Shown here one piece after another: positions 1 through 64,000 of a stretch of DNA of 64,000 bases (the stretch's first letter is position 1; every line of letters starts with the position of its first letter). Position numbers and translations under genes: made by a program. The stretch lies in the NCBI GenBank assembly GCA_022539475.1, contig VCMS01000120.1, positions 62,001 through 126,000 on the forward strand, read 5' to 3'. A model generated the notes under the pieces. It did no database searches, was not told the origin of the DNA, and was given only the letters and a program-made list of their open reading frames with translations. This DNA comes from Gracilaria domingensis. Taxonomy: Eukaryota; Rhodophyta; Florideophyceae; Gracilariales; Gracilariaceae.

Positions 1-860
1 AAGAAAGGGCAGGTCTGGACCGGCATTGCAAGTCACCGATGTGTTTGAAAAATTGCAAGTTTTGACCTGAACTCCGATGGAAGATGTCCGCTACAGATCA
101 TATTGGCACTGCGGATGTTCAAAAAAAAAGTTAAACAGCAAAAATAAATTTACCAAACTCATCGGGTGTACTAAGTTTCGACCTAGCTGCTCACAACAGT
201 TTTGATATATACCACTCTGTAAGTCTTCGTGCACGGGGATAATTGGACACCTACCACGTACTTTCCAGCGTAAACGTTGCGCAAAACGATTCATTTTGAA
301 AGTCTTAACATGTAACAAAATGTAAGCCTCGCTGTGGAGCAATAGATTTCCGCTTTCGGATGCATCTACTACATCTTGGTCACGGAATCATTGATATTGG
401 ATGCATTATATACTACCTAAGATTTATGCTGCATTGTGACCAGAGTTTGCAATATTGAAATGATGCAGATAGCTTTTCGATGGCGAACAAAGAATATTCG
501 AACAAAGATTATTGATATAGATATTTTGAGAATAGGTTTCAGTAGACATATTTTTCAATTGTTGTGAAGCTCGTACAACATTTTCGGAACAGGAAAATTT
601 TGACATGCGAAGTAATAGTTCTAGTACGATTTAACGAGTAAACGAAAGCTGCGAAAACATTTCCATAACAAGATGAATATTAATAACTCTAAATGTCTGA
701 AGATAAATATAGAAATACTAGTCGATACTATTAGGCCAATCCTTTTATGTTATTGAATGTTTAGGATGGAAACGTATCTAACCTTCATTCTCGATCGCCT
801 TAAACTTTTAGAAATCGTGGCTTACATTCTTGTACACCTTAATTTTTTTAGCCTCATTCT
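1..860. other. gene-free AT-rich stretch
   Basis: No reading frame here looks like a protein; the longest are short, low-complexity and unrelated to anything else in the window. No RNA gene or repeat was recognised. Confidence 0.6.
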
Positions 861-1112
861 TTCCACTGGGAGAGAATAAATTCTTAAAAATACCTGTACG
901 AGGCCGAGTTTTCAAAGATATTTAACGTTGTTCTGCTGGTAAAACAACCTCCATCCGAGAACGTCACTAGTCGCTACACCAGGTTGTTTTATTTCTTTCC
1001 ACTTGGAAAGAAGAAATTCTTAACAAAACGCATACGACAGCGAGTCCTGAAAGATTTGCAACGTTGCACTCCAGGTAAGACAACATGTATCCGAGGTTGC
1101 ACTTAATCGCTG
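861..1112. repeat. diverged tandem duplication, two units of about 115 bp
   Basis: The units start at about 861 and 997. Both begin with TTTCCACT, continue through AAATTCTTAA, a CGAG/AAAGAT block and an AACGTTG block, and end with a TCGCT. Similarity is clear but imperfect, so the duplication is old. No coding frame crosses it. About 480 bp of further sequence up to the next gene shows nothing recognisable except a possible transposon terminus near 1160. Confidence 0.6.
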
Positions 1113-1159
1113 GGCTTTAGTCTATACTACAAACGATAGAACCCCCTGGATTTGCGGAT

Positions 1160-1169
1160 CGTCTGTGTT
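1160..1169 (+). repeat. possible degraded transposon terminus
   Basis: The ten bases CGTCTGTGTT match positions 2-11 of the 16-base terminus found at 26567, 43750 and 56980. A CTAG-containing segment like the subterminal motifs of those ends follows about 50 bp inside. The next gene inwards is an acidic coiled-coil gene whose end lies about 430 bp away, the same spacing and relative direction as the acidic gene beside the 56980 end. A ten-base match could be chance. Confidence 0.3.
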
Positions 1170-1597
1170 CTGCAAAGTGGAATATAGTCTGTTCGCTTTG
1201 GAAACTAAGCTAGTTTTGGGTCTATTTGGGGCGCGCGAGGGGGTAGCAGAGGCTGGCACTCAAAAAATCAAGAAATTTTGGAATATTAAATTCCATCTCG
1301 CGCAGTTTAGTTCTTGGGTGCCCTAGTTTTTGTAGAGGTTCTACTTCGCCGCACCACCCCATTCACTCTTTTCCGCGACCCTCTCTCAAAACTGCACTCG
1401 TGCTAGTTTGCGTTTCCATTTTCTCCCATGTTGCAATGCCAATCGCAACTCATCCCACCTCAATCATCCCATCACTTCTTCCCAGTCCACACCACCCCCG
1501 CTATTTACCCATTTCTCGCCCATCACGCGTTCATTTTGTAGAAGTCAGGTGCACAACTCTCCCCCTTCTCGTATACCCGCCTCGCCCCAAAACGGCT

Positions 1598-2527
1598 TCA
1601 AATCCCTCCCATCCTTCTCTCCTCCTGTCCCCTCAGAATCCCCTTCGCAGTCCGCGCTACCTCCGCCGCACTCCTAAACCCAGTCACCACCGGAGCTCCC
1701 ACTCCCTCCCGCGGCACCTCCTCCACCACCTTTTTCATCTCCTTACGCCTCTTCTTCAGACGGCTCTTCCCATCCCCAACCCCACCACCCTTTGTCTTCG
1801 GTGTCACAGGAGACCCCTTCTGCACCGCCACCCTTCCCACACTTCCCTTCTCCGTCTTTCCCTCCACACCTCCTTTCACCGTCTCCTCTTCCACCAATCT
1901 TTGCCTTTTGCACAGCTTCTTCACCTCCTTCTCCAGCACGTCCAACCTCTCGTTCAGAACCCTATTCTCCTCCCGCAACTCTCCAACCTCCCTTCCCGCA
2001 CACTCCACTATCCCATACACATGATTTCTCATCTCCACTCCCAATACCGACAACGAATTCCGCAGGCTCGAAATCGCCTCAACCGAAACACCACTACCAC
2101 CCCCACTCAGCACCACACCGCCCATTTCCGTTACAATCTCCACAATTCCATCGTCCAGTTGCTCCTTCATCACCAACCCCAACATCCCCACCCTCGCCTT
2201 CATCTCCCCCACAAACCGCATCTCCCTGTCACCCTCTCCGCCCCCAATCTCTATCTGGTCTCCAACCTCTAACTGACTCAGATGCACCGCACCCCTTCTC
2301 TCCATTGCGACCCCCTCCACCTCCAATTCTACCCCCTTCTCCACCTCATCACCATTCCCTCTCCTCGCCTCACACTTCTTTCCTTTATCAGCCACTTCCT
2401 TCTTCTGCGACATCCGACCAGCCGCCGTAATCACGTCCTCTTCCCGCTTTGGTGACGGCGTCTGCGGTACCTCCTCCCCCTCCAACAGCGCCAACAGCTC
2501 CTCATCCTTCACGTATCCGTTCGACAT
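1598..2527 (-). CDS. acidic/basic coiled-coil protein of unknown function
   Basis: A frame of 309 residues from the ATG at 2527. An in-frame upstream ATG would add 32 hydrophobic, unconvincing residues, so I prefer the internal start (MSNGYVKDEE). The protein is charged throughout. A leucine-rich heptad stretch (around ELREENRVLNERLDVLEKEV, about residue 190) predicts a coiled coil. It is followed by a SPVTPKTK motif and a lysine/arginine block that could be a nuclear localisation signal. The acidic protein at 55738-56550 has the same order (helical charged segment, then TPVTPAPKTK), which suggests distant paralogy. I recognise no domain and assign no function. The long Pro/His-rich frames on the other strand are its shadow. 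Confidence 0.55.
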   Translation of the reverse strand: MSNGYVKDEELLALLEGEEVPQTPSPKREEDVITAAGRMSQKKEVADKGKKCEARRGNGDEVEKGVELEVEGVAMERRGAVHLSQLEVGDQIEIGGGEGDREMRFVGEMKARVGMLGLVMKEQLDDGIVEIVTEMGGVVLSGGGSGVSVEAISSLRNSLSVLGVEMRNHVYGIVECAGREVGELREENRVLNERLDVLEKEVKKLCKRQRLVEEETVKGGVEGKTEKGSVGRVAVQKGSPVTPKTKGGGVGDGKSRLKKRRKEMKKVVEEVPREGVGAPVVTGFRSAAEVARTAKGILRGQEERRMGGI

Positions 2528-2756
2528 CTTCAGAAAAAGAAGTAGTAGTTGGATCGAAGTTTCCGCTGCGATACAGTGCAATCGAGCTAAACTGTGCTGT
2601 CCACCCCCACTGTCCAACCACACGGGCTATATCCAGCACCATGATTGTCCCTGTTTCCCTCATCCCATTTCCCGCCAAAACATCTACTGCACACCTCCGC
2701 ACCTTCCACTATTTAAGCGCCACCCCTCTGTCCCCTCTTCACATAGTCCCCACCCA

Positions 2757-3100
2757 CCTCGCCTCGACCGGCGATATTTTTCTCTTCCACCATAACCTCA
2801 CTCGATGGTTATAGCAAAACAGGAAGATATTGCCAGTGGAGGCAAGCTAGGGACTAGTGATTGTACTTAGAGTTGCTCACCCTCTGTCTCGACTGGGGGC
2901 ATGTTCTTCTTCCGTCACATCCTTTGTGGGTTGTGACAAAAAAAGAATATGTCACCACTCGACACCGGATGGGTAACAATGGTAGCACGTAGAGTAGTTC
3001 ATCCTCCCTCTCAGCGTCCACTGGGGATATATTTATGTTCTCTCACATCCTTTCCCGGTTGTGATACAAGAGAAATACATCTCCAATGGAGACGGAGAAT
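2757..3100. repeat. three tandem hairpin-forming units of about 120 bp
   Basis: Units begin near 2759, 2886 and 3011. Each opens with a CGACYGG/CCACTGGGG block and a (T)ATTTTTCTCTTCC-like arm, has a central CCTTTGTGGGTTGTGA-like loop, and closes with the reverse complement arm (GGAAGATATTGCCAGTGGA in the first). The units are therefore imperfect inverted repeats arranged head to tail. No coding potential is evident. Confidence 0.6.
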
Positions 3101-3173
3101 ATAGTCGTGATAACACGTAAAGGTAACAATGTAATAAACAATAAATTTATGCTACTATCTCTAACCAACCTTT

Positions 3174-3476
3174 CGAAAACCAGCTATGACATGAGCTGGG
3201 TTACTCGAGCCAAAGATGGCAGATCCTGCAACTGAAATGTTTGCACCGGCCTTCACTACTCCTTTCACAGTACTCAGTCCAATACCCCATCCACCTGTAT
3301 CCCTATTCTTGGGTACAACTCCCTTGCATGTCGCACCTTGTCAAGAACACCCTCCATAAACGCCTGTCCTCCAAACCCTGGCTCCACCGTCATCAACAAT
3401 AACATGTCTACAACTCCTTCGTTCATAAGTGCTTCTACGACCTTTATAGACGTATTCGGGCGCAATCCAACTCCAT
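3174..3476 (-). pseudogene. RPE: ribulose-phosphate 3-epimerase, C-terminal fragment
   Basis: The frame reads KDGVGLRPNTSIKVVEAL, then VDMLLLMTVEPGFGGQAF, then IGIQVDG. These are the GLxxxPxT, MTVEPGFGGQ and QVDGG blocks of ribulose-phosphate 3-epimerase (Calvin cycle/pentose phosphate pathway). A one-base loss in the G run after QVDG shifts the frame. The next frame continues with GLSTVKGVVKAGANISVAG and a GSAIFGS block, the family C-terminus. The N-terminal half (beta strands 1-5, substrate His and metal Asp) is absent. Only about 100 of the usual 220-250 residues remain, so this is a captured or decayed piece, not a working gene. Confidence 0.75.
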
Positions 3477-3877
3477 CCTTTTAATTATGGCAATCCAAGT
3501 GAAGCTATAGAACCCGTTCACGTCATTTATGAAGCCAAAATGGCTCCTTTCATCCTGTATTCAAGCTCCCCGTAACTCGTACTTTACAACTACTTTACAA
3601 CTCAGGTTCGAAATCAGTTTCATTCATTGCACACTTTCTACTCTTCCACCTACCTTTCATAAAACATCATCACACTTTGTGGCTTGTCGTCTCATACAAG
3701 CCCTATCATTCATTCAGTACAATCACATATCATACATTTCGCTCACTTTCACAGAGTGAACCATGTTCCCGTTCTGCGCTTCCCAACCGTTTTTACTTAA
3801 GTATCACTCTTTACCCCAGCAGTTCTCCGCCCCATCTTCCATTTCTATCGTCACACAAAAACATTCGAACACTTGCA

Positions 3878-4780
3878 ATGAACTCCCAGTGCGACATGCC
3901 TCCCACTCCGCCTCCGAGTCCCAGATACTCTGACGTCCCTCAGGTCTCATCTCCCGCCCGAAGGACTCGGGCCGTTATTGTTGGAAAGGGGCGTATAGGT
4001 ACCATGCTGGCGAACGAAGAAGATACGGTCATTTCCGCACACGAATTCTGCAGCATGGCTGCTACCTCTCATCTTTCTGATGTACCGATACTAGTTTGTG
4101 GAAGAACGAACACCCTGGAGACCGTAATTCAGGCTTGCCCTTATTCGCTCAGAGAGAATCTCGTTTTCTTCCAGAATGGAGACATCATACCATTGGTTTC
4201 GAAGCTCGGTGTGGACACATGTTCAAAAGTTGTCCTATACGTTGGTGTCCCCTCAAGAAACGCAGCTCCGCAGGATGGTGTCACTCCTCAAAGTCCGGAT
4301 GGTCTCACTGTCGCAACAGGAAAGTGGGCCTCCAACGTTGCAGACAGGTTTAGGTCTATGGGTCTCACTTGCGGGGTTGTCGACGAAGACACATTTCTCG
4401 TAAGCTATTATGAGAAGCTCGTGTGGCTATCAGCGTTCAACATCGTCGGGGCCTCAAGAGGTTTCATTCCTATGGACGTAGTCGCTACGGAGTGCAGTAC
4501 GGTTGTGCTCACAATAATGAAAGAGCTGTTGAAGATAGTTTCGCTTAAGACAGGTACTACTTTCAACCTGGAAGAGACCGTTGGGCGACTTCTTGCATAT
4601 GGGAAAACTCTCGTTGGCTTCCCTACTTCTTTCTCCGACTTTCAGTTTAGGAACGCGTACTTCTACGACTTTTCCCGCCAAGAAAGAAACATTGTAGGCG
4701 GTGACCCCGCTCCTTTTCATACAAACTACGTCAACGTTGTTAAGGAAAAGTTATCCCCCTCCCCATTCCCCCAGCTTTGA
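3878..4780 (+). CDS. ketopantoate reductase-like NAD(P)-binding protein
   Basis: A 300-residue intact frame. The ATG at 3878 is preferred over an upstream in-frame ATG at 3677 because the extra residues are low-complexity. A Pro-rich leader (residues 7-28) precedes a Rossmann beta strand with a GKGRIG loop (residues 36-41; canonical GxGxxG). A PILVCGRTNTLE segment and a VFFQNGD segment follow, resembling the K/R and QNG motifs of 2-dehydropantoate 2-reductase. A helical C-terminal domain contains YEKLVWLSAFNIVGA, like the conserved KL...N of that family. No catalytic role is certain: the usual catalytic Lys/Glu pair cannot be placed confidently, and proteins of this type in algae are uncharacterised. 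It stands alone, and may be transposon cargo if the large left element is real. Confidence 0.6.
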   Translation: MNSQCDMPPTPPPSPRYSDVPQVSSPARRTRAVIVGKGRIGTMLANEEDTVISAHEFCSMAATSHLSDVPILVCGRTNTLETVIQACPYSLRENLVFFQNGDIIPLVSKLGVDTCSKVVLYVGVPSRNAAPQDGVTPQSPDGLTVATGKWASNVADRFRSMGLTCGVVDEDTFLVSYYEKLVWLSAFNIVGASRGFIPMDVVATECSTVVLTIMKELLKIVSLKTGTTFNLEETVGRLLAYGKTLVGFPTSFSDFQFRNAYFYDFSRQERNIVGGDPAPFHTNYVNVVKEKLSPSPFPQL

Positions 4781-5407
4781 GGTTAGAACACATGACTTTT
4801 CGGTGTTGTAAACCTTTTAGAGATAGTTAAACATAAAAGTTACTTTATCGAAATGACCTGTTCCTATTACATTACTTATATTGTTCGTCCTTCTGTGGTT
4901 CAAATATGCCCCTTTAAATCCTACATCCCTTATCACTAATACTTCGCTAAGATTTTGCTAGATAGAAAATGGTCATTCCATATCATTAAAGTGCACGATA
5001 CTAGTAACGAAACAAGTACAAAAATTGTGATATTTCTGAAGAACTAAGCGTTTGCATTACTTGGGGCACCCGTATAAAGTAAGGTAAACCTTTTATGGGT
5101 TTCAACCCGTAATGGAGGTTGTTTTACTCTTCTTGATTTCTAGGCTCATGTTAAAGATATTTACAGTTTTCTTTACCCACTTGAACCCGTACATATAATT
5201 TATGACTAAATCATCCTTTCTTTACTTCAAATCGATGCAAAAACTTCTCGTCGTAGTAACGTTTTAAAACAGTAGTACAATACCCGTATATGGTCGTTCT
5301 TAGACTCTTTTTATACTACGAAACACCTTGTGACCATCAATCACATCCTTCTCATTTGTATACCCACACCCATTTGCAAAACGAACCCTTTCGAAAGCTT
5401 TCAAAAC
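4781..5407. other. intergenic AT-rich stretch
   Basis: No reading frame of interest. The stretch must contain the 3' end of the reductase-like gene and the promoter of the phosphatase-like gene, but no specific signal can be named. Confidence 0.5.
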
Positions 5408-6279
5408 ATGTATAACTCAGAAGTTAGAGCTCAAGAAGTAACTCCTCACCAGCTGGCTAACGAAATATTCGAAAATGGCTACGCCGTGATTAGTGATGTT
5501 GACGGTACTCTGAAAAGAGCTGGGGAGAACATTCCTGCCGAAACAGTCAAATGCATGAAGTACATCAATACACGCGTTGGTTTCGGAATTGCTACTGGGC
5601 GAGATATAGAGGATGCCGAGAGTTTCATGGAGCACCTGGGTGGCTACACTTTTGGCATCTCTGGAAACCAAGGCGCACGGGTGAGATTATCTAATGGTAC
5701 CGAAATTGATCAGGACCTTGACAGGGAAGGCTACGAAAGATGTGCAGCCGAACTTGAGAGACTTGCACTCTCCTTAAATGAATCGCACGGACTTCACGAA
5801 GAGCGTCAAAAGCAGTGGTGAGCACTAGAAAAGACAGTGGACTCCCTAACTTCACGTACAATGGACTGTCGAAGTGGAAAACAGAAGCTAACTCCGGTAT
5901 TTCAAAAGTGTTGAAATCCTTTCCGAACCTGGTTGCGTACCCTCAAGATGAAAACTGTGACATAGGGGACATTCGTTTCACGAAAAATAGTGGGGCGCTA
6001 GCCTTGGTTGAAAACGACCCCCAGTTCGACACACATTTAATCGTTGCTTTCGGGAATGCTTCCAATGATGGTCCTCTATATGAAATGGCAACCCTCGCAG
6101 TTCATGTGAAGGGAGACGACCCTCCACCAGCGGTAACATATCTTGTTGATGGGGTGGAGGACATGCATGAGACCATCAGAAGGGTGGCAGAACTGTACGG
6201 GTACAGAAAATGCAAGTGTCAATGGTTTAGAAATGCTCTTGGAATTTGTTTCAAGTGCTACGATGCCTTTAATACTTAG
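5408..6279 (+). pseudogene. HAD-superfamily phosphatase-like gene, frameshifted
   Basis: Two overlapping frames (5408-5821, then from about 5800 to 6279) together match the intact paralogue on the other strand. The first frame has HAD motif I, ISDVDGTL (residues 29-34 include D30, D32 and T34), and motif II, IATGRD, plus a SGNQGA block typical of the IIB subclass that contains trehalose-phosphate, sucrose-phosphate and Cof-type phosphatases. The second has the motif III lysine (RFTKNSG) and motif IV (FGNASNDGPLYE). A frame change near 5800, between the cap region and SGLPNF, breaks the gene. All catalytic residues are otherwise kept, so the break is recent or an assembly error. The substrate is unknown. 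It lies tail to tail with its paralogue, 52 bp apart. Confidence 0.65.
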
Positions 6280-6331
6280 CTATGATATGAGATCTCAGTA
6301 ATAAAAGTGTCGTATATATCTCAATACCCTT

Positions 6332-7243
6332 TTATGAATCATGGTGGTTTTTATCGTGCTGCTTTTCCTCGTAGCCGTACAACAGAGCCACCAACATAAT
6401 TGTCGAATGTACATCCTCCACGCTTTCGAACAGGTTGTGTACTCCACCCGGGATACAATCTTCTTTGACGTGAACGCCGTACACGCCTACCTCATGCAAA
6501 GGCCCGTCGCTGAAAGCACTTCCGAACGTCACGACGTCATCCGTATCAATAAATCTCGGTTCATTATCCACAAGATTTTCTCCTCCGCTTCCTTTTGTGT
6601 ATCGCTTGTCCACAATTTCGCAACTTTTATCGCCGGGATAGATAACAAACGCATCCATCTTCTGCAACAGGTCCCCAATAGCAGAATCCACTTCTTCCTT
6701 CCACTGCCACAGTTTGTTGTACACGAAATTGGGAAGGCCACTATCACTTTTGGTCTCCACGAACCCCTTGTCATCATCATTCACAATACCATGCCTCCTA
6801 TTCAAATCCCTTGCCAGGAACAGTAGTCCGTCAACAGTGTGGTCAAGGGTGTGATCATTGAATGCACCCTTAATTTCTCTCTCGTCAGAGAAACGCAGGA
6901 AAGCTCCATGATTCGCCGAGACACCAAACTTATAGTCTCCGAGTCCTTCCATTTTCCCCTCCACGTCGCCCACATCACCCCCTGTGACAAGTCCGAAACC
7001 AACACGTTCGTCAATGAACTTCATACACTTCACAACTTCTTCTGGAATTGACTCTCCTTCTCTTCTCAACGTTCCATCAACGGAACTTAATATACCGTAA
7101 CCATTGGCATATATGAACTTAGACAAGGTATTTGGTGAAATTTCCGCCAAGTCTCTCTGTTCCTCTGCCATTTTTCCTGATACAGTCACCATACTGCCAC
7201 AAGTACCGCATAGACAGGAACTGTATAGACTTCTCAGTTTCAT
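6332..7243 (-). CDS. HAD phosphatase-like pseudoenzyme, paralogue of the 5.4-kb gene
   Basis: A 303-residue intact frame, clearly homologous along its length to the gene at 5408-6279 (shared NGYxxxSxVDGTLxRxGE, EVVKCMKFID, SGLPNF and DGPL blocks). The HAD nucleophile position is Ser (ILSSVDGTL, S54) where the paralogue has Asp, while the general acid/base D56 and T58 remain. Motif II reads LVTGGD, motif III RYTKGSG and motif IV FGSAFSDGPLHE. Loss of the nucleophile should abolish phosphoaspartate chemistry, so a regulatory or binding role, or decay in progress, is inferred. Residues 1-24 could be a leader; alternative starts are the ATGs at 7192 and 7171. Confidence 0.65.
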   Translation of the reverse strand: MKLRSLYSSCLCGTCGSMVTVSGKMAEEQRDLAEISPNTLSKFIYANGYGILSSVDGTLRREGESIPEEVVKCMKFIDERVGFGLVTGGDVGDVEGKMEGLGDYKFGVSANHGAFLRFSDEREIKGAFNDHTLDHTVDGLLFLARDLNRRHGIVNDDDKGFVETKSDSGLPNFVYNKLWQWKEEVDSAIGDLLQKMDAFVIYPGDKSCEIVDKRYTKGSGGENLVDNEPRFIDTDDVVTFGSAFSDGPLHEVGVYGVHVKEDCIPGGVHNLFESVEDVHSTIMLVALLYGYEEKQHDKNHHDS

Positions 7244-7534
7244 ACTTTCTTAAAAGCAACCTTAAGTGCAGTTTCAGAAATGTTTGGACGCTACATGTTC
7301 AATTGCGAATTGACTGGTGCCACCAATGATGTTAACGATACCGAGCATTTGGCATGTTGCAATTAGAAGCAACTGGACCAAAGACGTTTGACATTTGTTC
7401 AATTACCAGCCTGCCGCACCTTTTCTATGTTCATATGTATAGCCTTGTAATAGTATACTACTCTTAATACTCGCAAGACACACATATTTACTAATCATCT
7501 CATTCTCATCCACTTCGAGGCGCTCGCAGCCTCA
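7244..7534. other. intergenic
   Basis: Nothing recognisable. It separates the phosphatase-like pair from the decayed dioxygenase-like gene. Confidence 0.4.
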
Positions 7535-8755
7535 TTATTGGCAAATCGTCATCACTACTACTCTCGAGCACTTCGTTCTACCGGCGTCCGCTTCCACACC
7601 AATCTCCACGACCACTTGGTCTTCGTCCATGTCAACCGCCCCACCCTCCTTATCGGACAACAGTTCATCCTCCGCCTCCTCCTCCTCGTCACCATTGACA
7701 AACGTGGTCGGAAATCCCGACCCGATGAACAGCATCAGGTAGTGCGTAGCCCTCTGGTACCATGTACATTGTATCTAACCAGCAAATCCATAGACTCGGG
7801 CCTATCCACCTTGTCCTTCCCACTTGCTCCAGCATGTGTCACATCACCACGGCCCACGAATACAGAGTACGGTGGGATGATTATCTTCTTCGCTGGATAC
7901 ACCTCCGACATCACTCGCAACTGTTGGTTGTTCATCCCACCAGTTGATGGCTTCCAGCGCTCACCCAGAGAGGAAAGCCCTCTTTCCCAGAGGCCATTAC
8001 AAAGTATCCGGGGTTGCCAGTATTCATTGTTTCCTTCGTAACCAGACCACTGAAGTCGGTGTGCAGCGTCTGGCGCTTGCACTTCTCGTCGTCCCCAGAA
8101 ATCGACCACCAGTTTTCGGAGTGTACATCTTCACAGCTTCCCTTTCATTGTCCCATAGTCCCAAAGCCGCAGCAATTGTACCCATTCGAACATCAAGTAA
8201 AGCACGCGACCTTACAACCCACCTGAGCTCCTCATTATCCTCCGGCTTCTCCACCGTACCCCAACGTGTCGACATCACTCTCCCCTCAAATGGTCCATCG
8301 CTACCGTCCTTCCATCCTTCATCATCGTTAATTATTTGAACAAACGACTTCTGTTCCTCCCTTTCCGTATATCCGGCATCGCTCCATACTCATTCTCGAA
8401 GAAGTCCACCAACTTCCCCGACACATCTCCGAACTCCCGAACTTCTTCCAACTCCTCCCATTTAGGGACACCATTATCCGCCGCAAAACCATCAAGCACG
8501 CAATATCCATTCTGCCTTAGCTCAGCTTGCATTCGGGCGAAGAACATTTGCCCAAATTCGTCATGCTCCTTCGCAGCAACCCACAGCACCTCTTCATCAT
8601 CCATACCTGTCGGTCGAGTACGGGATACTGCATACCAAATGTCTCCGCCCGTAGGCGATGTTCAGCCCTTGCAGCGTGCCAAAAGACAAGATGGTGTACA
8701 TCTCTGAGATTCGAGACACTTAGCAGCTCCGACCTATGTCCCTTCGGCAAGTGAA
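7535..8755 (-). pseudogene. decayed 2OG-Fe(II) dioxygenase-like domain
   Basis: Fragments in several frames align in order with the intact protein at 51698-53617. They are DVHHLVFWHAA; NGYCVLDGFAAD (intact GFCILDGFASD); ALLDVRMGTIAAALGL; MYTPKTGGR; a frame containing LHTDF; GYFVMASG; and FVGRGDVTHAGAS with a following LVRYNVHG. These hold the HxD, the distal His and the Arg of the double-stranded beta-helix fold. The last 66 residues are an acidic tail, as in the intact copy. At least three frame changes break it. It is on the same strand as, and downstream of, the ParB-like segment at 9.9-10.7 kb, and was probably the C-terminal part of the same gene. Confidence 0.7.
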
Positions 8756-8799
8756 TGACTCTGAGCCAGGGTCCTTGTGCTCAATTACGTTCTTCCCTT

Positions 8800-9900
8800 G
8801 CCATTCCTGCGGTCTCAGCCTGGCATACCCGCACCATGATGGGTTCGGTGGCCATCATATGGGTCACCTCGAACAGGTCCGTGCTCCTCATATTCCGGAA
8901 GAGCTGTAGGTAACTCGTCATCAAATGACCCCCCACCTGTCTCTTGCTGATCGTCTGGCGCGGCATCTTTCTCGACGGTGACAATCTGTGGAACTGTCAC
9001 AGAAAGAAGCTCATCGTCATCCACAAATGCAGAACTGCCTGCGTTCTCTGCATTCGCTCCCTCTCCCAATGCCACGAACTGAACCTTCATCGACCTTCCT
9101 CTCAGCATATGTTCATTTAGTTGAGACATCAGGTCATCCGGTGTCATGCTGTTCAGAGTAGATCTCATCTGTTGTGTGAAAGTCTTTCTCCGTTTCTTCC
9201 TCGGCGGAGCCCGCTGTTCTTATTCAGAGCTATCCAGAACTTCTATGGCACCTCGATTTCGGCCGTGCTCAATTCCCTATGACTCACCTGCGCCCGTTCT
9301 CGTGCACTTCTTCGCGGCTCCCCTTCTTCACTGGCAGATGTTGCAGCAGCAGCAGCGGGAGTCCTCCTCTCCGTCACGGACTGCTTCACTGGTGCGGGGG
9401 GCGGAATTACCTTGAGCATCGTCCGCAATCGATTCTGAACGGAAGTCGTGGCAGTTCTAATTGAGCTCGTCCTGCTCCGAACACGCGGCAATGTGTTGAA
9501 GTTCACAACTTGTCCCAAAAGGAACTGATACACAGCTGCGTTGTTGTCTGGGTCTTCAACGTCATCTTCATTCGATGGGGCAGAAAGACTGACTTCGCGT
9601 TTCAGGAACACTTCCATGGACTCTTCCTCGTTCAGTTCATTCCTCACTGCTCTAGCCGCGCGGAACAGAGACTGCTCTATCATAAAAGAAACCTCGAACC
9701 TCCTCAAAGCTTTTCCATTGCTTTGTCTTCGTCGACTTGCCCTTCAATAGAAACATCTGAAGACAATCAAGAATGAAGGAAAACTCCTCGGCATCCAAAA
9801 CATATAGCGGAGTATGGACAGATGTGTGAGACCTATGTCACTCACAGTCTGACATATATCCTCGAAATGGCCAGCATTCCCTCACGGACATGAGTTGCAG
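8800..9900 (-). pseudogene. middle part of the decayed ParB-like/dioxygenase gene
   Basis: Broken frames on the minus strand link the ParB-like segment to the dioxygenase-like segment. The longest (9243-9707) is 154 residues, charged, with NELNEEESMEVFLKRE, an NFNTLPRVRSR block, and a Pro/Ala/Arg-rich tail that looks disordered. Another (8815-9168) carries NSMTPDDLMSQLNEHMLRG. A third frame around 9.7-9.8 kb reads EFSFILDCLQMFLLKGK. No known domain is recognised. I assign it by position and strand only. Confidence 0.45.
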
Positions 9901-9917
9901 GGCGACATTGGCATATC

Positions 9918-10685
9918 TCAGGTACTGACGCTCTTGCACAGTCCCATCAGTTGGCTCTCCTTCAACACTTCTGTCACTTCTGCAGGATCCACGTCTGCCG
10001 GCGTCACCCCCTCAACATCTTCAATTAGAATGGCGACCACACTAACTATAGAGTGTATCTTGTCTGCAAACATCATTCTTCGCATGGTACTCGTCGACTC
10101 ATTGAGGTACGAAGCAACACATAACAATTCCTTCATCCCAATGGGTCTCCCATCTCTTCGTATCAGCAGATTGCAACGCCAAAACTTGGCTAATCGCTTC
10201 CACTTCGGTGCACCAGTCGCTGCCAAATATTGTATAGCTTTCAGACGATGCAAACCATCTACAATGAAGCACTTCTTCGTTAGGCGTCCCTTGTCAGTAT
10301 CCCTCTCTCCCGTAGTAGCATCTTGTAAGGCCACCACTGGAGAACCCATCGACTGCAATATCCCCCGCTCCTCCATACTCTTCACAAGGGCTTCAACGTG
10401 GCGTCTACTTACTCCACGGATTAAATTGGGCGGAGTGTCCACTAGAGTGATGTCAACGGTAACAACAACCATCCGGTAGTAATTGAGGTTCACCTTTGGT
10501 ACTTCTGACGAATTCGTCTGTACGTCTTGCTCCGAGTAGGTGTCCCTTGTGTTCCAGACCGCTCGCCAGAAACACTTGAACGTGCCATTCTTGCGGACAG
10601 AACACAACGTCATCGTCCTGCTGCTCCGCAGTTTCTGGTGCAGTTTGGGGTACAGATGGACCAGCTCCTTGCGCGGATTGCGCAT
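9918..10685 (-). pseudogene. ParB/sulfiredoxin-fold-like domain segment
   Basis: A 255-residue frame. Residues about 75-155 read as a ParB-like N-terminal domain: an NLIRG segment, then HVEALVKSMEERGILQSMGS, PVVALQD, and the signature KKCFIVDGLHRLKAIQYL, matching the ParB pattern in which DG(x)HRxxA binds nucleotide. In bacteria this fold is a CTP-dependent DNA clamp or, in other families, a nuclease or kinase. Here it sits in eukaryotic sequence beside transposon genes. The frame continues in other frames both upstream (Ser/Thr/Lys-rich leader to about 11.07 kb) and downstream, so I treat it as part of one decayed gene of more than 1000 codons ending in a dioxygenase-like domain. Confidence 0.55.
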
Positions 10686-10689
10686 CCCG

Positions 10690-11075
10690 CGTCTGGAAGG
10701 GGACCTTTCATGATCTCATCTTCCTCCTTCTTGCACAGCCGTCCCTGCTGAACCGTCTGTTTCGACGCAGAAGATCCCCTTGTGTCGACGGTCTGATTCA
10801 TCCGCAGAGAAGCCCTTTTCGACGCAGTGGGCTTCGTAGCGGAGGTAGACTTTGTTTGACCTGTCCGCTTCGTAGCTGGGGATACTCTCGTCTCCATAGA
10901 CGCTTCGTAACAGACGACGGACCTGCCCGCGGAGGTGGTACTGATGCGCTACCTCTCGGTGTTGATGAACTTCGAATTGGCTCCGTGCGGCTTGTCGGGC
11001 GTCATCACCTCACTCATAGCGCTCACCGTTCCTCCGCTTCGACGCCGGAATGCTGGCTGCCACCGGTTCCATCAT
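10690..11075 (-). pseudogene. N-terminal leader of the decayed ParB-like gene
   Basis: Minus-strand frames encode a basic, Ser/Thr/Lys-rich sequence (VSPATKRTGQTKSTSATKPT, then ASKRASLRMNQTV) preceded by a possible start (MMEPVAASIPASKRRNGERY) near 11.07 kb. Composition matches disordered DNA-binding leaders. Frames are interrupted. From 11076 to the gap no supported gene is seen. Confidence 0.35.
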
Positions 11076-11729
11076 TTTCTTATCCCAAGGAGCGGCCGTC
11101 CGAGATCCTGGATATATTGTGGAAGATCAGGCCCTCCGCCCGTAAGCGGTCGAACGGCTGACCGCTGTGGCGAGCTGATGAGAATTATTAGTAAGACTCG
11201 AGACCCACGAAGACCTGGGTCCAAATGCTTCCCCTGCAACTCGCGGCGTAGAACACTTTCCAATTCCCATGCAAACAACGCTTCCGCCGACTATCACCTT
11301 CCTTCATTCCTCAATAATCCATCGGTAGAGAAACCCGCCTTCCAGCCTTGCCAATAATCGAGTTCCTCCGCCCGAGTGCGAGGAGTCACGCTTTGCGTAC
11401 GCATTTCGAACACGAGTTGGCTTCATGTTGAACACTATTGCAGTGAAAGTGTATATCAACAAATACCGCTCGCTCTGGAACAACAACAACGGAGGCAGCT
11501 TTAAAAATGGCGACTTACGCTGGCAAGCCCCGCTTTCGGCAGCTCCTCCAGCGCACGCCAGCTCGTCCTGTCCTGGTCCGTGGCCGCTCCACAGCTGATT
11601 GTACGCTTTAGAGTCGTGGATTTTCGCGCAATATGACTCACGACGAGCAATGTCGCGTTCTCTAATCATGCTCTTCAAAATGCTTTGCATGATAGGGCGA
11701 AGTGAGTACACTCATTTCACTTCCATGTA

Positions 11730-12241
11730 NNNNNNNNNNNNNNNNNNNNNNNNNNNNNNNNNNNNNNNNNNNNNNNNNNNNNNNNNNNNNNNNNNNNNNN
11801 NNNNNNNNNNNNNNNNNNNNNNNNNNNNNNNNNNNNNNNNNNNNNNNNNNNNNNNNNNNNNNNNNNNNNNNNNNNNNNNNNNNNNNNNNNNNNNNNNNNN
11901 NNNNNNNNNNNNNNNNNNNNNNNNNNNNNNNNNNNNNNNNNNNNNNNNNNNNNNNNNNNNNNNNNNNNNNNNNNNNNNNNNNNNNNNNNNNNNNNNNNNN
12001 NNNNNNNNNNNNNNNNNNNNNNNNNNNNNNNNNNNNNNNNNNNNNNNNNNNNNNNNNNNNNNNNNNNNNNNNNNNNNNNNNNNNNNNNNNNNNNNNNNNN
12101 NNNNNNNNNNNNNNNNNNNNNNNNNNNNNNNNNNNNNNNNNNNNNNNNNNNNNNNNNNNNNNNNNNNNNNNNNNNNNNNNNNNNNNNNNNNNNNNNNNNN
12201 NNNNNNNNNNNNNNNNNNNNNNNNNNNNNNNNNNNNNNNNN
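11730..12241. other. assembly gap (512 N)
   Basis: An unbroken run of N. The right edge abuts a short GC-rich repeat, so the gap is probably a collapsed or unsequenced tandem array. Long frames reported across it are artefacts of unknown bases. Confidence 0.99.
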
Positions 12242-12430
12242 TGGGGGGTCCGGTCGGTTAGGGTAGCTACCCTAACACAACCTGACCCCCCCGTTCCGGG
12301 GGCATAAAAAGCACATTTTTTTAAAAAACCGCCAAACGTGGCCGCGGGACAGGGGTCCGGTTGGTTTAGGGTAGCCAACCCTAACACAACCGACCCCCCC
12401 CCCCGCGCCCTGTGGCACGTTTGTGTCCAC
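12242..12430. repeat. GC-rich repeat with TTAGGG-containing palindromes
   Basis: Two copies (12243-12297 and 12354-12403) share GGGGTCCGGTYGGTT, AGGGTAGC and CCCTAACACAACC blocks and end in a run of C. The first contains the perfect 20-base palindrome GTTAGGGTAGCTACCCTAAC. Only two units are visible before the gap; more may be hidden in it. Confidence 0.6.
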
Positions 12431-13739
12431 ATTTTGGACACATGCCGAGAAACCTCCAGAACACCTTCTTCGACACTTCCCTCCACTCAGTACGATGCCC
12501 CCGCCCGCCAACACGTTGCCCAACCGCTGTCCACGGGGATTCGGAGGGCAGAAAGCCTGTTACGTTCAGCAGGGTGTATCTTGAGTATTAGAGCGCTTCA
12601 AACGCACGACTTGGAGAGCGCTACGATGCTCGCATAATGTCTACGTCCACTAAAACCCGCTGCAACAGAAACATTTCAGGCATGTTGTAGCGTTCCCACA
12701 CCTCCCGAAACACAATCGGCTGCATTTCTCGCAAATAATTTGTTGCGAGCTCAGTATAAATCTATCAGAGAAGAATCAACTAATTTTTGCATCCAATTGA
12801 TCCTCAACTATTAACACAATACGCACCTTGGTACAATTTGTGTAGTTATTGACAGACTACACTGTTTAAACTGCTGAAAGCGGCGAAGAGACGTACCATG
12901 GAAGCCCGTCAACACCCGCACGCACGAAAGCGGTAATGCGCCGGGTTGAAATACAGAGACACAGAGTGACGGCAGTATGTAGCTACGTAAATACTGGCCA
13001 CCATTTTTTCCGGTGAAGATACAAATTCTATCGATCATCGGTTTTGATGATGAAGGTAAGGTATTACCTAATAGCATGAGCGCTCTCGCTCTGGGTTCAA
13101 TGTATATATCTGAATTTAATTCGTTCGTTGTGACGGTCTGGCAAACAACGATGGAGGCCGGCAACGACCATAGAATACCGTATTATAGGGTAAGAGAGCT
13201 CTCTACGGAATACTATAAATAACTATATGGAGTTCTGATAGCAACTACTACATGAGTCTCACAGGATTAGAGAACGGGGCTGTAGCAGCTCGTATGTGCT
13301 ACATTCATTCATTACAAAAGTGTATGAAACAAGGGGCGACAGAGTCGTAGCGGAAAGCAAAACAGATGGTAGGCATGAAAATCCTTCAGCCCGGCGTGCT
13401 TGAGCTGGTACCACATGACAATAGTTCCAATGTTGAAATCGTATCGCTCTACCTCCCGTTAACAAGGCCTGTCACCAACAATACACAAGAAGATATTAAT
13501 CGACGTGTTGTGGAGATACCGTAAATGCTGCCAATGGTGTTCGTTTTCTTCCGTTAAGAGCCGTGATAAAACTTCAGAGTCCCACTTCCAGAGCTATGAA
13601 TTGCTGCCCACGACTTTGTCGAGGAGCGTTTAAAGGCTCCAATCTGCCACCGAAGAGACGAAATAGAACTTTTATACATCATGCGCCACGATTGCACCTA
13701 TAATTAGTCAAAGCGACGTCCGAGTACTGAGAGAAATTG
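12431..13739. other. no supported gene
   Basis: Short unrelated frames only. This would correspond to the region beyond the conserved core of the transposase at 13.7-15.7 kb, but I cannot align it to the other copies. Confidence 0.4.
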
Positions 13740-15692
13740 TTCTGATTGGGGCCCTGTCGTGCGCTCCCGTCAGATTTCAAAGAATTCCTTCATGAAAGGA
13801 AAACCATGTCAAGGTCTTTGTATGCTTTGGCCTCCATCATTCAAAGGCGATCTGCCTCGGTGATGGTTTCATTCAGTGACCTGCCTTTCTTCGGCGTGGA
13901 AAATTCTATATGTAAACCTCTGGGAGAAAAGTTGCAATGCATGGGGGACAGATTAGCGTTTGTAAAGTTGCGGATTTGAGTACGTATCGTTTGAGATGAA
14001 CGTGACGCGGATGATTCTATTGCAGGGATTAGAGGCTCTGACTACAGGTTCTCGATTACTGGAGTATTAATCAGCTTCAATATGCCGAGATGCAAGTTGC
14101 GTAACTTTTCGAATAGAGGTCTCATTGTTTCCAACAGACTGCATAAAAACAACCTCTGGATCAATCCTACGGTCAAGAGGGTTTCGAGAGAGGGTTTCGA
14201 TGAACGACAGAATATGAGATATGTAATCAGAACGCTTGAGAGTATCCGCCTGAGATATCCTTTCGCACGACGGGGCGTCTTTCCGCCTCGTCTTTTTGTG
14301 CATGTTGTAGGATAGCTGTGTGTGCCTTTCGGATACTTTTCGTTTGCTTTTGAGAACGTCCGTTGAATGAGGTGGGAATAGGACTGCATAAAGATGAGCG
14401 AGGGGCTTTGCATCTATGACACGGGCTTTCCGTTTTGGTCCCATGAAGAATGGACAGAATGTCCTTAGCCTCAGGAATGTCCGCACAATAACTTGCAAGC
14501 AGAGGATGGCACACTCGACTTAGTTTGTCTTCCCCGATGAACTGAAAACCTTTCTGCGTGAGATTTAGAATGGGCTCCAGGACTTGACGAAGAGATTCTT
14601 GAAGGATTTGCATCCTGGACTCGCCTAGAGACTTGCTAGAAACAAATGGCATTGCGCCTGCTTCAGATGCGGAAACCTCGATCAGTGTGGTAGGGAAGTA
14701 TGCCACTACTGTGAGGTCATCACGGATACACTTACGGCGAAGCTCGTCGGAGAAGTTGGGAAATATGAGGTGAAGAGGATAGGCGGTAACCGATGTTTGC
14801 TTTAGAGTTGTTGAAGACTTATCGGTGTATACCTGCAGAAGACCTACGAAAGATTCACTGTAACTTATTTCTTGGGAGTACCACACTATTCTACTATCCA
14901 AAGAGCCCATGACCATTTCCTTAAGTTTTGAGGTGGCGTCTCTTGCGAGAGAGCCGGACATGGGGTGAGATATTTTCGTGGAGTGGGTCTGAGGTATAGG
15001 GTGGAAGAATTGTTTTCGTTGTTAGCCAACTGGAGCTGTTTCACAAGTGTCTGAACGGGGTCTCTCGTGTAGAGGGTGGCGCTGAACTTACATCCTTCTG
15101 GCGAGACAGTTCTGCGATTGAAACCGTCCTTTGAGGCGTATCGTTCGAAAATGGCGTTCTTCAGTTCTGTACAGCGCTTGGAACTTGTTACGGTCTCGTT
15201 GAATCGCTTTTGCGAGAATCGCGGGTCCCGAAGTAGCCCAATTAGCTCGTCCGCCTCACGATGACCAAGGTTGGAAGCTACTGAAGCCAGACAAACCGTG
15301 AGATAATCCATATGCAAATCACCAAGGGCCTCCTCAGAAGGCACTGGGCGGGAACTGCTTCCGTGTTCTCGCTCTAATGCCACGGGACCCGGGGAAGGAG
15401 AAACACAATGCGAAGTGTCCGGAATGGGAGGGGCGCACGGAGTGGGGTCGACGATGTCCTCGGACACTGGAGGCTCGGGAAGGCGACAAGGGGCAGTGAC
15501 CGTTTCGGAAGATGCGGGCGCGGGCGCGGAAAGCTTGAGACGCTTGCTTCTCCGAATGGGCCGGCTATTGTCGTCTTCCAGCGCTGCTTTCAGACGAAAC
15601 GGGCAATGGTTGACATGCTGTTGAAGAGATAAGACTCCTCGGCGAGTAACGAAGGGGCACCCACGCTTCTTATGTGTACAGTAGTAGACCAT
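13740..15692 (-). pseudogene. Plavaka-type transposase, diverged broken copy
   Basis: It starts at the ATG at 15692 with a Cys/His finger (YYCTHKKRGC...HVNHC). It then follows the B and C copies (21.2 and 45.9 kb) through the first catalytic block (VYTDKSSTTLKQTSVTAYPL), the second (CHPLLASYCADIPEAKDIL, then HGTKTESPCHRCKAP), a NLHLGILKLI block and a GLHIEFS/KGRSLN block near 13.85 kb. The C-terminal Glu block is not found. Frame changes lie near 14.9 and 14.4 kb, with further stops beyond 14.05 kb. It retains a Gln codon (CAA) exactly where both other copies have an in-frame TAG, so it serves as an outgroup. It is clearly older than the other two. Confidence 0.75.
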
Positions 15693-16062
15693 GGGAAGAA
15701 GAAATGAACGAGAAACGACGACAAAGACTGCAAGGGAAGGGAGTCCGAAGGGAGAAGGAGGTCGAGCGACAGTCAATATCGACGTGTTGCTCAGAACGGA
15801 GAATATATTTTGAGTTTAAATCACGTGCTTTCGTTCAAAAAGGAACGTAGGTACACCTCGACCTCAACACAAGGGTGTACTTCTCGTATTATCTACCACT
15901 GGTTATAAACCTGTGGTTTCCCAACGTTGTACGCTGTACACTTGTCCAATCTCGCACAGAAAAATAAATCTAATCCCTTCGCCGCCGCCGCCGCGCCTCC
16001 GACGTCCGAACTTCCGTTACCGTCGTGAGCCATGCCATTGATATCATCGCGTTATACTCCGC

Positions 16063-16135
16063 TCCGTCGTACGTTTTCCCGCCCTCCACTTTATGGAGGC
16101 TCCATAAAGTAGAGGGCGGAAGAAAGTAGGACGGA
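16063..16135. repeat. hairpin, arms of about 35 bp
   Basis: An imperfect inverted repeat. The inner arm CGCCCTCCACTTTATGGA pairs across a GGC loop with TCCATAAAGTAGAGGGCG, and the outer part TCCGTCGTAC pairs with GTAGGACGGA. First of a series of hairpins between the two transposase genes. Confidence 0.7.
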
Positions 16136-16279
16136 GTCATCCGTATCTCAGGGATGTATTCCGTGCAGTCTTTTCGTACGTTCTCCCATATCCTTCCACG
16201 TATCTTTGCTCTAAACTAACCAATCCTCACCGCGTTTCTTCGCGCTCTGCGACATGGAAACGGCAGGAAATAAGCTAAT

Positions 16280-16329
16280 CACCCTCAACTTCTTCTATTT
16301 GTTCAAGATATAGAACGAGTTGAAGGGTG
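16280..16329. repeat. hairpin, arms of about 19 bp
   Basis: CACCCTCAACTTCTTCTAT pairs with ATAGAACGAGTTGAAGGGTG across a loop of about 11 bases. Confidence 0.65.
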
Positions 16330-16411
16330 AAAACGGGAACCCGGTAACCCAAACCGACGACTGTAAGTACGCGACCAATAGTTCATTTCGTTGCGCCATA
16401 GGCTCTAGCTC

Positions 16412-17166
16412 TGCCTGTTCGCGATAGGCGATTCTGGTACTTGGTTGAGACATAGGTTTCTGTCTCGTTTATCGCATCTTGCGGTATGTTTGCTGCATGG
16501 GCATTCTCGGTGTCGTTGCTTGTGAGTTTTTGCTTCGAGACCTTTCGCGGTTTACGATGATATGGTCGGCTGGTAATCTAACCGATCCCTTTCCTGCTTC
16601 TTCTTCCGTTTGCGAGTTACCAGGTCCCTCGACTTTTCTAGCGCAACGTTTCTGTTTTGCTTTATCAATGGTACGTTCCATCGCAATTCAAATGTTTCCA
16701 ACGGAGCATTGACTAACTTATGGATACTTTCTGCTTGCGTATACAGGTAAACGACCAATTTTATTTCATCTCTCCAGATCCATCATCGATCTTGAGAGAC
16801 AAAATGAAATTGGTCGTTTTACTGCCTGACTGTTCGGGATAGGCGATTCTGGTACTTGTTTGGGATATAGGCTAGATTCTCGTTTATCGCGTCTTGCGGT
16901 ATGTTTGCTGCATGGGCATTCTTGGTGTCCTTGCTTGTGAGTTCTCGCTTCGACACCTTTCGCGGTTTACGATGATATGGTCGGCTGGTAATCTAACCGA
17001 TCCCTTTCCTGCTTCTTCTTCCGTTTGCGAGTTACCAGGTCCCTCGACTTTTCTAGCGCAACGTTTCTGTTTCGTTTTATCAATGGTACGTTCCATCGCA
17101 TTTCAAATGTATCCACCGGATCATTGACTAACTTATGGATACTTTCCGCTTGCGTATACAGGTAAA
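16412..17166. repeat. direct repeat, two near-identical units of about 340 bp
   Basis: Units 16412-16750 and 16823-17166 run from CTGCCTG and GGCGATTCTGGTACTTG to CTTGCGTATACAGGTAAA. They differ at scattered positions. Each ends with a TGACTAAC branch-site-like motif, a TATACAG acceptor-like motif and, immediately after, GTAAAC/GTAAAT, a donor-like sequence. Small frames of 70-77 residues in each unit are not convincing proteins. Confidence 0.75.
16749..16819. repeat. hairpin between the two direct repeats
   Basis: AAACGACCAATTTTATTTCA pairs with TGAAATTGGTCGTTT, and CTCTC with GAGAG, across a loop of about 20 bases. Confidence 0.7.
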
Positions 17167-17207
17167 TGACTTTTGATGCGTACGTAGCTCACGAATTGCA
17201 GGTGCAG

Positions 17208-17387
17208 GTTCCTCAAGTAGGGAACCATGCATCTGGGCATGGTTCCCTACATGAGGAACGGAGAGGATGAGGCGCTTCGCGTCTCATCCTCTCGGAGTGC
17301 GTATTTGTTCTACCGATACAGCACTATGGTGGAGGTGCAGTCTGCGGCATCTGCCGCAGATTGCGCCTACACCCGCTCCATCATGGG
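17208..17387. repeat. three consecutive hairpins
   Basis: 17208-17259: GTTCCTCAAGTAGGGAACCA against TGGTTCCCTACATGAGGAAC. 17261-17293: GAGAGGATGAGGCGC against GCGTCTCATCCTCTC. 17325-17387: ATGGTGGAGGTG with an inner CTGCGGCA/TGCCGCAG stem against the closing arm CACCCGCTCCATCAT. They abut each other almost without spacers, giving a strongly structured 180-bp block. It is not at a gene boundary that I can name. Confidence 0.7.
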
Positions 17388-17737
17388 GAAATGGTACATG
17401 TAATATAGCGAAGTAGTGGTTAGCAAAAGCGGTCGATAGAAGAATAGATACGAATAAAACGGTATGATTTCATAATGGGCATCATCTGTACTAGCACTAG
17501 TATTCCATGCGTTGCAGGGTATCATTCCGCAGAAGGTATCGTGTAATGTGCACCTTAATGGAAACTGAACCTAGACTTCGCGAAATACGGTTCAGGTAGC
17601 CCTCGACTAAATAACTAGCACGAGTGGAAAACCCCCCAGTATTTACTGCACAGAGATTCTGGACGACCCAAGCAATTATCTGCAAATTTTGAAATAATTG
17701 ATCTCGATATTTTTTCAAAAAATTTACTGGACGACCC

Positions 17738-18178
17738 TTGCCAATTTCTGGACGACCCTCGCCAAAAACTAGCATCTGCAAGAGACAGACGATGCTGGGG
17801 GCCACTGCATCTCGGTTCAGGAAGTATTGCATGCAAGTGAGGGTGAAGGGGCAAATGTACAACACTCTCCCGCATTATGATACTGAAGTCAACGCTGGTC
17901 ATGCCTGGATAGTTCCTGCTCCTTTCTGTGTAGCGGGCTATATCAATGACGCGTCATATCGTGAAGGTGATGAGGACAAGGAATTGGAAAAAATGGATTC
18001 TAACATGGCACGCAAACCAAATGTATTCATTCGCCAGCCCACAGAGTATCAGGCTACAACTTTGGGGCTTTTGGAGAACTACAGACTCCTCGTAGTCACG
18101 GCCTCAAGGGACATTAAGGAGCACGACGAAATTTACGTTGACTATGGACCCACATATCCTTGGGAAAGGTTAACCTAG
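17738..18178 (+). pseudogene. SET-domain protein, C-terminal fragment
   Basis: A 146-residue frame. It carries GYINDAS, then a KPNVFIR block, RLLVVTASRDIKEHDEIYV and DYGPTYPW. These correspond to the C-terminal half of a SET lysine methyltransferase domain: the N-D/H-A...NV motif that binds S-adenosylmethionine, the V-x-A-x-RDI strand, and the catalytic Tyr region GDEIxVDYGxxY. The N-terminal half (GxG and pre-SET) is missing upstream; the first 30 residues of the frame come from non-coding sequence with three CTGGACGACCC repeats. It is on the same strand as the next gene (18.6 kb). Whether it is a truncated host gene or transposon cargo is open. Confidence 0.5.
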
Positions 18179-18642
18179 GTTCTCAGACAATGTCCTTGGA
18201 CTTTGTATGGGCTCAATGTAGTGAGAAAAGCTTTTTGTTGAAGCAAATTGTATTGAACACTTCTGTTATGATTGCAGAAATACTACTCATATGTACACTC
18301 AAGATGTACTGTGTAACATACTGATGCATATAGTGGTATGAAAGATCGTTGAAAGTGCCGTACTTGTATATGCAGGGCGCAACATCCGGGAAAATCGGAC
18401 CAAGTCCGGAATATGGACCCGGGAAAGGTCCAAAAATTGAATGCCGATCCGCCACAAATGCTGCAGAATGCGTTTCTCCATATATGCAGTACGAGGTTAA
18501 ATTCCCCTCCCCTTCACATATCAGTCCTGCACACCGAGTACGTGACCCTCACATATCACTCTCAATCATATACCTTCAGTATCGTTCACGTTTCTATATC
18601 TGTTCCGTAATACTACCGCGCACGAAGGCCGAAGGATCTCGG
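18179..18642. other. intergenic, upstream region of transposon gene 2
   Basis: No coding frame is supported. The region between the SET fragment and the start codon at 18643 must hold the promoter of the downstream gene if it is expressed. Confidence 0.4.
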
Positions 18643-21195
18643 ATGGCTCCTCAACGTGCGGAGCATGCAGGTGGTAAACCGCGAAAGGCATCGGTACCGC
18701 CGGAGCGCTGGGATACTGGGGTGGCCAAACGTAGGAGCGCGGTCGTCTCACGAAGTAGTGCTACTAATTGGAGAGGCAGCCGAGGCCGAGCACCTCGTGC
18801 TGGACTTCGCAAACCAAAATCTTCATCTACAGTATCGGAAGTAAAACCGAGAAGGAGGTCAGGAGCTTCCACATGCACTACGGAACGCACAGTAAGTGAA
18901 ACCGTCCAAGCCAAGGATAGTGCAATGCGTGGGCCTGTTACACGTCACATGGCTGCAATGGAAGAGGCAAGGGTCAGTGATGATGGAAATGTAGATGTCA
19001 TAGCGATGAAAGGAAATCAGAGAAGAACGGCTGTACGTCAGAATGTAAGGAGGACAAGAGGCAGTGGAGGAACAGAAGGTCCTCGTATCGATGATTGTTT
19101 CGACAAGGTGAGAACTGCGGATGACAATGCGGAGATGGAAACCGTGGATTGCTCCATCGTGAGAGCCGAACCTAGAGCCGAACCTGGGGATAGGGAGATA
19201 CCCAGAAGCGCTGCCGGAACAGAACGTAACAGTTATGATTCGAGAAAAGTGAAGAGGAACGAGAAAATGAATGAGGGTGTCTCTCGTGCCAAGAAAGGCA
19301 GTGGGAGAAAGGAGCGGGAGTCCACGGACGCAGTAGATATCCCAAGTGACGTCGACGACAAGGATAACGTGGAGGCGAACGATAACGTGGACGCCGGAAA
19401 TGCAACGCATATGGCTCCCATCGAAGGCAGGCATGATTCCGTCCCTCATATTGAGTCCAGACACAAGGAAGACGAAGACGAAGACGAGATACAACCGACA
19501 CCAGTCACACGTGAGTCACAGAGAAACAGGTTCAATCAGGTCAGAAGAAGGACGAACCATGGAAATGAGAATAGACGGGTGGGGAACGATCGGCAACCTG
19601 TCATAGCAAACCCCCGTAGAGAAGTATGGAACGATAAAGATGTTGATCGTGGTGCTTTGTCCCGGAGCTTTTCCCTGCATGGTGCAATGGAAGAAGATGA
19701 AGATGAATCCCTTACTCCGCGATACGAGCTTTTGGAAAAGATCGGGAAACTGAAGGGAGATCTGTATCGTACAATAGAGGACAAGCAAAGTCTGAAAATG
19801 AGCGTATGACTTGCTCAGAAGAACATAGAGCAACTGGAGGTTAAGGTCAGAGAACAAGAGGTTCTCATACACTCTTTGGGAGAGGCTCTCAGACGTGGAG
19901 GGAAAAGGAACGAACTTGACAGTAACAAGAGCAGGAAGCGGTACAACATTGACGTGAACGACGAGTTTGTTGGTGTTGCGAAGACCGTCTATGACTCCAT
20001 ACTTCAATACGCCAAAGACGAGACAAGAGAGCTATGCTTCGAGACGTGTATACCCGCAAGGAACTGGAGCAACCGAAGTGAGACAGTTGGACCTGAGAAA
20101 GACGACAGTGTGCTGGTTGTTGATGGGAAGGAGATAGTGCCACGGTGCCCAATGGATCTTTCCATGGAGATGAGGGCGTACACGCCATCCGTACGTGGTG
20201 GAGGCGACCATTTGTTGATGCAAATTGTGGAGACGGAGGTAATGAAGCCACGTTCGGAATCTATCCGAGGAATGAAAATGGAAAATGACTGTGTGAAACA
20301 GTTAACGCACGACATTTGTTTGCGCAGAAGGTTGAAACAGGCTTTAAGTGATGCAATAGGTGCTCGAAAACGCCATGCGAAGGAGAAGTTATTGATGGGA
20401 CTAGGTTACGACATGCTTGTAAGGACCCCGATAAAAAATGATGAAAGGGAGCAGAACAAGTATGGAATACAAACCAGAGAGGTACTTGAAAAACTCCTAC
20501 CCAAAGATGCAAATGGATGTGAGATTCTGTCGTCGTGGAGAACTCAGAAGGTAGAAGATATATGTTTCTCGGGCTGTAACCCATATCATGCAACCGAAGA
20601 TGAACCATGTGACTTGCTTTTTCGGAACAGCCTGAGCTTGGAGGTGCTGCGTGAGTTCATGGGCTACGACGTTTTACAAACAAGTTCGAGGAATACCGAA
20701 GAGAGGGATCCAGTGGATGGAACAATTATGCATCTGGCACGTCTTGATGCCTGGATAGCGTCCGTTGTTCGCGCGACAGAGTCTGAACGAGGGAGAGGTG
20801 GTAAGAGACAAGTGTTGTTCTCCAACTTGTTCGGGAAATATCTACCACTGGTACTTGAGAGTATACTGAAGACCGTGAGGGTCCGCATGCAGCAGAGTTA
20901 TCCAACAGAGTTCAGAAATGGCCCATCGAATGCTGAAGATGCGCGGCATGGAAATGATGACCGGGTGGGCACTGTGGTTTACTGGATTCCGTCGAAAAGG
21001 AAACTGTACCTTGCTGTCCGAGAAGATGTGTTTATGGGAGAGATCTCTGAGAAGCTCGGAGCTGTACTGGATTGCTATGTTGGATGCTGCAGTCGGGGAG
21101 ACCGTATGTTCTACGACATAACTGCAGAGAGGAATGTGAGGGAAAGGTCTGTGCAAGAAGGATTACATGAGGAGAATTGGATAGAACGTCACTAA
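18643..21195 (+). pseudogene. transposon gene 2: 850-codon protein with one in-frame TGA
   Basis: A single frame runs from the ATG at 18643 (MAPQRAEHAG) to the stop at 21195, interrupted only by TGA at 19807-19809 (codon 389). Residues 1-330 are highly charged and Arg/Ser/Glu-rich, with KRRS, KPRRRSGA and EDEDEI runs, probably disordered and nucleic-acid binding. Residues about 365-420 form a heptad-rich coiled coil in which the TGA falls. The C-terminal 430 residues look globular (FETCIPARNW, CFSGCNPYHA, GTVVYWIPSKRKLYLAVRED, CYVGCCSRGDRMFYDIT). No known domain is recognised. Its end is 16 bp from the end of the convergent transposase. The last 150 residues recur at 49132-49581, so it belongs to the transposon. 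Confidence 0.65.
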
Positions 21196-21211
21196 TGCAT
21201 TATGGTTTACG

Positions 21212-24200
21212 TTACGAAAGTTTGGTGATTGGATGGTAGTGTAAACGAGCTCGGGGATTGCGATAGAATCTGTTAATGTAGAATCGGTGGAACTTCCAGT
21301 GCAATGGAGGGAAAAAGGATCGTGCGGGATAGTTTCGTCGGAGGATGTGTACCGAGCCTTTGATCGAAGAGAATGGGACGAGACCGAACCATGGGGGTAC
21401 AGATGCAGTTGTTGACCGTTTTAGAGAATTGGAGGTTTGCAATGTGTGATCTTCCTCGTCATCCGTGGCCCAGCGGACGGAAATGCAGTTCAAGGATTCG
21501 TCAATGTTATCCAACGGCTCCGTTACCTCGAAGAAGCGAACAAAGGCAAATTCAGAATCGGAATTGCTTTGGTTACATCTGCTAAAGCGAACCAGGGCAA
21601 AGACTTTGCATACCCATGCGGTCGGGAAGTCACAACCGGGAGGAGGAGTTCCATTAACCAGGACGGTAGAGAATTTTGGGGACTTGGAAGGGCCGAAAGA
21701 AGTGGTTGCAAAAATACGTTCACACAAAGAGACCTCCGGCTCTCGCAGTCTAATGCATTGAAAGTGACGATCGTAGTCATCCAGCGAGGGGCAGTACCCA
21801 GAAACAATGTAAGCGGAGTTAACGACGGTGATTTTGATGTCATAGGGGTTGTCCAACGGTTGAAGAGTTTCTAAGCTTAGGGTACGGAAGGAAGAGAGGG
21901 CGTCGCGAAAGATTTGGTTGATGAACTGCAATGTAGTTTTGGAGAACAAATCTGTGAGAGCAGATGACGGGACGTTTGGATGGGACCGTAGATACTTGTC
22001 GGCCGTGATGATGTCGAAGAGGGAGAATGAACTACCATCACGAACCATGGAGGGACACCGCTGCGACAAACGACTGGCCGAGTTGGTAGACATGGAGAAG
22101 TGTTTCCTTACCGAGATGGAGTGTAAGAAATCCTGCGACTCTTGGATTGAGTCCACTGTTTCCTTATGCGCAGTTGATCTTCTGCGAGAGGTACGGCGGT
22201 AGTGGTTCTTGAAGAGGAGATGCGCGTGCTCGTACACACCTGCATCACCGAAATGGAGGCCTCCGTATCGACGGATGTCTGGAATGATGTGATCCAGGAG
22301 ATGGAATTTGAGAGTACGAAAGTTGGAGGCCTGGTATGGACCCAAAACTGAGACAGTTTGAGTCTTGAAGTTCTTGATGAGAGTCTCCAAAGAGCGTAAG
22401 CGATCATCAGTCCATTCTGGGGCAGTGTGGTAGTGAAGAACGTTATTGACGAGATCGACGTAAGAGGTGAAAATGGTGGTTATTGGGGCGGGAGATACTT
22501 CACCGCAGCAACGGTCGAAGAATGCACCGATGAAGGGGAAGACCATGTCGAGGGCGCGATAGTCCTTTGCTTCTAGCATGCCTCTGATTCCGTCAGTGGT
22601 GAAGAAGCCGTTGAGAGACTTACCCTTTTCAGATGTCGAGAAATCAATATGAAGCCCTGGAGCCGGAAACGAGCGTTCGATGTCAGCTAGGATGGAGTTA
22701 GCGTGAGTAAGAATAGATGTTCTGATGGACCGAAACGACCTGGAGGATCCATTGAAGCCCACGGAAGTGTGAAGAGAATCGGACTTCAGGTGTTCGATTG
22801 TGGCGAGTTTGATGAGTTTAGAGATGCCAAGGTGAAAGTTGTGAAGGGGCTCGAAGGAGAAGATTGAATAAGGAGTGAGCAGTGAAGAGATGTTGAGAAG
22901 AGGGTAAGATTCCAGAAAGGACTTGTATGGAGAGAGAGAGGTGGAGTGGAGAAGTTCTGCAGCTTCTTCTTTGAGGTTCCTTGCAACCCGTGGTCTATGG
23001 GAGAGGAGAGCAGAATCTGCCTCGAGAAGTAGGTCATCATGTCTTTTTCTGGTTTGCAAAGTGTGTGAGAGGGTTCGCTCTGTGAGAATAGGTTGGTAGA
23101 GGTTGAGTTTTGAACGAGGGAGGAGACACCGGTGGCAGGGTTTGCTTGGCTTTGTGCCATGAAGTACTGCGAGAATGTCCTTGGCTTCGGGGATGTCAGC
23201 GCTGTAGTTGGAGATGACTGGATGGCATTGACGAAGGACTCCTTTGGCGTCGCGGAAGGGAAAACCCTTTATACCGATATGATACAGAGGTTTGAGGGTT
23301 TCTAGGGACTCCTGGACGAGCTACATGCGCACAATGCGGGTCACGCTGGGGGTTGAGGGAGCGACTTCCAAGGAATCTGTGTCAGTGGAGGACGAGTCGG
23401 AGGTGAAGGATGTGGGTATGTATCCGACGAGTGTGTAGTTCTGCGTGATGCACTTTCTGCGGAAGGAGTCATTGAAATTGAGGAGGGTGATGTGAAGAGG
23501 ATACGACGTAACAGAAGAACTTTTGAAAGAGGTGGAAGACTTGTCTGAATATAGTTGAACGAGGCCGACGAACGAGTCTGTGCCGGTGATACTGGGATCG
23601 TGCCAGATGACGTCGGGGTCCGGAGAATGCATGATATGCCTCTTGATAGTCGGGACGACATGGCGGCCGAGTTCCGAAGCCATAGGGTGTGCGATTGCGG
23701 TAGTTCCTGTTCTTGAAGCTTGTTTGACTGGATGAAAGAAGGAGTTGCTGTGGGATGCGAGACAAAGTTGTTGTAGGAGAACCTGAACGCGGTCCCTGAG
23801 GTAGAGGGTGGCGGAGAAGTTATGGTTTTTGTCATGGATGATGGTTGAGGTGAACCCAATGGAGCTGACTGTTTCTTCGAAGATTTTGGAGTGCAGTTTC
23901 AGACATTCGGCAGCGGAAGTGATGGAGGTCTGGAAGAGGGAAGAGGGAAAGGTGGATTGCTTGAGAATGTTGATGAGCTCGTCAGCAGAACGCTTTCCGA
24001 GTTTTGTGGCGATGGAGGATATGTAGGTGACGAGGTTATGGATGTGGTCTTTCTGTGAGGGTGGAGAGGGGGAGAAGGCGTTACCTGAGCCTGTGGAAGG
24101 GGACTGGGAGGCGAGTTGGTGATGCGGGCTGAGTATCTGTGCTGCGTCGGATGAGCGTAGGGAGAGCGCAAGCTGTTCCTGGAGATAAGGGTCGTCGTCT

Positions 24201-24427
24201 GCGAGTGCTACGTTATCGGACGGGCGGTTAGAGGGGGGAAAGGAAGGGGGTTCGGTGTTGTTGAGTCTGCGGCGCTTGGTTCGGGGAGGGAAGTGGGATC
24301 CTCGATGAGGTGTTGGGGTGAGAAACGGGTTTGGGTCATTCCTGTGTCTGCATCGCTTCTGATGCTGGGCGAGAGAGGCGAGGGACTGTGTATGGAATGA
24401 GCAGCGGGGGAAACAACAGTTGTGCAT
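21212..24427 (-). pseudogene. Plavaka-type transposase, copy B, one in-frame TAG
   Basis: A 1071-codon frame, continuous except for TAG at 23321-23323 (codon 369). The N-terminal finger is C-x3-C-x12-H-x3-C (CCFPRC...QHQKRC). Catalytic D295 lies in QLYSDKSSTSFKSS, D411 in HPVISNYSADIPEAKD followed by PCHRC, and E733 in LHFGDAGVYEHAHLLFKNHY. This is the DDE layout of Plavaka/CACTA-like transposases, which excise and reinsert the element in the nucleus. The C-terminal 150 residues are basic and aromatic (FPPLHWKFHRFYINRFYRN). The TAG replaces a Gln found in the diverged copy at 13.7-15.7 kb and is shared with copy C. A possible 68-bp 5'-UTR intron (AG-GTACGT...CCTGCAG) lies just upstream. Apart from the TAG the gene looks whole. 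Confidence 0.8.
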
Positions 24428-24798
24428 GGCTGGGTGAGAGGGTATGAAAGTAGTGAGGGAAGTTGCTTGCAGAGGGAGGTCCGTGGTGATGGTGCGGCGC
24501 AGGATCTTGGAGCACCCTGCAGGGGAGAGTATAAAGTGTGTTTATTTGCCACCAACTCCATCGTGCACGTGATCGTTTACGTACCTTTCCTGCATGTTTC
24601 AGTGTGGGGAGGATTTCGAACTTTTCTGAACACAACTTTCAAAAATTTTCGCGGACGGCGCATTACGCGGCCGGCGATGATTGACGTACAGTGTGGCTGC
24701 GATTGAAGTTCTTCTTCTGTGAGCTTCAGTGGCGTTGCCTCTCAGAGTCCTGTCCTGGGATGTGAAACGTGCGAAACAGGTAAGTCGAGGCGTAAATG

Positions 24799-25220
24799 TT
24801 TGATATGGCGAATATGCGCGACTCTGACCAGTGTTTTTGCGCGGCGGCGGCTGTGTGCGAGAATGAGCGCGACAGGTTCATGAAGCTGCAGCGTGCGGAA
24901 TCTTTGGATTGGAACCGGAGTAGTTCTGGTTTTTTATGTTTGGGATGCGTACTGAATGGGTTCAATGTAAGTGAGACCTTTTGATGCTGATGGTGTTTGC
25001 GAAGTCTAACTGCGGAACGTTACGTGATTTTGCGAGACGCACGGAGAGGATTTGGAAGCAGTTTAGCGTGAATGTCTTGGGCGGGGGCCTATGGGTAAGT
25101 TTGAGAAGCTTTTTGTTCGACTTTTGATGTGAATGCTAACTGGATAATGTTGTATGCGTATGCGTAGGGCTTTTGGGACAGTTTGATGCGTGTTGTCGAG
25201 GGTATAGGTGAGGTAGGGGA
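24799..25220 (+). other. candidate small spliced gene divergent from the transposase
   Basis: The first exon reads MFDMANMRDSDQCFCAAAAV to GCVLNGFN and ends at GTAAGT. An intron with a TCTAAC branch-like motif leads to RTERIWKQF and VLGGGLW, ending at GTAAGT. A second intron with GCTAAC and a TGCGTAG acceptor leads to GFWDSLMRVVEGIGEV, ending at GTAAGT. A related exon-like block (DFRDSLIRVFEAIGEV) with its own GCTAAC/TGTGCAG intron lies at 25.7 kb, so the region arose by duplication. The same arrangement is conserved in copy C (minus strand, 45518-45097). The splicing is inferred from sequence only. Confidence 0.35.
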
Positions 25221-25514
25221 CACATGGTAAGTAGATGAGTGTTCATTTGAGAATGTTTCGAAGAGCGAAGAGTTAGCTAACGGGATATGTGACTGCGCGG
25301 CGGGGGCTGATTGCGAGAATGAGCGCGATAGGTTCATGGAGTTATAGCGTGCGGGATCTTTGGATTGGAAGTGGAATGGGGATGGGGCGGAAGGCCGTGG
25401 TTTACTTCGTTTCCTATGTGTAACGTGTTTTTTAGGTGAAGTGGATAAGGGAGAATGGTTACGATGTGGCTGGGTGGTTGGGCTTCTAGAGGAATCATGC
25501 TAATGACCCTGAAG

Positions 25515-25616
25515 TCTGACGAACAAGAGTTTGGGGTCATGGAAAGAATGATTACCTCAACGGAGGCCTTCCAGGTAATCAGTCTTTGCCATTACTCCAA
25601 ATTCTTGTTCGTCAGA
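25515..25616. repeat. 102-bp hairpin in the 5' region of copy B
   Basis: Arms of about 44 bp start with TCTGACGAACAAGA and close with TCTTGTTCGTCAGA; they are imperfect inside, with a loop of about 15 bases (CAACGGAGGCCTTCC). The same hairpin is present in copy C at 44700-44801. Confidence 0.75.
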
Positions 25617-26551
25617 GTTCGGTGTGGATGGCAAGGTACGCGTCGGGGTAAGTACGAGATGTTTTTTGTTCGAGTTCTGATAAGAATGCTAACCGGTTAC
25701 TGTTTTATGTGTATGTGCAGGATTTTCGGGACAGTTTGATTCGTGTTTTCGAGGCTATTGGTGAGGTAGGGACACATGGTAAGTAGATAAGTGTGCATTT
25801 GGGAACGTTTCGAAGATGGAAAAGTATCTAACGGAGTATTTGACTAGCTTGTGTTTGTGCATGTGCAGGTGCGTTGGATGGCAATGGATCAGTGGCGGTG
25901 CTGGAAATTGTGCAGTTGAGATGTTTTCGAGGGAGTTGGGGAGATGAAGATGGCGAAGAATGTTTAGGTAAGTGTGTTTATTTCCATGTTGGGATGGACG
26001 AAGAGACTAGGCAACAGAAAACTAACCAAGGGGATGCCTACATTGAGGGCAACGAGAGCATTTTCAGGGTATCTATTCGGTGAATTTCCATGCGTAATTG
26101 TCTTCCAAATGATACAGGGCTTCTTTGGTGATGTCAGAATGGATTTTCGGGGGTGGGAAGTAGGGTGGAGATGTGTACGATGACCGGTTTGGACCTGTTT
26201 TCATGTGGTGCTATAACTTGCATGAACCTGCAATACTGCATCAATAACATTCATTTCTGCTAGGATGGAACTTCCACCATGCTTTCGGACCGATGGCTCT
26301 TTTGGACCGATGGACCGGTAGTACTAGTGAACTAGCAGAAATGGAAGTTAGTTCTAAGATTCTAGCAACTTTCATATTTCTTAGAAATAGCTCGTAGTTT
26401 GAAAGTCAAGCCTAGTATTCAATTCAAACAATACTGCAGAATCTGGAGTTTACTCTAGTTTTTCTTCCACTTCAAACTTCCACTAATCGCAATTTAACAT
26501 ATGAAATACTAGCATTTTTTTTCTGCGAGTTTGGGACTGTAAACTAGCATC

Positions 26552-26567
26552 CCGGAAACACAGACGC
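26552..26567 (-). repeat. transposon terminus, copy B
   Basis: CCGGAAACACAGACGC, the exact reverse complement of the 43750 terminus. Sequence outside it differs from that outside the other ends, which fixes the element boundary here. Confidence 0.75.
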
Positions 26568-27190
26568 AATAATAACAATAAAAGAACAGAAAAGATGCCG
26601 TGACGACGGTCTAGAACTTCTCAGTGGTAGAGGTCGGATGACTAGCCCGGAATTGCGGCGGTTTGCCCGATTAGGGACGAAAACCGTTCACAAGCGTCAA
26701 GAAATTCAGATCCAGAAGCCTCCTTGAGGTTTACTTCCCGTACAGTGGCGGCAAGTGCCGCCACCTATATAGGGCACTTGAAAATATCAACTAGAAATAT
26801 CTAACTATCCGGCGCTGCTGGCCAACATCCTACACGTGTGAAACCGTAGCAGACTTGCCACGGCGCACCCGGCATCGGGCCAACTCAGCACACGTGTGCA
26901 GAAACACTACCCTTCCTAGGCATACCCCAAAATAGGGCCACTACTACAGTAGCCTCTCATAACATGAGGTGTCGAAGACGGTAACAGATCAACAAACTAT
27001 GAAAAACACCTTGGTGCATCCCCATAAAGGGCGTTTTGCTCTACACCATCTTCGGGTGGTTTTGAACACGGTGACTAGCTCTTTTGTGTAAATCTCCACA
27101 AAGTACAAACATTGCAAGCTCCCGCCGTTAAGATGCTGAACGAAGTTCGTCGAGGCCGACTCCATGTCTGACTGAAGTCGCTACAACATT
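26568..27190. other. no supported gene
   Basis: Flank of copy B. A CACACGTGTG-like motif occurs twice; no coding frame was recognised. Confidence 0.4.
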
Positions 27191-27254
27191 TTTGTGGCGT
27201 TTGCTTCTCGTTGCGGATCGGGATGCCCTGGGCTCGATTCTATACGCGCGCAGT

Positions 27255-29402
27255 CTATTCAGATATGAGTCGCAGCAAGAGAGACAGCCACAACTGAAAG
27301 CGAGTAAGCCACCAAAGCATTCGCGACTTGCGGAAGTGGCGAGATTTCACTGCGAAGGAACTAGCAGGACTCCTAATGGTATTCTTAACACCGAACAGCT
27401 CTCTACATTCGGATGCGGCGGATGTGAGGTATGGGGGAACGCTGCATTTCAAAGACTTCTGTGTTGGCGCCGACGGACATTGGCGAGCGCGAGGGATCTA
27501 GAGTTGGAAGTACAGAGCGCAGTCCATTACTCTACGGGAGCTGAAAGCAGTACGGCTGTTTCTTTCCGAACGTTTGGGTCAAGAGGCTCAGTCGAGAGGA
27601 TTTTGCAGCATGCTGGTGCACTTGAACAACCCAGACGTAGTGCATATCACCAATGCCTTTGTTTTGTGCAGTCTCGTACTGATGATGGAGTTACGGAGAC
27701 ATCAAAGTCGTCCTGAACCGATTAAGGCAGAGAATTCGGTCCGATTGGTTACCATTGACGTAGATATCAGACGAAGAGAATTTTTTATTTGTTCTAAAGG
27801 AGGAAAAAGAACATTTGATTGCGGAGGCCACTATGCACTTTTCAAATCAGGGACCCTTATATCGCAGGAGTGCTTAAAAGGTTTTGTGAAGCATTATGTC
27901 GATCACCTCCGCGTTGCTAGAGAAAAACAAATGCAGTTCAAAAACAATCATCCCGGATTTTATCCGACGCAACCGTGACATAGCCCTAAAAGGTGAAACC
28001 AACTTGGAAAATGCCTAGCCCAGGCCATTCCACCAGAACATATAGCTTCACACTTCGCCAAACTGAGACAAGCTTACCAGGAGTACGACATACCTAGCGC
28101 AGAGCAAATATTTAACACCGATGAAAGCGACTTTTCAACGCGAACAGCAAGTAGAGCCACGTTCAGAGGCGTTCTTCTTTTCCGCCGGTGGAAGAAATTC
28201 TGTCGAGCTCAAATGGTCTGCCAACGCGCAACATGTCACAATAATGTCTGTCGTCTCCGCTGAAAGGCAAGGCGTGGACACCTCTTGTTGTTCTTTCTGG
28301 TGTTTGTTCGAAATATCCAATTAGAGGGGATGGAAAACGGAAAACGCCCTCCGGTTAGTTGCCGTTTAATGCACGCACAGCATATCGAACTCTTGCTGAG
28401 GTTGAGAACCATATATTCCACCAATGGGTTCAGTGGTTTCTAGAGGAGAAAAAGGATTTGTTTCAGAAACGCAAATATATTCTCGTCACGATCGATGGTT
28501 ACGTGGCATATTGCACTTACAAAGCATTGAAACTGATCAAGGAAAACAGTAATGTCGCAATTTGACTTCCGGCACACAGAAGCAACAGAAACCAGGTTTC
28601 GGATTACACAGTCTTCAGTTCATTCAAGAACAAGTTTTGAAACAGGCTGAAAGAACGCATGCTGATCCAAGATAAAGCTTCTCGGAACCATATTTGCACG
28701 TTTTTTGACATACTTAGCAAGGTGTACATATACGCTTTTCGAGGCACAAATAATGGTAACGGTTTCATGACTTATGATGTCTGGTACTAGCAGACTAAAT
28801 TCCCAGGTCCATATTTTATTATCACATGTGGTTTGACGAGCAACGGTGATTATTGCGATCATACACAGCCTTCGAGGCCTACTTGGAACTTGTAGAAGAA
28901 TTCAAGAACAAAAGAAATATATTGAACACTGACGGTGGTGTTTTGGAGAATGACAGTCTCAACACGCGTGGGGCGTCGTTGCTAACGTGGAGAGGGACTT
29001 TGAAGGACCTCGAAGACCGCAAGGAAGCTCGCGATGCAGCAGAGACAGAGAGAGAAGCGCGAGCAGCAGAAGAGTAGAGGGGCAGGATTCGGCGTGCGGG
29101 GGAGCTGGGTAAGCGATAAGCAAATTGTGCGCAGCGCGCTGTCGACTTCTAAGTTCGACGCCAGGCGGGGAACGCGGAAAAGACGCAGCGATAGGCTGAT
29201 CGAGAAGAACGTGCAGCACCGTCTTCGCACAGACGAGAGCAGAAAGAGCAGCAGCGGTTTTGGAGAGAAGCAACGCGTGCGTGGAAAGCCCAATAACAGG
29301 ATCAGACGAGGGCAGAGAGGGCAGCTGCAAAAGCGGATGTGGTGGCCCAGAACGAAGCTGAGGAGCGAGTGCATGCGGCGAGAGTTTAATGGCGGCCTAT
29401 GA
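27255..29402 (+). pseudogene. pogo/CENP-B-like (DDE_1) transposase relic
   Basis: Blocks in several frames follow the order of pogo/jerky transposases: a G-x-LISQECLKGFVKHYV helix (27.8 kb); FIRRNRDIAL; QIFNTDES with the first Asp (28.1 kb); HQWVQWFLEEKK, then ILVTIDGYVAYCTYKALKL with the second Asp (28.5 kb); and LPAHRSNRNQVSDYTVFSSF, matching LPAHxSxxxQPLDVxVF with the third Asp (28.6 kb). An Arg/Glu/Ala-rich tail to 29.4 kb resembles the family's C-terminal coiled coil. At least four frame changes and stops are present. The N-terminal HTH is unclear. Confidence 0.65.
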
Positions 29403-31974
29403 AAGAGATGTTACTTTTCCGATCGCGGACGGCCAGGTGCGTCTCAAGGACGGTATCGGTTGCTCGCAGATGCTGCGGAAATCGAGATCAAATCGCCATT
29501 GAACGCTAAAAGTAAATAAATTCTTAACCGATTCTGTCCCTGGTTGTGGTAAGTAGAGGCTTCCTGGGGTGCTACGTATGTCAATTAGTGATGGCGCTCT
29601 CACTCTTTATTGCCATCAAATATAGCCTTTTGATCTTGCCTACGGTTTACCAAATACAAGGCCTCCATTCTGGCAACGTTTGAAAACTTTCGTTCACAGA
29701 AAGCTAAGGAATTTTTAATTTTCGTGTAAGTGTCCCACTTCTGGACACCTGCTGATACCATGCTTATATGGGCGTCTGATCTCTTCTGAAAAAAGCAGTT
29801 AGCACTGGATGAGTGCGAAATTCTTCCGCATTGGCGGTGGGGCTGGCGAAGAGACATAAAGATCATTCAAGAGCACCTAGCTGGCGCGGTGGCGCCTCAT
29901 ACGATAGTGCGACTGCCTCAGCGTGCGTCTCTTTCGATGGCTATAGCATGCGACGCCCAGTAGCCCATTCTGCACTTCTAGAGCATCGCTTGGACAAACT
30001 AGCTGCCTCTGACTACTTGCCGAGATATGCTCTAGACGACTGTGCAATTAACAAGCTTCGCAGCCGTTCAGAGCAAAAGGCCTCAAAAGTCTCATAGATA
30101 TTAACTCAATCTTCGTGTGTATGTACCGTGACTGCTTACGCAATGGGTTCTTGGAAGAAATTCGTATCTTGAGAGACACGCTCGCCTTCCCAGAAAGGTA
30201 GTTACAATACTACTGGTTACGGTGGCTATGACAGAACCGGGGGATACTCTCAATATGGCGGATGAAAGGGCTTTGCAAGGAAAAAATGATTCATTTGTTG
30301 AAAGTGGTTCACGAATTTCTAGTCATTTAAACTCGAGGCTGATCGTGTATAGTTCATAAGCAATTCCGCTTGATCCAAAAATTAGAAATAGCCTGGATAC
30401 CGTGGCTTACCATATAAGGAAGAAATCCTTAATTGAAAAGAAAAAATGTTTGGTGCTCTTTTTTTCAAGATAAGAGTGTTTATTCGAAAATTGAACTCAG
30501 AGTCGGTAATGTTCTGAGAAATTCGGAAAGCGCATGTCACAGGAGCGAACCAGTAGCTGAATAGAACGGAAAACCAACAGCCAACTGAGATATAACTAAT
30601 TCATCTCACGGAGATCAATCTCTTCCTTAAAAAATGCACCAAAGAAGATCCACCAGATGTCCAGACACGAGAGTCGGAAGATCTCATCAAAACCCTCCTA
30701 AAAAGAGACTACGATATTCTTGAGTTCGATGGGGATCTACTGGGAACGAACAGTCGAAGCAGACGACCAGCCTCTTAATGGGATCCTAGGTGATACTGTG
30801 AAACATTGTACTTCTGCGAAGAACAAACAAATAATGACATATGGTACGTTCTATATAGCGCAGGAAAAAGTGTACATCTCTATGGATAAATTACGACTAC
30901 CGTTCTAAAATGAGCCAAGAACTGAGTACAGACAGCAAGTAGGTAACCGACGATGATGGGGATGAAGTCAAAATACAGCTCCTAAACCCCAAAAACGTAG
31001 AAACAGCTGCATTTGAGATTCGGTCCTCACAAAGAACGCTAAAGAAGCAATTAGTTCTGCTTCGCCTGGTAAGTGTTGGCTCATACAAAACCGGAATACT
31101 AGCGATGCTGTCATTCCGTGGCAGTTTGAGGGAATTATAAGAATCTTCCAATACTCTCAATCACCTATTCTCGCGTTTAAGGGAAGCTTGAGAAGGCAAC
31201 CGCCGCAGTTCAACAACCAGCACATGCGCTACACGCGCTGAACGGTTGCCACCAGATCGATTGCAGTGGTCACTGCGGAGGGGGTAATGGACACTTTTCG
31301 AGAAAGTATTGTAGCATCGGCGGCAAGAACGTATTACTCAGCACCAAAAGCGCCGGCATGCACTACGGCTTCGCTAAAAGTTCAAACGGCTGCGAAATTT
31401 TGACGTAATCAAATTGACAGACGTTTTCTCCCTTGCGACAGCAATTGCGACAATCAGACTCAGTGATATGTTTTGCAACTATAAGGTGTGCTTGCGGTGA
31501 ATACGCGGGTTTGCTGCACTGCAAAAGCATCCATGCGAACAGGAGGAGGAAATAAGAAAAACAATGGTTCCTCGTTTGTGTCGTTCTTTCCGGTTGGATC
31601 TGTTAGCAGCGTCGTCACAAGTGCGACGGTGTCTGTAACGGCAACAGTTTGAGCGAATTCTCTTGTGACAGCACATGGAGGAGCGCTCGTGGGGAGAACA
31701 ATTGAAACGGCTCTTGTGGAGTCGTCGTTTTCACAAGCTTTCGTAGCCACGACGGCGACTTCCATGGCAACGGTCGCGGAAGGTGGCTAGCGTTGTAGCA
31801 AGTAGGGCGAGAGTTGGTGCGACTTGCAGCACCGGCGGCAGCGGCGCCGACGGCAGCCACGCCTTCTTTTCTGGTTTTTGGTTTGAATTGAATGTTGTTC
31901 ACGAATTGTCATCGCTCATAGAGCGGGGACAAAGTTTGATACATTTTGACCAAACGTGGACAACTTCGAACTGT
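29403..31974. other. no supported gene; decayed sequence
   Basis: Only short frames. One around 30.61-30.77 kb (EDLIKTLLKRDYDILEFDGD) looks coding-derived but cannot be identified. A Cys/Gly/His-rich stretch near 31.25 kb was noticed without further support. Confidence 0.4.
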
Positions 31975-32360
31975 CTTTTACGGATCTTTGTAGATGAAAG
32001 CGTGATCGAATTCGGACAGAATGCACCGTCCCTGTCTTTGTGTGGAAAGGCTTTTATGTGCTGTAGAAAATCTTCGAGGAGTTCGACGGTATTGGTTCTT
32101 GAAAAGAAGAAGTGCTTTTTCATACACAACGGCATCGCCAAATTGTAGCCATCCGTATTGGTGTAGGTCTACAATGATGTCTTCAAGGAGCTGGGACTTA
32201 AGTGTATCAGAATTGGAAGCATTTTATGAACCCTGGTTGGAGACGATAAGGGACTTGAACTTTTGAATTATGGTTTCTACGGAGCGGATGCGACTATTCG
32301 TCCATTCTTTGGTTCTGTAGATGTGGAGAACGCTTTTCATTACTTCACTTCGCTACGGAG
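31975..32360 (-). pseudogene. Plavaka-type transposase remnant, copy D
   Basis: The minus strand reads VLHIYRTKEWTNSRIRSVET, then LEDIIVDLHQYGWLQFGDAV, then VYEKALLLFKNQYRRTPRR and STAHKS. These match the block around the catalytic Glu of copy B (VLHYHTAPEWTDDRLRSLET, LHFGDAGVYEHAHLLFKNHY, RRTSRR). One stop lies inside. A terminus-like, CTAG-rich stretch at 33.9-34.15 kb in the same relative orientation may be its right end. Confidence 0.7.
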
Positions 32361-32715
32361 CTGACGCTTTGCGCTCCACGTGCCTCTGCGATAATAAAAT
32401 GTAGTCAAAAATTTTTGGATACGTCTTCGATACCCTCAAAGGTACTGGAAGAGGGTCCGGTGGCTGCTTCTGAGGAGTTCGGTACCTCTTCTTTAACTTC
32501 GCTTTCAGAAATTGCAACCAACTCTGAATCCATTTCGAGTGGGTTTGTAAGGAGGGAAGTCGGTAGTGGAGTGCACGATTGCTACTCTTGAGGTTGGATG
32601 CGTTGGGCCAAGAGATCAACCAATATGCCGAACTGCTCCATTTTCTGGCTTTGCAAAGATGCAATCGCACTTGCCGCGTTTATCTATCCGAGTTTAGGTT
32701 CTAAGAATTTTTAGA

Positions 32716-33432
32716 TCAACGGCAATTTGTTGCGGCTCTCTTTCCTTTTAGTTTCTTGGTGGCGGCGTTTGCTTTCTTTGTATTGCTCCCTCCATTTCGG
32801 TTTCGTTTTCTATTCTGCGTCCGAGACTCCTTAGAGCTGGCCAAAGCCCACGTCGCATCATCATCAGTTGTTAGCGTTTGCTTTGGCGCTTGATGTTTGT
32901 AATCCAGCACTGCTTGGTCTAAGCAATGCTCGGACTCCTTTTGGGTACCACGAGCTGCAGCTAACGGATCTTCATCACCTTCACATCCGCCATTGCCTGC
33001 AAGAACTGCCTTCCTCGCCATTTTTTCAACGGTGTTGACCAAATGGCAAACATTTTCAGCCATTATACGAGACAAATAGTCCTTCGTCCAAGAAATTACA
33101 TGCTTCCTTTTCTCTTGATGGAGAGTCTCGTCAGAAATGTGCCTTGTCTGTGCGCTGTTCGCAATGCGGGAATATGTAGCGCCAAGGGGTCCCATCTTTT
33201 GCAACAGTGAACCTTCGGCGATGAGGCGTGGCACAACGCAGTTCCTCTTAAGTTTGTTCATGACAAATCTTTGAGTGTACCGCGTTGTAGACGTCTGAAG
33301 GAATCTTGCAGGGCGCAAAGGTGACTGAGGTTTCGTCGCAGAGGTCGTATTTGCGATCGGGCTTGCGACTGGACTCAAGTGAAGGAGATTGTGAAGAGCT
33401 TTCATGCTGATCTTTCGTGATCGGAGCGGCAC
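32716..33432 (-). CDS. unknown basic ORF, probably transposon-derived
   Basis: A 238-residue frame with a helical middle (EKRKHVISWTKDYLSRIMAE, then VCHLVNTVEKMARKAVL) and a strongly basic C-terminus (KKANAATKKLKGKRAATNCR). Downstream frames (to 32.36 kb) carry a helix reading QSQKMEQFGILVDLLAQRI, as in the C-termini of Myb-like transposon accessory proteins, so the original gene may have been longer. No domain is recognised. Confidence 0.35.
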   Translation of the reverse strand: MPLRSRKISMKALHNLLHLSPVASPIANTTSATKPQSPLRPARFLQTSTTRYTQRFVMNKLKRNCVVPRLIAEGSLLQKMGPLGATYSRIANSAQTRHISDETLHQEKRKHVISWTKDYLSRIMAENVCHLVNTVEKMARKAVLAGNGGCEGDEDPLAAARGTQKESEHCLDQAVLDYKHQAPKQTLTTDDDATWALASSKESRTQNRKRNRNGGSNTKKANAATKKLKGKRAATNCR

Positions 33433-33877
33433 GAAAAAGTGTGGTTAGGATCAGGCGCTTTGGCTACAACTGCTGGTTTCAGACGCCTCGCATCAGAGTA
33501 CCAACCAACTATCTGAAAGAGCCCGGTCAAAGAAGAGGTAAGGTAGTGGGGTCTGCTGGCAAACGAAGCCTAGTTTCTGGCTTAATTTGTAACAAGCACT
33601 TCTTCCTGTTTCTCTGTCTTGCCTGATTAAAGACTGAGCGATGGATTTATCGGTCGTATTTGCCAGAACAGAGGACGTTTTGGCTTAGTTAAGAAGCCCT
33701 GATGCATCGATTATGTTATCGTTCGAAGAGATGGGTCTGTTACGTAAGCTCTTGAGTTCTACACTGGCAACATTAGAAAGTGAAGTGCTAATCTGCCGCA
33801 CTTCTCTGAATACAGAACAGTTCTTTTCAATCTGATGATTCAGACCATTCGGACCTAATCCATTCAACCAGGTGACC

Positions 33878-34155
33878 TAGTTGCTGATCTGCAGTTCGGA
33901 GTCCCGAACTACGGAACTAGCGGAAACGAAATTAGAACTACAGTTCTAGAGCCTTTAAGATTTCCTAGTTTCCGTTCCTCAGAGTGGTGACTATTGATTT
34001 CCTAAACATTCCGTCTTTCTACAAAAATGGTAGTTTTCCCTAGTTTTACTTTGAAGCAAAAACTACAAAAGTGCAATTTAACAAATGAAAAAAGACTTTT
34101 GGAAACTAAGATTTCGTGACTGCTAACTAGCATTACCAAATCTCAAACGCTTCTC
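33878..34155 (-). repeat. terminus-like CTAG-rich segment
   Basis: A series of CTAG motifs in the same order and spacing style as the subterminal region at 26.24-26.57 kb, including TGCAATTTAACAAATGAAA (B: CGCAATTTAACATATGAAA) and an end reading CAAATCTCAAACGC against CCGGAAACACAGACGC. Diverged or decayed relative. Confidence 0.5.
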
Positions 34156-35979
34156 GATATAAATCGCAAGTCTTCATATCAGCGGTAGATATTACTGAAG
34201 GGTTAAGAGATGCTTTGAACATCGTAAGCAGATTTAGTTATACTCTTGAAAAGAACAACCCATATAGGCAGTTGCCGCTCGAGCATCACTCGCGCATAGT
34301 CTATTCTAAGGAGCGTTATTAGACAAAGATTTGACTTGGTGTTTGCTTGGGCCTGTTCCAGTTGACTTTCTAAAGGTGCTCTCGACAGCGATCTCCGGCC
34401 TACCCCAGTGGGTCTGTCTATTAATGAACTAGTGACAGCTGGTGCTCACTTGAATGGGCTCATCCCTATAAGAAACTTCTGCGGTTTGCGGATCACGCAC
34501 GAAAATAATTTTAACGCGTCTCTAAGAAAGGCATTGCGTGTGGTAGCGATATCGATGAAAGATTTGCGCCATACGATCCCATCTATGGTGTCAGGAGGGG
34601 AGATATACTGGTATTGTAAGAGTGTAAAATTATGGATAGGAGTGCCACGAACTCACCATAAGATGGGGTTCAAAAGGAAAAAACTCAACGCAGCCTCCAA
34701 TGATATAACAAAATTGAAAACTTTTGAAAATATTATTTGCACCACGTCGAAGAAGAACTTGCGCGGAAGACTCCATCAGTATAATAAGATAGGGAGAAAC
34801 ATCTGATTAATTCCATGCTAGTTTCATATTTTTGAAATAGTTTCTAGTAGGGCGAAAAGGTCGCTAGTCCACTGTCAGGCATTTCAAGTGCGCAACCTAT
34901 CATCCAATAATGTACAGGCAGCCCAGTTAGACACGGGTCCCCCTGGAGATATTACCAAGCAATCATAGTCTGGTTCACATTTAGGTTGTGGGAAACACAT
35001 CCAAAAGTAACCAACAAAACTACGCGAAGGTCATATTATGAGTCTGCAATACTGATACTCAATCCAATCAATATGAGTTGGATCAACATGATTTCCACGA
35101 ACTTCGCGTAGCTGCACATGATGAATACTGAACAGTCACTCACTCTGAACCTTGATGTGACACGCCATGACCCCCTCACAATACAGTTACGGTGAGGAGA
35201 GTTACGGTGCCATTTTTCCTTCTGAAAGGCCAGACAGAGGATACGACGGAAACGTGACCGGCAAGTAGGTTTCGCAGCTGGAAAACATTCATCGTTTGCA
35301 TTCGGGAAGTCGATTTGGTTTTCTCAGCGCACTCCTCGGGGTCGATTACAGACGAACACAAGCTGGATGGAACAGGATAGGGCACTGTACAAGAAACAGA
35401 CGGTTGGTCACTACCCGCACAAAATCCCAATCGATTAGATATGGAAGAGGTAGCAGTTTCTTGTCTGTGTTTTCCAAAGGGGCAAGAAATTTCTGAAAGA
35501 CGAAATCTAGGAAAAATAAAAAAAGCGTAATAACAATCGATTGTTAAAGTTAACAAATTGGTAAACAATATATTTAAGTTACGAGGTTTTGCGGCCTCTT
35601 TTGACTTTTTTGTGTGAAAGTTCTTGTCGAAATATCTTTTCCGCCTTCTTAATTATAATTGATTAGAAATTTATGAGTATTTCTTAGGATATAGATGTAA
35701 AACTATTTCTGCATTAACTTAATAAAGATATGGTTCATACTCGATGAAATACACATGAATAGCTGCGTGCGATTTTATTGATTGTATTGGATCATAGGTT
35801 TGGTCTATAATGCCTGCTTCTCCGATGCAGTTTTGGATTACAGCTAACTTCTTGGAGATGTTTCTCTACACGTAATCTAAGATCTGTCCATTTTCAAAAT
35901 GAAAGGCCTAAATAAGACTTTAAGGCCATGAATGAGAAAATAAGAAGCTCAGTCGTTAGACGGGAACACCATAAATCTC
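34156..35979. other. no supported gene
   Basis: Frames of 130 residues or fewer (34408-34806 +, 35176-35568 -) with no recognisable motif. AT-rich after 35.5 kb. Confidence 0.4.
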
Positions 35980-36234
35980 TCATGAACGCTGTAAAACATC
36001 GACTTCATGCTGATGATCACCGCAGGCCATGCTCAAAGGCTTTCGATTACGCCGCTGAGCGCATCCAGTGCGTACCATGCAACGGCACCATTTACATACA
36101 TTTCCTTCGGGGCAAATTCTACAAATGTTTTTGTAACTTCCACAAGTATCGCAAGTATGTCGGGTATGAAGAAACTTGTAATGACCGCATAAAGAACATG
36201 TTGAAGGTCTTTCACGAGTGCTTGTGCCACACAT
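35980..36234 (-). CDS. small cysteine-rich ORF (possible zinc ribbon)
   Basis: 84 residues with a dense Cys pattern: STCSLCGHYKFLHTRHTCDT, then CGSYKNICRICPEGN, then VCKWCRCM. The CxxC pairs and interspersed His suggest one or two zinc sites, as in C-terminal ribbons of transposases. The 213-residue frame on the other strand (35928-36569) covers the same bases and is less protein-like to me, but I cannot exclude it. No family is named. Confidence 0.35.
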   Translation of the reverse strand: MCGTSTRERPSTCSLCGHYKFLHTRHTCDTCGSYKNICRICPEGNVCKWCRCMVRTGCAQRRNRKPLSMACGDHQHEVDVLQRS

Positions 36235-36569
36235 TGTTGCTCTGCGTAGAAGTAAACCGAAGTATTCTATTGAAGGGAGACCGACGAAAGCTTACTAAGA
36301 TCAGATGCAGAGGTGATGTTCTTGTTTGCCATCAGGCACCACAAACTATCTTTACCATAAAATTTGTCTTACCCATAGCCTTTAATAGTAGTGGTGCTCA
36401 GCCTCCATTTCACTCTTCTTCGCAAAAAGCTGGAAGAAAAATTAAGATGTGGTTACAGCATGCTGTGAAAATCAACTTAGATAGAGTCTGTTGTATAAAA
36501 ATTGTTGGAAGACAAAATTCAAAATCACATGGAGGCTCCATGCTTTTTGAGAACATCTTGAAAGCGTGA

Positions 36570-36994
36570 GGGCCCCCACAAGAAATTTTTTCACTTTTGT
36601 GAGTGCAAATGGAGTGCATCTTTCGGGGTGCTTAGCCTCCAACTGCACTCCGCCTGTACGCCATCCGCGTTCCAATGTGACACCCTTGGCAGGGCATTTT
36701 AATTTTTTAATAGTTTATTTCATTATTGTGAGTGCGCGTGGAGTGCAAATTGACGTCGTGTGGGGCGAAGTGCCGACAATGTGGGCACAGATGGAGCGCA
36801 ACATGTGTCGCATGCACTCCAAGTGCACTCCATGTGCTTAGCGGGCGTCCTCCAATGTGACACCGCGAAATCAGGTTGCAATCGCATATTGATCGCACTC
36901 AATGCGCCATCCGTTTGGCATCCATGTATCATCCATTCGTGCTATCCAACCTCAAATTGCACTCCACTTCTTGCAAAAATTTCTCATAGGGTGC
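36570..36994. repeat. MITE-like element with inverted ends and GGAGTGCA repeats
   Basis: The left end reads CCCACAAGAAATTTTTTCA; the right end, reversed, reads CCCTATGAGAAATTTTTGCA. Inside, GGAGTGCA or its complement recurs many times, and two blocks share GTGAGTGC, GTGCTTAGC and CCAATGTGACACC. No coding capacity. Ends rich in GGG and repeated subterminal motifs suggest a PIF/Harbinger-mobilised non-autonomous element, by inference. Confidence 0.5.
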
Positions 36995-37896
36995 TTATGC
37001 ACGATATGAGTTTAATTTCCAGTTTCGTCAAACAAAAAAGGCGAAGCTCGAAAAATAATTTCAAATCAATACACTTTTAGTGCTCATCGAAGCTTCGCTC
37101 CCTCATGAACATCGATTCTGGCCCAAATATGGCCGAAACGTGACCAGAATGAGGTCGTTTAGCTCGAACATTTGTTGGAACGATTAACTCGTGGCGGTGA
37201 ACATTTTATGATTTCTTAAATGGGCATATTTGGGCCATGCGTTCGCCATAAGTTAACTATATCTTTCTAAACTGGAATTATCTGTCTTGGGAAAGTAAGC
37301 GTTCTCACAAAACTTCGAGATAATCGATCTCGTTTCGTTCACGTTTCGGCCATATTTTTGGCTCAGATTCGATTTTCATAGGGAGAGGGTGTGACAAATG
37401 GCTTCGGAGCTGCGACATTCATGAAAAGCAGAACAAGACAGTCATGTAAATTTCAATGAGGCGAGCCCTATCTCACTATTCAGTAAAGTTGTTCATACTT
37501 CACTGACTACAGGACTCACTTTCGGTGCAAATCTAATTAGAGAACTCTCTTTTATCTCTTCTAATTCGTTCAGCAAGGAACACGTAATCAGAACCAGGAC
37601 CACATGCGTCAGAAAAAACTTGCAGAGCTTCTTCGCTCCGATTTTCTTCAATCTCTTTATGCTCTATACGTTTATTTGAAATTGTATAATTAAGTCTCCA
37701 ATTTTGGTGACGTAAGAAATGTTTTCGCCTTTTTAGATATAATCTTTTGTGTATACAGCAGTAGATATGTATAAAAGCACTGAATATTATGAGATGGTCT
37801 CTCAAAGTGTACCCGAAAAGTTATGTTAGCTTTGCAAAGTATTTCCTGACGCCGCTGACTACCTCACGTGGTACAATCAAGTGATAGACAGATTTA
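36995..37896. other. no supported gene
   Basis: No convincing frame and no RNA gene recognised. Confidence 0.4.
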
Positions 37897-38783
37897 GTGC
37901 TAATTTCAGTAGTTAGGAGGAAACTTGGTGACAAAGATACAATACAAGTGGCAAAGAATGCCGGTTACATAGTATTCAAGGACCGCTCCGTGGTTGTGTT
38001 GTACACAAATGACCTTGCTGAAACCCCAAACCTCCGTATTAACGAAGCAGACGAACATTCCCTGGCGTGCGTCCACGGGCTGGGCCCTTTACAGAGATGG
38101 ATCGGGAAAGAGTCAATGCAGCGCTCAATCCTACGTGTTCCCGCAGTCGTAGCAGCGTACAACCTGTTCATGAATGGGGTTGACAGGTTTGATCAGTACC
38201 GGTCGAGCTCTCCTACAGTACGCAAAGAACGAAGAGTTACCAAGAGCATTCTCACCTTTATTCTCGACGCAAGCGTACTCAACGCGCACGCAATTCAAAA
38301 AGCATTATGCAACAGGGGCGAGGCTGTGATTAATATCGGGGAAGTGAAGAAGCGGATCATTTGGCGTTAGTTCGAGACCATGTTGAGTACAAACAGAGAA
38401 ACGCACGCTTATCCATTTCCAATGCAACACATCGCACTGCAAAGAGCAACACAGCAGACAAATCAAGTACCAATTCGACACATATTCTGCTCGAGAACTC
38501 CGCCAGAAAGAGCGTTCGGTGTGTACTCTGCAAACTGCTATCGCAGAGTAAAAGCGGCGTATACACGATGTGCTCTTTTTCGGTGTGTAAGCAGGGCTTC
38601 CATGTGAACTGCTTTAGTTTCTATCATCATTCCGAGAGGCTTCGTTGTACTAGACCGGAGGTATATCACGCAATCGTAGCAGCTAAGGCATCTTTGTCAT
38701 GTAATAACCACCGCAACGTCTGCAGACGAACCAAGTTCTCCGCAGACTTGAAAGCTGCCACGTGTTGTTCAAATAGGTAAAGC
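37897..38783 (+). pseudogene. PiggyBac-type transposase, C-terminal part
   Basis: The first frame (to 38370) carries RSILRVPAVVAAYNLFMNGV, DRFDQYRSSSPTVRKERRV and LDASVLNAHAIQ. This is the PiggyBac DDE_Tnp_1_7 pattern P-x-x-v-x-x-YN-x-x-M-x-GVD-x-x-DQ with the last catalytic Asp, and the following L-N-A-x-I helix. A frame change near 38362 leads to a frame ending in a C-terminal zinc ribbon: VRCVLCKLLSQSKSGVYTMC, then CKQGFHVNCFSFYHH. The N-terminal two thirds and the first two catalytic Asp blocks are not found. Confidence 0.7.
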
Positions 38784-39382
38784 TACGCTGTTTTGAATCC
38801 TATATACGCCCCAGCAGGATCCGGCCATTGCCCCCGAATCCCTTCTAGAACACAGTTGGGTATTTGGACCCGCACGCCTTTCCCTAATATGCCATATCGT
38901 TCGTAAATAAAGACCTTATATGCTTTCTTGCGGACTTCGTTGTTCTCAATGTGCTTCGTTAAGGACTGAACGTCGGATTGCACGTTCTCTATAACTGCTC
39001 TTCCAAATTGTGTGTAGTAGAATGGTGTGCCACCACATTGGTCGCACGCCACATCTTGGTTATGAACCGTCACTTGCGGGTAGCCGACCTTGGAAGGTGC
39101 TTCTTTTGCGTTTGCTTTTCGGGTGAGCAAAGACAGTAAATTTGAAACAACGTTACGAGCGAGGTGGGTGTAGGTGGCATGGTCTTCATCCGAGAGTGTG
39201 GATATGTTCACCGCGGTTTGTTCTCTACTCATACTTCTTATGTAGGTTCTTTGATGGGAACGAGACGCAAGCAGGATCAATCGACGGACGATGGTGGCGA
39301 AACGCAGCGTCCTGCGAGATGTGAGTTCTGGAGTTGCACACACCGTATGCTTTAGTGCGCTTTTGATTTGGATATATTTCAA
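38783..39382 (-). CDS. P2X7-C-terminal-domain (P2RX7_C-like) protein
   Basis: A 199-residue frame; the ATG at 39232 (MSREQTAVN) may be the true start. The last 60 residues read RKKAYKVFIYERYGILGKGV, RVQIPNCVLEGIRGQWPDPA and GAYIGF, matching the cysteine-rich cytoplasmic ballast-type domain of P2X7 receptors (pattern YRxY...LGxGxRxxIPxCVVxxIRxxFPxxxGxYxGF). No transmembrane segment is visible, so this is not a receptor. Such stand-alone domains are scattered among eukaryotes, often near transposons. A CDQCGG motif precedes the domain. It overlaps the end of the PiggyBac relic by one base. Confidence 0.5.
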   Translation of the reverse strand: MKYIQIKSALKHTVCATPELTSRRTLRFATIVRRLILLASRSHQRTYIRSMSREQTAVNISTLSDEDHATYTHLARNVVSNLLSLLTRKANAKEAPSKVGYPQVTVHNQDVACDQCGGTPFYYTQFGRAVIENVQSDVQSLTKHIENNEVRKKAYKVFIYERYGILGKGVRVQIPNCVLEGIRGQWPDPAGAYIGFKTA

Positions 39383-39604
39383 CGTGCACCTGGTCAGAGA
39401 TCAATCAACCACACCAGCCATGTGAACCACCCGATTGTAACTTGCTTTGGTGATTCTATTTGTGGACTTTATCGCTATCTGAACAGCGATAATATCGTTT
39501 ATGGTCAAAAGGGTTATATTGTCAAATAATCTTATACTATATTTGCCAAACGCCCACTGTACGAGATATTTATATGATACGTAAGAGTTATGGTTCAAAT
39601 CGAG

Positions 39605-39692
39605 TGATGACATCGGGGCACGAGAAAGAAAAATAAGGACCCGAGCCGTAGGCGAGGGACCAATTTTTCTTTCGAGTGTCACGATGTCATCA
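39605..39692. repeat. imperfect inverted repeat, 88 bp
   Basis: TGATGACATCG and GCACGAGAAAGAAAAAT on the left pair with ATTTTTCTTTCGAGTGTC and CGATGTCATCA on the right. Confidence 0.6.
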
Positions 39693-41393
39693 CAAGATTT
39701 CCACCACAACTCACTTATCAGACACGTGTACTTGTTTTCGCAGTAAAAAAACGAAAAGAGACCAGCATTAACGTTGGTTGTCCGTGACAGCAGCCGTCAC
39801 ATGGCCTGGTTCAAAAGAAATATTTAAAGTTACATAGTTTTCTTGGGCCAAATTGATATCGTACTGATGTTGTTGGTCCTTTTCAGATATCTTACTAATA
39901 TTGTTGGTCCGGGCCAATATCAGCACTACAGCCGTCTGATACTTTGGATTTCTTGGGTAAGAGCATCCCCACTGGGGATACCAAAAAGCCAAATAAACTG
40001 CAATAGTTTCAAATTACTCCCACCGGTAATTTCTTTTGGTTTGAATCCGAATCAACCTTGAAGCCGAACCAAATTTGTGAGCCAAAATGCTTCTCTTGGC
40101 TCACAAATTTGGTTTGGATTTTCACAGTTGGAATGCAGTGGTTCTGCCTGACTGTATGAGTTTGACTATCATTTTCGTTCTGCTTCCACACAATGCCTGC
40201 CGTTGCGCTGTTGTGCCACCACCTTCGCACCTCCACAGACTGAGAGGACCCCCTAGGAAGTGGGGGTCGCGAAAGGTTTTTGCTTCCTCTATTCTGCTCT
40301 GGTTAAGAATAATTGCGGCCGTACACCACGTTGCCCGTTCTAATGCGCTCTTGATCAAGATTCAGCCGAGCGCTCAGACGTACAGCTACTGCAATTAATC
40401 TGAGAGTGTGGTTTCGTGGCTTCTTCGTCTCAACGATATCAGGCTACCCTTTGAGTCTACACATCACGGCAAAAGAGGCATGGATAGTGATGGTACTACA
40501 ACTGACCGATTGCGACCCAAATGATATACATTCTCTCATCTTAAACTCTCTTCTCGTACAATCCCCCTTTCTGCTGGGTCTAATGGATGGCTCTACTCAG
40601 CAACTGCCTTTCCTATATGCAACATGGTAACGTTTCAATGGAATAGGCTTTAACTTGAGCGTGCTGAGGACGGTGCTGCACTCGCCGCACATATATGCCT
40701 GCGTAATGTCTACTACATCACCACACAAGTGTGAACAGCGTTTGTCTGACATTTCTAATCGCACTGAAAGAAAGACAAAGAGGGTAGACATCGTCACTTG
40801 AACTTGGTGCTCCGAATGCGAGGTCTTGCGAATAAGCCTTAGAATGAAATCCACTGGCCATACATATCACCTGCATCCCATCTATCTATATATTGTTGGC
40901 ATTGAGATGAGTGACATGTTATTCGTGGACCTGATCTGGCGCTAAGCAGAGGTCAAGAAGAGGTCAAACTTGTGCTTGGTGGGGACCTGTCGCGCAAAAG
41001 TGCGCTGCTTCCAGGTAGTTAGCTAGTACGGGAACACTGTCTGTCTACGGGTCTACTGTATTGAGGGAAACTCACGAATTGAAGGTCTATCGCTCACTTC
41101 TTTTACTATTTTGCTGCCATTCAAGCACGATGGGAAGGTGTTAATTCATTTGCGGCGATCGGAGAAAGATAGAACCTATATGAGTATTCTGCGCCGTGAG
41201 TGTGTGCACAATCGTCAGCACTGTTCCGATACAGTTCCTAATCTTGTTTCGCGCCAATTTTTCCATTCTCTTTCACTTAAAGCTGCAGTGGACCGCTCCC
41301 ACGGAACTGCTGAAGCTCTATGAACACCACAGTTGGTGTAGCAACTGATAGTAAATTGGGGCTGGCAAGCAATGGACATCGCAAGAGTCACTG
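39693..41393. other. no supported gene; one clean hairpin
   Basis: A hairpin at 40067-40114 (AACCAAATTTGTGAGCCAA against TTGGCTCACAAATTTGGTT, 10-base loop) is the only feature I can support. Frames are short and unrecognised. Confidence 0.5.
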
Positions 41394-42458
41394 TTGGCAG
41401 CGCAAGCCTTTATCCCGGCATCAGAGGATCCCAGAAGAGGTATTGGCCAAAAGACTGCTGCATTTCAAGAGCGTATCGGTAAGGTTTACACAAGATTGCA
41501 GGCAAACCGTTTGCGTTCGGATCCAGACTTTAGATCAAACGCCCCTGAACGCACTGGTCTGGCTGTGTTCGCGCACTACAAGAACGTGAAAAGGGAGGTG
41601 CTGAAGTTCGAGGGATGTCACACGAAGGTGATGGCCGCCGTTCGGACTGGGAAGCCAACCGAGAATGACATAATCAGGGCCACTACGGCAATCTATAGCG
41701 GATGTGTGTCGATTGTTGATATCTATCGGGCTCTTGACAGAGCAACCGGAGTTCAAATTGGTCCATGTCTCAAGTACATCGCTGTTTGGCAATGGATGGG
41801 AAACTCGAAACTGCTCAGTGACATAGGTCGGGCAAAGTCTACTTCCCCCATTGCTCAAAACCGTAACACCCTTGAAGGCTCGTCTAGTAAAGGAGGCCGT
41901 GGCACGTCTCATGCGCAAGGAAAGCATGGGACAGTAGGAAGTGAAAGTGCCGGCGCTGAAGGAGGAGTCGCAGAGCAAGCAACGGGCAGTGCCAATGAAG
42001 AGAAAGACTTATTGCATGGGGTAAAGCAGCCGGAGCCATTGAACGAGAAGACAATTAGGAAAGGAGACATAAGGCCTATGGGTAGAAAGAAAGCTAAGTT
42101 TGAAGCCATGCTTGTCCCATGTTTAGACGAAGCAGCGCGTGGAATAAAGCGTCTAGGGGAGACTTCGATCGAAAGCAACAAGCTTAAAAAGATGCATCTA
42201 TATACACTTCGAGAGACGAGCGATAAGAAACAAAGGTACATAGAACTCAAATGTGCACAGGAAGAAGAACGTCACCACTTGCAACTCTTCATAATGGATA
42301 TTAGTCCCCACCTCAAAGAGCTCATCTTGCAGGACATGGAGAGGAAACTCACGGAGTGCTTCGCCAACAGCGGCGAGAAAAACGGAGAAGCGAGTGAGAA
42401 TGAATTCGAAGCGGAGACGAAAACCAAGAAGCTTGACATCACTAGTCTCATCGACTGA
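41394..42458 (+). CDS. PIF/Harbinger accessory protein (Myb-like, NAM-associated type)
   Basis: A 354-residue intact frame. The N-terminus IPASEDPRRGIGQKTAAFQE and RIGKVY fits the S-x-D-P-x-x-G-x-x-Q-x-x-x-F-x-x-R-I-x-x-Y signature of the Myb/SANT-like protein encoded by PIF/Harbinger transposons, which binds the terminal repeats and carries the transposase into the nucleus. A low-complexity linker (residues about 155-215) follows. Next come RPMGRKKAKFEAM (the R-P-x-G-x-K-x-A-K motif of the NAM-associated C-terminal domain) and a helical tail with KTKKLDITSLID. It converges with and overlaps by 11 bp the transposase remnant, as expected for a two-gene element. Confidence 0.7.
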   Translation: MAAQAFIPASEDPRRGIGQKTAAFQERIGKVYTRLQANRLRSDPDFRSNAPERTGLAVFAHYKNVKREVLKFEGCHTKVMAAVRTGKPTENDIIRATTAIYSGCVSIVDIYRALDRATGVQIGPCLKYIAVWQWMGNSKLLSDIGRAKSTSPIAQNRNTLEGSSSKGGRGTSHAQGKHGTVGSESAGAEGGVAEQATGSANEEKDLLHGVKQPEPLNEKTIRKGDIRPMGRKKAKFEAMLVPCLDEAARGIKRLGETSIESNKLKKMHLYTLRETSDKKQRYIELKCAQEEERHHLQLFIMDISPHLKELILQDMERKLTECFANSGEKNGEASENEFEAETKTKKLDITSLID

Positions 42459-43080
42459 GCTTTATGATATTCTGCATTAAAGCCCTGTTCAATCTACAGC
42501 GATCTTCACTGTTAGTTTCGTTGTTGAGTGCAGAATTAAAACGGCGCCTAAACGCTTGCACAGATTCAGAGCTTGCTACTCTCGAGAGAGATAGATTAGA
42601 AATCTCAGAAAGCTCTGAGTCAGATAAACGAATTCCTCCTGCCCCATCTCCTACAAAACTCTCCCTTTCATCTTCAACGATCATATTATGAATAATAACA
42701 CAGGTCTTAAGAATATTAATAAGGTCACTCCGTTTCATAAATTTCCCAGGATACTTCAATATATTAAATCGAACCAACAAAACCCCAAATAGACGTTCCA
42801 CACATTTGCGTACAGCCTCCTCTCTTTTTGCGAAAAGAGTTTCTCCTTCTGACGACGGAGAAGAAAATGTTTTCATTAAGACTCTGTATGAAGGATAGAC
42901 TCCATCACAAAGCAAATAAAACCAGTCAAACATATGACCATCAACTGCGTACAAAGGCTTCAAAGCCGAAAATTCTCCAGATAAAAACTTAGTGAAGAAG
43001 GGACTAAGGTCCATGATATTCAGATCTGTAGAGCAAACACAATCCGGTAATCGGCGCCTGATGCATTTCATAATGAGCAC
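42448..43080 (-). pseudogene. PIF/Harbinger transposase, C-terminal half
   Basis: 210 residues: LKPLYAVDGHMFDWFYLLCD and GVYPSYRVLMKTF (second catalytic Asp in LLCDGVYP), LFAKREEAVRKCVERLFGVL (Glu block with R..E..FG), and ILKTCVIIHNMIVEDERE. This is the plant-type Harbinger (Plant_tran/DDE_Tnp_4) pattern. The N-terminal half with the first catalytic Asp is missing beyond 43080, so this copy cannot transpose by itself. The accessory gene beside it is intact. Confidence 0.8.
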
Positions 43081-43748
43081 TGAACCCCTTGGGTGACGTG
43101 GCGCACACTATGAGTGGCACCCCCATTTTTGGTTAATTTTCGGAAGAAGTCTACAGGAACCTTTATAGGAAGATGTGGGAATTGGCTCACGGATACGAGC
43201 GGAGGCTAGACTTCGTGGCCGACGTGTAGAGTAGATACTCAAGGTTTACCCGCCGGGGTTGTGCATAGAAACCCTGACACTGGGTCGCACACGTGTTCGA
43301 ACCTCGAGAGGTACACAGCGCAGTTGTAGTTAGTAATAGCTTAATTCTTGGTAGATTCCTATATAGGCTCGGGCCAGTTCGCCCTGGAGCCCACCAAGTA
43401 AACTCACCTGAGTCGCGTCCTATCTCCCAGAACCAAGTTATAGATATTGTCGCCTACGTAGGTTCACTACTCCTCCCGAAGGATAATCACGGCTGGTCTC
43501 AACATATCTACCCCTCAGGATCCTTCAGAAAACCTACGCTTGCACCTATTGTTGTTTCTTGTCATTGTTCCGATATCGGCTAATTTCGAGCGTCTTGGCT
43601 AAGGAGTGGCGTCGCTCTGGACATCGCCACCTCGTTTAGGTACTGCTTCCGCCCTCGCACAAGTATTCTCTGGCACCACTTTGGTGCCTTCTGTGGGCAC
43701 CACTGCGTGGTCGTCGCCACGCTATCGGCCTTGTTCCGCCGGCTGGCA
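43081..43748. other. no supported gene
   Basis: Left flank of the cargo-carrying transposon. It contains a CCTATATAGG TATA-like motif but no frame and no paired repeat. Confidence 0.4.
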
Positions 43749-43749
43749 C

Positions 43750-43765
43750 GCGTCTGTGTTTCCGG
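43750..43765 (+). repeat. terminal inverted repeat, left end of the large element
   Basis: GCGTCTGTGTTTCCGG, identical in inverted orientation to 56965-56980 and to 26552-26567. Followed by ATGCTAG subterminal motifs. Confidence 0.75.
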
Positions 43766-44699
43766 GATGCTAGTTTACAGTCCAAAAATCGCAGAAAAAA
43801 ATGCTAGTATTTCATATGTTAAATTGCGATTAGTGGAAGTTTGAAGTGGAAGAAAAACTAGAGTAAACTACAGATTCTGCAGTATGGTTTGAATGGAATA
43901 CTAGGCTTGACTTTCAAACTACGAGCTATTTCTAAGAAATATGAAAGTTGCTAGAATCTTAGAACTAACTTCCATTTCTGCTAGTTCACTAGTACTACCG
44001 GTCCATCGGTACAAAAGAGCCATCGGTCCGAAAGCACGGTGGAAGTTCCATCCTAGCAGAAATGAATGTTATTGATGCAGTATTGCAGGTTCATGCAAGG
44101 TATAGCACCACATGGAAACAGGTCCAAACCGGTCATCGTACACATCTCCACCCTACTTCCCACCCCCGAAAATCCATTTTGACATCACCAAAGAAGCCCT
44201 GTATCATTTGGAAGACAATTACGCATCGAAACTCACCGAATAGATACACTGAAAATGCTCTCGTTGCCCTCAATGTAGACATCCCCTTGGTTAGTTTTCT
44301 GTTGCCTAGTCTCTTCGTCCATCCCAACATGGAAATAAACACACTGACCTAAACATTCTTCGCCATCTTCATCTCCCCAACTCCCTCGAAAACATCTCAA
44401 CTGCACAATTTCCAGCACAGCCACTGATCCATTGCCATCCAATGCACCTGCACATGCACAAACACAAGCTAGTCAAATACTCCGTTAGATACTTTTCCAT
44501 CTTCGAAACTTTCCCAAATGCACACTTATCTACTTACCATGTGTCCCTACCTCACCAATAGCCTCGAAAACACGAATCAAACTGTCCCGAAAATCCTGCA
44601 CATACACATAAAACAGTAACCGGTTAGCATTCTTATCAGAACTCGAACAAAAAACATCTCGTACTTACCCCGACGCGTACCTTGCCATCCACACCGAAC

Positions 44700-44801
44700 T
44701 CTGACGAACAAGAATTTGGAGTAATGGCAAAGAATGATTACCTGGAAGGCCTCCGTTGAGGTAATCATTCTTTCCATGACCCCAAACTCTTGTTCGTCAG
44801 A
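44700..44801. repeat. 102-bp hairpin in the 5' region of copy C
   Basis: The counterpart of 25515-25616. Arms open with TCTGACGAACAAGAATTTGG and close with TTGTTCGTCAGA; the loop is about 15 bases. Confidence 0.75.
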
Positions 44802-45096
44802 CTTCAGGGTCATTAGCATGATTCCTCTAGAAGCCCAACCACCCAGCCACATCGTAACCATTCTCCCTTATCCACTTCACCTAAAAAAACACGTTACACA
44901 TAGGAAACGAAGTAAACCACGGCCTTCCGCCCCATCCCCATTCCACTTCCAATCCAAAGATCCCGCACGCTATAACTCCATGAACCTATCGCGCTCATTC
45001 TCGCAATCAGCCCCCGCCGCGCAGTCACATATCCCGTTAGCTAACTCTTCGCTCTTCGAAACATTCTCAAATGAACACTCATCTACTTACCATGTG

Positions 45097-45518
45097 TCCC
45101 CTACCTCACCTATACCCTCGACAACACGCATCAAACTGTCCCAAAAGCCCTACGCATACGCATACAACATTATCCAGTTAGCATTCACATCAAAAGTCGA
45201 ACAAAAAGCTTCTCAAACTTACCCATAGGCCCCCGCCCAAGACATTCACGCTAACCTGCTTCCAAATCCTCTCCGTGCGTCTCGCAAAATCACGTAACGT
45301 TCCGCAGTTAGACTTCGCAAACACCATCAGCATCAAAAGGTCTCACTTACATTGAACCCATTCAGTACGCATCCCAAACATAAAAAACCAGAACTACTCC
45401 GGTTCCAATCCAAAGATTCCGCACGCTGCAGCTTCATGAACCTGTCGCGCTCATTCTCGCACACAGCCGCCGCCGCGCAAAAACACTGGTCAGAGTCGCG
45501 CATATTCGCCATATCAAA
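45097..45518 (-). other. candidate small spliced gene, copy C
   Basis: The same exon and splice-site pattern as at 24799-25220, opposite strand, divergent from the transposase. Its preservation in both copies mainly reflects their recent common origin, so it is weak evidence of selection. Confidence 0.3.
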
Positions 45519-45889
45519 CATTTACGCCTCGACTTACCTGTTTCGCACGTTTCACATCCCAGGACAGGACTCTGAGAGGCAACGCCACTGAAGCTCACAG
45601 AAGAAGAACTTCAATCGCAGCCACACTGTACGTCAATCATCGCCGGCCGCGTAATGCGCCGTCCGCGAAAATTTTTGAAAGTTGTGTTCAGAAAAGTTCG
45701 AAATCCTCCCCACACTGAAACATGCAGGAAAGGTACGTAAACGATCACGTGCACGGTGGAGTTGGTGGCGTATAAACACACTTTATACTCTCCCCTGCAG
45801 GGTGCTCCAAGATTCTGCGCCGCACCATCACCACCGACCTCCCTCTGCAAGCAACTTCCCTCACTACTTTCATACCCTCTCACCCAGCC

Positions 45890-48800
45890 ATGCACAACTG
45901 TTGTTTCCCCCGCTGCTCATTCCATACACAGTCCCTCGCCTCTCTCGCCCAGCATCAGAAGCGATGCAGACACAGGAATGACCCAAACCCGTTTCTCACC
46001 CCAACACCTCATCGAGGATCCCACTTCCCTCCCCGAACCAAGCGCCGCAGACTCAACAACACCGAACCCCCTTCCTTTCCCCCCTCTAACCGCCCATCCG
46101 ATAACGTAGCACTCGCAGACGACGACCCTTATCTCCAGGAACAGCTTGCGCTCTCCCTACGCTCATCCGACGCAGCACAGATACTCAGCCCGCATCACCA
46201 ACTCGCCTCCCAGTCCCCTTCCACAGGCTCAGGTAACGCCTTCTTCCCCTCTCCACCCTCACAGAAAGACCACATCCATAACCTCGTCACCTACATATCC
46301 TCCATCGCCACAAAACTCGGAAAGCGTTCTGCTGACGAGCTCATCAACATTCTCAAGCAATCCACCTTTCCCTCTTCCCTCTTCCAGACCTCCATCACTT
46401 CCGCTGCCGAATGTCTGAAACTGCACTCCAAAATCTTCGAAGAAACAGTCAGCTCCATTGGGTTCACCTCAACCATCATCCATGACAAAAACCATAACTT
46501 CTCCGCCACCCTCTACCTCAGGGACCGCGTTCAGGTTCTCCTACAACAACTTCGTCTCGCATCCCACAGCAACTCCTTCTTTCATCCAGTCAAACAAGCT
46601 TCAAGAACAGGAACTACCGCAATCGCACACCCTATGGCTTCGGAACTCGGCCGCCATGTCGTCCCGACTATCAAGAGGCATATCATGCATTCTCCGGACC
46701 CCGACGTCATCTGGCACGATCCCAGTATCACCGGCACAGACTCGTTCGTCGGACTCGTTCAACTATATTCAGACAAGTCTTCCACCTCTTTGAAAAGTTC
46801 TTCTGTTACGTCGTATCCTCTTCACATCACCCTCCTCAATTTCAATGACTCCTTCCGCAGAAAGTGCATCACGCAGAACTACACACTCGTCGGATACATA
46901 CCCACATCCTTCACCTCCGACTCGTCCTCCACTGACACAGATTCCTTGGAAGTCGCTCCCTCAACCCCCAGCGTGACCCGCATTGTGCGCATGTAGCTCG
47001 TCCAGGAGTCCCTAGAAACCCTCAAACCTCTGTATCATATCGGTATGAAGGGTTTTCCCTTCCGCGACGCCAAAGGAGTCCTTCGTCAATGCCATCCAGT
47101 CATCTCCAACTACAGCGCTGACATCCCCGAAGCCAAGGACATTCTCGCAGTACTTCATGGCACAAAGCCAAGCAAACCCTGCCACCGGTGTCTCCTCCCT
47201 CGTTCAAAACTCAACCTCTACCAATCTATTCTCACAGAGCGAACCCTCTCACATACTTTGCAAACCAGAAAAAGACATGATGACCTACTTCTCGAGGCAG
47301 ATTCTGCTCTCCTCTCCCATAGACCACGGGTTGCAAGGAACCTCAAAGAAGAAGCTGCAGAACTTCTCCACTCCACCTCTCTCTCTCCATACAAGTCCTT
47401 TCTGGAATCTTACCCTCTTCTCAACATCTCTTCACTGCTCACTCCTTATTCAATCTTCTCCTTCGAGCCCCTTCACAAATTTCACCTTGGCATCTCTAAA
47501 CTCATCAAACTCGCCACAATCGAACGCCTGAAGTCCGATTCTCTTCATACTTCCGTGGGCTTCAATGGATCCTCCAGGTCGTTTCGGTCCATCAGAACAT
47601 CTATTCTTACTCACGCCAACTCCATCCTAGCTGACATCGAACGCTCGTTTCCGGCTCCAGGGCTTCATATTGATTTCTCGACATTTGAAAAGGGTAAGTC
47701 TCTCAACGGCTTCTTCACCACTGACGGAATCAGAGGCATGCTAGAAGCAAAGGACTATCGCGCCCTCGACATGGTCTTCCCCTTCATCGGTGCATTCTCC
47801 GACCGTTGCTGCGGTGAAGTATCTCCCGCCCCAATAACCACCATTTTCACCTCTTACGTCGATCTCGTCAATAACGTTCTTCACTACCACACTGCCCCAG
47901 AATGGACTGATGATCGCTTACGCTCTTTGGAGACTCTCATCAAGAACTTCAAGACTCAAACTGTCTCAGTTTTGGGTCCATACCAGGCCTCCAACTTTCG
48001 TACTCTCAAATTCCATCTCCTGGATCACATCATTCCAGACATCCGTCGATACGGAGGCCTCCATTTCGGTGATGCAGGTGTGTACGAGCACGCGCATCTC
48101 CTCTTCAAGAACCACTACCGCCGTACCTCTCGCAGAAGATCAACTGCGCATAAGGAAACAGTGGACTCAATCCAAGAGTCGCAGGATTTCTTACACTCCA
48201 TCTCGGTAAGGAAACACTTCTCCATGTCTACCAACTCGGCCAGTCGTTTGTCGCAGCGGTGTCCCTCCATGGTTCGTGATGGTAGTTCATTCTCCCTCTT
48301 CGACATCATCACGGCCGACAAGTATCTACGGTCCCATCCAAACGTCCCCTCATCTGCTCTCACAGATTTGTTCTCCAAAACTACATTGCAGTTCATCAAC
48401 CAAATCTCTCGCGACGCCCTCTCTTCCTTTCGTACCCTAAGCTTAGAAACTCTTCAACCGTTGGACAACCCCCATTACATCAAAATCACCGTCGTTAACT
48501 CCGCTTACATTGTTTCTGGATTCTGCCCCCCGCTGGATGACTACGATCGTCACTTTCAATGCATTAGACTGCGAGAGCCGGAGGTCTCTTTGTGTGAACG
48601 TATTTTTGCAACCACTTCTTTCGGCCCTCAGGAAGGCTTCCAAGTCCCCAAAATTCTCGACCATCCTGGTTAATGGAACTCCTCCTCCCTGTTGTGACTT
48701 CCCGACCGCATGGGTATGCAAAGTCTTTGCCCTGGTTTGCTTTAGCAGATGTAACCAAAGCAATTCCGATTCTGAATTTGCCTTTGTTCGCTTCTTCGAG

Positions 48801-49115
48801 GTAACGGAGCCGTTGGATAACATGGACGAATCCTTGAACTGCATTTCCCTCCGCTGGGCCACGGATGACGAGGAAGATCACACATTGCAAACCTCCAATT
48901 CTCTAAAACGGTCAACAACTGCATCTGTATCCCCATGGTTCGGTCTCGTCCCATTCTCTTCGATCAAAGGCTCGGTACACATCCTCCGACAAAACTATCC
49001 CGCACGCCCCTTTTTCCCTCCATTGCACTGGAAGTTCCACCGATTCTACATTAACAGATTCTATCGCAATCCCCGAGCTCGTTTACACTACCATCCAATC
49101 ACCAAACTTTCGTAA
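45890..49115 (+). pseudogene. Plavaka-type transposase, copy C
   Basis: It begins MHNCCFPRCS at 45890 and is nearly identical to copy B throughout, with the finger and all three catalytic acidic residues present. The same TAG interrupts it (46994-46996). In addition a 10-base insertion (TCAGGAAGGC at about 48628-48637) shifts the frame before the last 150 residues, which continue in another frame to 49115. Both breaks would have to be bypassed for a full product, so this copy is less complete than B. A possible 5'-UTR intron lies at 45733-45800. Confidence 0.8.
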
Positions 49116-49131
49116 CGTAAACCATAATGCA

Positions 49132-49581
49132 TTAGTGACGTTCTATCCAATTCTCCTCACGTAATCCTTCTTGCACAGACCTTTCCCTCACATCCCTCTC
49201 TGCAGTTATGTCGTAGAACATACGGTCTCCCCGACTGCAGCATCCAACATAGCAATCCAGTACAGCTCCGAGCTTCTCAGAGATCTCTCCCATAAACACA
49301 TCTTCTCGGACAGCAAGGTACATTTTCCTTTTCGACGGAATCCAGTAAACCACAGTGCCCACCCGGTCATCATTTCCATGCCGCGCATCTTCAGCATTCG
49401 ATGGGCCATTTCTGAACTCTGTTGGATAACTCTGCTGCATGCGGACCCTCACGGTCTTCAGTATACTCTCAAGTGCCAGTGGTAGACATTTCGCGAACAA
49501 GTTGGAGAACAACACTTGTCTCTTACCACCTCTCTCTCGTTCAGACTCTGTCATGCGAACAACGGACGCTATCCAGGCAGT
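49132..49581 (-). pseudogene. transposon gene 2, truncated to its last 150 codons
   Basis: It matches the C-terminus of the 18643-21195 gene (AWIASVVRMTESERERGGKR, GTVVYWIPSKRK, CYVGCCSRGDRMFYDIT). Homology stops abruptly at about 49581, inside the coding sequence, where an unrelated frame begins. The junction marks a deletion or rearrangement that joined the transposon core to the cargo region. Confidence 0.75.
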
Positions 49582-50581
49582 TATGTACAGACATCGCTTG
49601 ACGAATAGAAGACACGTACTCTTTGGAGAATACATTGAAACGGGGTGGTACTCGTGCGGGGCGGCCAGGTCTGAAGCTTTCCAACAAATTCCATCTTGAC
49701 GTTGGGGACATTTTGTATAGGAAGCCATTCAACACAATCTTGCTGAAATCTGCCAAGAATTCCTTTGCCAACTCCCGTAAGTTGGCGTCGATAGTATCCG
49801 GAAGAGTATGAACCCAAGAAACGGTGTCGTTCACATCCAACGTGGGTTTCAGTTCTTCCCCCAACGTATGAAAAGCTGACTCCGGACTGTACCCAACAGA
49901 GCGGGATTCAATGATATGGAACCCAAGCGACTTCTTTTCTACAAGCAGGTATGGCAGCAACATCTGCTCACCATCACCAAAGCCTAAGGTTGAGGCAAAG
50001 AAATCCCATCCCTTACAAGTCGTTTGCACTGCATGTGCCATCCGTCTCCCGTGCGTCTCATTCGAAGCTATGTAGCCGTCGACGAACTGCACAGCTCTAT
50101 GGGTTCCCTTCCCGGTCCTTCCTCTCTTCGCCGCTGGCAGATTTCTCTCCGAAGTTATATGCTTTACGAAAGAGAGATAGAGTAACTGCTGAAAACGAGT
50201 GGGAGGCCCAATCCTGAACGTAGTTCTCTTCGTCTGCTTACTGCCTGGACCATGTCGTTTGAAAAGGTCATTCCAGAAAGCCCGTTCTATGAACGAGTTA
50301 CCGTTGTCGACATCCTTTTCAAGACTCCAGGTAAACAAATCTCTCACGCGCCGATCAGAATTCTCGTCGTCTAGATCAGTGATACGCGCTAGAGGATGCG
50401 CTAGAGGATACCGTGCCGTGGTTCTCATCGGCCAGCACACTCTGCTTAACAGTCCGAGGAGCGTCATTTCCGGTGGACGCCATGTAAGAACTGAGAATCG
50501 GAAAGGACGCGAAGTAAACGAGTATTGTGAAACGGTAGAAGTTTCGGAGATGTTTAAATGGGTGGGAAGCGTCGGAAACAA
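49541..50581 (-). CDS. unknown 346-residue frame adjoining the truncated transposon gene
   Basis: An open frame with good protein-like composition (RDLFTWSLEKDVDNGNSFIE, AVQFVDGYIASNETHGRRMA, TLGFGDGEQMLLPYLLVEKK, DTIDANLRELAKEFLADFSK). Its last dozen residues read across the 49581 junction into transposon sequence in a non-native frame, so the original C-terminus is lost. I recognise no domain. Upstream it faces the palindromic repeat at 50.75-51.38 kb, with the dioxygenase-like gene divergent on the other side. Confidence 0.45.
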   Translation of the reverse strand: MFPTLPTHLNISETSTVSQYSFTSRPFRFSVLTWRPPEMTLLGLLSRVCWPMRTTARYPLAHPLARITDLDDENSDRRVRDLFTWSLEKDVDNGNSFIERAFWNDLFKRHGPGSKQTKRTTFRIGPPTRFQQLLYLSFVKHITSERNLPAAKRGRTGKGTHRAVQFVDGYIASNETHGRRMAHAVQTTCKGWDFFASTLGFGDGEQMLLPYLLVEKKSLGFHIIESRSVGYSPESAFHTLGEELKPTLDVNDTVSWVHTLPDTIDANLRELAKEFLADFSKIVLNGFLYKMSPTSRWNLLESFRPGRPARVPPRFNVFSKEYVSSIRQAMSVHNCLDSVRCSHDRV

Positions 50582-50744
50582 TGGTGGAGAGCGCGGTTGC
50601 GACGGATTACCGAGAACTGAGCTGGTAATGAAATAGAGAGACGAGAGTGGGATCTAAACACATCAAACCGGTGGGGCACCTCAGTATATGCAGTGCATTA
50701 TATGTCTAGTATGTAAAACCAACGTAGAAAACACTGGGTTCGTA

Positions 50745-51378
50745 CATCTTTGAACATCGCCCGAGCGCCGTGTGGGAACCGCGGTTCGCCGAGTTCATAG
50801 CCGAGATCATAGCTATGATCTCGGCTATGAACTCGGCGAACCGCGGTTCCGGCACGGCGCATCTGACGAAACGCCACGTGTATACCGCCGAAAGGACCCC
50901 CCTTGATGACCCCCCTGGAGGACCCCTTGCTGGCGTTTATGTGGGCAGTGACGTCGAATAAACGGGAGAGCGATGGAGACGCGGATGACACTTCGGACAC
51001 ATTGTGTAGCAAGCGTGGAAGACGGAGGGGAAGGGCTTGAGAAGGAGAGACGATGCGGTGGGAGCGGAGCAGCGCACGGAGGGCTGCGGCCATCGACAGG
51101 GCGTCACTTATTCACTGCCCACATAAACGCCAGCAACACCACCAGGTAGTGGTGGTGTGGGTGAGAACAGGTGCTTTGGTGCGCATTGTGTAGCAGAAGT
51201 GGTCTCCAGGGGGTCCTCAGGGGGGGTCCTTTCGGCGGTATACACGTGGCGTTTCGTCAGATGCGCCGTGCCGGAACCGCGGTTCGCCCAGTTCATAGCC
51301 GAGATCATAGCTATGATCTCGGCTATGAACTCGGCGAACCGCGGTTCCCACACGGCGCTCGGGCGATGTTCAAAGATG
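50745..51378. repeat. long inverted repeat with a palindrome in each arm
   Basis: Arms 50745-50962 and 51105-51378 are reverse complements; the right arm has about 75 extra bases (a GGTGTGG/CACCACC-rich insert). Each arm contains a 76-bp palindrome (50775-50850, perfect; 51273-51348, one mismatch) built from GGAACCGCGGTTCGCCGAG and TTCATAGCCGAGATCATAG plus their complements. The 142-bp spacer, read on the minus strand from 51093, begins MAAALRALLRSHRIVSPSQA, Arg-rich and without acidic residues, like a mitochondrial presequence. The whole resembles a foldback element that captured a host gene fragment. Confidence 0.75.
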
Positions 51379-51697
51379 ATGAAAGGCGGGGACAGTGGTC
51401 AACCAGGACGGAATCAGACATTGATCCAACCATTTATAACCATCAGGAACTGTACCCACACTGCTCACGTGGGCATTGCAGCCGTTTTGAACGTGAGTGG
51501 TTGCGTCCATTGTGCTCACGCGAGAAAGGGCGGAGATTCGAACACGAGCGGTTGCAACTTCACGGGAGCAAACGTACGATTTGAAGAACACCAGGACTCG
51601 TGTATATCACACACACTGGCACCATATAATGGATATGAGGGGACTGGGAAAGGGTCAAATGAGACGCTCTCGAAAGATGAGAAAGCCTCGACGAACC

Positions 51698-53617
51698 ATG
51701 GCACCACAACTTCGGAGCGGGACCAAAACTGCTGAACCGAACGCAGCGACGGGGAACGCATCCACAGCTATGAAGTCGAAGCCCGCACCAGGCGAAGAAG
51801 TGAACTTGTTGTTGGGAGGGGCAGGAGGGAACAAAGCAGCGATTGGGAAAGCTGTTCTCGTTGAAGTGGACGCTGGTGGAGGGAAGACAACGTTCAGAAG
51901 GGAAATGCATGGACATGCTCTGCAGGGAAAACCAGGGGAAGATGTAGTTGGTATATGGCGAGCGAAGATATCTCATGAGCTTGACACTCCCTATCCCTAT
52001 CCCTTTAAGTGTACCGATAAAGATTCTGTTCCGAAGACATTGAAGGACATGAACAGGCCCGGTTTCTACGCCTGGGACCTGAACTTAATGTCTAAGGTGG
52101 GTGACGTCGTAAGCGCTGATGAAGGGGACAAGGGTGCTCCGAGTTCCAAATTCGTCGCCCCTGAGAAGCCATCGAATACTGCTCGGAAACGGGTGCGAGT
52201 GGTAGAACCTAAAACTCCATCCAGTGCCCGAAAGCGAATGCAGATGAAAGTGGCTGATGTAAAAACCCCGTCGAATGCTAAACAACCCCAAGGCGGGAAA
52301 CAAGCGCCAGTACCAAAGCTGAAAACACCATCGAACGTTCACGGTGGTGGAAAACAGATGCAAGAATTCAAGATGACCACGACCCCGGAGAGTGCTGTAT
52401 CGGCATTTCGTAAACAAACTGCTACGATTGTGCATCTCCAGAAGCAACACCGAGGCCACTTGTTGGAGCCCAAGGAATTTGAAAGTGTGCACCATGCTGT
52501 CTTTTGGCATGCAGCGTATCATGGCCATAAACTCCTGAACGCGGCAATGGGAGGCATGGAGGTCGACGAGAAGACGTTATGGGGGGATGCACTGAAGAAC
52601 GACTCTCTTGCATATGTCTATTTTGTGAAGAAGAACGTCGAGCTTCGAGACAGAGGTTTCTGTATTCTGGACGGCTTTGCATCGGATGGAGAGTTGGTGA
52701 AGCTGACAGAGAGTTTGAGCAAGCTCATTGACGGGGATGTTAGTGTGGAATTACTGGACTTCTTCCGAAGGGACTTCGAGAGGGCTCCAGACCTTAGGAT
52801 ACCAGAGAACCGAATCACATGGATACCGATCATCAACGCAGATGGTGGGAGGTACATGACTACGAGAAGAGGCATAGTGGGTGACATGGAGGCAGCCGTA
52901 GAAAGACATGTGCTTGTGAAGAAGAGAGCTTTACTGGATGCCCGACTGGGACAGATATGTGCTTTAATGGGTTTACAAGATAATAGGGTGGAAAAGGAGA
53001 GGATGTATGCGCCGAAGACGGGGGGGAGGGTGTTATGCACTGCAGTTGGATGCAAGCGGCAGCAGTTACATACGGATTTCCCGACCTTGGCGAATGAGGA
53101 TAAGCTGGAAGAAAAGAAGAACCCGGGGTACTCTATGATGGTGTCCGGAAGTGTGTCGTTTCCAATTTGGGTATGTGAAGGGTCTCATACACACTACGCA
53201 GTTACTCCCAAGGCATTTGAAGGTTTGGCACGGGGGATGTTTGTGAGGAAGTTTTTCGTTCCGTCTAAGTCTATATTTATTGGAAGAGGTGATGTGTTCC
53301 ATGCAGGCGCTTCAAATGAGGATGGAAGACTCCCCGAGATTCCCTTGTTTCGTTACCACATGTACATGGTACCTGAGAAATACAACCTCCCGGATGCGGT
53401 ACACCTTAACCAACACTTTCGACCTCAGTTCAAGGAGGATGAAAACCTGGTTAGTATGAAGGAGAAGAGGAAGAATCCAGAACCGTCGAATTTGGAGGAG
53501 GAGAATGATGAGGTGATAGTAGAGGAAGGGGAAGAACAGTATGAAGAAGATGACGAAGATGAGAATTATGAAGTGGAGGAGATTGAAAACGATCTTGAGG
53601 ATGGCGAAGAGGACTGA
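51698..53617 (+). CDS. 2-oxoglutarate/Fe(II) dioxygenase-like protein
   Basis: A 639-residue frame from ATG 51698 (ACCATGG context); an upstream in-frame ATG at 51497 lies just after the inverted repeat and is less likely. Residues about 155-220 contain four copies of a (K)TPSNA/KPSNT motif between basic runs, probably DNA- or chromatin-binding. The C-terminal half carries GFCILDGFASD, ALLDARLGQICALMGL and APKTGGR, then the beta-helix core: QLHTDF (H458, D460), GSVSFPIWVCEGSHTH, IFIGRGDVFHAGAS (H535) and PLFRYHMYM (R552). These are the HxD...H iron ligands and the Arg that binds 2-oxoglutarate. The last 40 residues are nearly all acidic. Family members hydroxylate proteins, nucleic acids or small molecules; the substrate here is unknown. 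All ligands are intact. A decayed paralogue lies at 7.5-8.8 kb. Confidence 0.7.
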   Translation: MAPQLRSGTKTAEPNAATGNASTAMKSKPAPGEEVNLLLGGAGGNKAAIGKAVLVEVDAGGGKTTFRREMHGHALQGKPGEDVVGIWRAKISHELDTPYPYPFKCTDKDSVPKTLKDMNRPGFYAWDLNLMSKVGDVVSADEGDKGAPSSKFVAPEKPSNTARKRVRVVEPKTPSSARKRMQMKVADVKTPSNAKQPQGGKQAPVPKLKTPSNVHGGGKQMQEFKMTTTPESAVSAFRKQTATIVHLQKQHRGHLLEPKEFESVHHAVFWHAAYHGHKLLNAAMGGMEVDEKTLWGDALKNDSLAYVYFVKKNVELRDRGFCILDGFASDGELVKLTESLSKLIDGDVSVELLDFFRRDFERAPDLRIPENRITWIPIINADGGRYMTTRRGIVGDMEAAVERHVLVKKRALLDARLGQICALMGLQDNRVEKERMYAPKTGGRVLCTAVGCKRQQLHTDFPTLANEDKLEEKKNPGYSMMVSGSVSFPIWVCEGSHTHYAVTPKAFEGLARGMFVRKFFVPSKSIFIGRGDVFHAGASNEDGRLPEIPLFRYHMYMVPEKYNLPDAVHLNQHFRPQFKEDENLVSMKEKRKNPEPSNLEEENDEVIVEEGEEQYEEDDEDENYEVEEIENDLEDGEED

Positions 53618-53894
53618 GTGAATATGTGATGAAACTTTGTAGTAATCTATGTGTCGAATATAGTTTCGAAGTAAATGATCTTGTGAATCGAGAGAAAGTT
53701 TAAGAATTGTGGAAGCGACGACTCTACCCAAGATTGAAGGGTAGGATAGGATACCATACCAAACACTTCAATCCTGGAGAGCGTCATGAACAAGTGGGAA
53801 CTATGTTTGTAGAGAAGGGATTCTGTTTAGTTGAAACATGTATCAGTTATGTACTTATGTTCGTATACTACTTGTCTCGCACTTGGTGAATACG

Positions 53895-55097
53895 TCAGCC
53901 AGAAGGCAGTAGATGTTGTGTCGGGGGTCTAGGGTGCTCACCAATGGCGCACAAGTATCGCTTTGCGTTGATTCTTGGTGCGTGTTTGACGACTCCGGAG
54001 CATACAAGTAGTACAATGAACAAGGTGTTTGTGAGGAGGGGCGGGATACCTCTGTACGAACCAAAGGATTCGGGGTCCAAGGACTCGGAGAGTGTGTGTG
54101 CGAAGAAAACTGGGACCACTCTGTTCAGAAAAAGTCTGATAGAAAGCAGGAAATCCTGAAGGAACAAAGCTTTCCGGAACGAGTTTAGAATACAACGGCA
54201 GTACGGATTTACCCCTCTTCTCTGGTATACCACCCGATTGGAGAGCGGAACTATGTTGTTGAACGTATGTTTTGTAGAGAAATAGATCCCAAATGTGTTG
54301 ATGAGAATGGTGCAGAAGCCGAAGAAGAAACCGCCGGGGAAGAAGGAAATACATGCAGTTTTGAGAGAATCCATGACATCGATTGGAGGAGGACGGAGCT
54401 GATAGGTGACGAAGATAGAGAGGTTGAGGACGATAAGCCCACCGATGCCCATGCCGAGGTATTTATTCCTCAGTTCCGAAACGGTGCTGGATGTGTGCGA
54501 CGGAGTCATTGGACCATATGCGAGTCTACCATACCTTGTGGCGTGAAGAGAGAATGCCAATTCAAACAGAATAATGTGAAACATAGTTTCGAGCATGCTG
54601 TACAGGATGGTGAATCCCAGTTGTGTTTGGCGGGAGGAGCGATCGTAGAGAAGAGCGTGTGTTGTGAGAGGCTTTATAATCCCATAGAGAGCTCCTATGG
54701 CTACTGAAACGAAGAGGGAGAGTGCCAAGAGAGAGGATAGCGAGAGCATGTTCAGGGGATTATGTGAATAAGACCGAGCCTCTGACATGTAGTTGGGTAG
54801 CTCTGAAAGATTCCCAATTGTGTGGAAGAAGGGAGGATGTTCAAGGATTCGGTCATGAATTGAAACTTCGTGAAGTATGTCATAAACATCACTGAGTTCA
54901 TCTAGCAGTTCGGGGGATAAAAGGGTCTGGACTCCTCGAACCGTGGCTTCCCCGGTGTCAACGTCGTACTTCAGTTGAAGGCAGTCGTCAAAGGTGATGT
55001 ATGTCCTATGGGGAAATGCGTTGAGATGGATAGGTATGAGAGCAGTTTGGTTGCGAAGCTGTACATGCGATACCTTGTGGGTGTTTTGGAAGGCCAT
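53895..55097 (-). CDS. multi-pass membrane protein of unknown function
   Basis: A 400-residue intact frame. The first 110 residues are soluble (FDDCLQLKYDVDTGEATVRG resembles a small beta domain). Hydrophobic segments lie at about 117-142, 160-183, 213-233, 248-273 and 352-370, with a weaker one at 315-335, giving five or six membrane spans. No signal peptide or known transporter motif is seen. It converges with the dioxygenase-like gene, whose stop is about 280 bp away, and diverges from the acidic protein gene. It lies inside the 43750-56980 element and may be cargo. Confidence 0.55.
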   Translation of the reverse strand: MAFQNTHKVSHVQLRNQTALIPIHLNAFPHRTYITFDDCLQLKYDVDTGEATVRGVQTLLSPELLDELSDVYDILHEVSIHDRILEHPPFFHTIGNLSELPNYMSEARSYSHNPLNMLSLSSLLALSLFVSVAIGALYGIIKPLTTHALLYDRSSRQTQLGFTILYSMLETMFHIILFELAFSLHATRYGRLAYGPMTPSHTSSTVSELRNKYLGMGIGGLIVLNLSIFVTYQLRPPPIDVMDSLKTACISFFPGGFFFGFCTILINTFGIYFSTKHTFNNIVPLSNRVVYQRRGVNPYCRCILNSFRKALFLQDFLLSIRLFLNRVVPVFFAHTLSESLDPESFGSYRGIPPLLTNTLFIVLLVCSGVVKHAPRINAKRYLCAIGEHPRPPTQHLLPSG

Positions 55098-55737
55098 TGT
55101 GAGCTCTGCTGCCTGTGAGTAGGTAGGAAAGAGGAGAAGAAATGAAGAAAGAAGGGGCGAGGAGAAGATATATTTATTGAGAACGAAACGAGCAGATATT
55201 ACCTATAAAGAGGTGTATCGAAGGAGCTATATCTATGTTTTGTTTCCTTTAAGGCTTGTAAATTTGAAGTGAAGAAGGTGTTCATAAACGAGTGGCGAAC
55301 TTAGCTTCTGTGATGGAAAAGCTATGAAGAGACGGAGTACATGAAGAGTAAAATGTAGGGCGATGAAGAGGACGGGAGAATCATGATATGATGGTAGTGG
55401 TAGGATTTCATTTCATATACTACTGGCATGAACCATGTATGAAAACGGACGCCCTTCTCGCAACGGTTGGGAGAACATGGAGAATGAAAAGCATAGAGAG
55501 TGTTCAAAAGTGAAGAATTGTGCTAGTAAGTATGAAAATAATTGCGATGCAGAGGTCGGACGGATATGAGCGGGTGCGGCGGTACTACAGTGTCATGGGA
55601 CGAAAGCGTCTACCCTTGGTACACCGTGATCGGTTTGCGAAGGAACGATCAGCGAGTTCTGTTCTTTTCGGCTTCCCTGATTTCTCTTCTTTCGATATCC
55701 CTTTTGCTCTTCTACCAGATCTTCTACCAACGCGACC
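55098..55737. other. divergent intergenic region
   Basis: Between the membrane protein (-) and the acidic protein (+). It should hold both promoters. No specific element is recognised. Confidence 0.4.
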
Positions 55738-56550
55738 ATGAGCGATGACGATTCGCGTTCGAACATTAGGTGGCCGTGGGAGTCGGACGAAGGGGTACGG
55801 TCGCACAAGAAGTTAAAGAGTGTGTTCGAGGAGGAGGAAGAAAAGGACGAGCTGGACTGGTGGGCCACTGCAGTGCTGGGGTGTGCCGGAGCGATGGGGA
55901 CGCGCATGGGAGAGGACGTGGGTCGACTGACGAAGAAGGTGACATGGTTCGTGGTAAGGGAACTGAGGGGGATGAAAGAGGAGCAGAAGAAGATGATGAA
56001 ACGCAATGAGAATCTGGAGGGGAGCTCGAAGGAGGTGAATGGGAGGAAGAAGGGCGGGGTAGGGGGTGTGGAGGGAACGCCGGTAACTCCGGCGCCGAAG
56101 ACGAAGATCGTGAACGGCGTTGGGGTAGGAGTGTGCATCGGAAGCGAGGACGAGGATGCGAGAGACTTTGTACCGGCGACGGATAGTTTTGGGGCGGATG
56201 AGGTGATGGAGGGAGAATTGGTGTGGAAGAGAGGTCTGAAGAGGAAGGTTGGCGAGAAGAGGCCGATCCAACCGAGGAGTGTGGGGGTAAAAGAGGATGA
56301 AATTCAGCCGAAGGTGGAGAACAAGAAAGGAAAAGGGGATAGTAAGAAGAGGACACGGGTTGGGTTCAGGACTGTTCCGAAGCCGGTGTGGAAAGGGAGC
56401 AGTGTTGTTGGATACGAGGAGAAGTGGAGCTGGGAGGATGTTGTGGAGGATGAGGAGGAAACGGTTGAGAATGATGATGGGAAAGAATTTCGTACGCTAT
56501 CATTCGCGGATGTGGAGGTAGAGGAAGGAGATGAAGGTGCTTTACTTTGA
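55738..56550 (+). CDS. acidic/basic low-complexity protein
   Basis: 270 residues from the ATG at 55738 (MSDDDSRSNIRWPWESDEGV). Highly charged, with an EEEEEK run, a helical segment RELRGMKEEQKKMMKRNENL, then GTPVTPAPKTK, basic KRKVGEKRP and KKGKGDSKKRTR stretches (nuclear localisation-like) and an acidic C-terminus. The order of helix, TPVTPxxKTK and basic block is shared with the protein at 1598-2527. No domain is recognised. It is the last gene before the right terminus of the element at 56980. Confidence 0.5.
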   Translation: MSDDDSRSNIRWPWESDEGVRSHKKLKSVFEEEEEKDELDWWATAVLGCAGAMGTRMGEDVGRLTKKVTWFVVRELRGMKEEQKKMMKRNENLEGSSKEVNGRKKGGVGGVEGTPVTPAPKTKIVNGVGVGVCIGSEDEDARDFVPATDSFGADEVMEGELVWKRGLKRKVGEKRPIQPRSVGVKEDEIQPKVENKKGKGDSKKRTRVGFRTVPKPVWKGSSVVGYEEKWSWEDVVEDEEETVENDDGKEFRTLSFADVEVEEGDEGALL

Positions 56551-56639
56551 TTGAGGTGATACAGTAGTTGCCGGGTTGATGGAGGTTGAAAAGCGGTGGG
56601 GGAATGGATGTGCGCAACTACCATTTCATGAATGTTGTA

Positions 56640-56964
56640 CTAGCCAGAGTTAGTTTACATTCATTATTTGTTTTTACTTGCAATCGACAAGTATGCAAGT
56701 GCCGTTGGTAGCTTCCAGATCGAGCTACCACCTAATCCGTCTGAGTATACTAGGTACAAAAATTTTCGTGTCATGGAGGTGAACTAGCAATGATGTCCGC
56801 TTTCACTCATTCTACAAATTCTGTAGTATTGCTTGAATAAATGAAAGTATGGTATCCAAAAAAATTTTTTTTTGGCTTGCACATAGCCGTACATTCAATT
56901 CTTTACACATTTTTTAACGATTCAATCCACAAAATAGCATTCTAGCCTCTTTACATAGCGTTCC
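56640..56964. repeat. subterminal region of the right end
   Basis: Contains ACTAGCC, ATACTAGG, AACTAGCAATG and GCATTCTAGCC motifs and a CTGTAGTATTGCTTGAA stretch recalling CAATACTGCAGAATC at 26.44 kb. Diverged from the left subterminal region but built of the same CTAG elements. Confidence 0.5.
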
Positions 56965-56980
56965 GGAAACACAGACGCGG
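56965..56980 (-). repeat. terminal inverted repeat, right end of the large element
   Basis: CCGGAAACACAGACGC, the exact complement of 43750-43765. One further base pair (C/G) also matches outside. Confidence 0.7.
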
Positions 56981-57492
56981 GCCGTAGCCTCTCTTTGTGG
57001 TCGGTTTTCGTATACACCGTCCACACGGTTGAGTGTGCGTGATCCCATTTTTCAGGCTCTACCTTCTTACGCAGTTGGGCTCCTTTCCTTTCTCGTTCTT
57101 ACCTCGGTAAGTATAGCCAGTCATCGTCTCCAGTCTTTCACCCGGCTTGCTTCTCGTTTGAGCACGGACAGAGGGCTGTGTCGCTGAGAGTTCCCATATA
57201 GGGAGCAGGACTTGGACATCCTGTGTATCATCCCCATTTCTGGGTTAGCTCTACAAGATCATTCAACACGTCAGGGAAACCAAACGCAAGATTTCATACA
57301 CACAAATTCATATCACAAATTACCTCCATCCTTATTATCGGGTTTTCTCTTTGCCTACATATGTACTTTTTAATGCCTTTGGGCAATTTTTTTATTGCCA
57401 TGCCGAGCAATCTAGACATCTAATACATTCTGGAAACCCAAGACTAGAGAAAATTTTCTCAATCCTCTTTTTTTTCCTTGTTTGGCATTTAT
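56981..57492. other. no supported gene
   Basis: Right flank of the large element. No frame recognised. Confidence 0.4.
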
Positions 57493-57950
57493 AGGTATTC
57501 TGTCTCAAAATTTGTCACAAAACTGCTACAAAACTTTTTCAATGTTTCGATTGATACGCTCTCGGAAACACCATATGCTTCATCGCACGCATCTGCTGGA
57601 ATTTCATATGCATATTGGCGAAACGCCGCTGTGACTTTTCGTAGAGGTTAAATTCCCATTTTTCTAGTACAAACAGGCCGAAGGCTTTTCCTAAAGAATG
57701 AATCATTGGCGGGTACTGCAAAAAGTAGTTTGTCAAAAACGAAGCGATTACATCGTAACGTTCTTTTGAATATTTCTGATGAGTGGATTGGATCGCATTG
57801 GTGTAAACGATCTGGTTTTGGGGTAGTCGATGGCCGAAAGTAGTTCATTATAAGAGAAAGATGAGTCTTTTTGAAGTTACGAGCAAGATTGGGAGCTTTT
57901 GAACCTCTTATCGTGGAACATGTGAATTTATATCGCGCAACGCATAACAT
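57493..57950 (-). pseudogene. PIF/Harbinger transposase, N-terminal part
   Basis: The first frame reads LARNFKKTHLSLIMNYFRPS, then FKRTLRCNRFVFDKLLFAVP and DSFFRKSLRPVCTRKMGI. A frame change near 57.65 kb leads to VTAAFRQYAYEIPADACDEA and YGVSESVSIETLKKFC. This is the conserved N-terminal helical region of plant-type Harbinger transposases (FRRRFRM...LF...D.YF...; K.TAA.R.LAYG.PAD..DE...I.EST...LK.FC). The catalytic domain is absent downstream. Confidence 0.65.
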
Positions 57951-58204
57951 TTGATGATAATATGCTGTTTGGAAATTAGATAATTCTTATTTCTCATCTT
58001 CATAGATTGTCTCTTCATCTGATGAGTCGGAGATATCTGCTAGTTCAATCAGTGGTATCGAGGTGTTGGTTCACGTTGGTGGGTGGAAAGGGAAACCATG
58101 AACGAAGGTGTTTTGGCTTCGTTCCAATCGAATGGATGTTCCAATGAAGTATTTACACGTTTTTGTTTTGGATCCCTTTTTGGTGCCCTTGGTGGGGATG
58201 CTCT

Positions 58205-58241
58205 AAGGGTTGAGCTGTTTAACTTAAACAGCTCAACCCTT
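58205..58241. repeat. hairpin, 17-bp arms
   Basis: AAGGGTTGAGCTGTTTA pairs exactly with TAAACAGCTCAACCCTT across a 3-base loop. Confidence 0.7.
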
Positions 58242-58691
58242 ACTTCAGAGCTTCTACCTTCGAAGGTACAGGTACATGCGAGCGATATTCTTATTGCCCT
58301 CTTACTGATACCGAACCTTAGAGCAGAGGCTAGTAGACGCCTACCGAAACAAAAGTGGCCTGTTGCCACCGAAGTGATTATCCGACTCCATCTCTACAGC
58401 CACAAAAGAGAGAAATACAGTGGTATCATCCAAGAATTCTGTACTCCGGTACTACGTGCCTGGACAAAGCCTCTTTATGCGGTAGCCACTGACAACAACA
58501 GAAACAGAAACTTTCTGTATCTCTACGAAGCGCCATAAGTATCATGCTCTAAGGAAACTAACTCGTCCGTTTCCTTTCCCGCCAGCATGGAGTTCTGCCT
58601 CCGTCGCGAGAAAACATTCTGCAACACCCACGCTTTCAGCTTTTATGTGTGGTTTCCTTCTCTACACAGGTTAATGCACTACCGGAACAGA

Positions 58692-59854
58692 ATGAGCTCA
58701 ATTCGGTATCTTGTAGACGACGAAAGCCCAGATAATGGAGAACCCAGACACAACCAAACAGCAGGAGCTAAGACGCAGCAGACCACTACACCTCCTAAGG
58801 AGCACCCTGAACGCAACGTAGACACATCGCAGCAACCCGAAGGTAAAATACGCAAGCAACGCAATGCAACAGACAGCACCCGAGCCAGATATTCAACCCG
58901 TAGTACAACAAAAGCCAAAACAAAGCCGTCAAAGCAACCCAAGCAAAAGCAATCAAAGGAAACAAAGCAGGCAAAGTCCAGAATGGGAGAAGCGAACTAC
59001 ACTGTCGACGACGTGAGCCTTCTTCTCGATATCATAGCGCAACAGAAACCCACGGGAGCCAACGGCTGGGCGCGAGTGGCAAACGAGTTCAACAACGATG
59101 TCAGTCTCTGTGACAGAGCAGTGCGAACTGCCGACAGTCTTAAAGACAAATTTGATCGCCTCATTCATGTGAGAAAGCCAACTGGAGACCCGTCCTGTCC
59201 ACCGTTAGTAGGCAGAGCCAAGCAAATAAACAGAGACATACAATCCAAGGTCGTCGCAGGAGTTTTAGGACAACATGATGACTACATCAATCCGTCAGCT
59301 GAGGAACTGCAAAGTGCAAGTGAGGAAACAGGAGTAGTCGGGGAGCGTAAGAAGAAACGCAGTTTAGCGCCGACAGGCTTACCTGTTGCGAAACGCTTTC
59401 AACAGAACATCGTAAAGCACATGGAGCTGACCAGCAAGGGAGTTGATAAGATGGTCGATTGGGTAACGCAGCTTAAATTAGACAAACCATCGCCATTGCA
59501 AGACAAGACCTTACTGCAGAGGACATCAAGCAAATTGTCAGGGCCGAACTGAATGCAGGGAATGAGCGCAATCTGACTTACCTTCGCAATACAACTACGC
59601 AGCTCCGGAATGAAGTAGTTTTAACCCTCCAGTCTCTCGTTGAACGCCAATCCTCTGTGCAGGAATCAGAATGGAATGCTCGACCGTCACTCAGCGGCAC
59701 TGCCCGTGCCCGCCCTGTAGACACTTCGAATCTGGTTGTGACCCATCAATCGAGTTCTGAGATTCAGCAGGTGGCACGCGATGCAGATTATATCGAAACG
59801 CTTCGCAATGTCAGCCGGGAGTACAGACTGCAACCTTCTGAACGGCGCCTTTAA
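58692..59854 (+). pseudogene. PIF/Harbinger accessory protein with DUF6818-like Myb/SANT domain
   Basis: From ATG 58692, a Lys/Gln/Thr-rich leader precedes the domain NYTVDDVSLLLDIIAQQKPT, GANGWARVANEFNN, SLKDKFDRLIHVRKPTGDPS and CPPLVGRAKQINRDI. The pattern (PxGxxxWxxVxxxFN...LKxKFxxLxxxxKPTGDPxCPPxVxRAK) fits the Myb/SANT-like DUF6818 domain known from oomycete and other Harbinger elements. A frame change near 59.5 kb gives a premature end at 59552. The other frame continues with a coiled coil (DLTAEDIKQIVRAELNAGNE, QLRNEVVLTLQSLVERQSSV) to 59854. It converges with the transposase. Confidence 0.6.
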
Positions 59855-61001
59855 GGCCTCAATTCCCTATTCCGCCGTTTGCCTTCGCGATGGATACACG
59901 CTCTGTATTAGTACGTCTACGATGTCAACCACGAACTTGTCTTTGTAAGGGGGCTTCTCGTTTTGCCTTGCGGCATCGCAAGATCTTACCATTCGTGACC
60001 TGCGTGTTATTACAGAATGCTGTATCTCCTAGAATTCCGAACCCTGGTGGTGTAATCTCGTCACTCAGCCTCGGCCAGTATAGTCCCGATACTCCGGCAA
60101 GGCGGCTATCGTGCCACGAACCTGGGTACTTTATCGCGCAATGGATGATTTCGCGGAAGAAGTTGAACACGAAGAGGTTAGGTACTTCAACGCTCTGCGT
60201 ATAGCCCTCAAAGCATGCGTTTTGCAAGTCTGCATCTTCGTATGAAGCGCTGTCAAATCGTCCTCCATCGGTTACGGCGAATACCCCATTGAGAAGTGAG
60301 GCCGTCTCCGGCTTCGCCACACGAAGGCGCTCCGCGCTCTTTCCCATTTCAGCGACAGTTGGCCATCGGATTTTGGCTTGGGGAATGCGATCGGATGTGA
60401 GAACTAGGCGCAAGAGCTGCGTTCCGTATGACAACCAGTCACTCAATGATGAAGGAACCAACCCAAATATCAGGCACAACATGGACATAACATTCATCGT
60501 ACGGATGTACCACAGCGCGATACCGAGAATGTTAACAGTTTGTAGACGCCGCTTTCGACCCACATGTGCTCGCTTTGTTCGGTATGGGCTCATGCGAGGT
60601 GACCTGTTGCGAAGTTTGGTGAAAGCGGGAAGCAGATGAGTGAAGAACACAGTACGGTTTATGCAGAGCGCCGTATTGAAGTCATCATTTAACCAGTAGG
60701 ATAGAATGACATGCCATGGTGGGGTTCGACTCAGTGACAGTTGGAGCCCTGTTCGCTTAAATTTGTGGGACTTCGTCAACCGAAGTTGGCATCGTTGCGA
60801 TGCGAGAAGTGCGAGAGAGAAGTTGGTTTGAGCGGCAAGTATCTGAACCAAGAACATGGCCACCACGAGTTTAACACGCTCGTTTAAATTCATGGAGAGT
60901 GGTACCGAAGAGCGCTGTGCGCTACGCACTGATTGCAAGCATCGGTTGCTTAAGCATAGCGCTTTAAAATGCTCTTGGCGCCAGACTTGTTTCGGAGACA
61001 T
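59680..61001 (-). pseudogene. PIF/Harbinger transposase (DDE_Tnp_4 type), frameshifted
   Basis: The frame from 61001 contains NGVFAVTDGGRFDSASYEDA (first catalytic Asp), FNFFREIIHCAIKYPGSWHD and GFGILGDTAFCNN (second Asp), and ends prematurely at 59925. After a frame change, GIEALKAPFRRLQSVLPADI, AKRFDIICIACHLLNLRTRL and MGHNQI follow. This is the family's C-terminal block that ends with L-x-N-x-x-x-x-x-G-x-N-Q-I. It is complete except for this break. Together with the convergent accessory gene it defines a two-gene Harbinger element of roughly 58.6-61.3 kb. Confidence 0.75.
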
Positions 61002-61295
61002 AAGTTGGTTAGATAGCTTTGAGGTGAGATCATGAAGTAAAAGTGAGCGCTTGCGAACAACTTACATTTGCTACCAAGTGCTGGGCTAAAGCGGGTTCCA
61101 CTGACCCGCTGCACTCCGACATATTTCGGAGAAGTCTCTTCCTCTGTGGTTCCACATGGTGGCGCGCGGTTGGTTGGGCACCTGTATATGTGTTGGAGTG
61201 TCTAATTTTTGGATGATCCCAGTGTATTTCGTTCTTGAATGTTTGTGGCTGCAGAGATTGGGTTGGGTCCAATTTCTTGCCGCTAGCAAGTACGT

Positions 61296-61340
61296 AACTC
61301 ATCCGCGGAATGCTCTTCAAGAGCATTCCGCGGATGAGTT
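61296..61340. repeat. perfect palindrome, 22-bp arms with 1-base loop
   Basis: AACTCATCCGCGGAATGCTC... around a central C. It lies just outside the Harbinger transposase and may mark an element boundary. Confidence 0.75.
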
Positions 61341-61744
61341 CTGCACTTCTTAAAAGAGCACTGAGCTCTCGGTCGTTTGCTGCGCACTGCGCATTCTACT
61401 GCAAGGGCAAAGAGCCGTTAACGGTCAGACAAGTAATGATATAATTTTTCACGCCGTGACTGCATGGTGCCCGTCTTGGTACGAATCTAGCCTTTCCGTA
61501 AGGGACATGTGATAGTCTAAAGGCCCGGCGAAATAGCTCTGTGGGGCACTGTTTCCTGATTCACACTCATCCTGAATTAAATTCGCATGCCACATCACAG
61601 CGAAGTATTGTGGAAGTGAATCCGAACTATGACGCAGTCTATCAATCATTACTCAACTACTTTGCACTTGAAGGACAGATCGCTGTCAAGCTCTCAATCA
61701 TAAACCTCAATTTCTAATCAAGGACAAACTACGCAACTCGCCCA
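61341..61744. other. intergenic, upstream of the reductase gene
   Basis: No frame of interest. Probable promoter region of the next gene. Confidence 0.4.
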
Positions 61745-62686
61745 GTGGGTGAGAACAAAAAGATCCTTCCGACGTTTTCGTGGGAAGAACAGTCAACCAT
61801 GGATTTGCTGAGAGCCGTCTATATTATCGTGCATATCGCTTGGGTGACGGCCACAACAGCATTCTTGCTCAGACGAACTGTACCTTTGTTGAATCACATT
61901 TTGAGTTACGGCAAGTTTCAAACTGCCACGAGGGACAGACAGCGTACATCAATGTTGGAGAGGATATGCAAGCCGCTTCTGCCAACACCAATGGTATGGA
62001 AAATGTTGTACATCGTGGGACTCACAAGCTCTGGAGTCTGCGCTCTGTTGCTGAACACGACTACACATCCTATCGCAATTCTGTACACAATGCAAGTTGC
62101 TCGCAGACTCTATGAGTGTTTCTTTGTGCACAAGTTTTCAAAGACACGTTTGCTCTCTCTTGCTCATTTCCTATCAGGAACTTCTTTCTACGCAATTGCG
62201 TCCGTAACTGTTCACTTGGAGAGCTATATAATGAGATTATCGGATGAAAGAATACGTATTCCTCGAATGATTCTCGTAAGTCACAGCAGTCTAATCCATA
62301 TCTCTTCAAGAACGTGAAAGCTAATGGTTCTTCTGACTTCTCCATTCTATACAAACTAGATCCTAGCGATATTCATCTTCGGATCAGTCGCACAGCATTT
62401 CTCACATCGCACGCTCGCAAACGTCACACCCAGAGTTGGCAAGTATGGCCTTCCTCGGGGCTTCCTATTCCGCTATGTAGTCTGCCCCCACTACTCCGCT
62501 GAGATTGTGGTATATCTATCTTTCGTCTTGGGATTGCAGCGCTCTGGTTCGGCCCTGATGCTTTTGTTCGTTGTGACTAATCTCACCGATTCCGCTCTGC
62601 GCACAAAACAATGGTATGCAGCCATACTCAAATCAGCAATACCTTCAGTGAGCAGACGGCGCGCCATCTTCCCCTATGTTCTGTAA
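61745..62686 (+). CDS. SRD5A3: polyprenol reductase (steroid 5-alpha-reductase family)
   Basis: Exon 1 is 61745-62275 and exon 2 is 62360-62686, joined in phase 0 across an 84-bp intron (GTAAGT...ACTAG), giving 284-285 residues. Blocks typical of SRD5A3/Dfg10 are present: ARRLYECFFVHKFSKTRLLS, LAHFLSGTSFYAIASV, then in exon 2 FGSVAQHFSHRTLANV, YGLPRGFLFRYVVCPHYSAE and NLTDSALRTKQWY...RRRAIFPYVL. The enzyme reduces the alpha-isoprene unit of polyprenol to make dolichol on the ER membrane; several hydrophobic spans fit this. The ATG at 61745 is the first in frame, and a second at 61799 (MDLLRAVY) is equally plausible. It converges with the P5A ATPase, 188 bp apart. Confidence 0.85.
62276..62359 (+). 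other. 84-bp spliceosomal intron in the polyprenol reductase gene
   Basis: Donor GTAAGT at 62276, acceptor AG at 62358-62359, possible branch site AGCTAAT at about 62320. Removal joins RIPRMIL to ILAIFIFGSVAQH in frame and restores the conserved C-terminal domain, which strongly supports it. Confidence 0.85.
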
Positions 62687-62874
62687 ACTGCAACACTACA
62701 GTATCCCCCCAGCTTGAATACTTTGAGTTATTTTGTCGGCGTTGAAATGGAAGACCAGAAGAAGATAAATGGCCGACTCCACGGCGACAAACTCTCACCG
62801 AGCACAACATTTCAAGAACTTCCGTAAGGAACGGGAATAATGGGATTTTGTTGTGGACCAGAGAGTTACCATGC

Positions 62875-64000
62875 TCACTCCACGACGCGGACACGCGGAG
62901 CCAACAAAAATGTGAATATTTTGTCGATAAGCAACGCTCCGATCAAGTCAAACAAGAGAACACCAAAGATTTGCATTTGGAGTTGCCTAGAAGGCCATGG
63001 TACCAACTCCATAAATTCGTTCAACTCCAGGGAGACTTCTGCAGTGCAGATGGTGAGAAGTCCTGCACAAATGAAGAGCGCATTAAGTAATGCTTTGTTT
63101 TCTGACAGGCTCTGCATAAATGGACGACCTTTGTAATTTAGAACATACACCGAAAGCTGCTGGGCAATGGAGAGCAGGAAAATAACCGTGTTCGGCAGGC
63201 TTGGTGCAAAATCTTCATCAAGTGTCGGTGCGTGTTCCTCAGGAAGGTAGGGGCGTACAAAATGCATGCAAGCAATCATACATATCACATGTACCACGAA
63301 CTGTCCCATCGTAGAGAAGAACAGATGTGGGGAGAAAATCGAGGACGCTGGTCTCTCCGCTGATAGTTTCTTGAGTGGTTTCGAGCGATTAATCATAAAT
63401 GAGACGACAGAAAGTACGACTCCCATAATTGTCATCTGCTTATCGCCCAGAACAACACCTTCGAGATAAAGTACTGAAAGAGAATATGCAGAAATGAGAC
63501 AGTTAAGGGCAAGGATTTGATACATCTGAAGGGTGGTGGCAAGCGTACAACGCCCTTGACGAATAATCGACGCGCATGACTCAATGGTCATGCGCCGTGA
63601 AGTGAATGGGGAAGCAATTGAAGCATCACCAAGCTTCACCAACGGTGCTTGGTCATCGGAGCTTCCAAGACTTGCCGTAAGTTCATCCACTTTCTTCTGG
63701 TACAAGTCTGCCTTTGTCATCTTTGCGTTAACCTTTGGCTGCCTCGGATTACTCTTATCTCCCGGGTCGTTGTCCTCCTGAGGCACAGACATTTTTGTAT
63801 GTTTTTTCCTTTGCTTAAGATTCGAATGTCTCTGAGACTTCGGCTGTGTGCTTGTCTTAATCACTTGAGATCTTGCGTCCGCATCTGCTCGGCGTTGTGC
63901 GCTTTCAGGTCGCGTAACGGCCGCAGACAATAAGGCAACCCCGACGTGAGCTTGTTTCAATGCTCCTACGTCATTCGTACCATCACCACACATGAGTGTC
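62875..64000 (-). CDS. ATP13A1: P5A-type ATPase (ATP13A1/Spf1), C-terminal part; runs off the window
   Basis: The 5' part lies beyond 64000. The visible 375 residues start in the hinge motif DTLMCGDGTNDVGALKQAHV. A basic cytosolic insert follows (about residues 25-100, Lys/Gln/Arg-rich), then PLVKLGDASIASPFTSRRMT and IIRQGRCTLATTLQMYQILA, a signature of P5A pumps, and about six membrane spans. The insert is variable in the family. P5A ATPases are ER-resident transmembrane-helix dislocases that remove mis-targeted tail-anchored and mitochondrial proteins. The catalytic DKTGT phosphorylation site is outside the window. No intron is visible in this part. Confidence 0.93.
   Translation of the reverse strand, partial: TLMCGDGTNDVGALKQAHVGVALLSAAVTRPESAQRRADADARSQVIKTSTQPKSQRHSNLKQRKKHTKMSVPQEDNDPGDKSNPRQPKVNAKMTKADLYQKKVDELTASLGSSDDQAPLVKLGDASIASPFTSRRMTIESCASIIRQGRCTLATTLQMYQILALNCLISAYSLSVLYLEGVVLGDKQMTIMGVVLSVVSFMINRSKPLKKLSAERPASSIFSPHLFFSTMGQFVVHVICMIACMHFVRPYLPEEHAPTLDEDFAPSLPNTVIFLLSIAQQLSVYVLNYKGRPFMQSLSENKALLNALFICAGLLTICTAEVSLELNEFMELVPWPSRQLQMQIFGVLLFDLIGALLIDKIFTFLLAPRVRVVE

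What the first reader, a model, noticed from the sequence alone, without database searches (positions are those of the whole stretch)
43750..56980. A 13-kb DNA transposon that seems to carry a dioxygenase, a membrane protein and an acidic protein as cargo
Seen: exact 16-base inverted termini (GCGTCTGTGTTTCCGG) at 43750 and 56980, both followed by CTAG-containing subterminal motifs, bounding the transposase and five further genes or frames. Known: fungal Kyakuja-Dileera-Zisupton elements, another class of DDE transposons, carry TET/JBP-type 2OG-Fe(II) dioxygenases. Inference: this Plavaka-type element independently carries a 2OG-Fe(II) enzyme, perhaps to modify chromatin or DNA at the element, plus unrelated cargo. 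No target-site duplication is evident and one internal junction (49581) shows rearrangement.
Basis: partly seen in the sequence, partly recalled or inferred. Interest (0 to 1): 0.85.

Follow-up and report, generated by a model that had tools for sequence, protein, structure and literature searches.

The report
Damaged giant transposon with epigenetic genes
This is a shortened, damaged copy of a roughly 20,000-base jumping gene in what looks like a red alga; fuller copies show a fixed set of six genes, among them one predicted to methylate DNA fused to one predicted to methylate proteins, and the whole element has a strand imbalance of G and C that flips near the middle and may record how it is copied.

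Summary
The element is real: 43751-56977 (13,227 bp), perfect 15-bp inverted ends and a CG/CG 2-bp target duplication. Of 15 same-contig end pairs formed, 8 have matching 2-bp flanks (2 expected from mismatched pairings, P about 3e-4).

It is not a transposon with unrelated cargo, and the host is not a fungus: phycobilisome genes point to a red alga. The window copy is a deletion derivative of a family of roughly 20-23 kb Plavaka elements; it lost 4.5, 0.28 and 1.86 kb.

Fuller copies together show six genes in fixed order: Plavaka transposase; an unknown protein; an N4/N6 DNA methyltransferase fused to a SET domain; a protein with ParB-like and 2OG-Fe(II)-type motifs; a membrane protein; a mildly acidic protein. 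A second subfamily keeps order and orientation, with dN/dS of 0.09-0.24, so the genes belong to the element. The junction at 49579/49580 is the deletion that removed the methyltransferase and SET domains.

Silent-site GC skew runs from about -0.74 to +0.80 between the ends whatever the gene strand, without matching AT skew; subfamily 2 agrees, and a degraded third element has the same signs.

Giant red-algal EnSpm elements with accessory genes are already reported. This is a new variant.

The parts
43751..56977 (+). whole element, 13,227 bp, deletion derivative of a family of about 20-23 kb
   Evidence: 15-bp perfect inverted ends; alignment to seven fetched copies; GC skew jumps at both ends
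43749..43750 (.). left copy of 2-bp target duplication CG
   Evidence: 8 of 15 same-contig end pairs formed have identical 2-bp flanks
56978..56979 (.). right copy of 2-bp target duplication CG
43751..43765 (+). left terminal inverted repeat, followed by CTAG-rich subterminal region
56963..56977 (-). right terminal inverted repeat
45776..49112 (+). Plavaka transposase gene, broken here (an in-frame stop and a frameshift); open over 1110 aa in copy C12
   Evidence: PF18759 in both frames here and 6.1e-24 in C12; tblastn
49135..49584 (-). last 150 residues of gene 2 (unknown; open over 779 aa in C233, 491 + 461 aa in the sister copy)
   Evidence: 93% identity to the sister copy's gene 2
49579..49580 (.). 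junction of a 4,547-bp deletion that joined the tail of gene 2 to the N-terminal part of the MTase-SET gene
49580..50653 (-). N-terminal remnant of the MTase-SET gene (1118 aa in C12); DNA methylase and SET domains are lost here; also carries a 284-bp deletion
   Evidence: tblastn; Pfam on the C12 protein
50745..51378 (.). central divergent intergenic region with two near-perfect 96-bp palindromes within 170-bp inverted arms, close to where GC skew changes sign
51497..53617 (+). remnant of the ParB-like/2OG gene (1326 aa in C140); a 1,857-bp deletion at about 52437 removed the ParB-like part, leaving the N-terminus fused in frame to the 2OG-motif region
53898..55202 (-). membrane protein gene, open here, four hydrophobic segments
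55681..56550 (+). mildly acidic protein gene, open here; 270 aa from the Met at 55738
17782..26566 (-). sister copy of the same subfamily, truncated inside the MTase-SET gene
7725..15419 (-). remnants of a third, more divergent element of the same kind (transposase and ParB/2OG pieces)
   Evidence: tblastn at 30-49% identity

Best explanation
The finding is an internally deleted, no longer autonomous copy of a six-gene giant Plavaka DNA transposon of a red alga. SHOWN by sequence: the family ends in 15-bp inverted repeats; matching 2-bp flanks are over-represented; fuller copies are roughly 20-23 kb; the six genes keep order and orientation, and carry a mark of purifying selection, in two subfamilies. 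INFERRED: the Plavaka transposase cuts and pastes the element; copy number rises when the gap left after excision is repaired from the sister copy, and interrupted repair leaves internally deleted copies such as this one. INFERRED, less sure (about 0.4): the accessory genes are a self-marking kit. The methyltransferase domain methylates adenine or cytosine amino groups in element DNA, the fused SET domain methylates histones or another protein, and the ParB-like/2OG protein binds element DNA and oxidises methylated bases or protein, so that the element keeps itself transcribable or prepares its ends.
For: TSD: 8 of 15 pairs formed; mismatched pairings agree in 28 of 210, so 2 expected, P about 3e-4 (1e-6 if flanks were random). 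Fuller copies of 20.0-23.1 kb and three deletions here. Pfam in the C12 protein: N6_N4_Mtase 1.4e-14 and SET 2.6e-6, both over curated cut-offs, again in an open subfamily-2 frame (3.6e-14 and 1e-4). Best solved-structure matches of that frame include DpnA and CcrM, adenine-specific enzymes (1.2e-5 and 3.6e-5). Same gene order and orientation in subfamily 2. dN/dS between subfamilies: transposase 0.085, gene 2 0.11-0.13, MTase-SET 0.12-0.13, ParB/2OG 0.16-0.17, membrane 0.14-0.17, acidic 0.24. Deletion junctions share 0, 5 and 2 bp, as in end joining (my reading).
Against: No enzyme activity is shown. No fetched copy has all six genes open. The 2OG part matches no library and rests on HxD, a distal H and an R (HxD and H in 4 of 4 long rows aligned, R in 3 of 4); both structure predictions failed (mean pLDDT 34 and 38). 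The ParB-like part rests on a DG-x-HR pattern alone. Seven of 15 end pairs lack a matching 2-bp flank. The ends are neither TGT..ACA nor CATCA..TGATG, reported for fungal PlavakaA and B. Silent differences between subfamilies are near saturation (pS 0.61-0.70), so dN/dS values are rough. The reverse role (the methyltransferase silences the element or rivals) is not excluded.
Confidence: 0.72

Rival explanations
1. The extra genes are passengers, captured by chance and carried along without use to the element.
For: Most have no known function; many copies, including this one, have lost or broken parts of them.
Against: Same six genes, order and orientation in a second subfamily with dN/dS 0.09-0.24; traces of the transposase and ParB/2OG genes in a third.
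Confidence: 0.05
2. The element is an integrated virus-like or Polinton-like element, not a classical DNA transposon.
For: About 20 kb, inverted ends, many genes, a membrane protein, strand-skewed composition.
Against: Plavaka transposase, 2-bp TSD signal, no Pfam hit to polymerase, capsid or packaging families among the element ORFs submitted, no relatives in IMG/VR for three queries from two genes (close relatives only).
Confidence: 0.06
3. Two unrelated elements were joined at 49579/49580, and the two termini do not belong to one mobile unit.
Against: Fuller copies carry the same sequences on both sides of the junction with about 4.5 kb of further element sequence between; skew runs continuously from one end to the other.
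Confidence: 0.03
4. The methyltransferase-SET protein serves repression: it limits the element's own copy number or silences rival elements, as the bdelloid N4CMT enzyme marks transposons for silencing.
For: In bdelloids an N6_N4 methyltransferase deposits 4mC on transposons and is proposed to work with SETDB1 (PMC8885841, abstract and passages).
Against: A selfish element gains little from repressing all its copies; the window sequence does not decide.
Confidence: 0.25

Closest known systems
Giant EnSpm (recalled as Plavaka) elements of red algae, Petroll et al. 2025, Current Biology (Bostrychia moritziana); seen only as cited in PMC12477816 (passages); the paper is not held
   Same: Giant EnSpm-type element with several accessory genes in a red alga; [quoted passage not shown]
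   Different: Not comparable gene by gene, since the paper could not be read; the MTase-SET fusion, the 2OG motif protein and the skew gradient may or may not be described there.
Sola1-1_Ec32 of Ectocarpus (PMC12477816, passages)
   Same: 21.5-kb transposon with an accessory protein holding an N4C/N6A methyltransferase domain and a ParB-like domain.
   Different: There both domains are in one 1104-aa protein and the element is Sola-1; here the methyltransferase is fused to SET and the ParB-like motif is in a separate protein with a 2OG-type motif.
TET+ Plavaka, KDZ, EnSpm and other fungal transposons (PMC12730594, parts 1-4 of 7 and find passages)
   Same: DNA transposons, some Plavaka, carrying a dioxygenase that may alter epigenetic marks.
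   Different: The 2OG part here is not detectably TET/JBP, the termini differ, the host looks algal, and the MTase-SET protein is additional.
Bdelloid rotifer N4CMT (PMC8885841, abstract and passages)
   Same: N6_N4_Mtase domain used in a eukaryote, linked to histone-methylation biology.
   Different: N4CMT has SPPY and a chromodomain and is a host gene; here DPPY, a fused SET domain, and the gene belongs to the transposon.
Plavaka giant repeats of Amoebidium (PMC11244446, three passages)
   Same: Plavaka transposase beside clusters of intron-poor genes, up to 50 kb.
   Different: Many of those genes encode tyrosine recombinases; no MTase-SET or 2OG set is described in the passages seen.

Membership tests
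Plavaka DNA transposons | Plavaka transposase domain (PF18759) | tested here: met
   6.1e-24, 85.3 bits against cut-off 26.3 in copy C12; both frames in the window over the cut-off, one barely (26.6 and 38 bits)
Plavaka DNA transposons | short target duplication of 2 or 3 bp | tested here: met
   2 bp in 8 of 15 same-contig end pairs formed (P about 3e-4); 7 pairs without
Plavaka DNA transposons | termini TGT..ACA (PlavakaA) or CATCA..TGATG (PlavakaB) | tested here: not met
   CGTCTG..CAGACG; these signatures define the two fungal subgroups (PMC12730594), so it is filed by transposase only and in neither subgroup
Plavaka DNA transposons | C(2)C and H(3-4)H motifs between the catalytic acids | not tested
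   not aligned to known transposases here
TET/JBP-carrying transposons | recognisable TET/JBP dioxygenase domain | tested here: inconclusive
   HxD, distal H, R motif only; no usable Pfam, PDB, PHROGs or NCBIfam match; AlphaFold2 models useless
ParB-methyltransferase transposon proteins (Sola1-1_Ec32 type) | ParB-like and N4/N6 methyltransferase domains in one protein | tested here: not met
   methyltransferase is fused to SET; the ParB-like motif lies in the 2OG-motif protein and is itself unconfirmed by profile search
Giant red-algal EnSpm/Plavaka elements | same gene set and termini as the published elements | not testable with these tools
   paper not held
Red-algal host | phycobilisome linkers on nuclear contigs, and ApcE | tested here: met
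   14 PF00427 matches on 9 contigs, 4 of them on plastid-like C680; of 14 named controls only Synechococcus rang; top PDB match of the ApcE frame is a 5y6p chain, and a 5y6p LRC2 chain matches nearly the whole C8 linker, though the top-scoring row there is the multi-repeat CpcN chain 8imn (that 5Y6P is from the red alga Griffithsia is recalled); that the other contigs are nuclear is inferred

The most novel reading that the evidence does not exclude
The end-to-end GC-skew gradient is a fossil record of how giant cut-and-paste transposons multiply: each round of gap repair copies the element inward from both ends, so the first-made strand is the plus strand near the left end and the minus strand near the right end, and biased synthesis or damage on that strand over many rounds turns the 5'-ended strand C-rich at each end and neutral in the middle. 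The element would also carry its own writers (DNA methyltransferase-SET) and a possible eraser (2OG) of epigenetic marks. Alternatively, the central palindromes are an origin from which an excised form replicates.
Probability: 0.25. Interest if true: 0.82.

Novelty: new variant of a known kind. Interest (0 to 1): 0.6.

Why it matters
If the methyltransferase-SET and 2OG proteins are active, a selfish element carries enzymes that write marks on DNA and protein, and perhaps erase them, in a host in which the standard cytosine methylase family was not found (introns could hide one). The silent-site skew gradient would give a sequence-only test of how DNA transposons are copied, and could mark element borders when inverted ends are lost. 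It also shows that a 13-kb 'transposon with cargo' can be a wreck whose most telling genes are missing.

Tried and rejected
Fungal origin: rejected after PF00427 hits; the tektin search was uninformative, with one control ringing below the cut-off. TET/JBP identity of the 2OG part: not supported by phmmer, hmmsearch, hmmscan, PHROGs or NCBIfam; two AlphaFold2 runs failed, so no fold search was run. ParB assignment by profile: no match; kept as a motif only. Viral relatives: none for three queries from two genes. CpG-directed decay as a sign of host 5mC: C>T changes at CG 20 over 406 sites, CA 25 over 588, CC 27 over 440, CT 29 over 602 (6 copies of one 4.5-kb piece), so no CpG excess. Simple C>T deamination on one strand as cause of the skew: disfavoured, because AT skew at silent sites is nearly flat. 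Transcription as cause: disfavoured, because genes on either strand fit one gradient. The MT-A70 search cannot be read, as no control rang. The first TSD table misread the right flank of seven pairs; corrected. The first P for the TSD (1e-6) assumed random flanks; one search gives 3e-4 with the observed flank composition.
Full report
THE OBSERVATION. The two 16-base termini are there, and a third exact copy lies at 26552-26567. With one mismatch allowed in a 15-base core the assembly (77.9 Mb, 680 contigs) has 93 places, 73 of them exact; the same pattern read backwards has 10. Left-end and right-end sequences each returned 40 scored copies, the scoring limit, out of 100 and 43 candidates. The repeat proper is CGTCTGTGTTTCCGG; at both ends of the window element the next two bases are CG. 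I formed 15 pairs of ends on one contig facing each other; 8 have the same two bases outside both ends (CG, AA, TA, AT, TA, TA, AA, AT). Mismatched pairings of the same flanks agree in 28 of 210, so 2 are expected and P is about 3e-4. The 7 that fail are C140, C12, C233, C293, C61, C469 and C127; some may be wrong pairs or rearranged copies.

A SHORTENED COPY. Seven other copies were fetched and aligned. Six are 20.0-23.1 kb between the ends, one (C202) is 13.6 kb; some hold runs of N and insertions, so the lengths are approximate. Against C12 the window copy lacks 4,547 bp at 49579/49580, 284 bp at about 50388 and 1,857 bp at about 52437; none of the three junction strings occurs in the other copies or loci fetched by then. 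The transposase here has an in-frame stop and a frameshift, while C12 has one frame of 1110 aa.

GENE SET. From left to right: transposase (+); gene 2 (-); a 1118-aa gene (-); a 1326-aa gene (+); the membrane protein (-); the acidic protein (+). No fetched copy has all six open: C12 has the transposase and the 1118-aa gene, C140 the 1326-aa gene and the membrane protein. The 1118-aa protein has N6_N4_Mtase at 1.4e-14 and SET at 2.6e-6, both over Pfam's curated cut-offs; an open frame of subfamily 2 (C157) has both too, SET only just. Its motif is DPPY, and the best solved-structure matches of the C157 frame include DpnA and CcrM, both adenine-specific; PMC8885841 warns that this domain has repeatedly evolved 6mA or 4mC specificity, so the target base is open. 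The 1326-aa protein has a DG-x-HR stretch like ParB and, near its C-terminus, QLHTDF ... VFHAGA ... FRYHMYM (L for the R in C140 itself), like a 2OG-Fe(II) oxygenase; no profile search supports either. These are leads by motif, and the resemblances are recalled.

CONSERVED, NOT CARGO. A second subfamily (C109, a 25.5-kb stretch that starts inside the transposase, left end not seen, about 9 kb between the two divergent genes) has the same genes in the same order and orientation, at 38-78% identity by aligned piece. Nei-Gojobori dN/dS against subfamily 1 is 0.085 for the transposase and 0.11-0.24 for the others, with silent sites near saturation and stop codons left out. The genome tables hold 137 matches to the acidic protein, 99 to the membrane protein, 67 to the 2OG protein and 88 to the MTase-SET part; these count pieces, from capped candidate lists. 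Remnants of a third, more distant element lie in the window at 7.7-15.4 kb.

HOST. Phycobilisome linkers: 14 matches on 9 contigs, 4 of them on one plastid-like contig (C680) with ApcE; among 14 controls only Synechococcus rang. The top PDB match for ApcE is a 5y6p chain, recalled as a red alga; for the C8 linker the longest match is a 5y6p LRC2 chain, while the top score is the multi-repeat CpcN chain 8imn. A search for C5 DNA methylases (PF00145) found nothing in this genome while 10 of 14 controls rang; introns could hide one.

A COMPOSITION GRADIENT. In 1-kb bins GC skew is -0.36 to -0.45 from 44001 to 47000, passes zero at 50-51 kb and reaches +0.38 at the right end; the 17 bins from 26001 to 43000 lie between -0.06 and +0.14, and the three bins from 57001 to 60000 between -0.07 and -0.02. 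C12, C233, C140 and C109 show the same trend. At fourfold-degenerate sites, written on one strand, skew runs -0.74, -0.46, -0.25, -0.01, -0.24, -0.02, +0.27, +0.41, +0.39, +0.70 across ten genes or gene halves taken from several copies, on either coding strand; by position it runs from -0.74 to +0.80 with Spearman 0.41 over 1225 G/C sites, against 0.06 (P 0.03) over 1245 A/T sites. C109 runs from -0.51 and -0.54 to +0.51. The degraded third element shows -0.24, +0.25 and +0.36. The zero crossing lies near the central palindromes, found at two places in 6 of 8 subfamily-1 copies, at one in C25 and C202, and in neither C109 nor the C178 stretch. Five other ORFs of the window range from -0.30 to +0.03 at such sites, so the middle values mean little; the end values do.

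HOW IT MAY WORK. Transposition by the Plavaka transposase with 2-bp duplication follows from the family and the ends. Gap repair of excision sites would explain both internal deletions and the gradient: synthesis enters from both ends, so the strand made first is plus on the left and minus on the right, with decreasing certainty towards the middle. The lack of AT skew argues against plain deamination and for a bias that exchanges G and C on one strand, for instance dCMP insertion by a Rev1-like enzyme; this last step is a guess. In the right-hand 4.5 kb of six copies recent substitutions run the other way (G>A 80, C>T 21; per site about twofold, Fisher P 0.006, counts not independent), so the skew is being eroded in inserted copies and must arise elsewhere in the life cycle or earlier.

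KNOWN KINDS. [quoted passage not shown] 2025 and Iyer et al. 2011, neither read here. PMC12730594 (parts 1-4 of 7 and passages) describes TET/JBP enzymes in fungal Plavaka and other transposons. Two papers in the library hold both 'Plavaka' and 'methyltransferase'; neither describes, in the parts read, such a gene within a Plavaka element. I therefore call this a new variant of a known kind.

Noticed in passing
window 43751-56977; also C12, C233, C140, C109 and window 17782-26566: GC skew jumps at the element ends seen and runs from strongly negative to strongly positive across the element, at silent sites too, whatever the gene strand and without matching AT skew.
   Followed up: yes
window 50745-51378: Two near-perfect 96-bp palindromes within 170-bp inverted arms between the divergent MTase-SET and ParB/2OG genes, close to the skew zero crossing; present at one or two places in all 8 subfamily-1 copies compared.
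   Followed up: partly
window 7725-15419: Remnants of a third, more divergent element of the same kind (transposase 36-46%, ParB/2OG 30-49% identity).
   Followed up: partly
window 17782-26566: Truncated sister copy of the same subfamily, 98.7% identical over its left 5.8 kb.
   Followed up: partly
window 42448-43107 and about 57539-61061: Transposase frames close to both ends of the element: Plant_tran at the left by Pfam; the right-hand frames look alike by eye only, so the area may be a nest of transposons.
   Followed up: no
G000:C12 and G000:C233 right flanks, window 7726-8222: Two copies share about 500 bp of right flank, which in C12 is 98% identical to the third-type element in this window, yet their left flanks differ.
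   Followed up: no
right-hand 4.5 kb of six copies (window about 52439-56977): Recent substitutions show G>A about twice as often per site as C>T on the plus strand, opposite to what would build the skew.
   Followed up: partly
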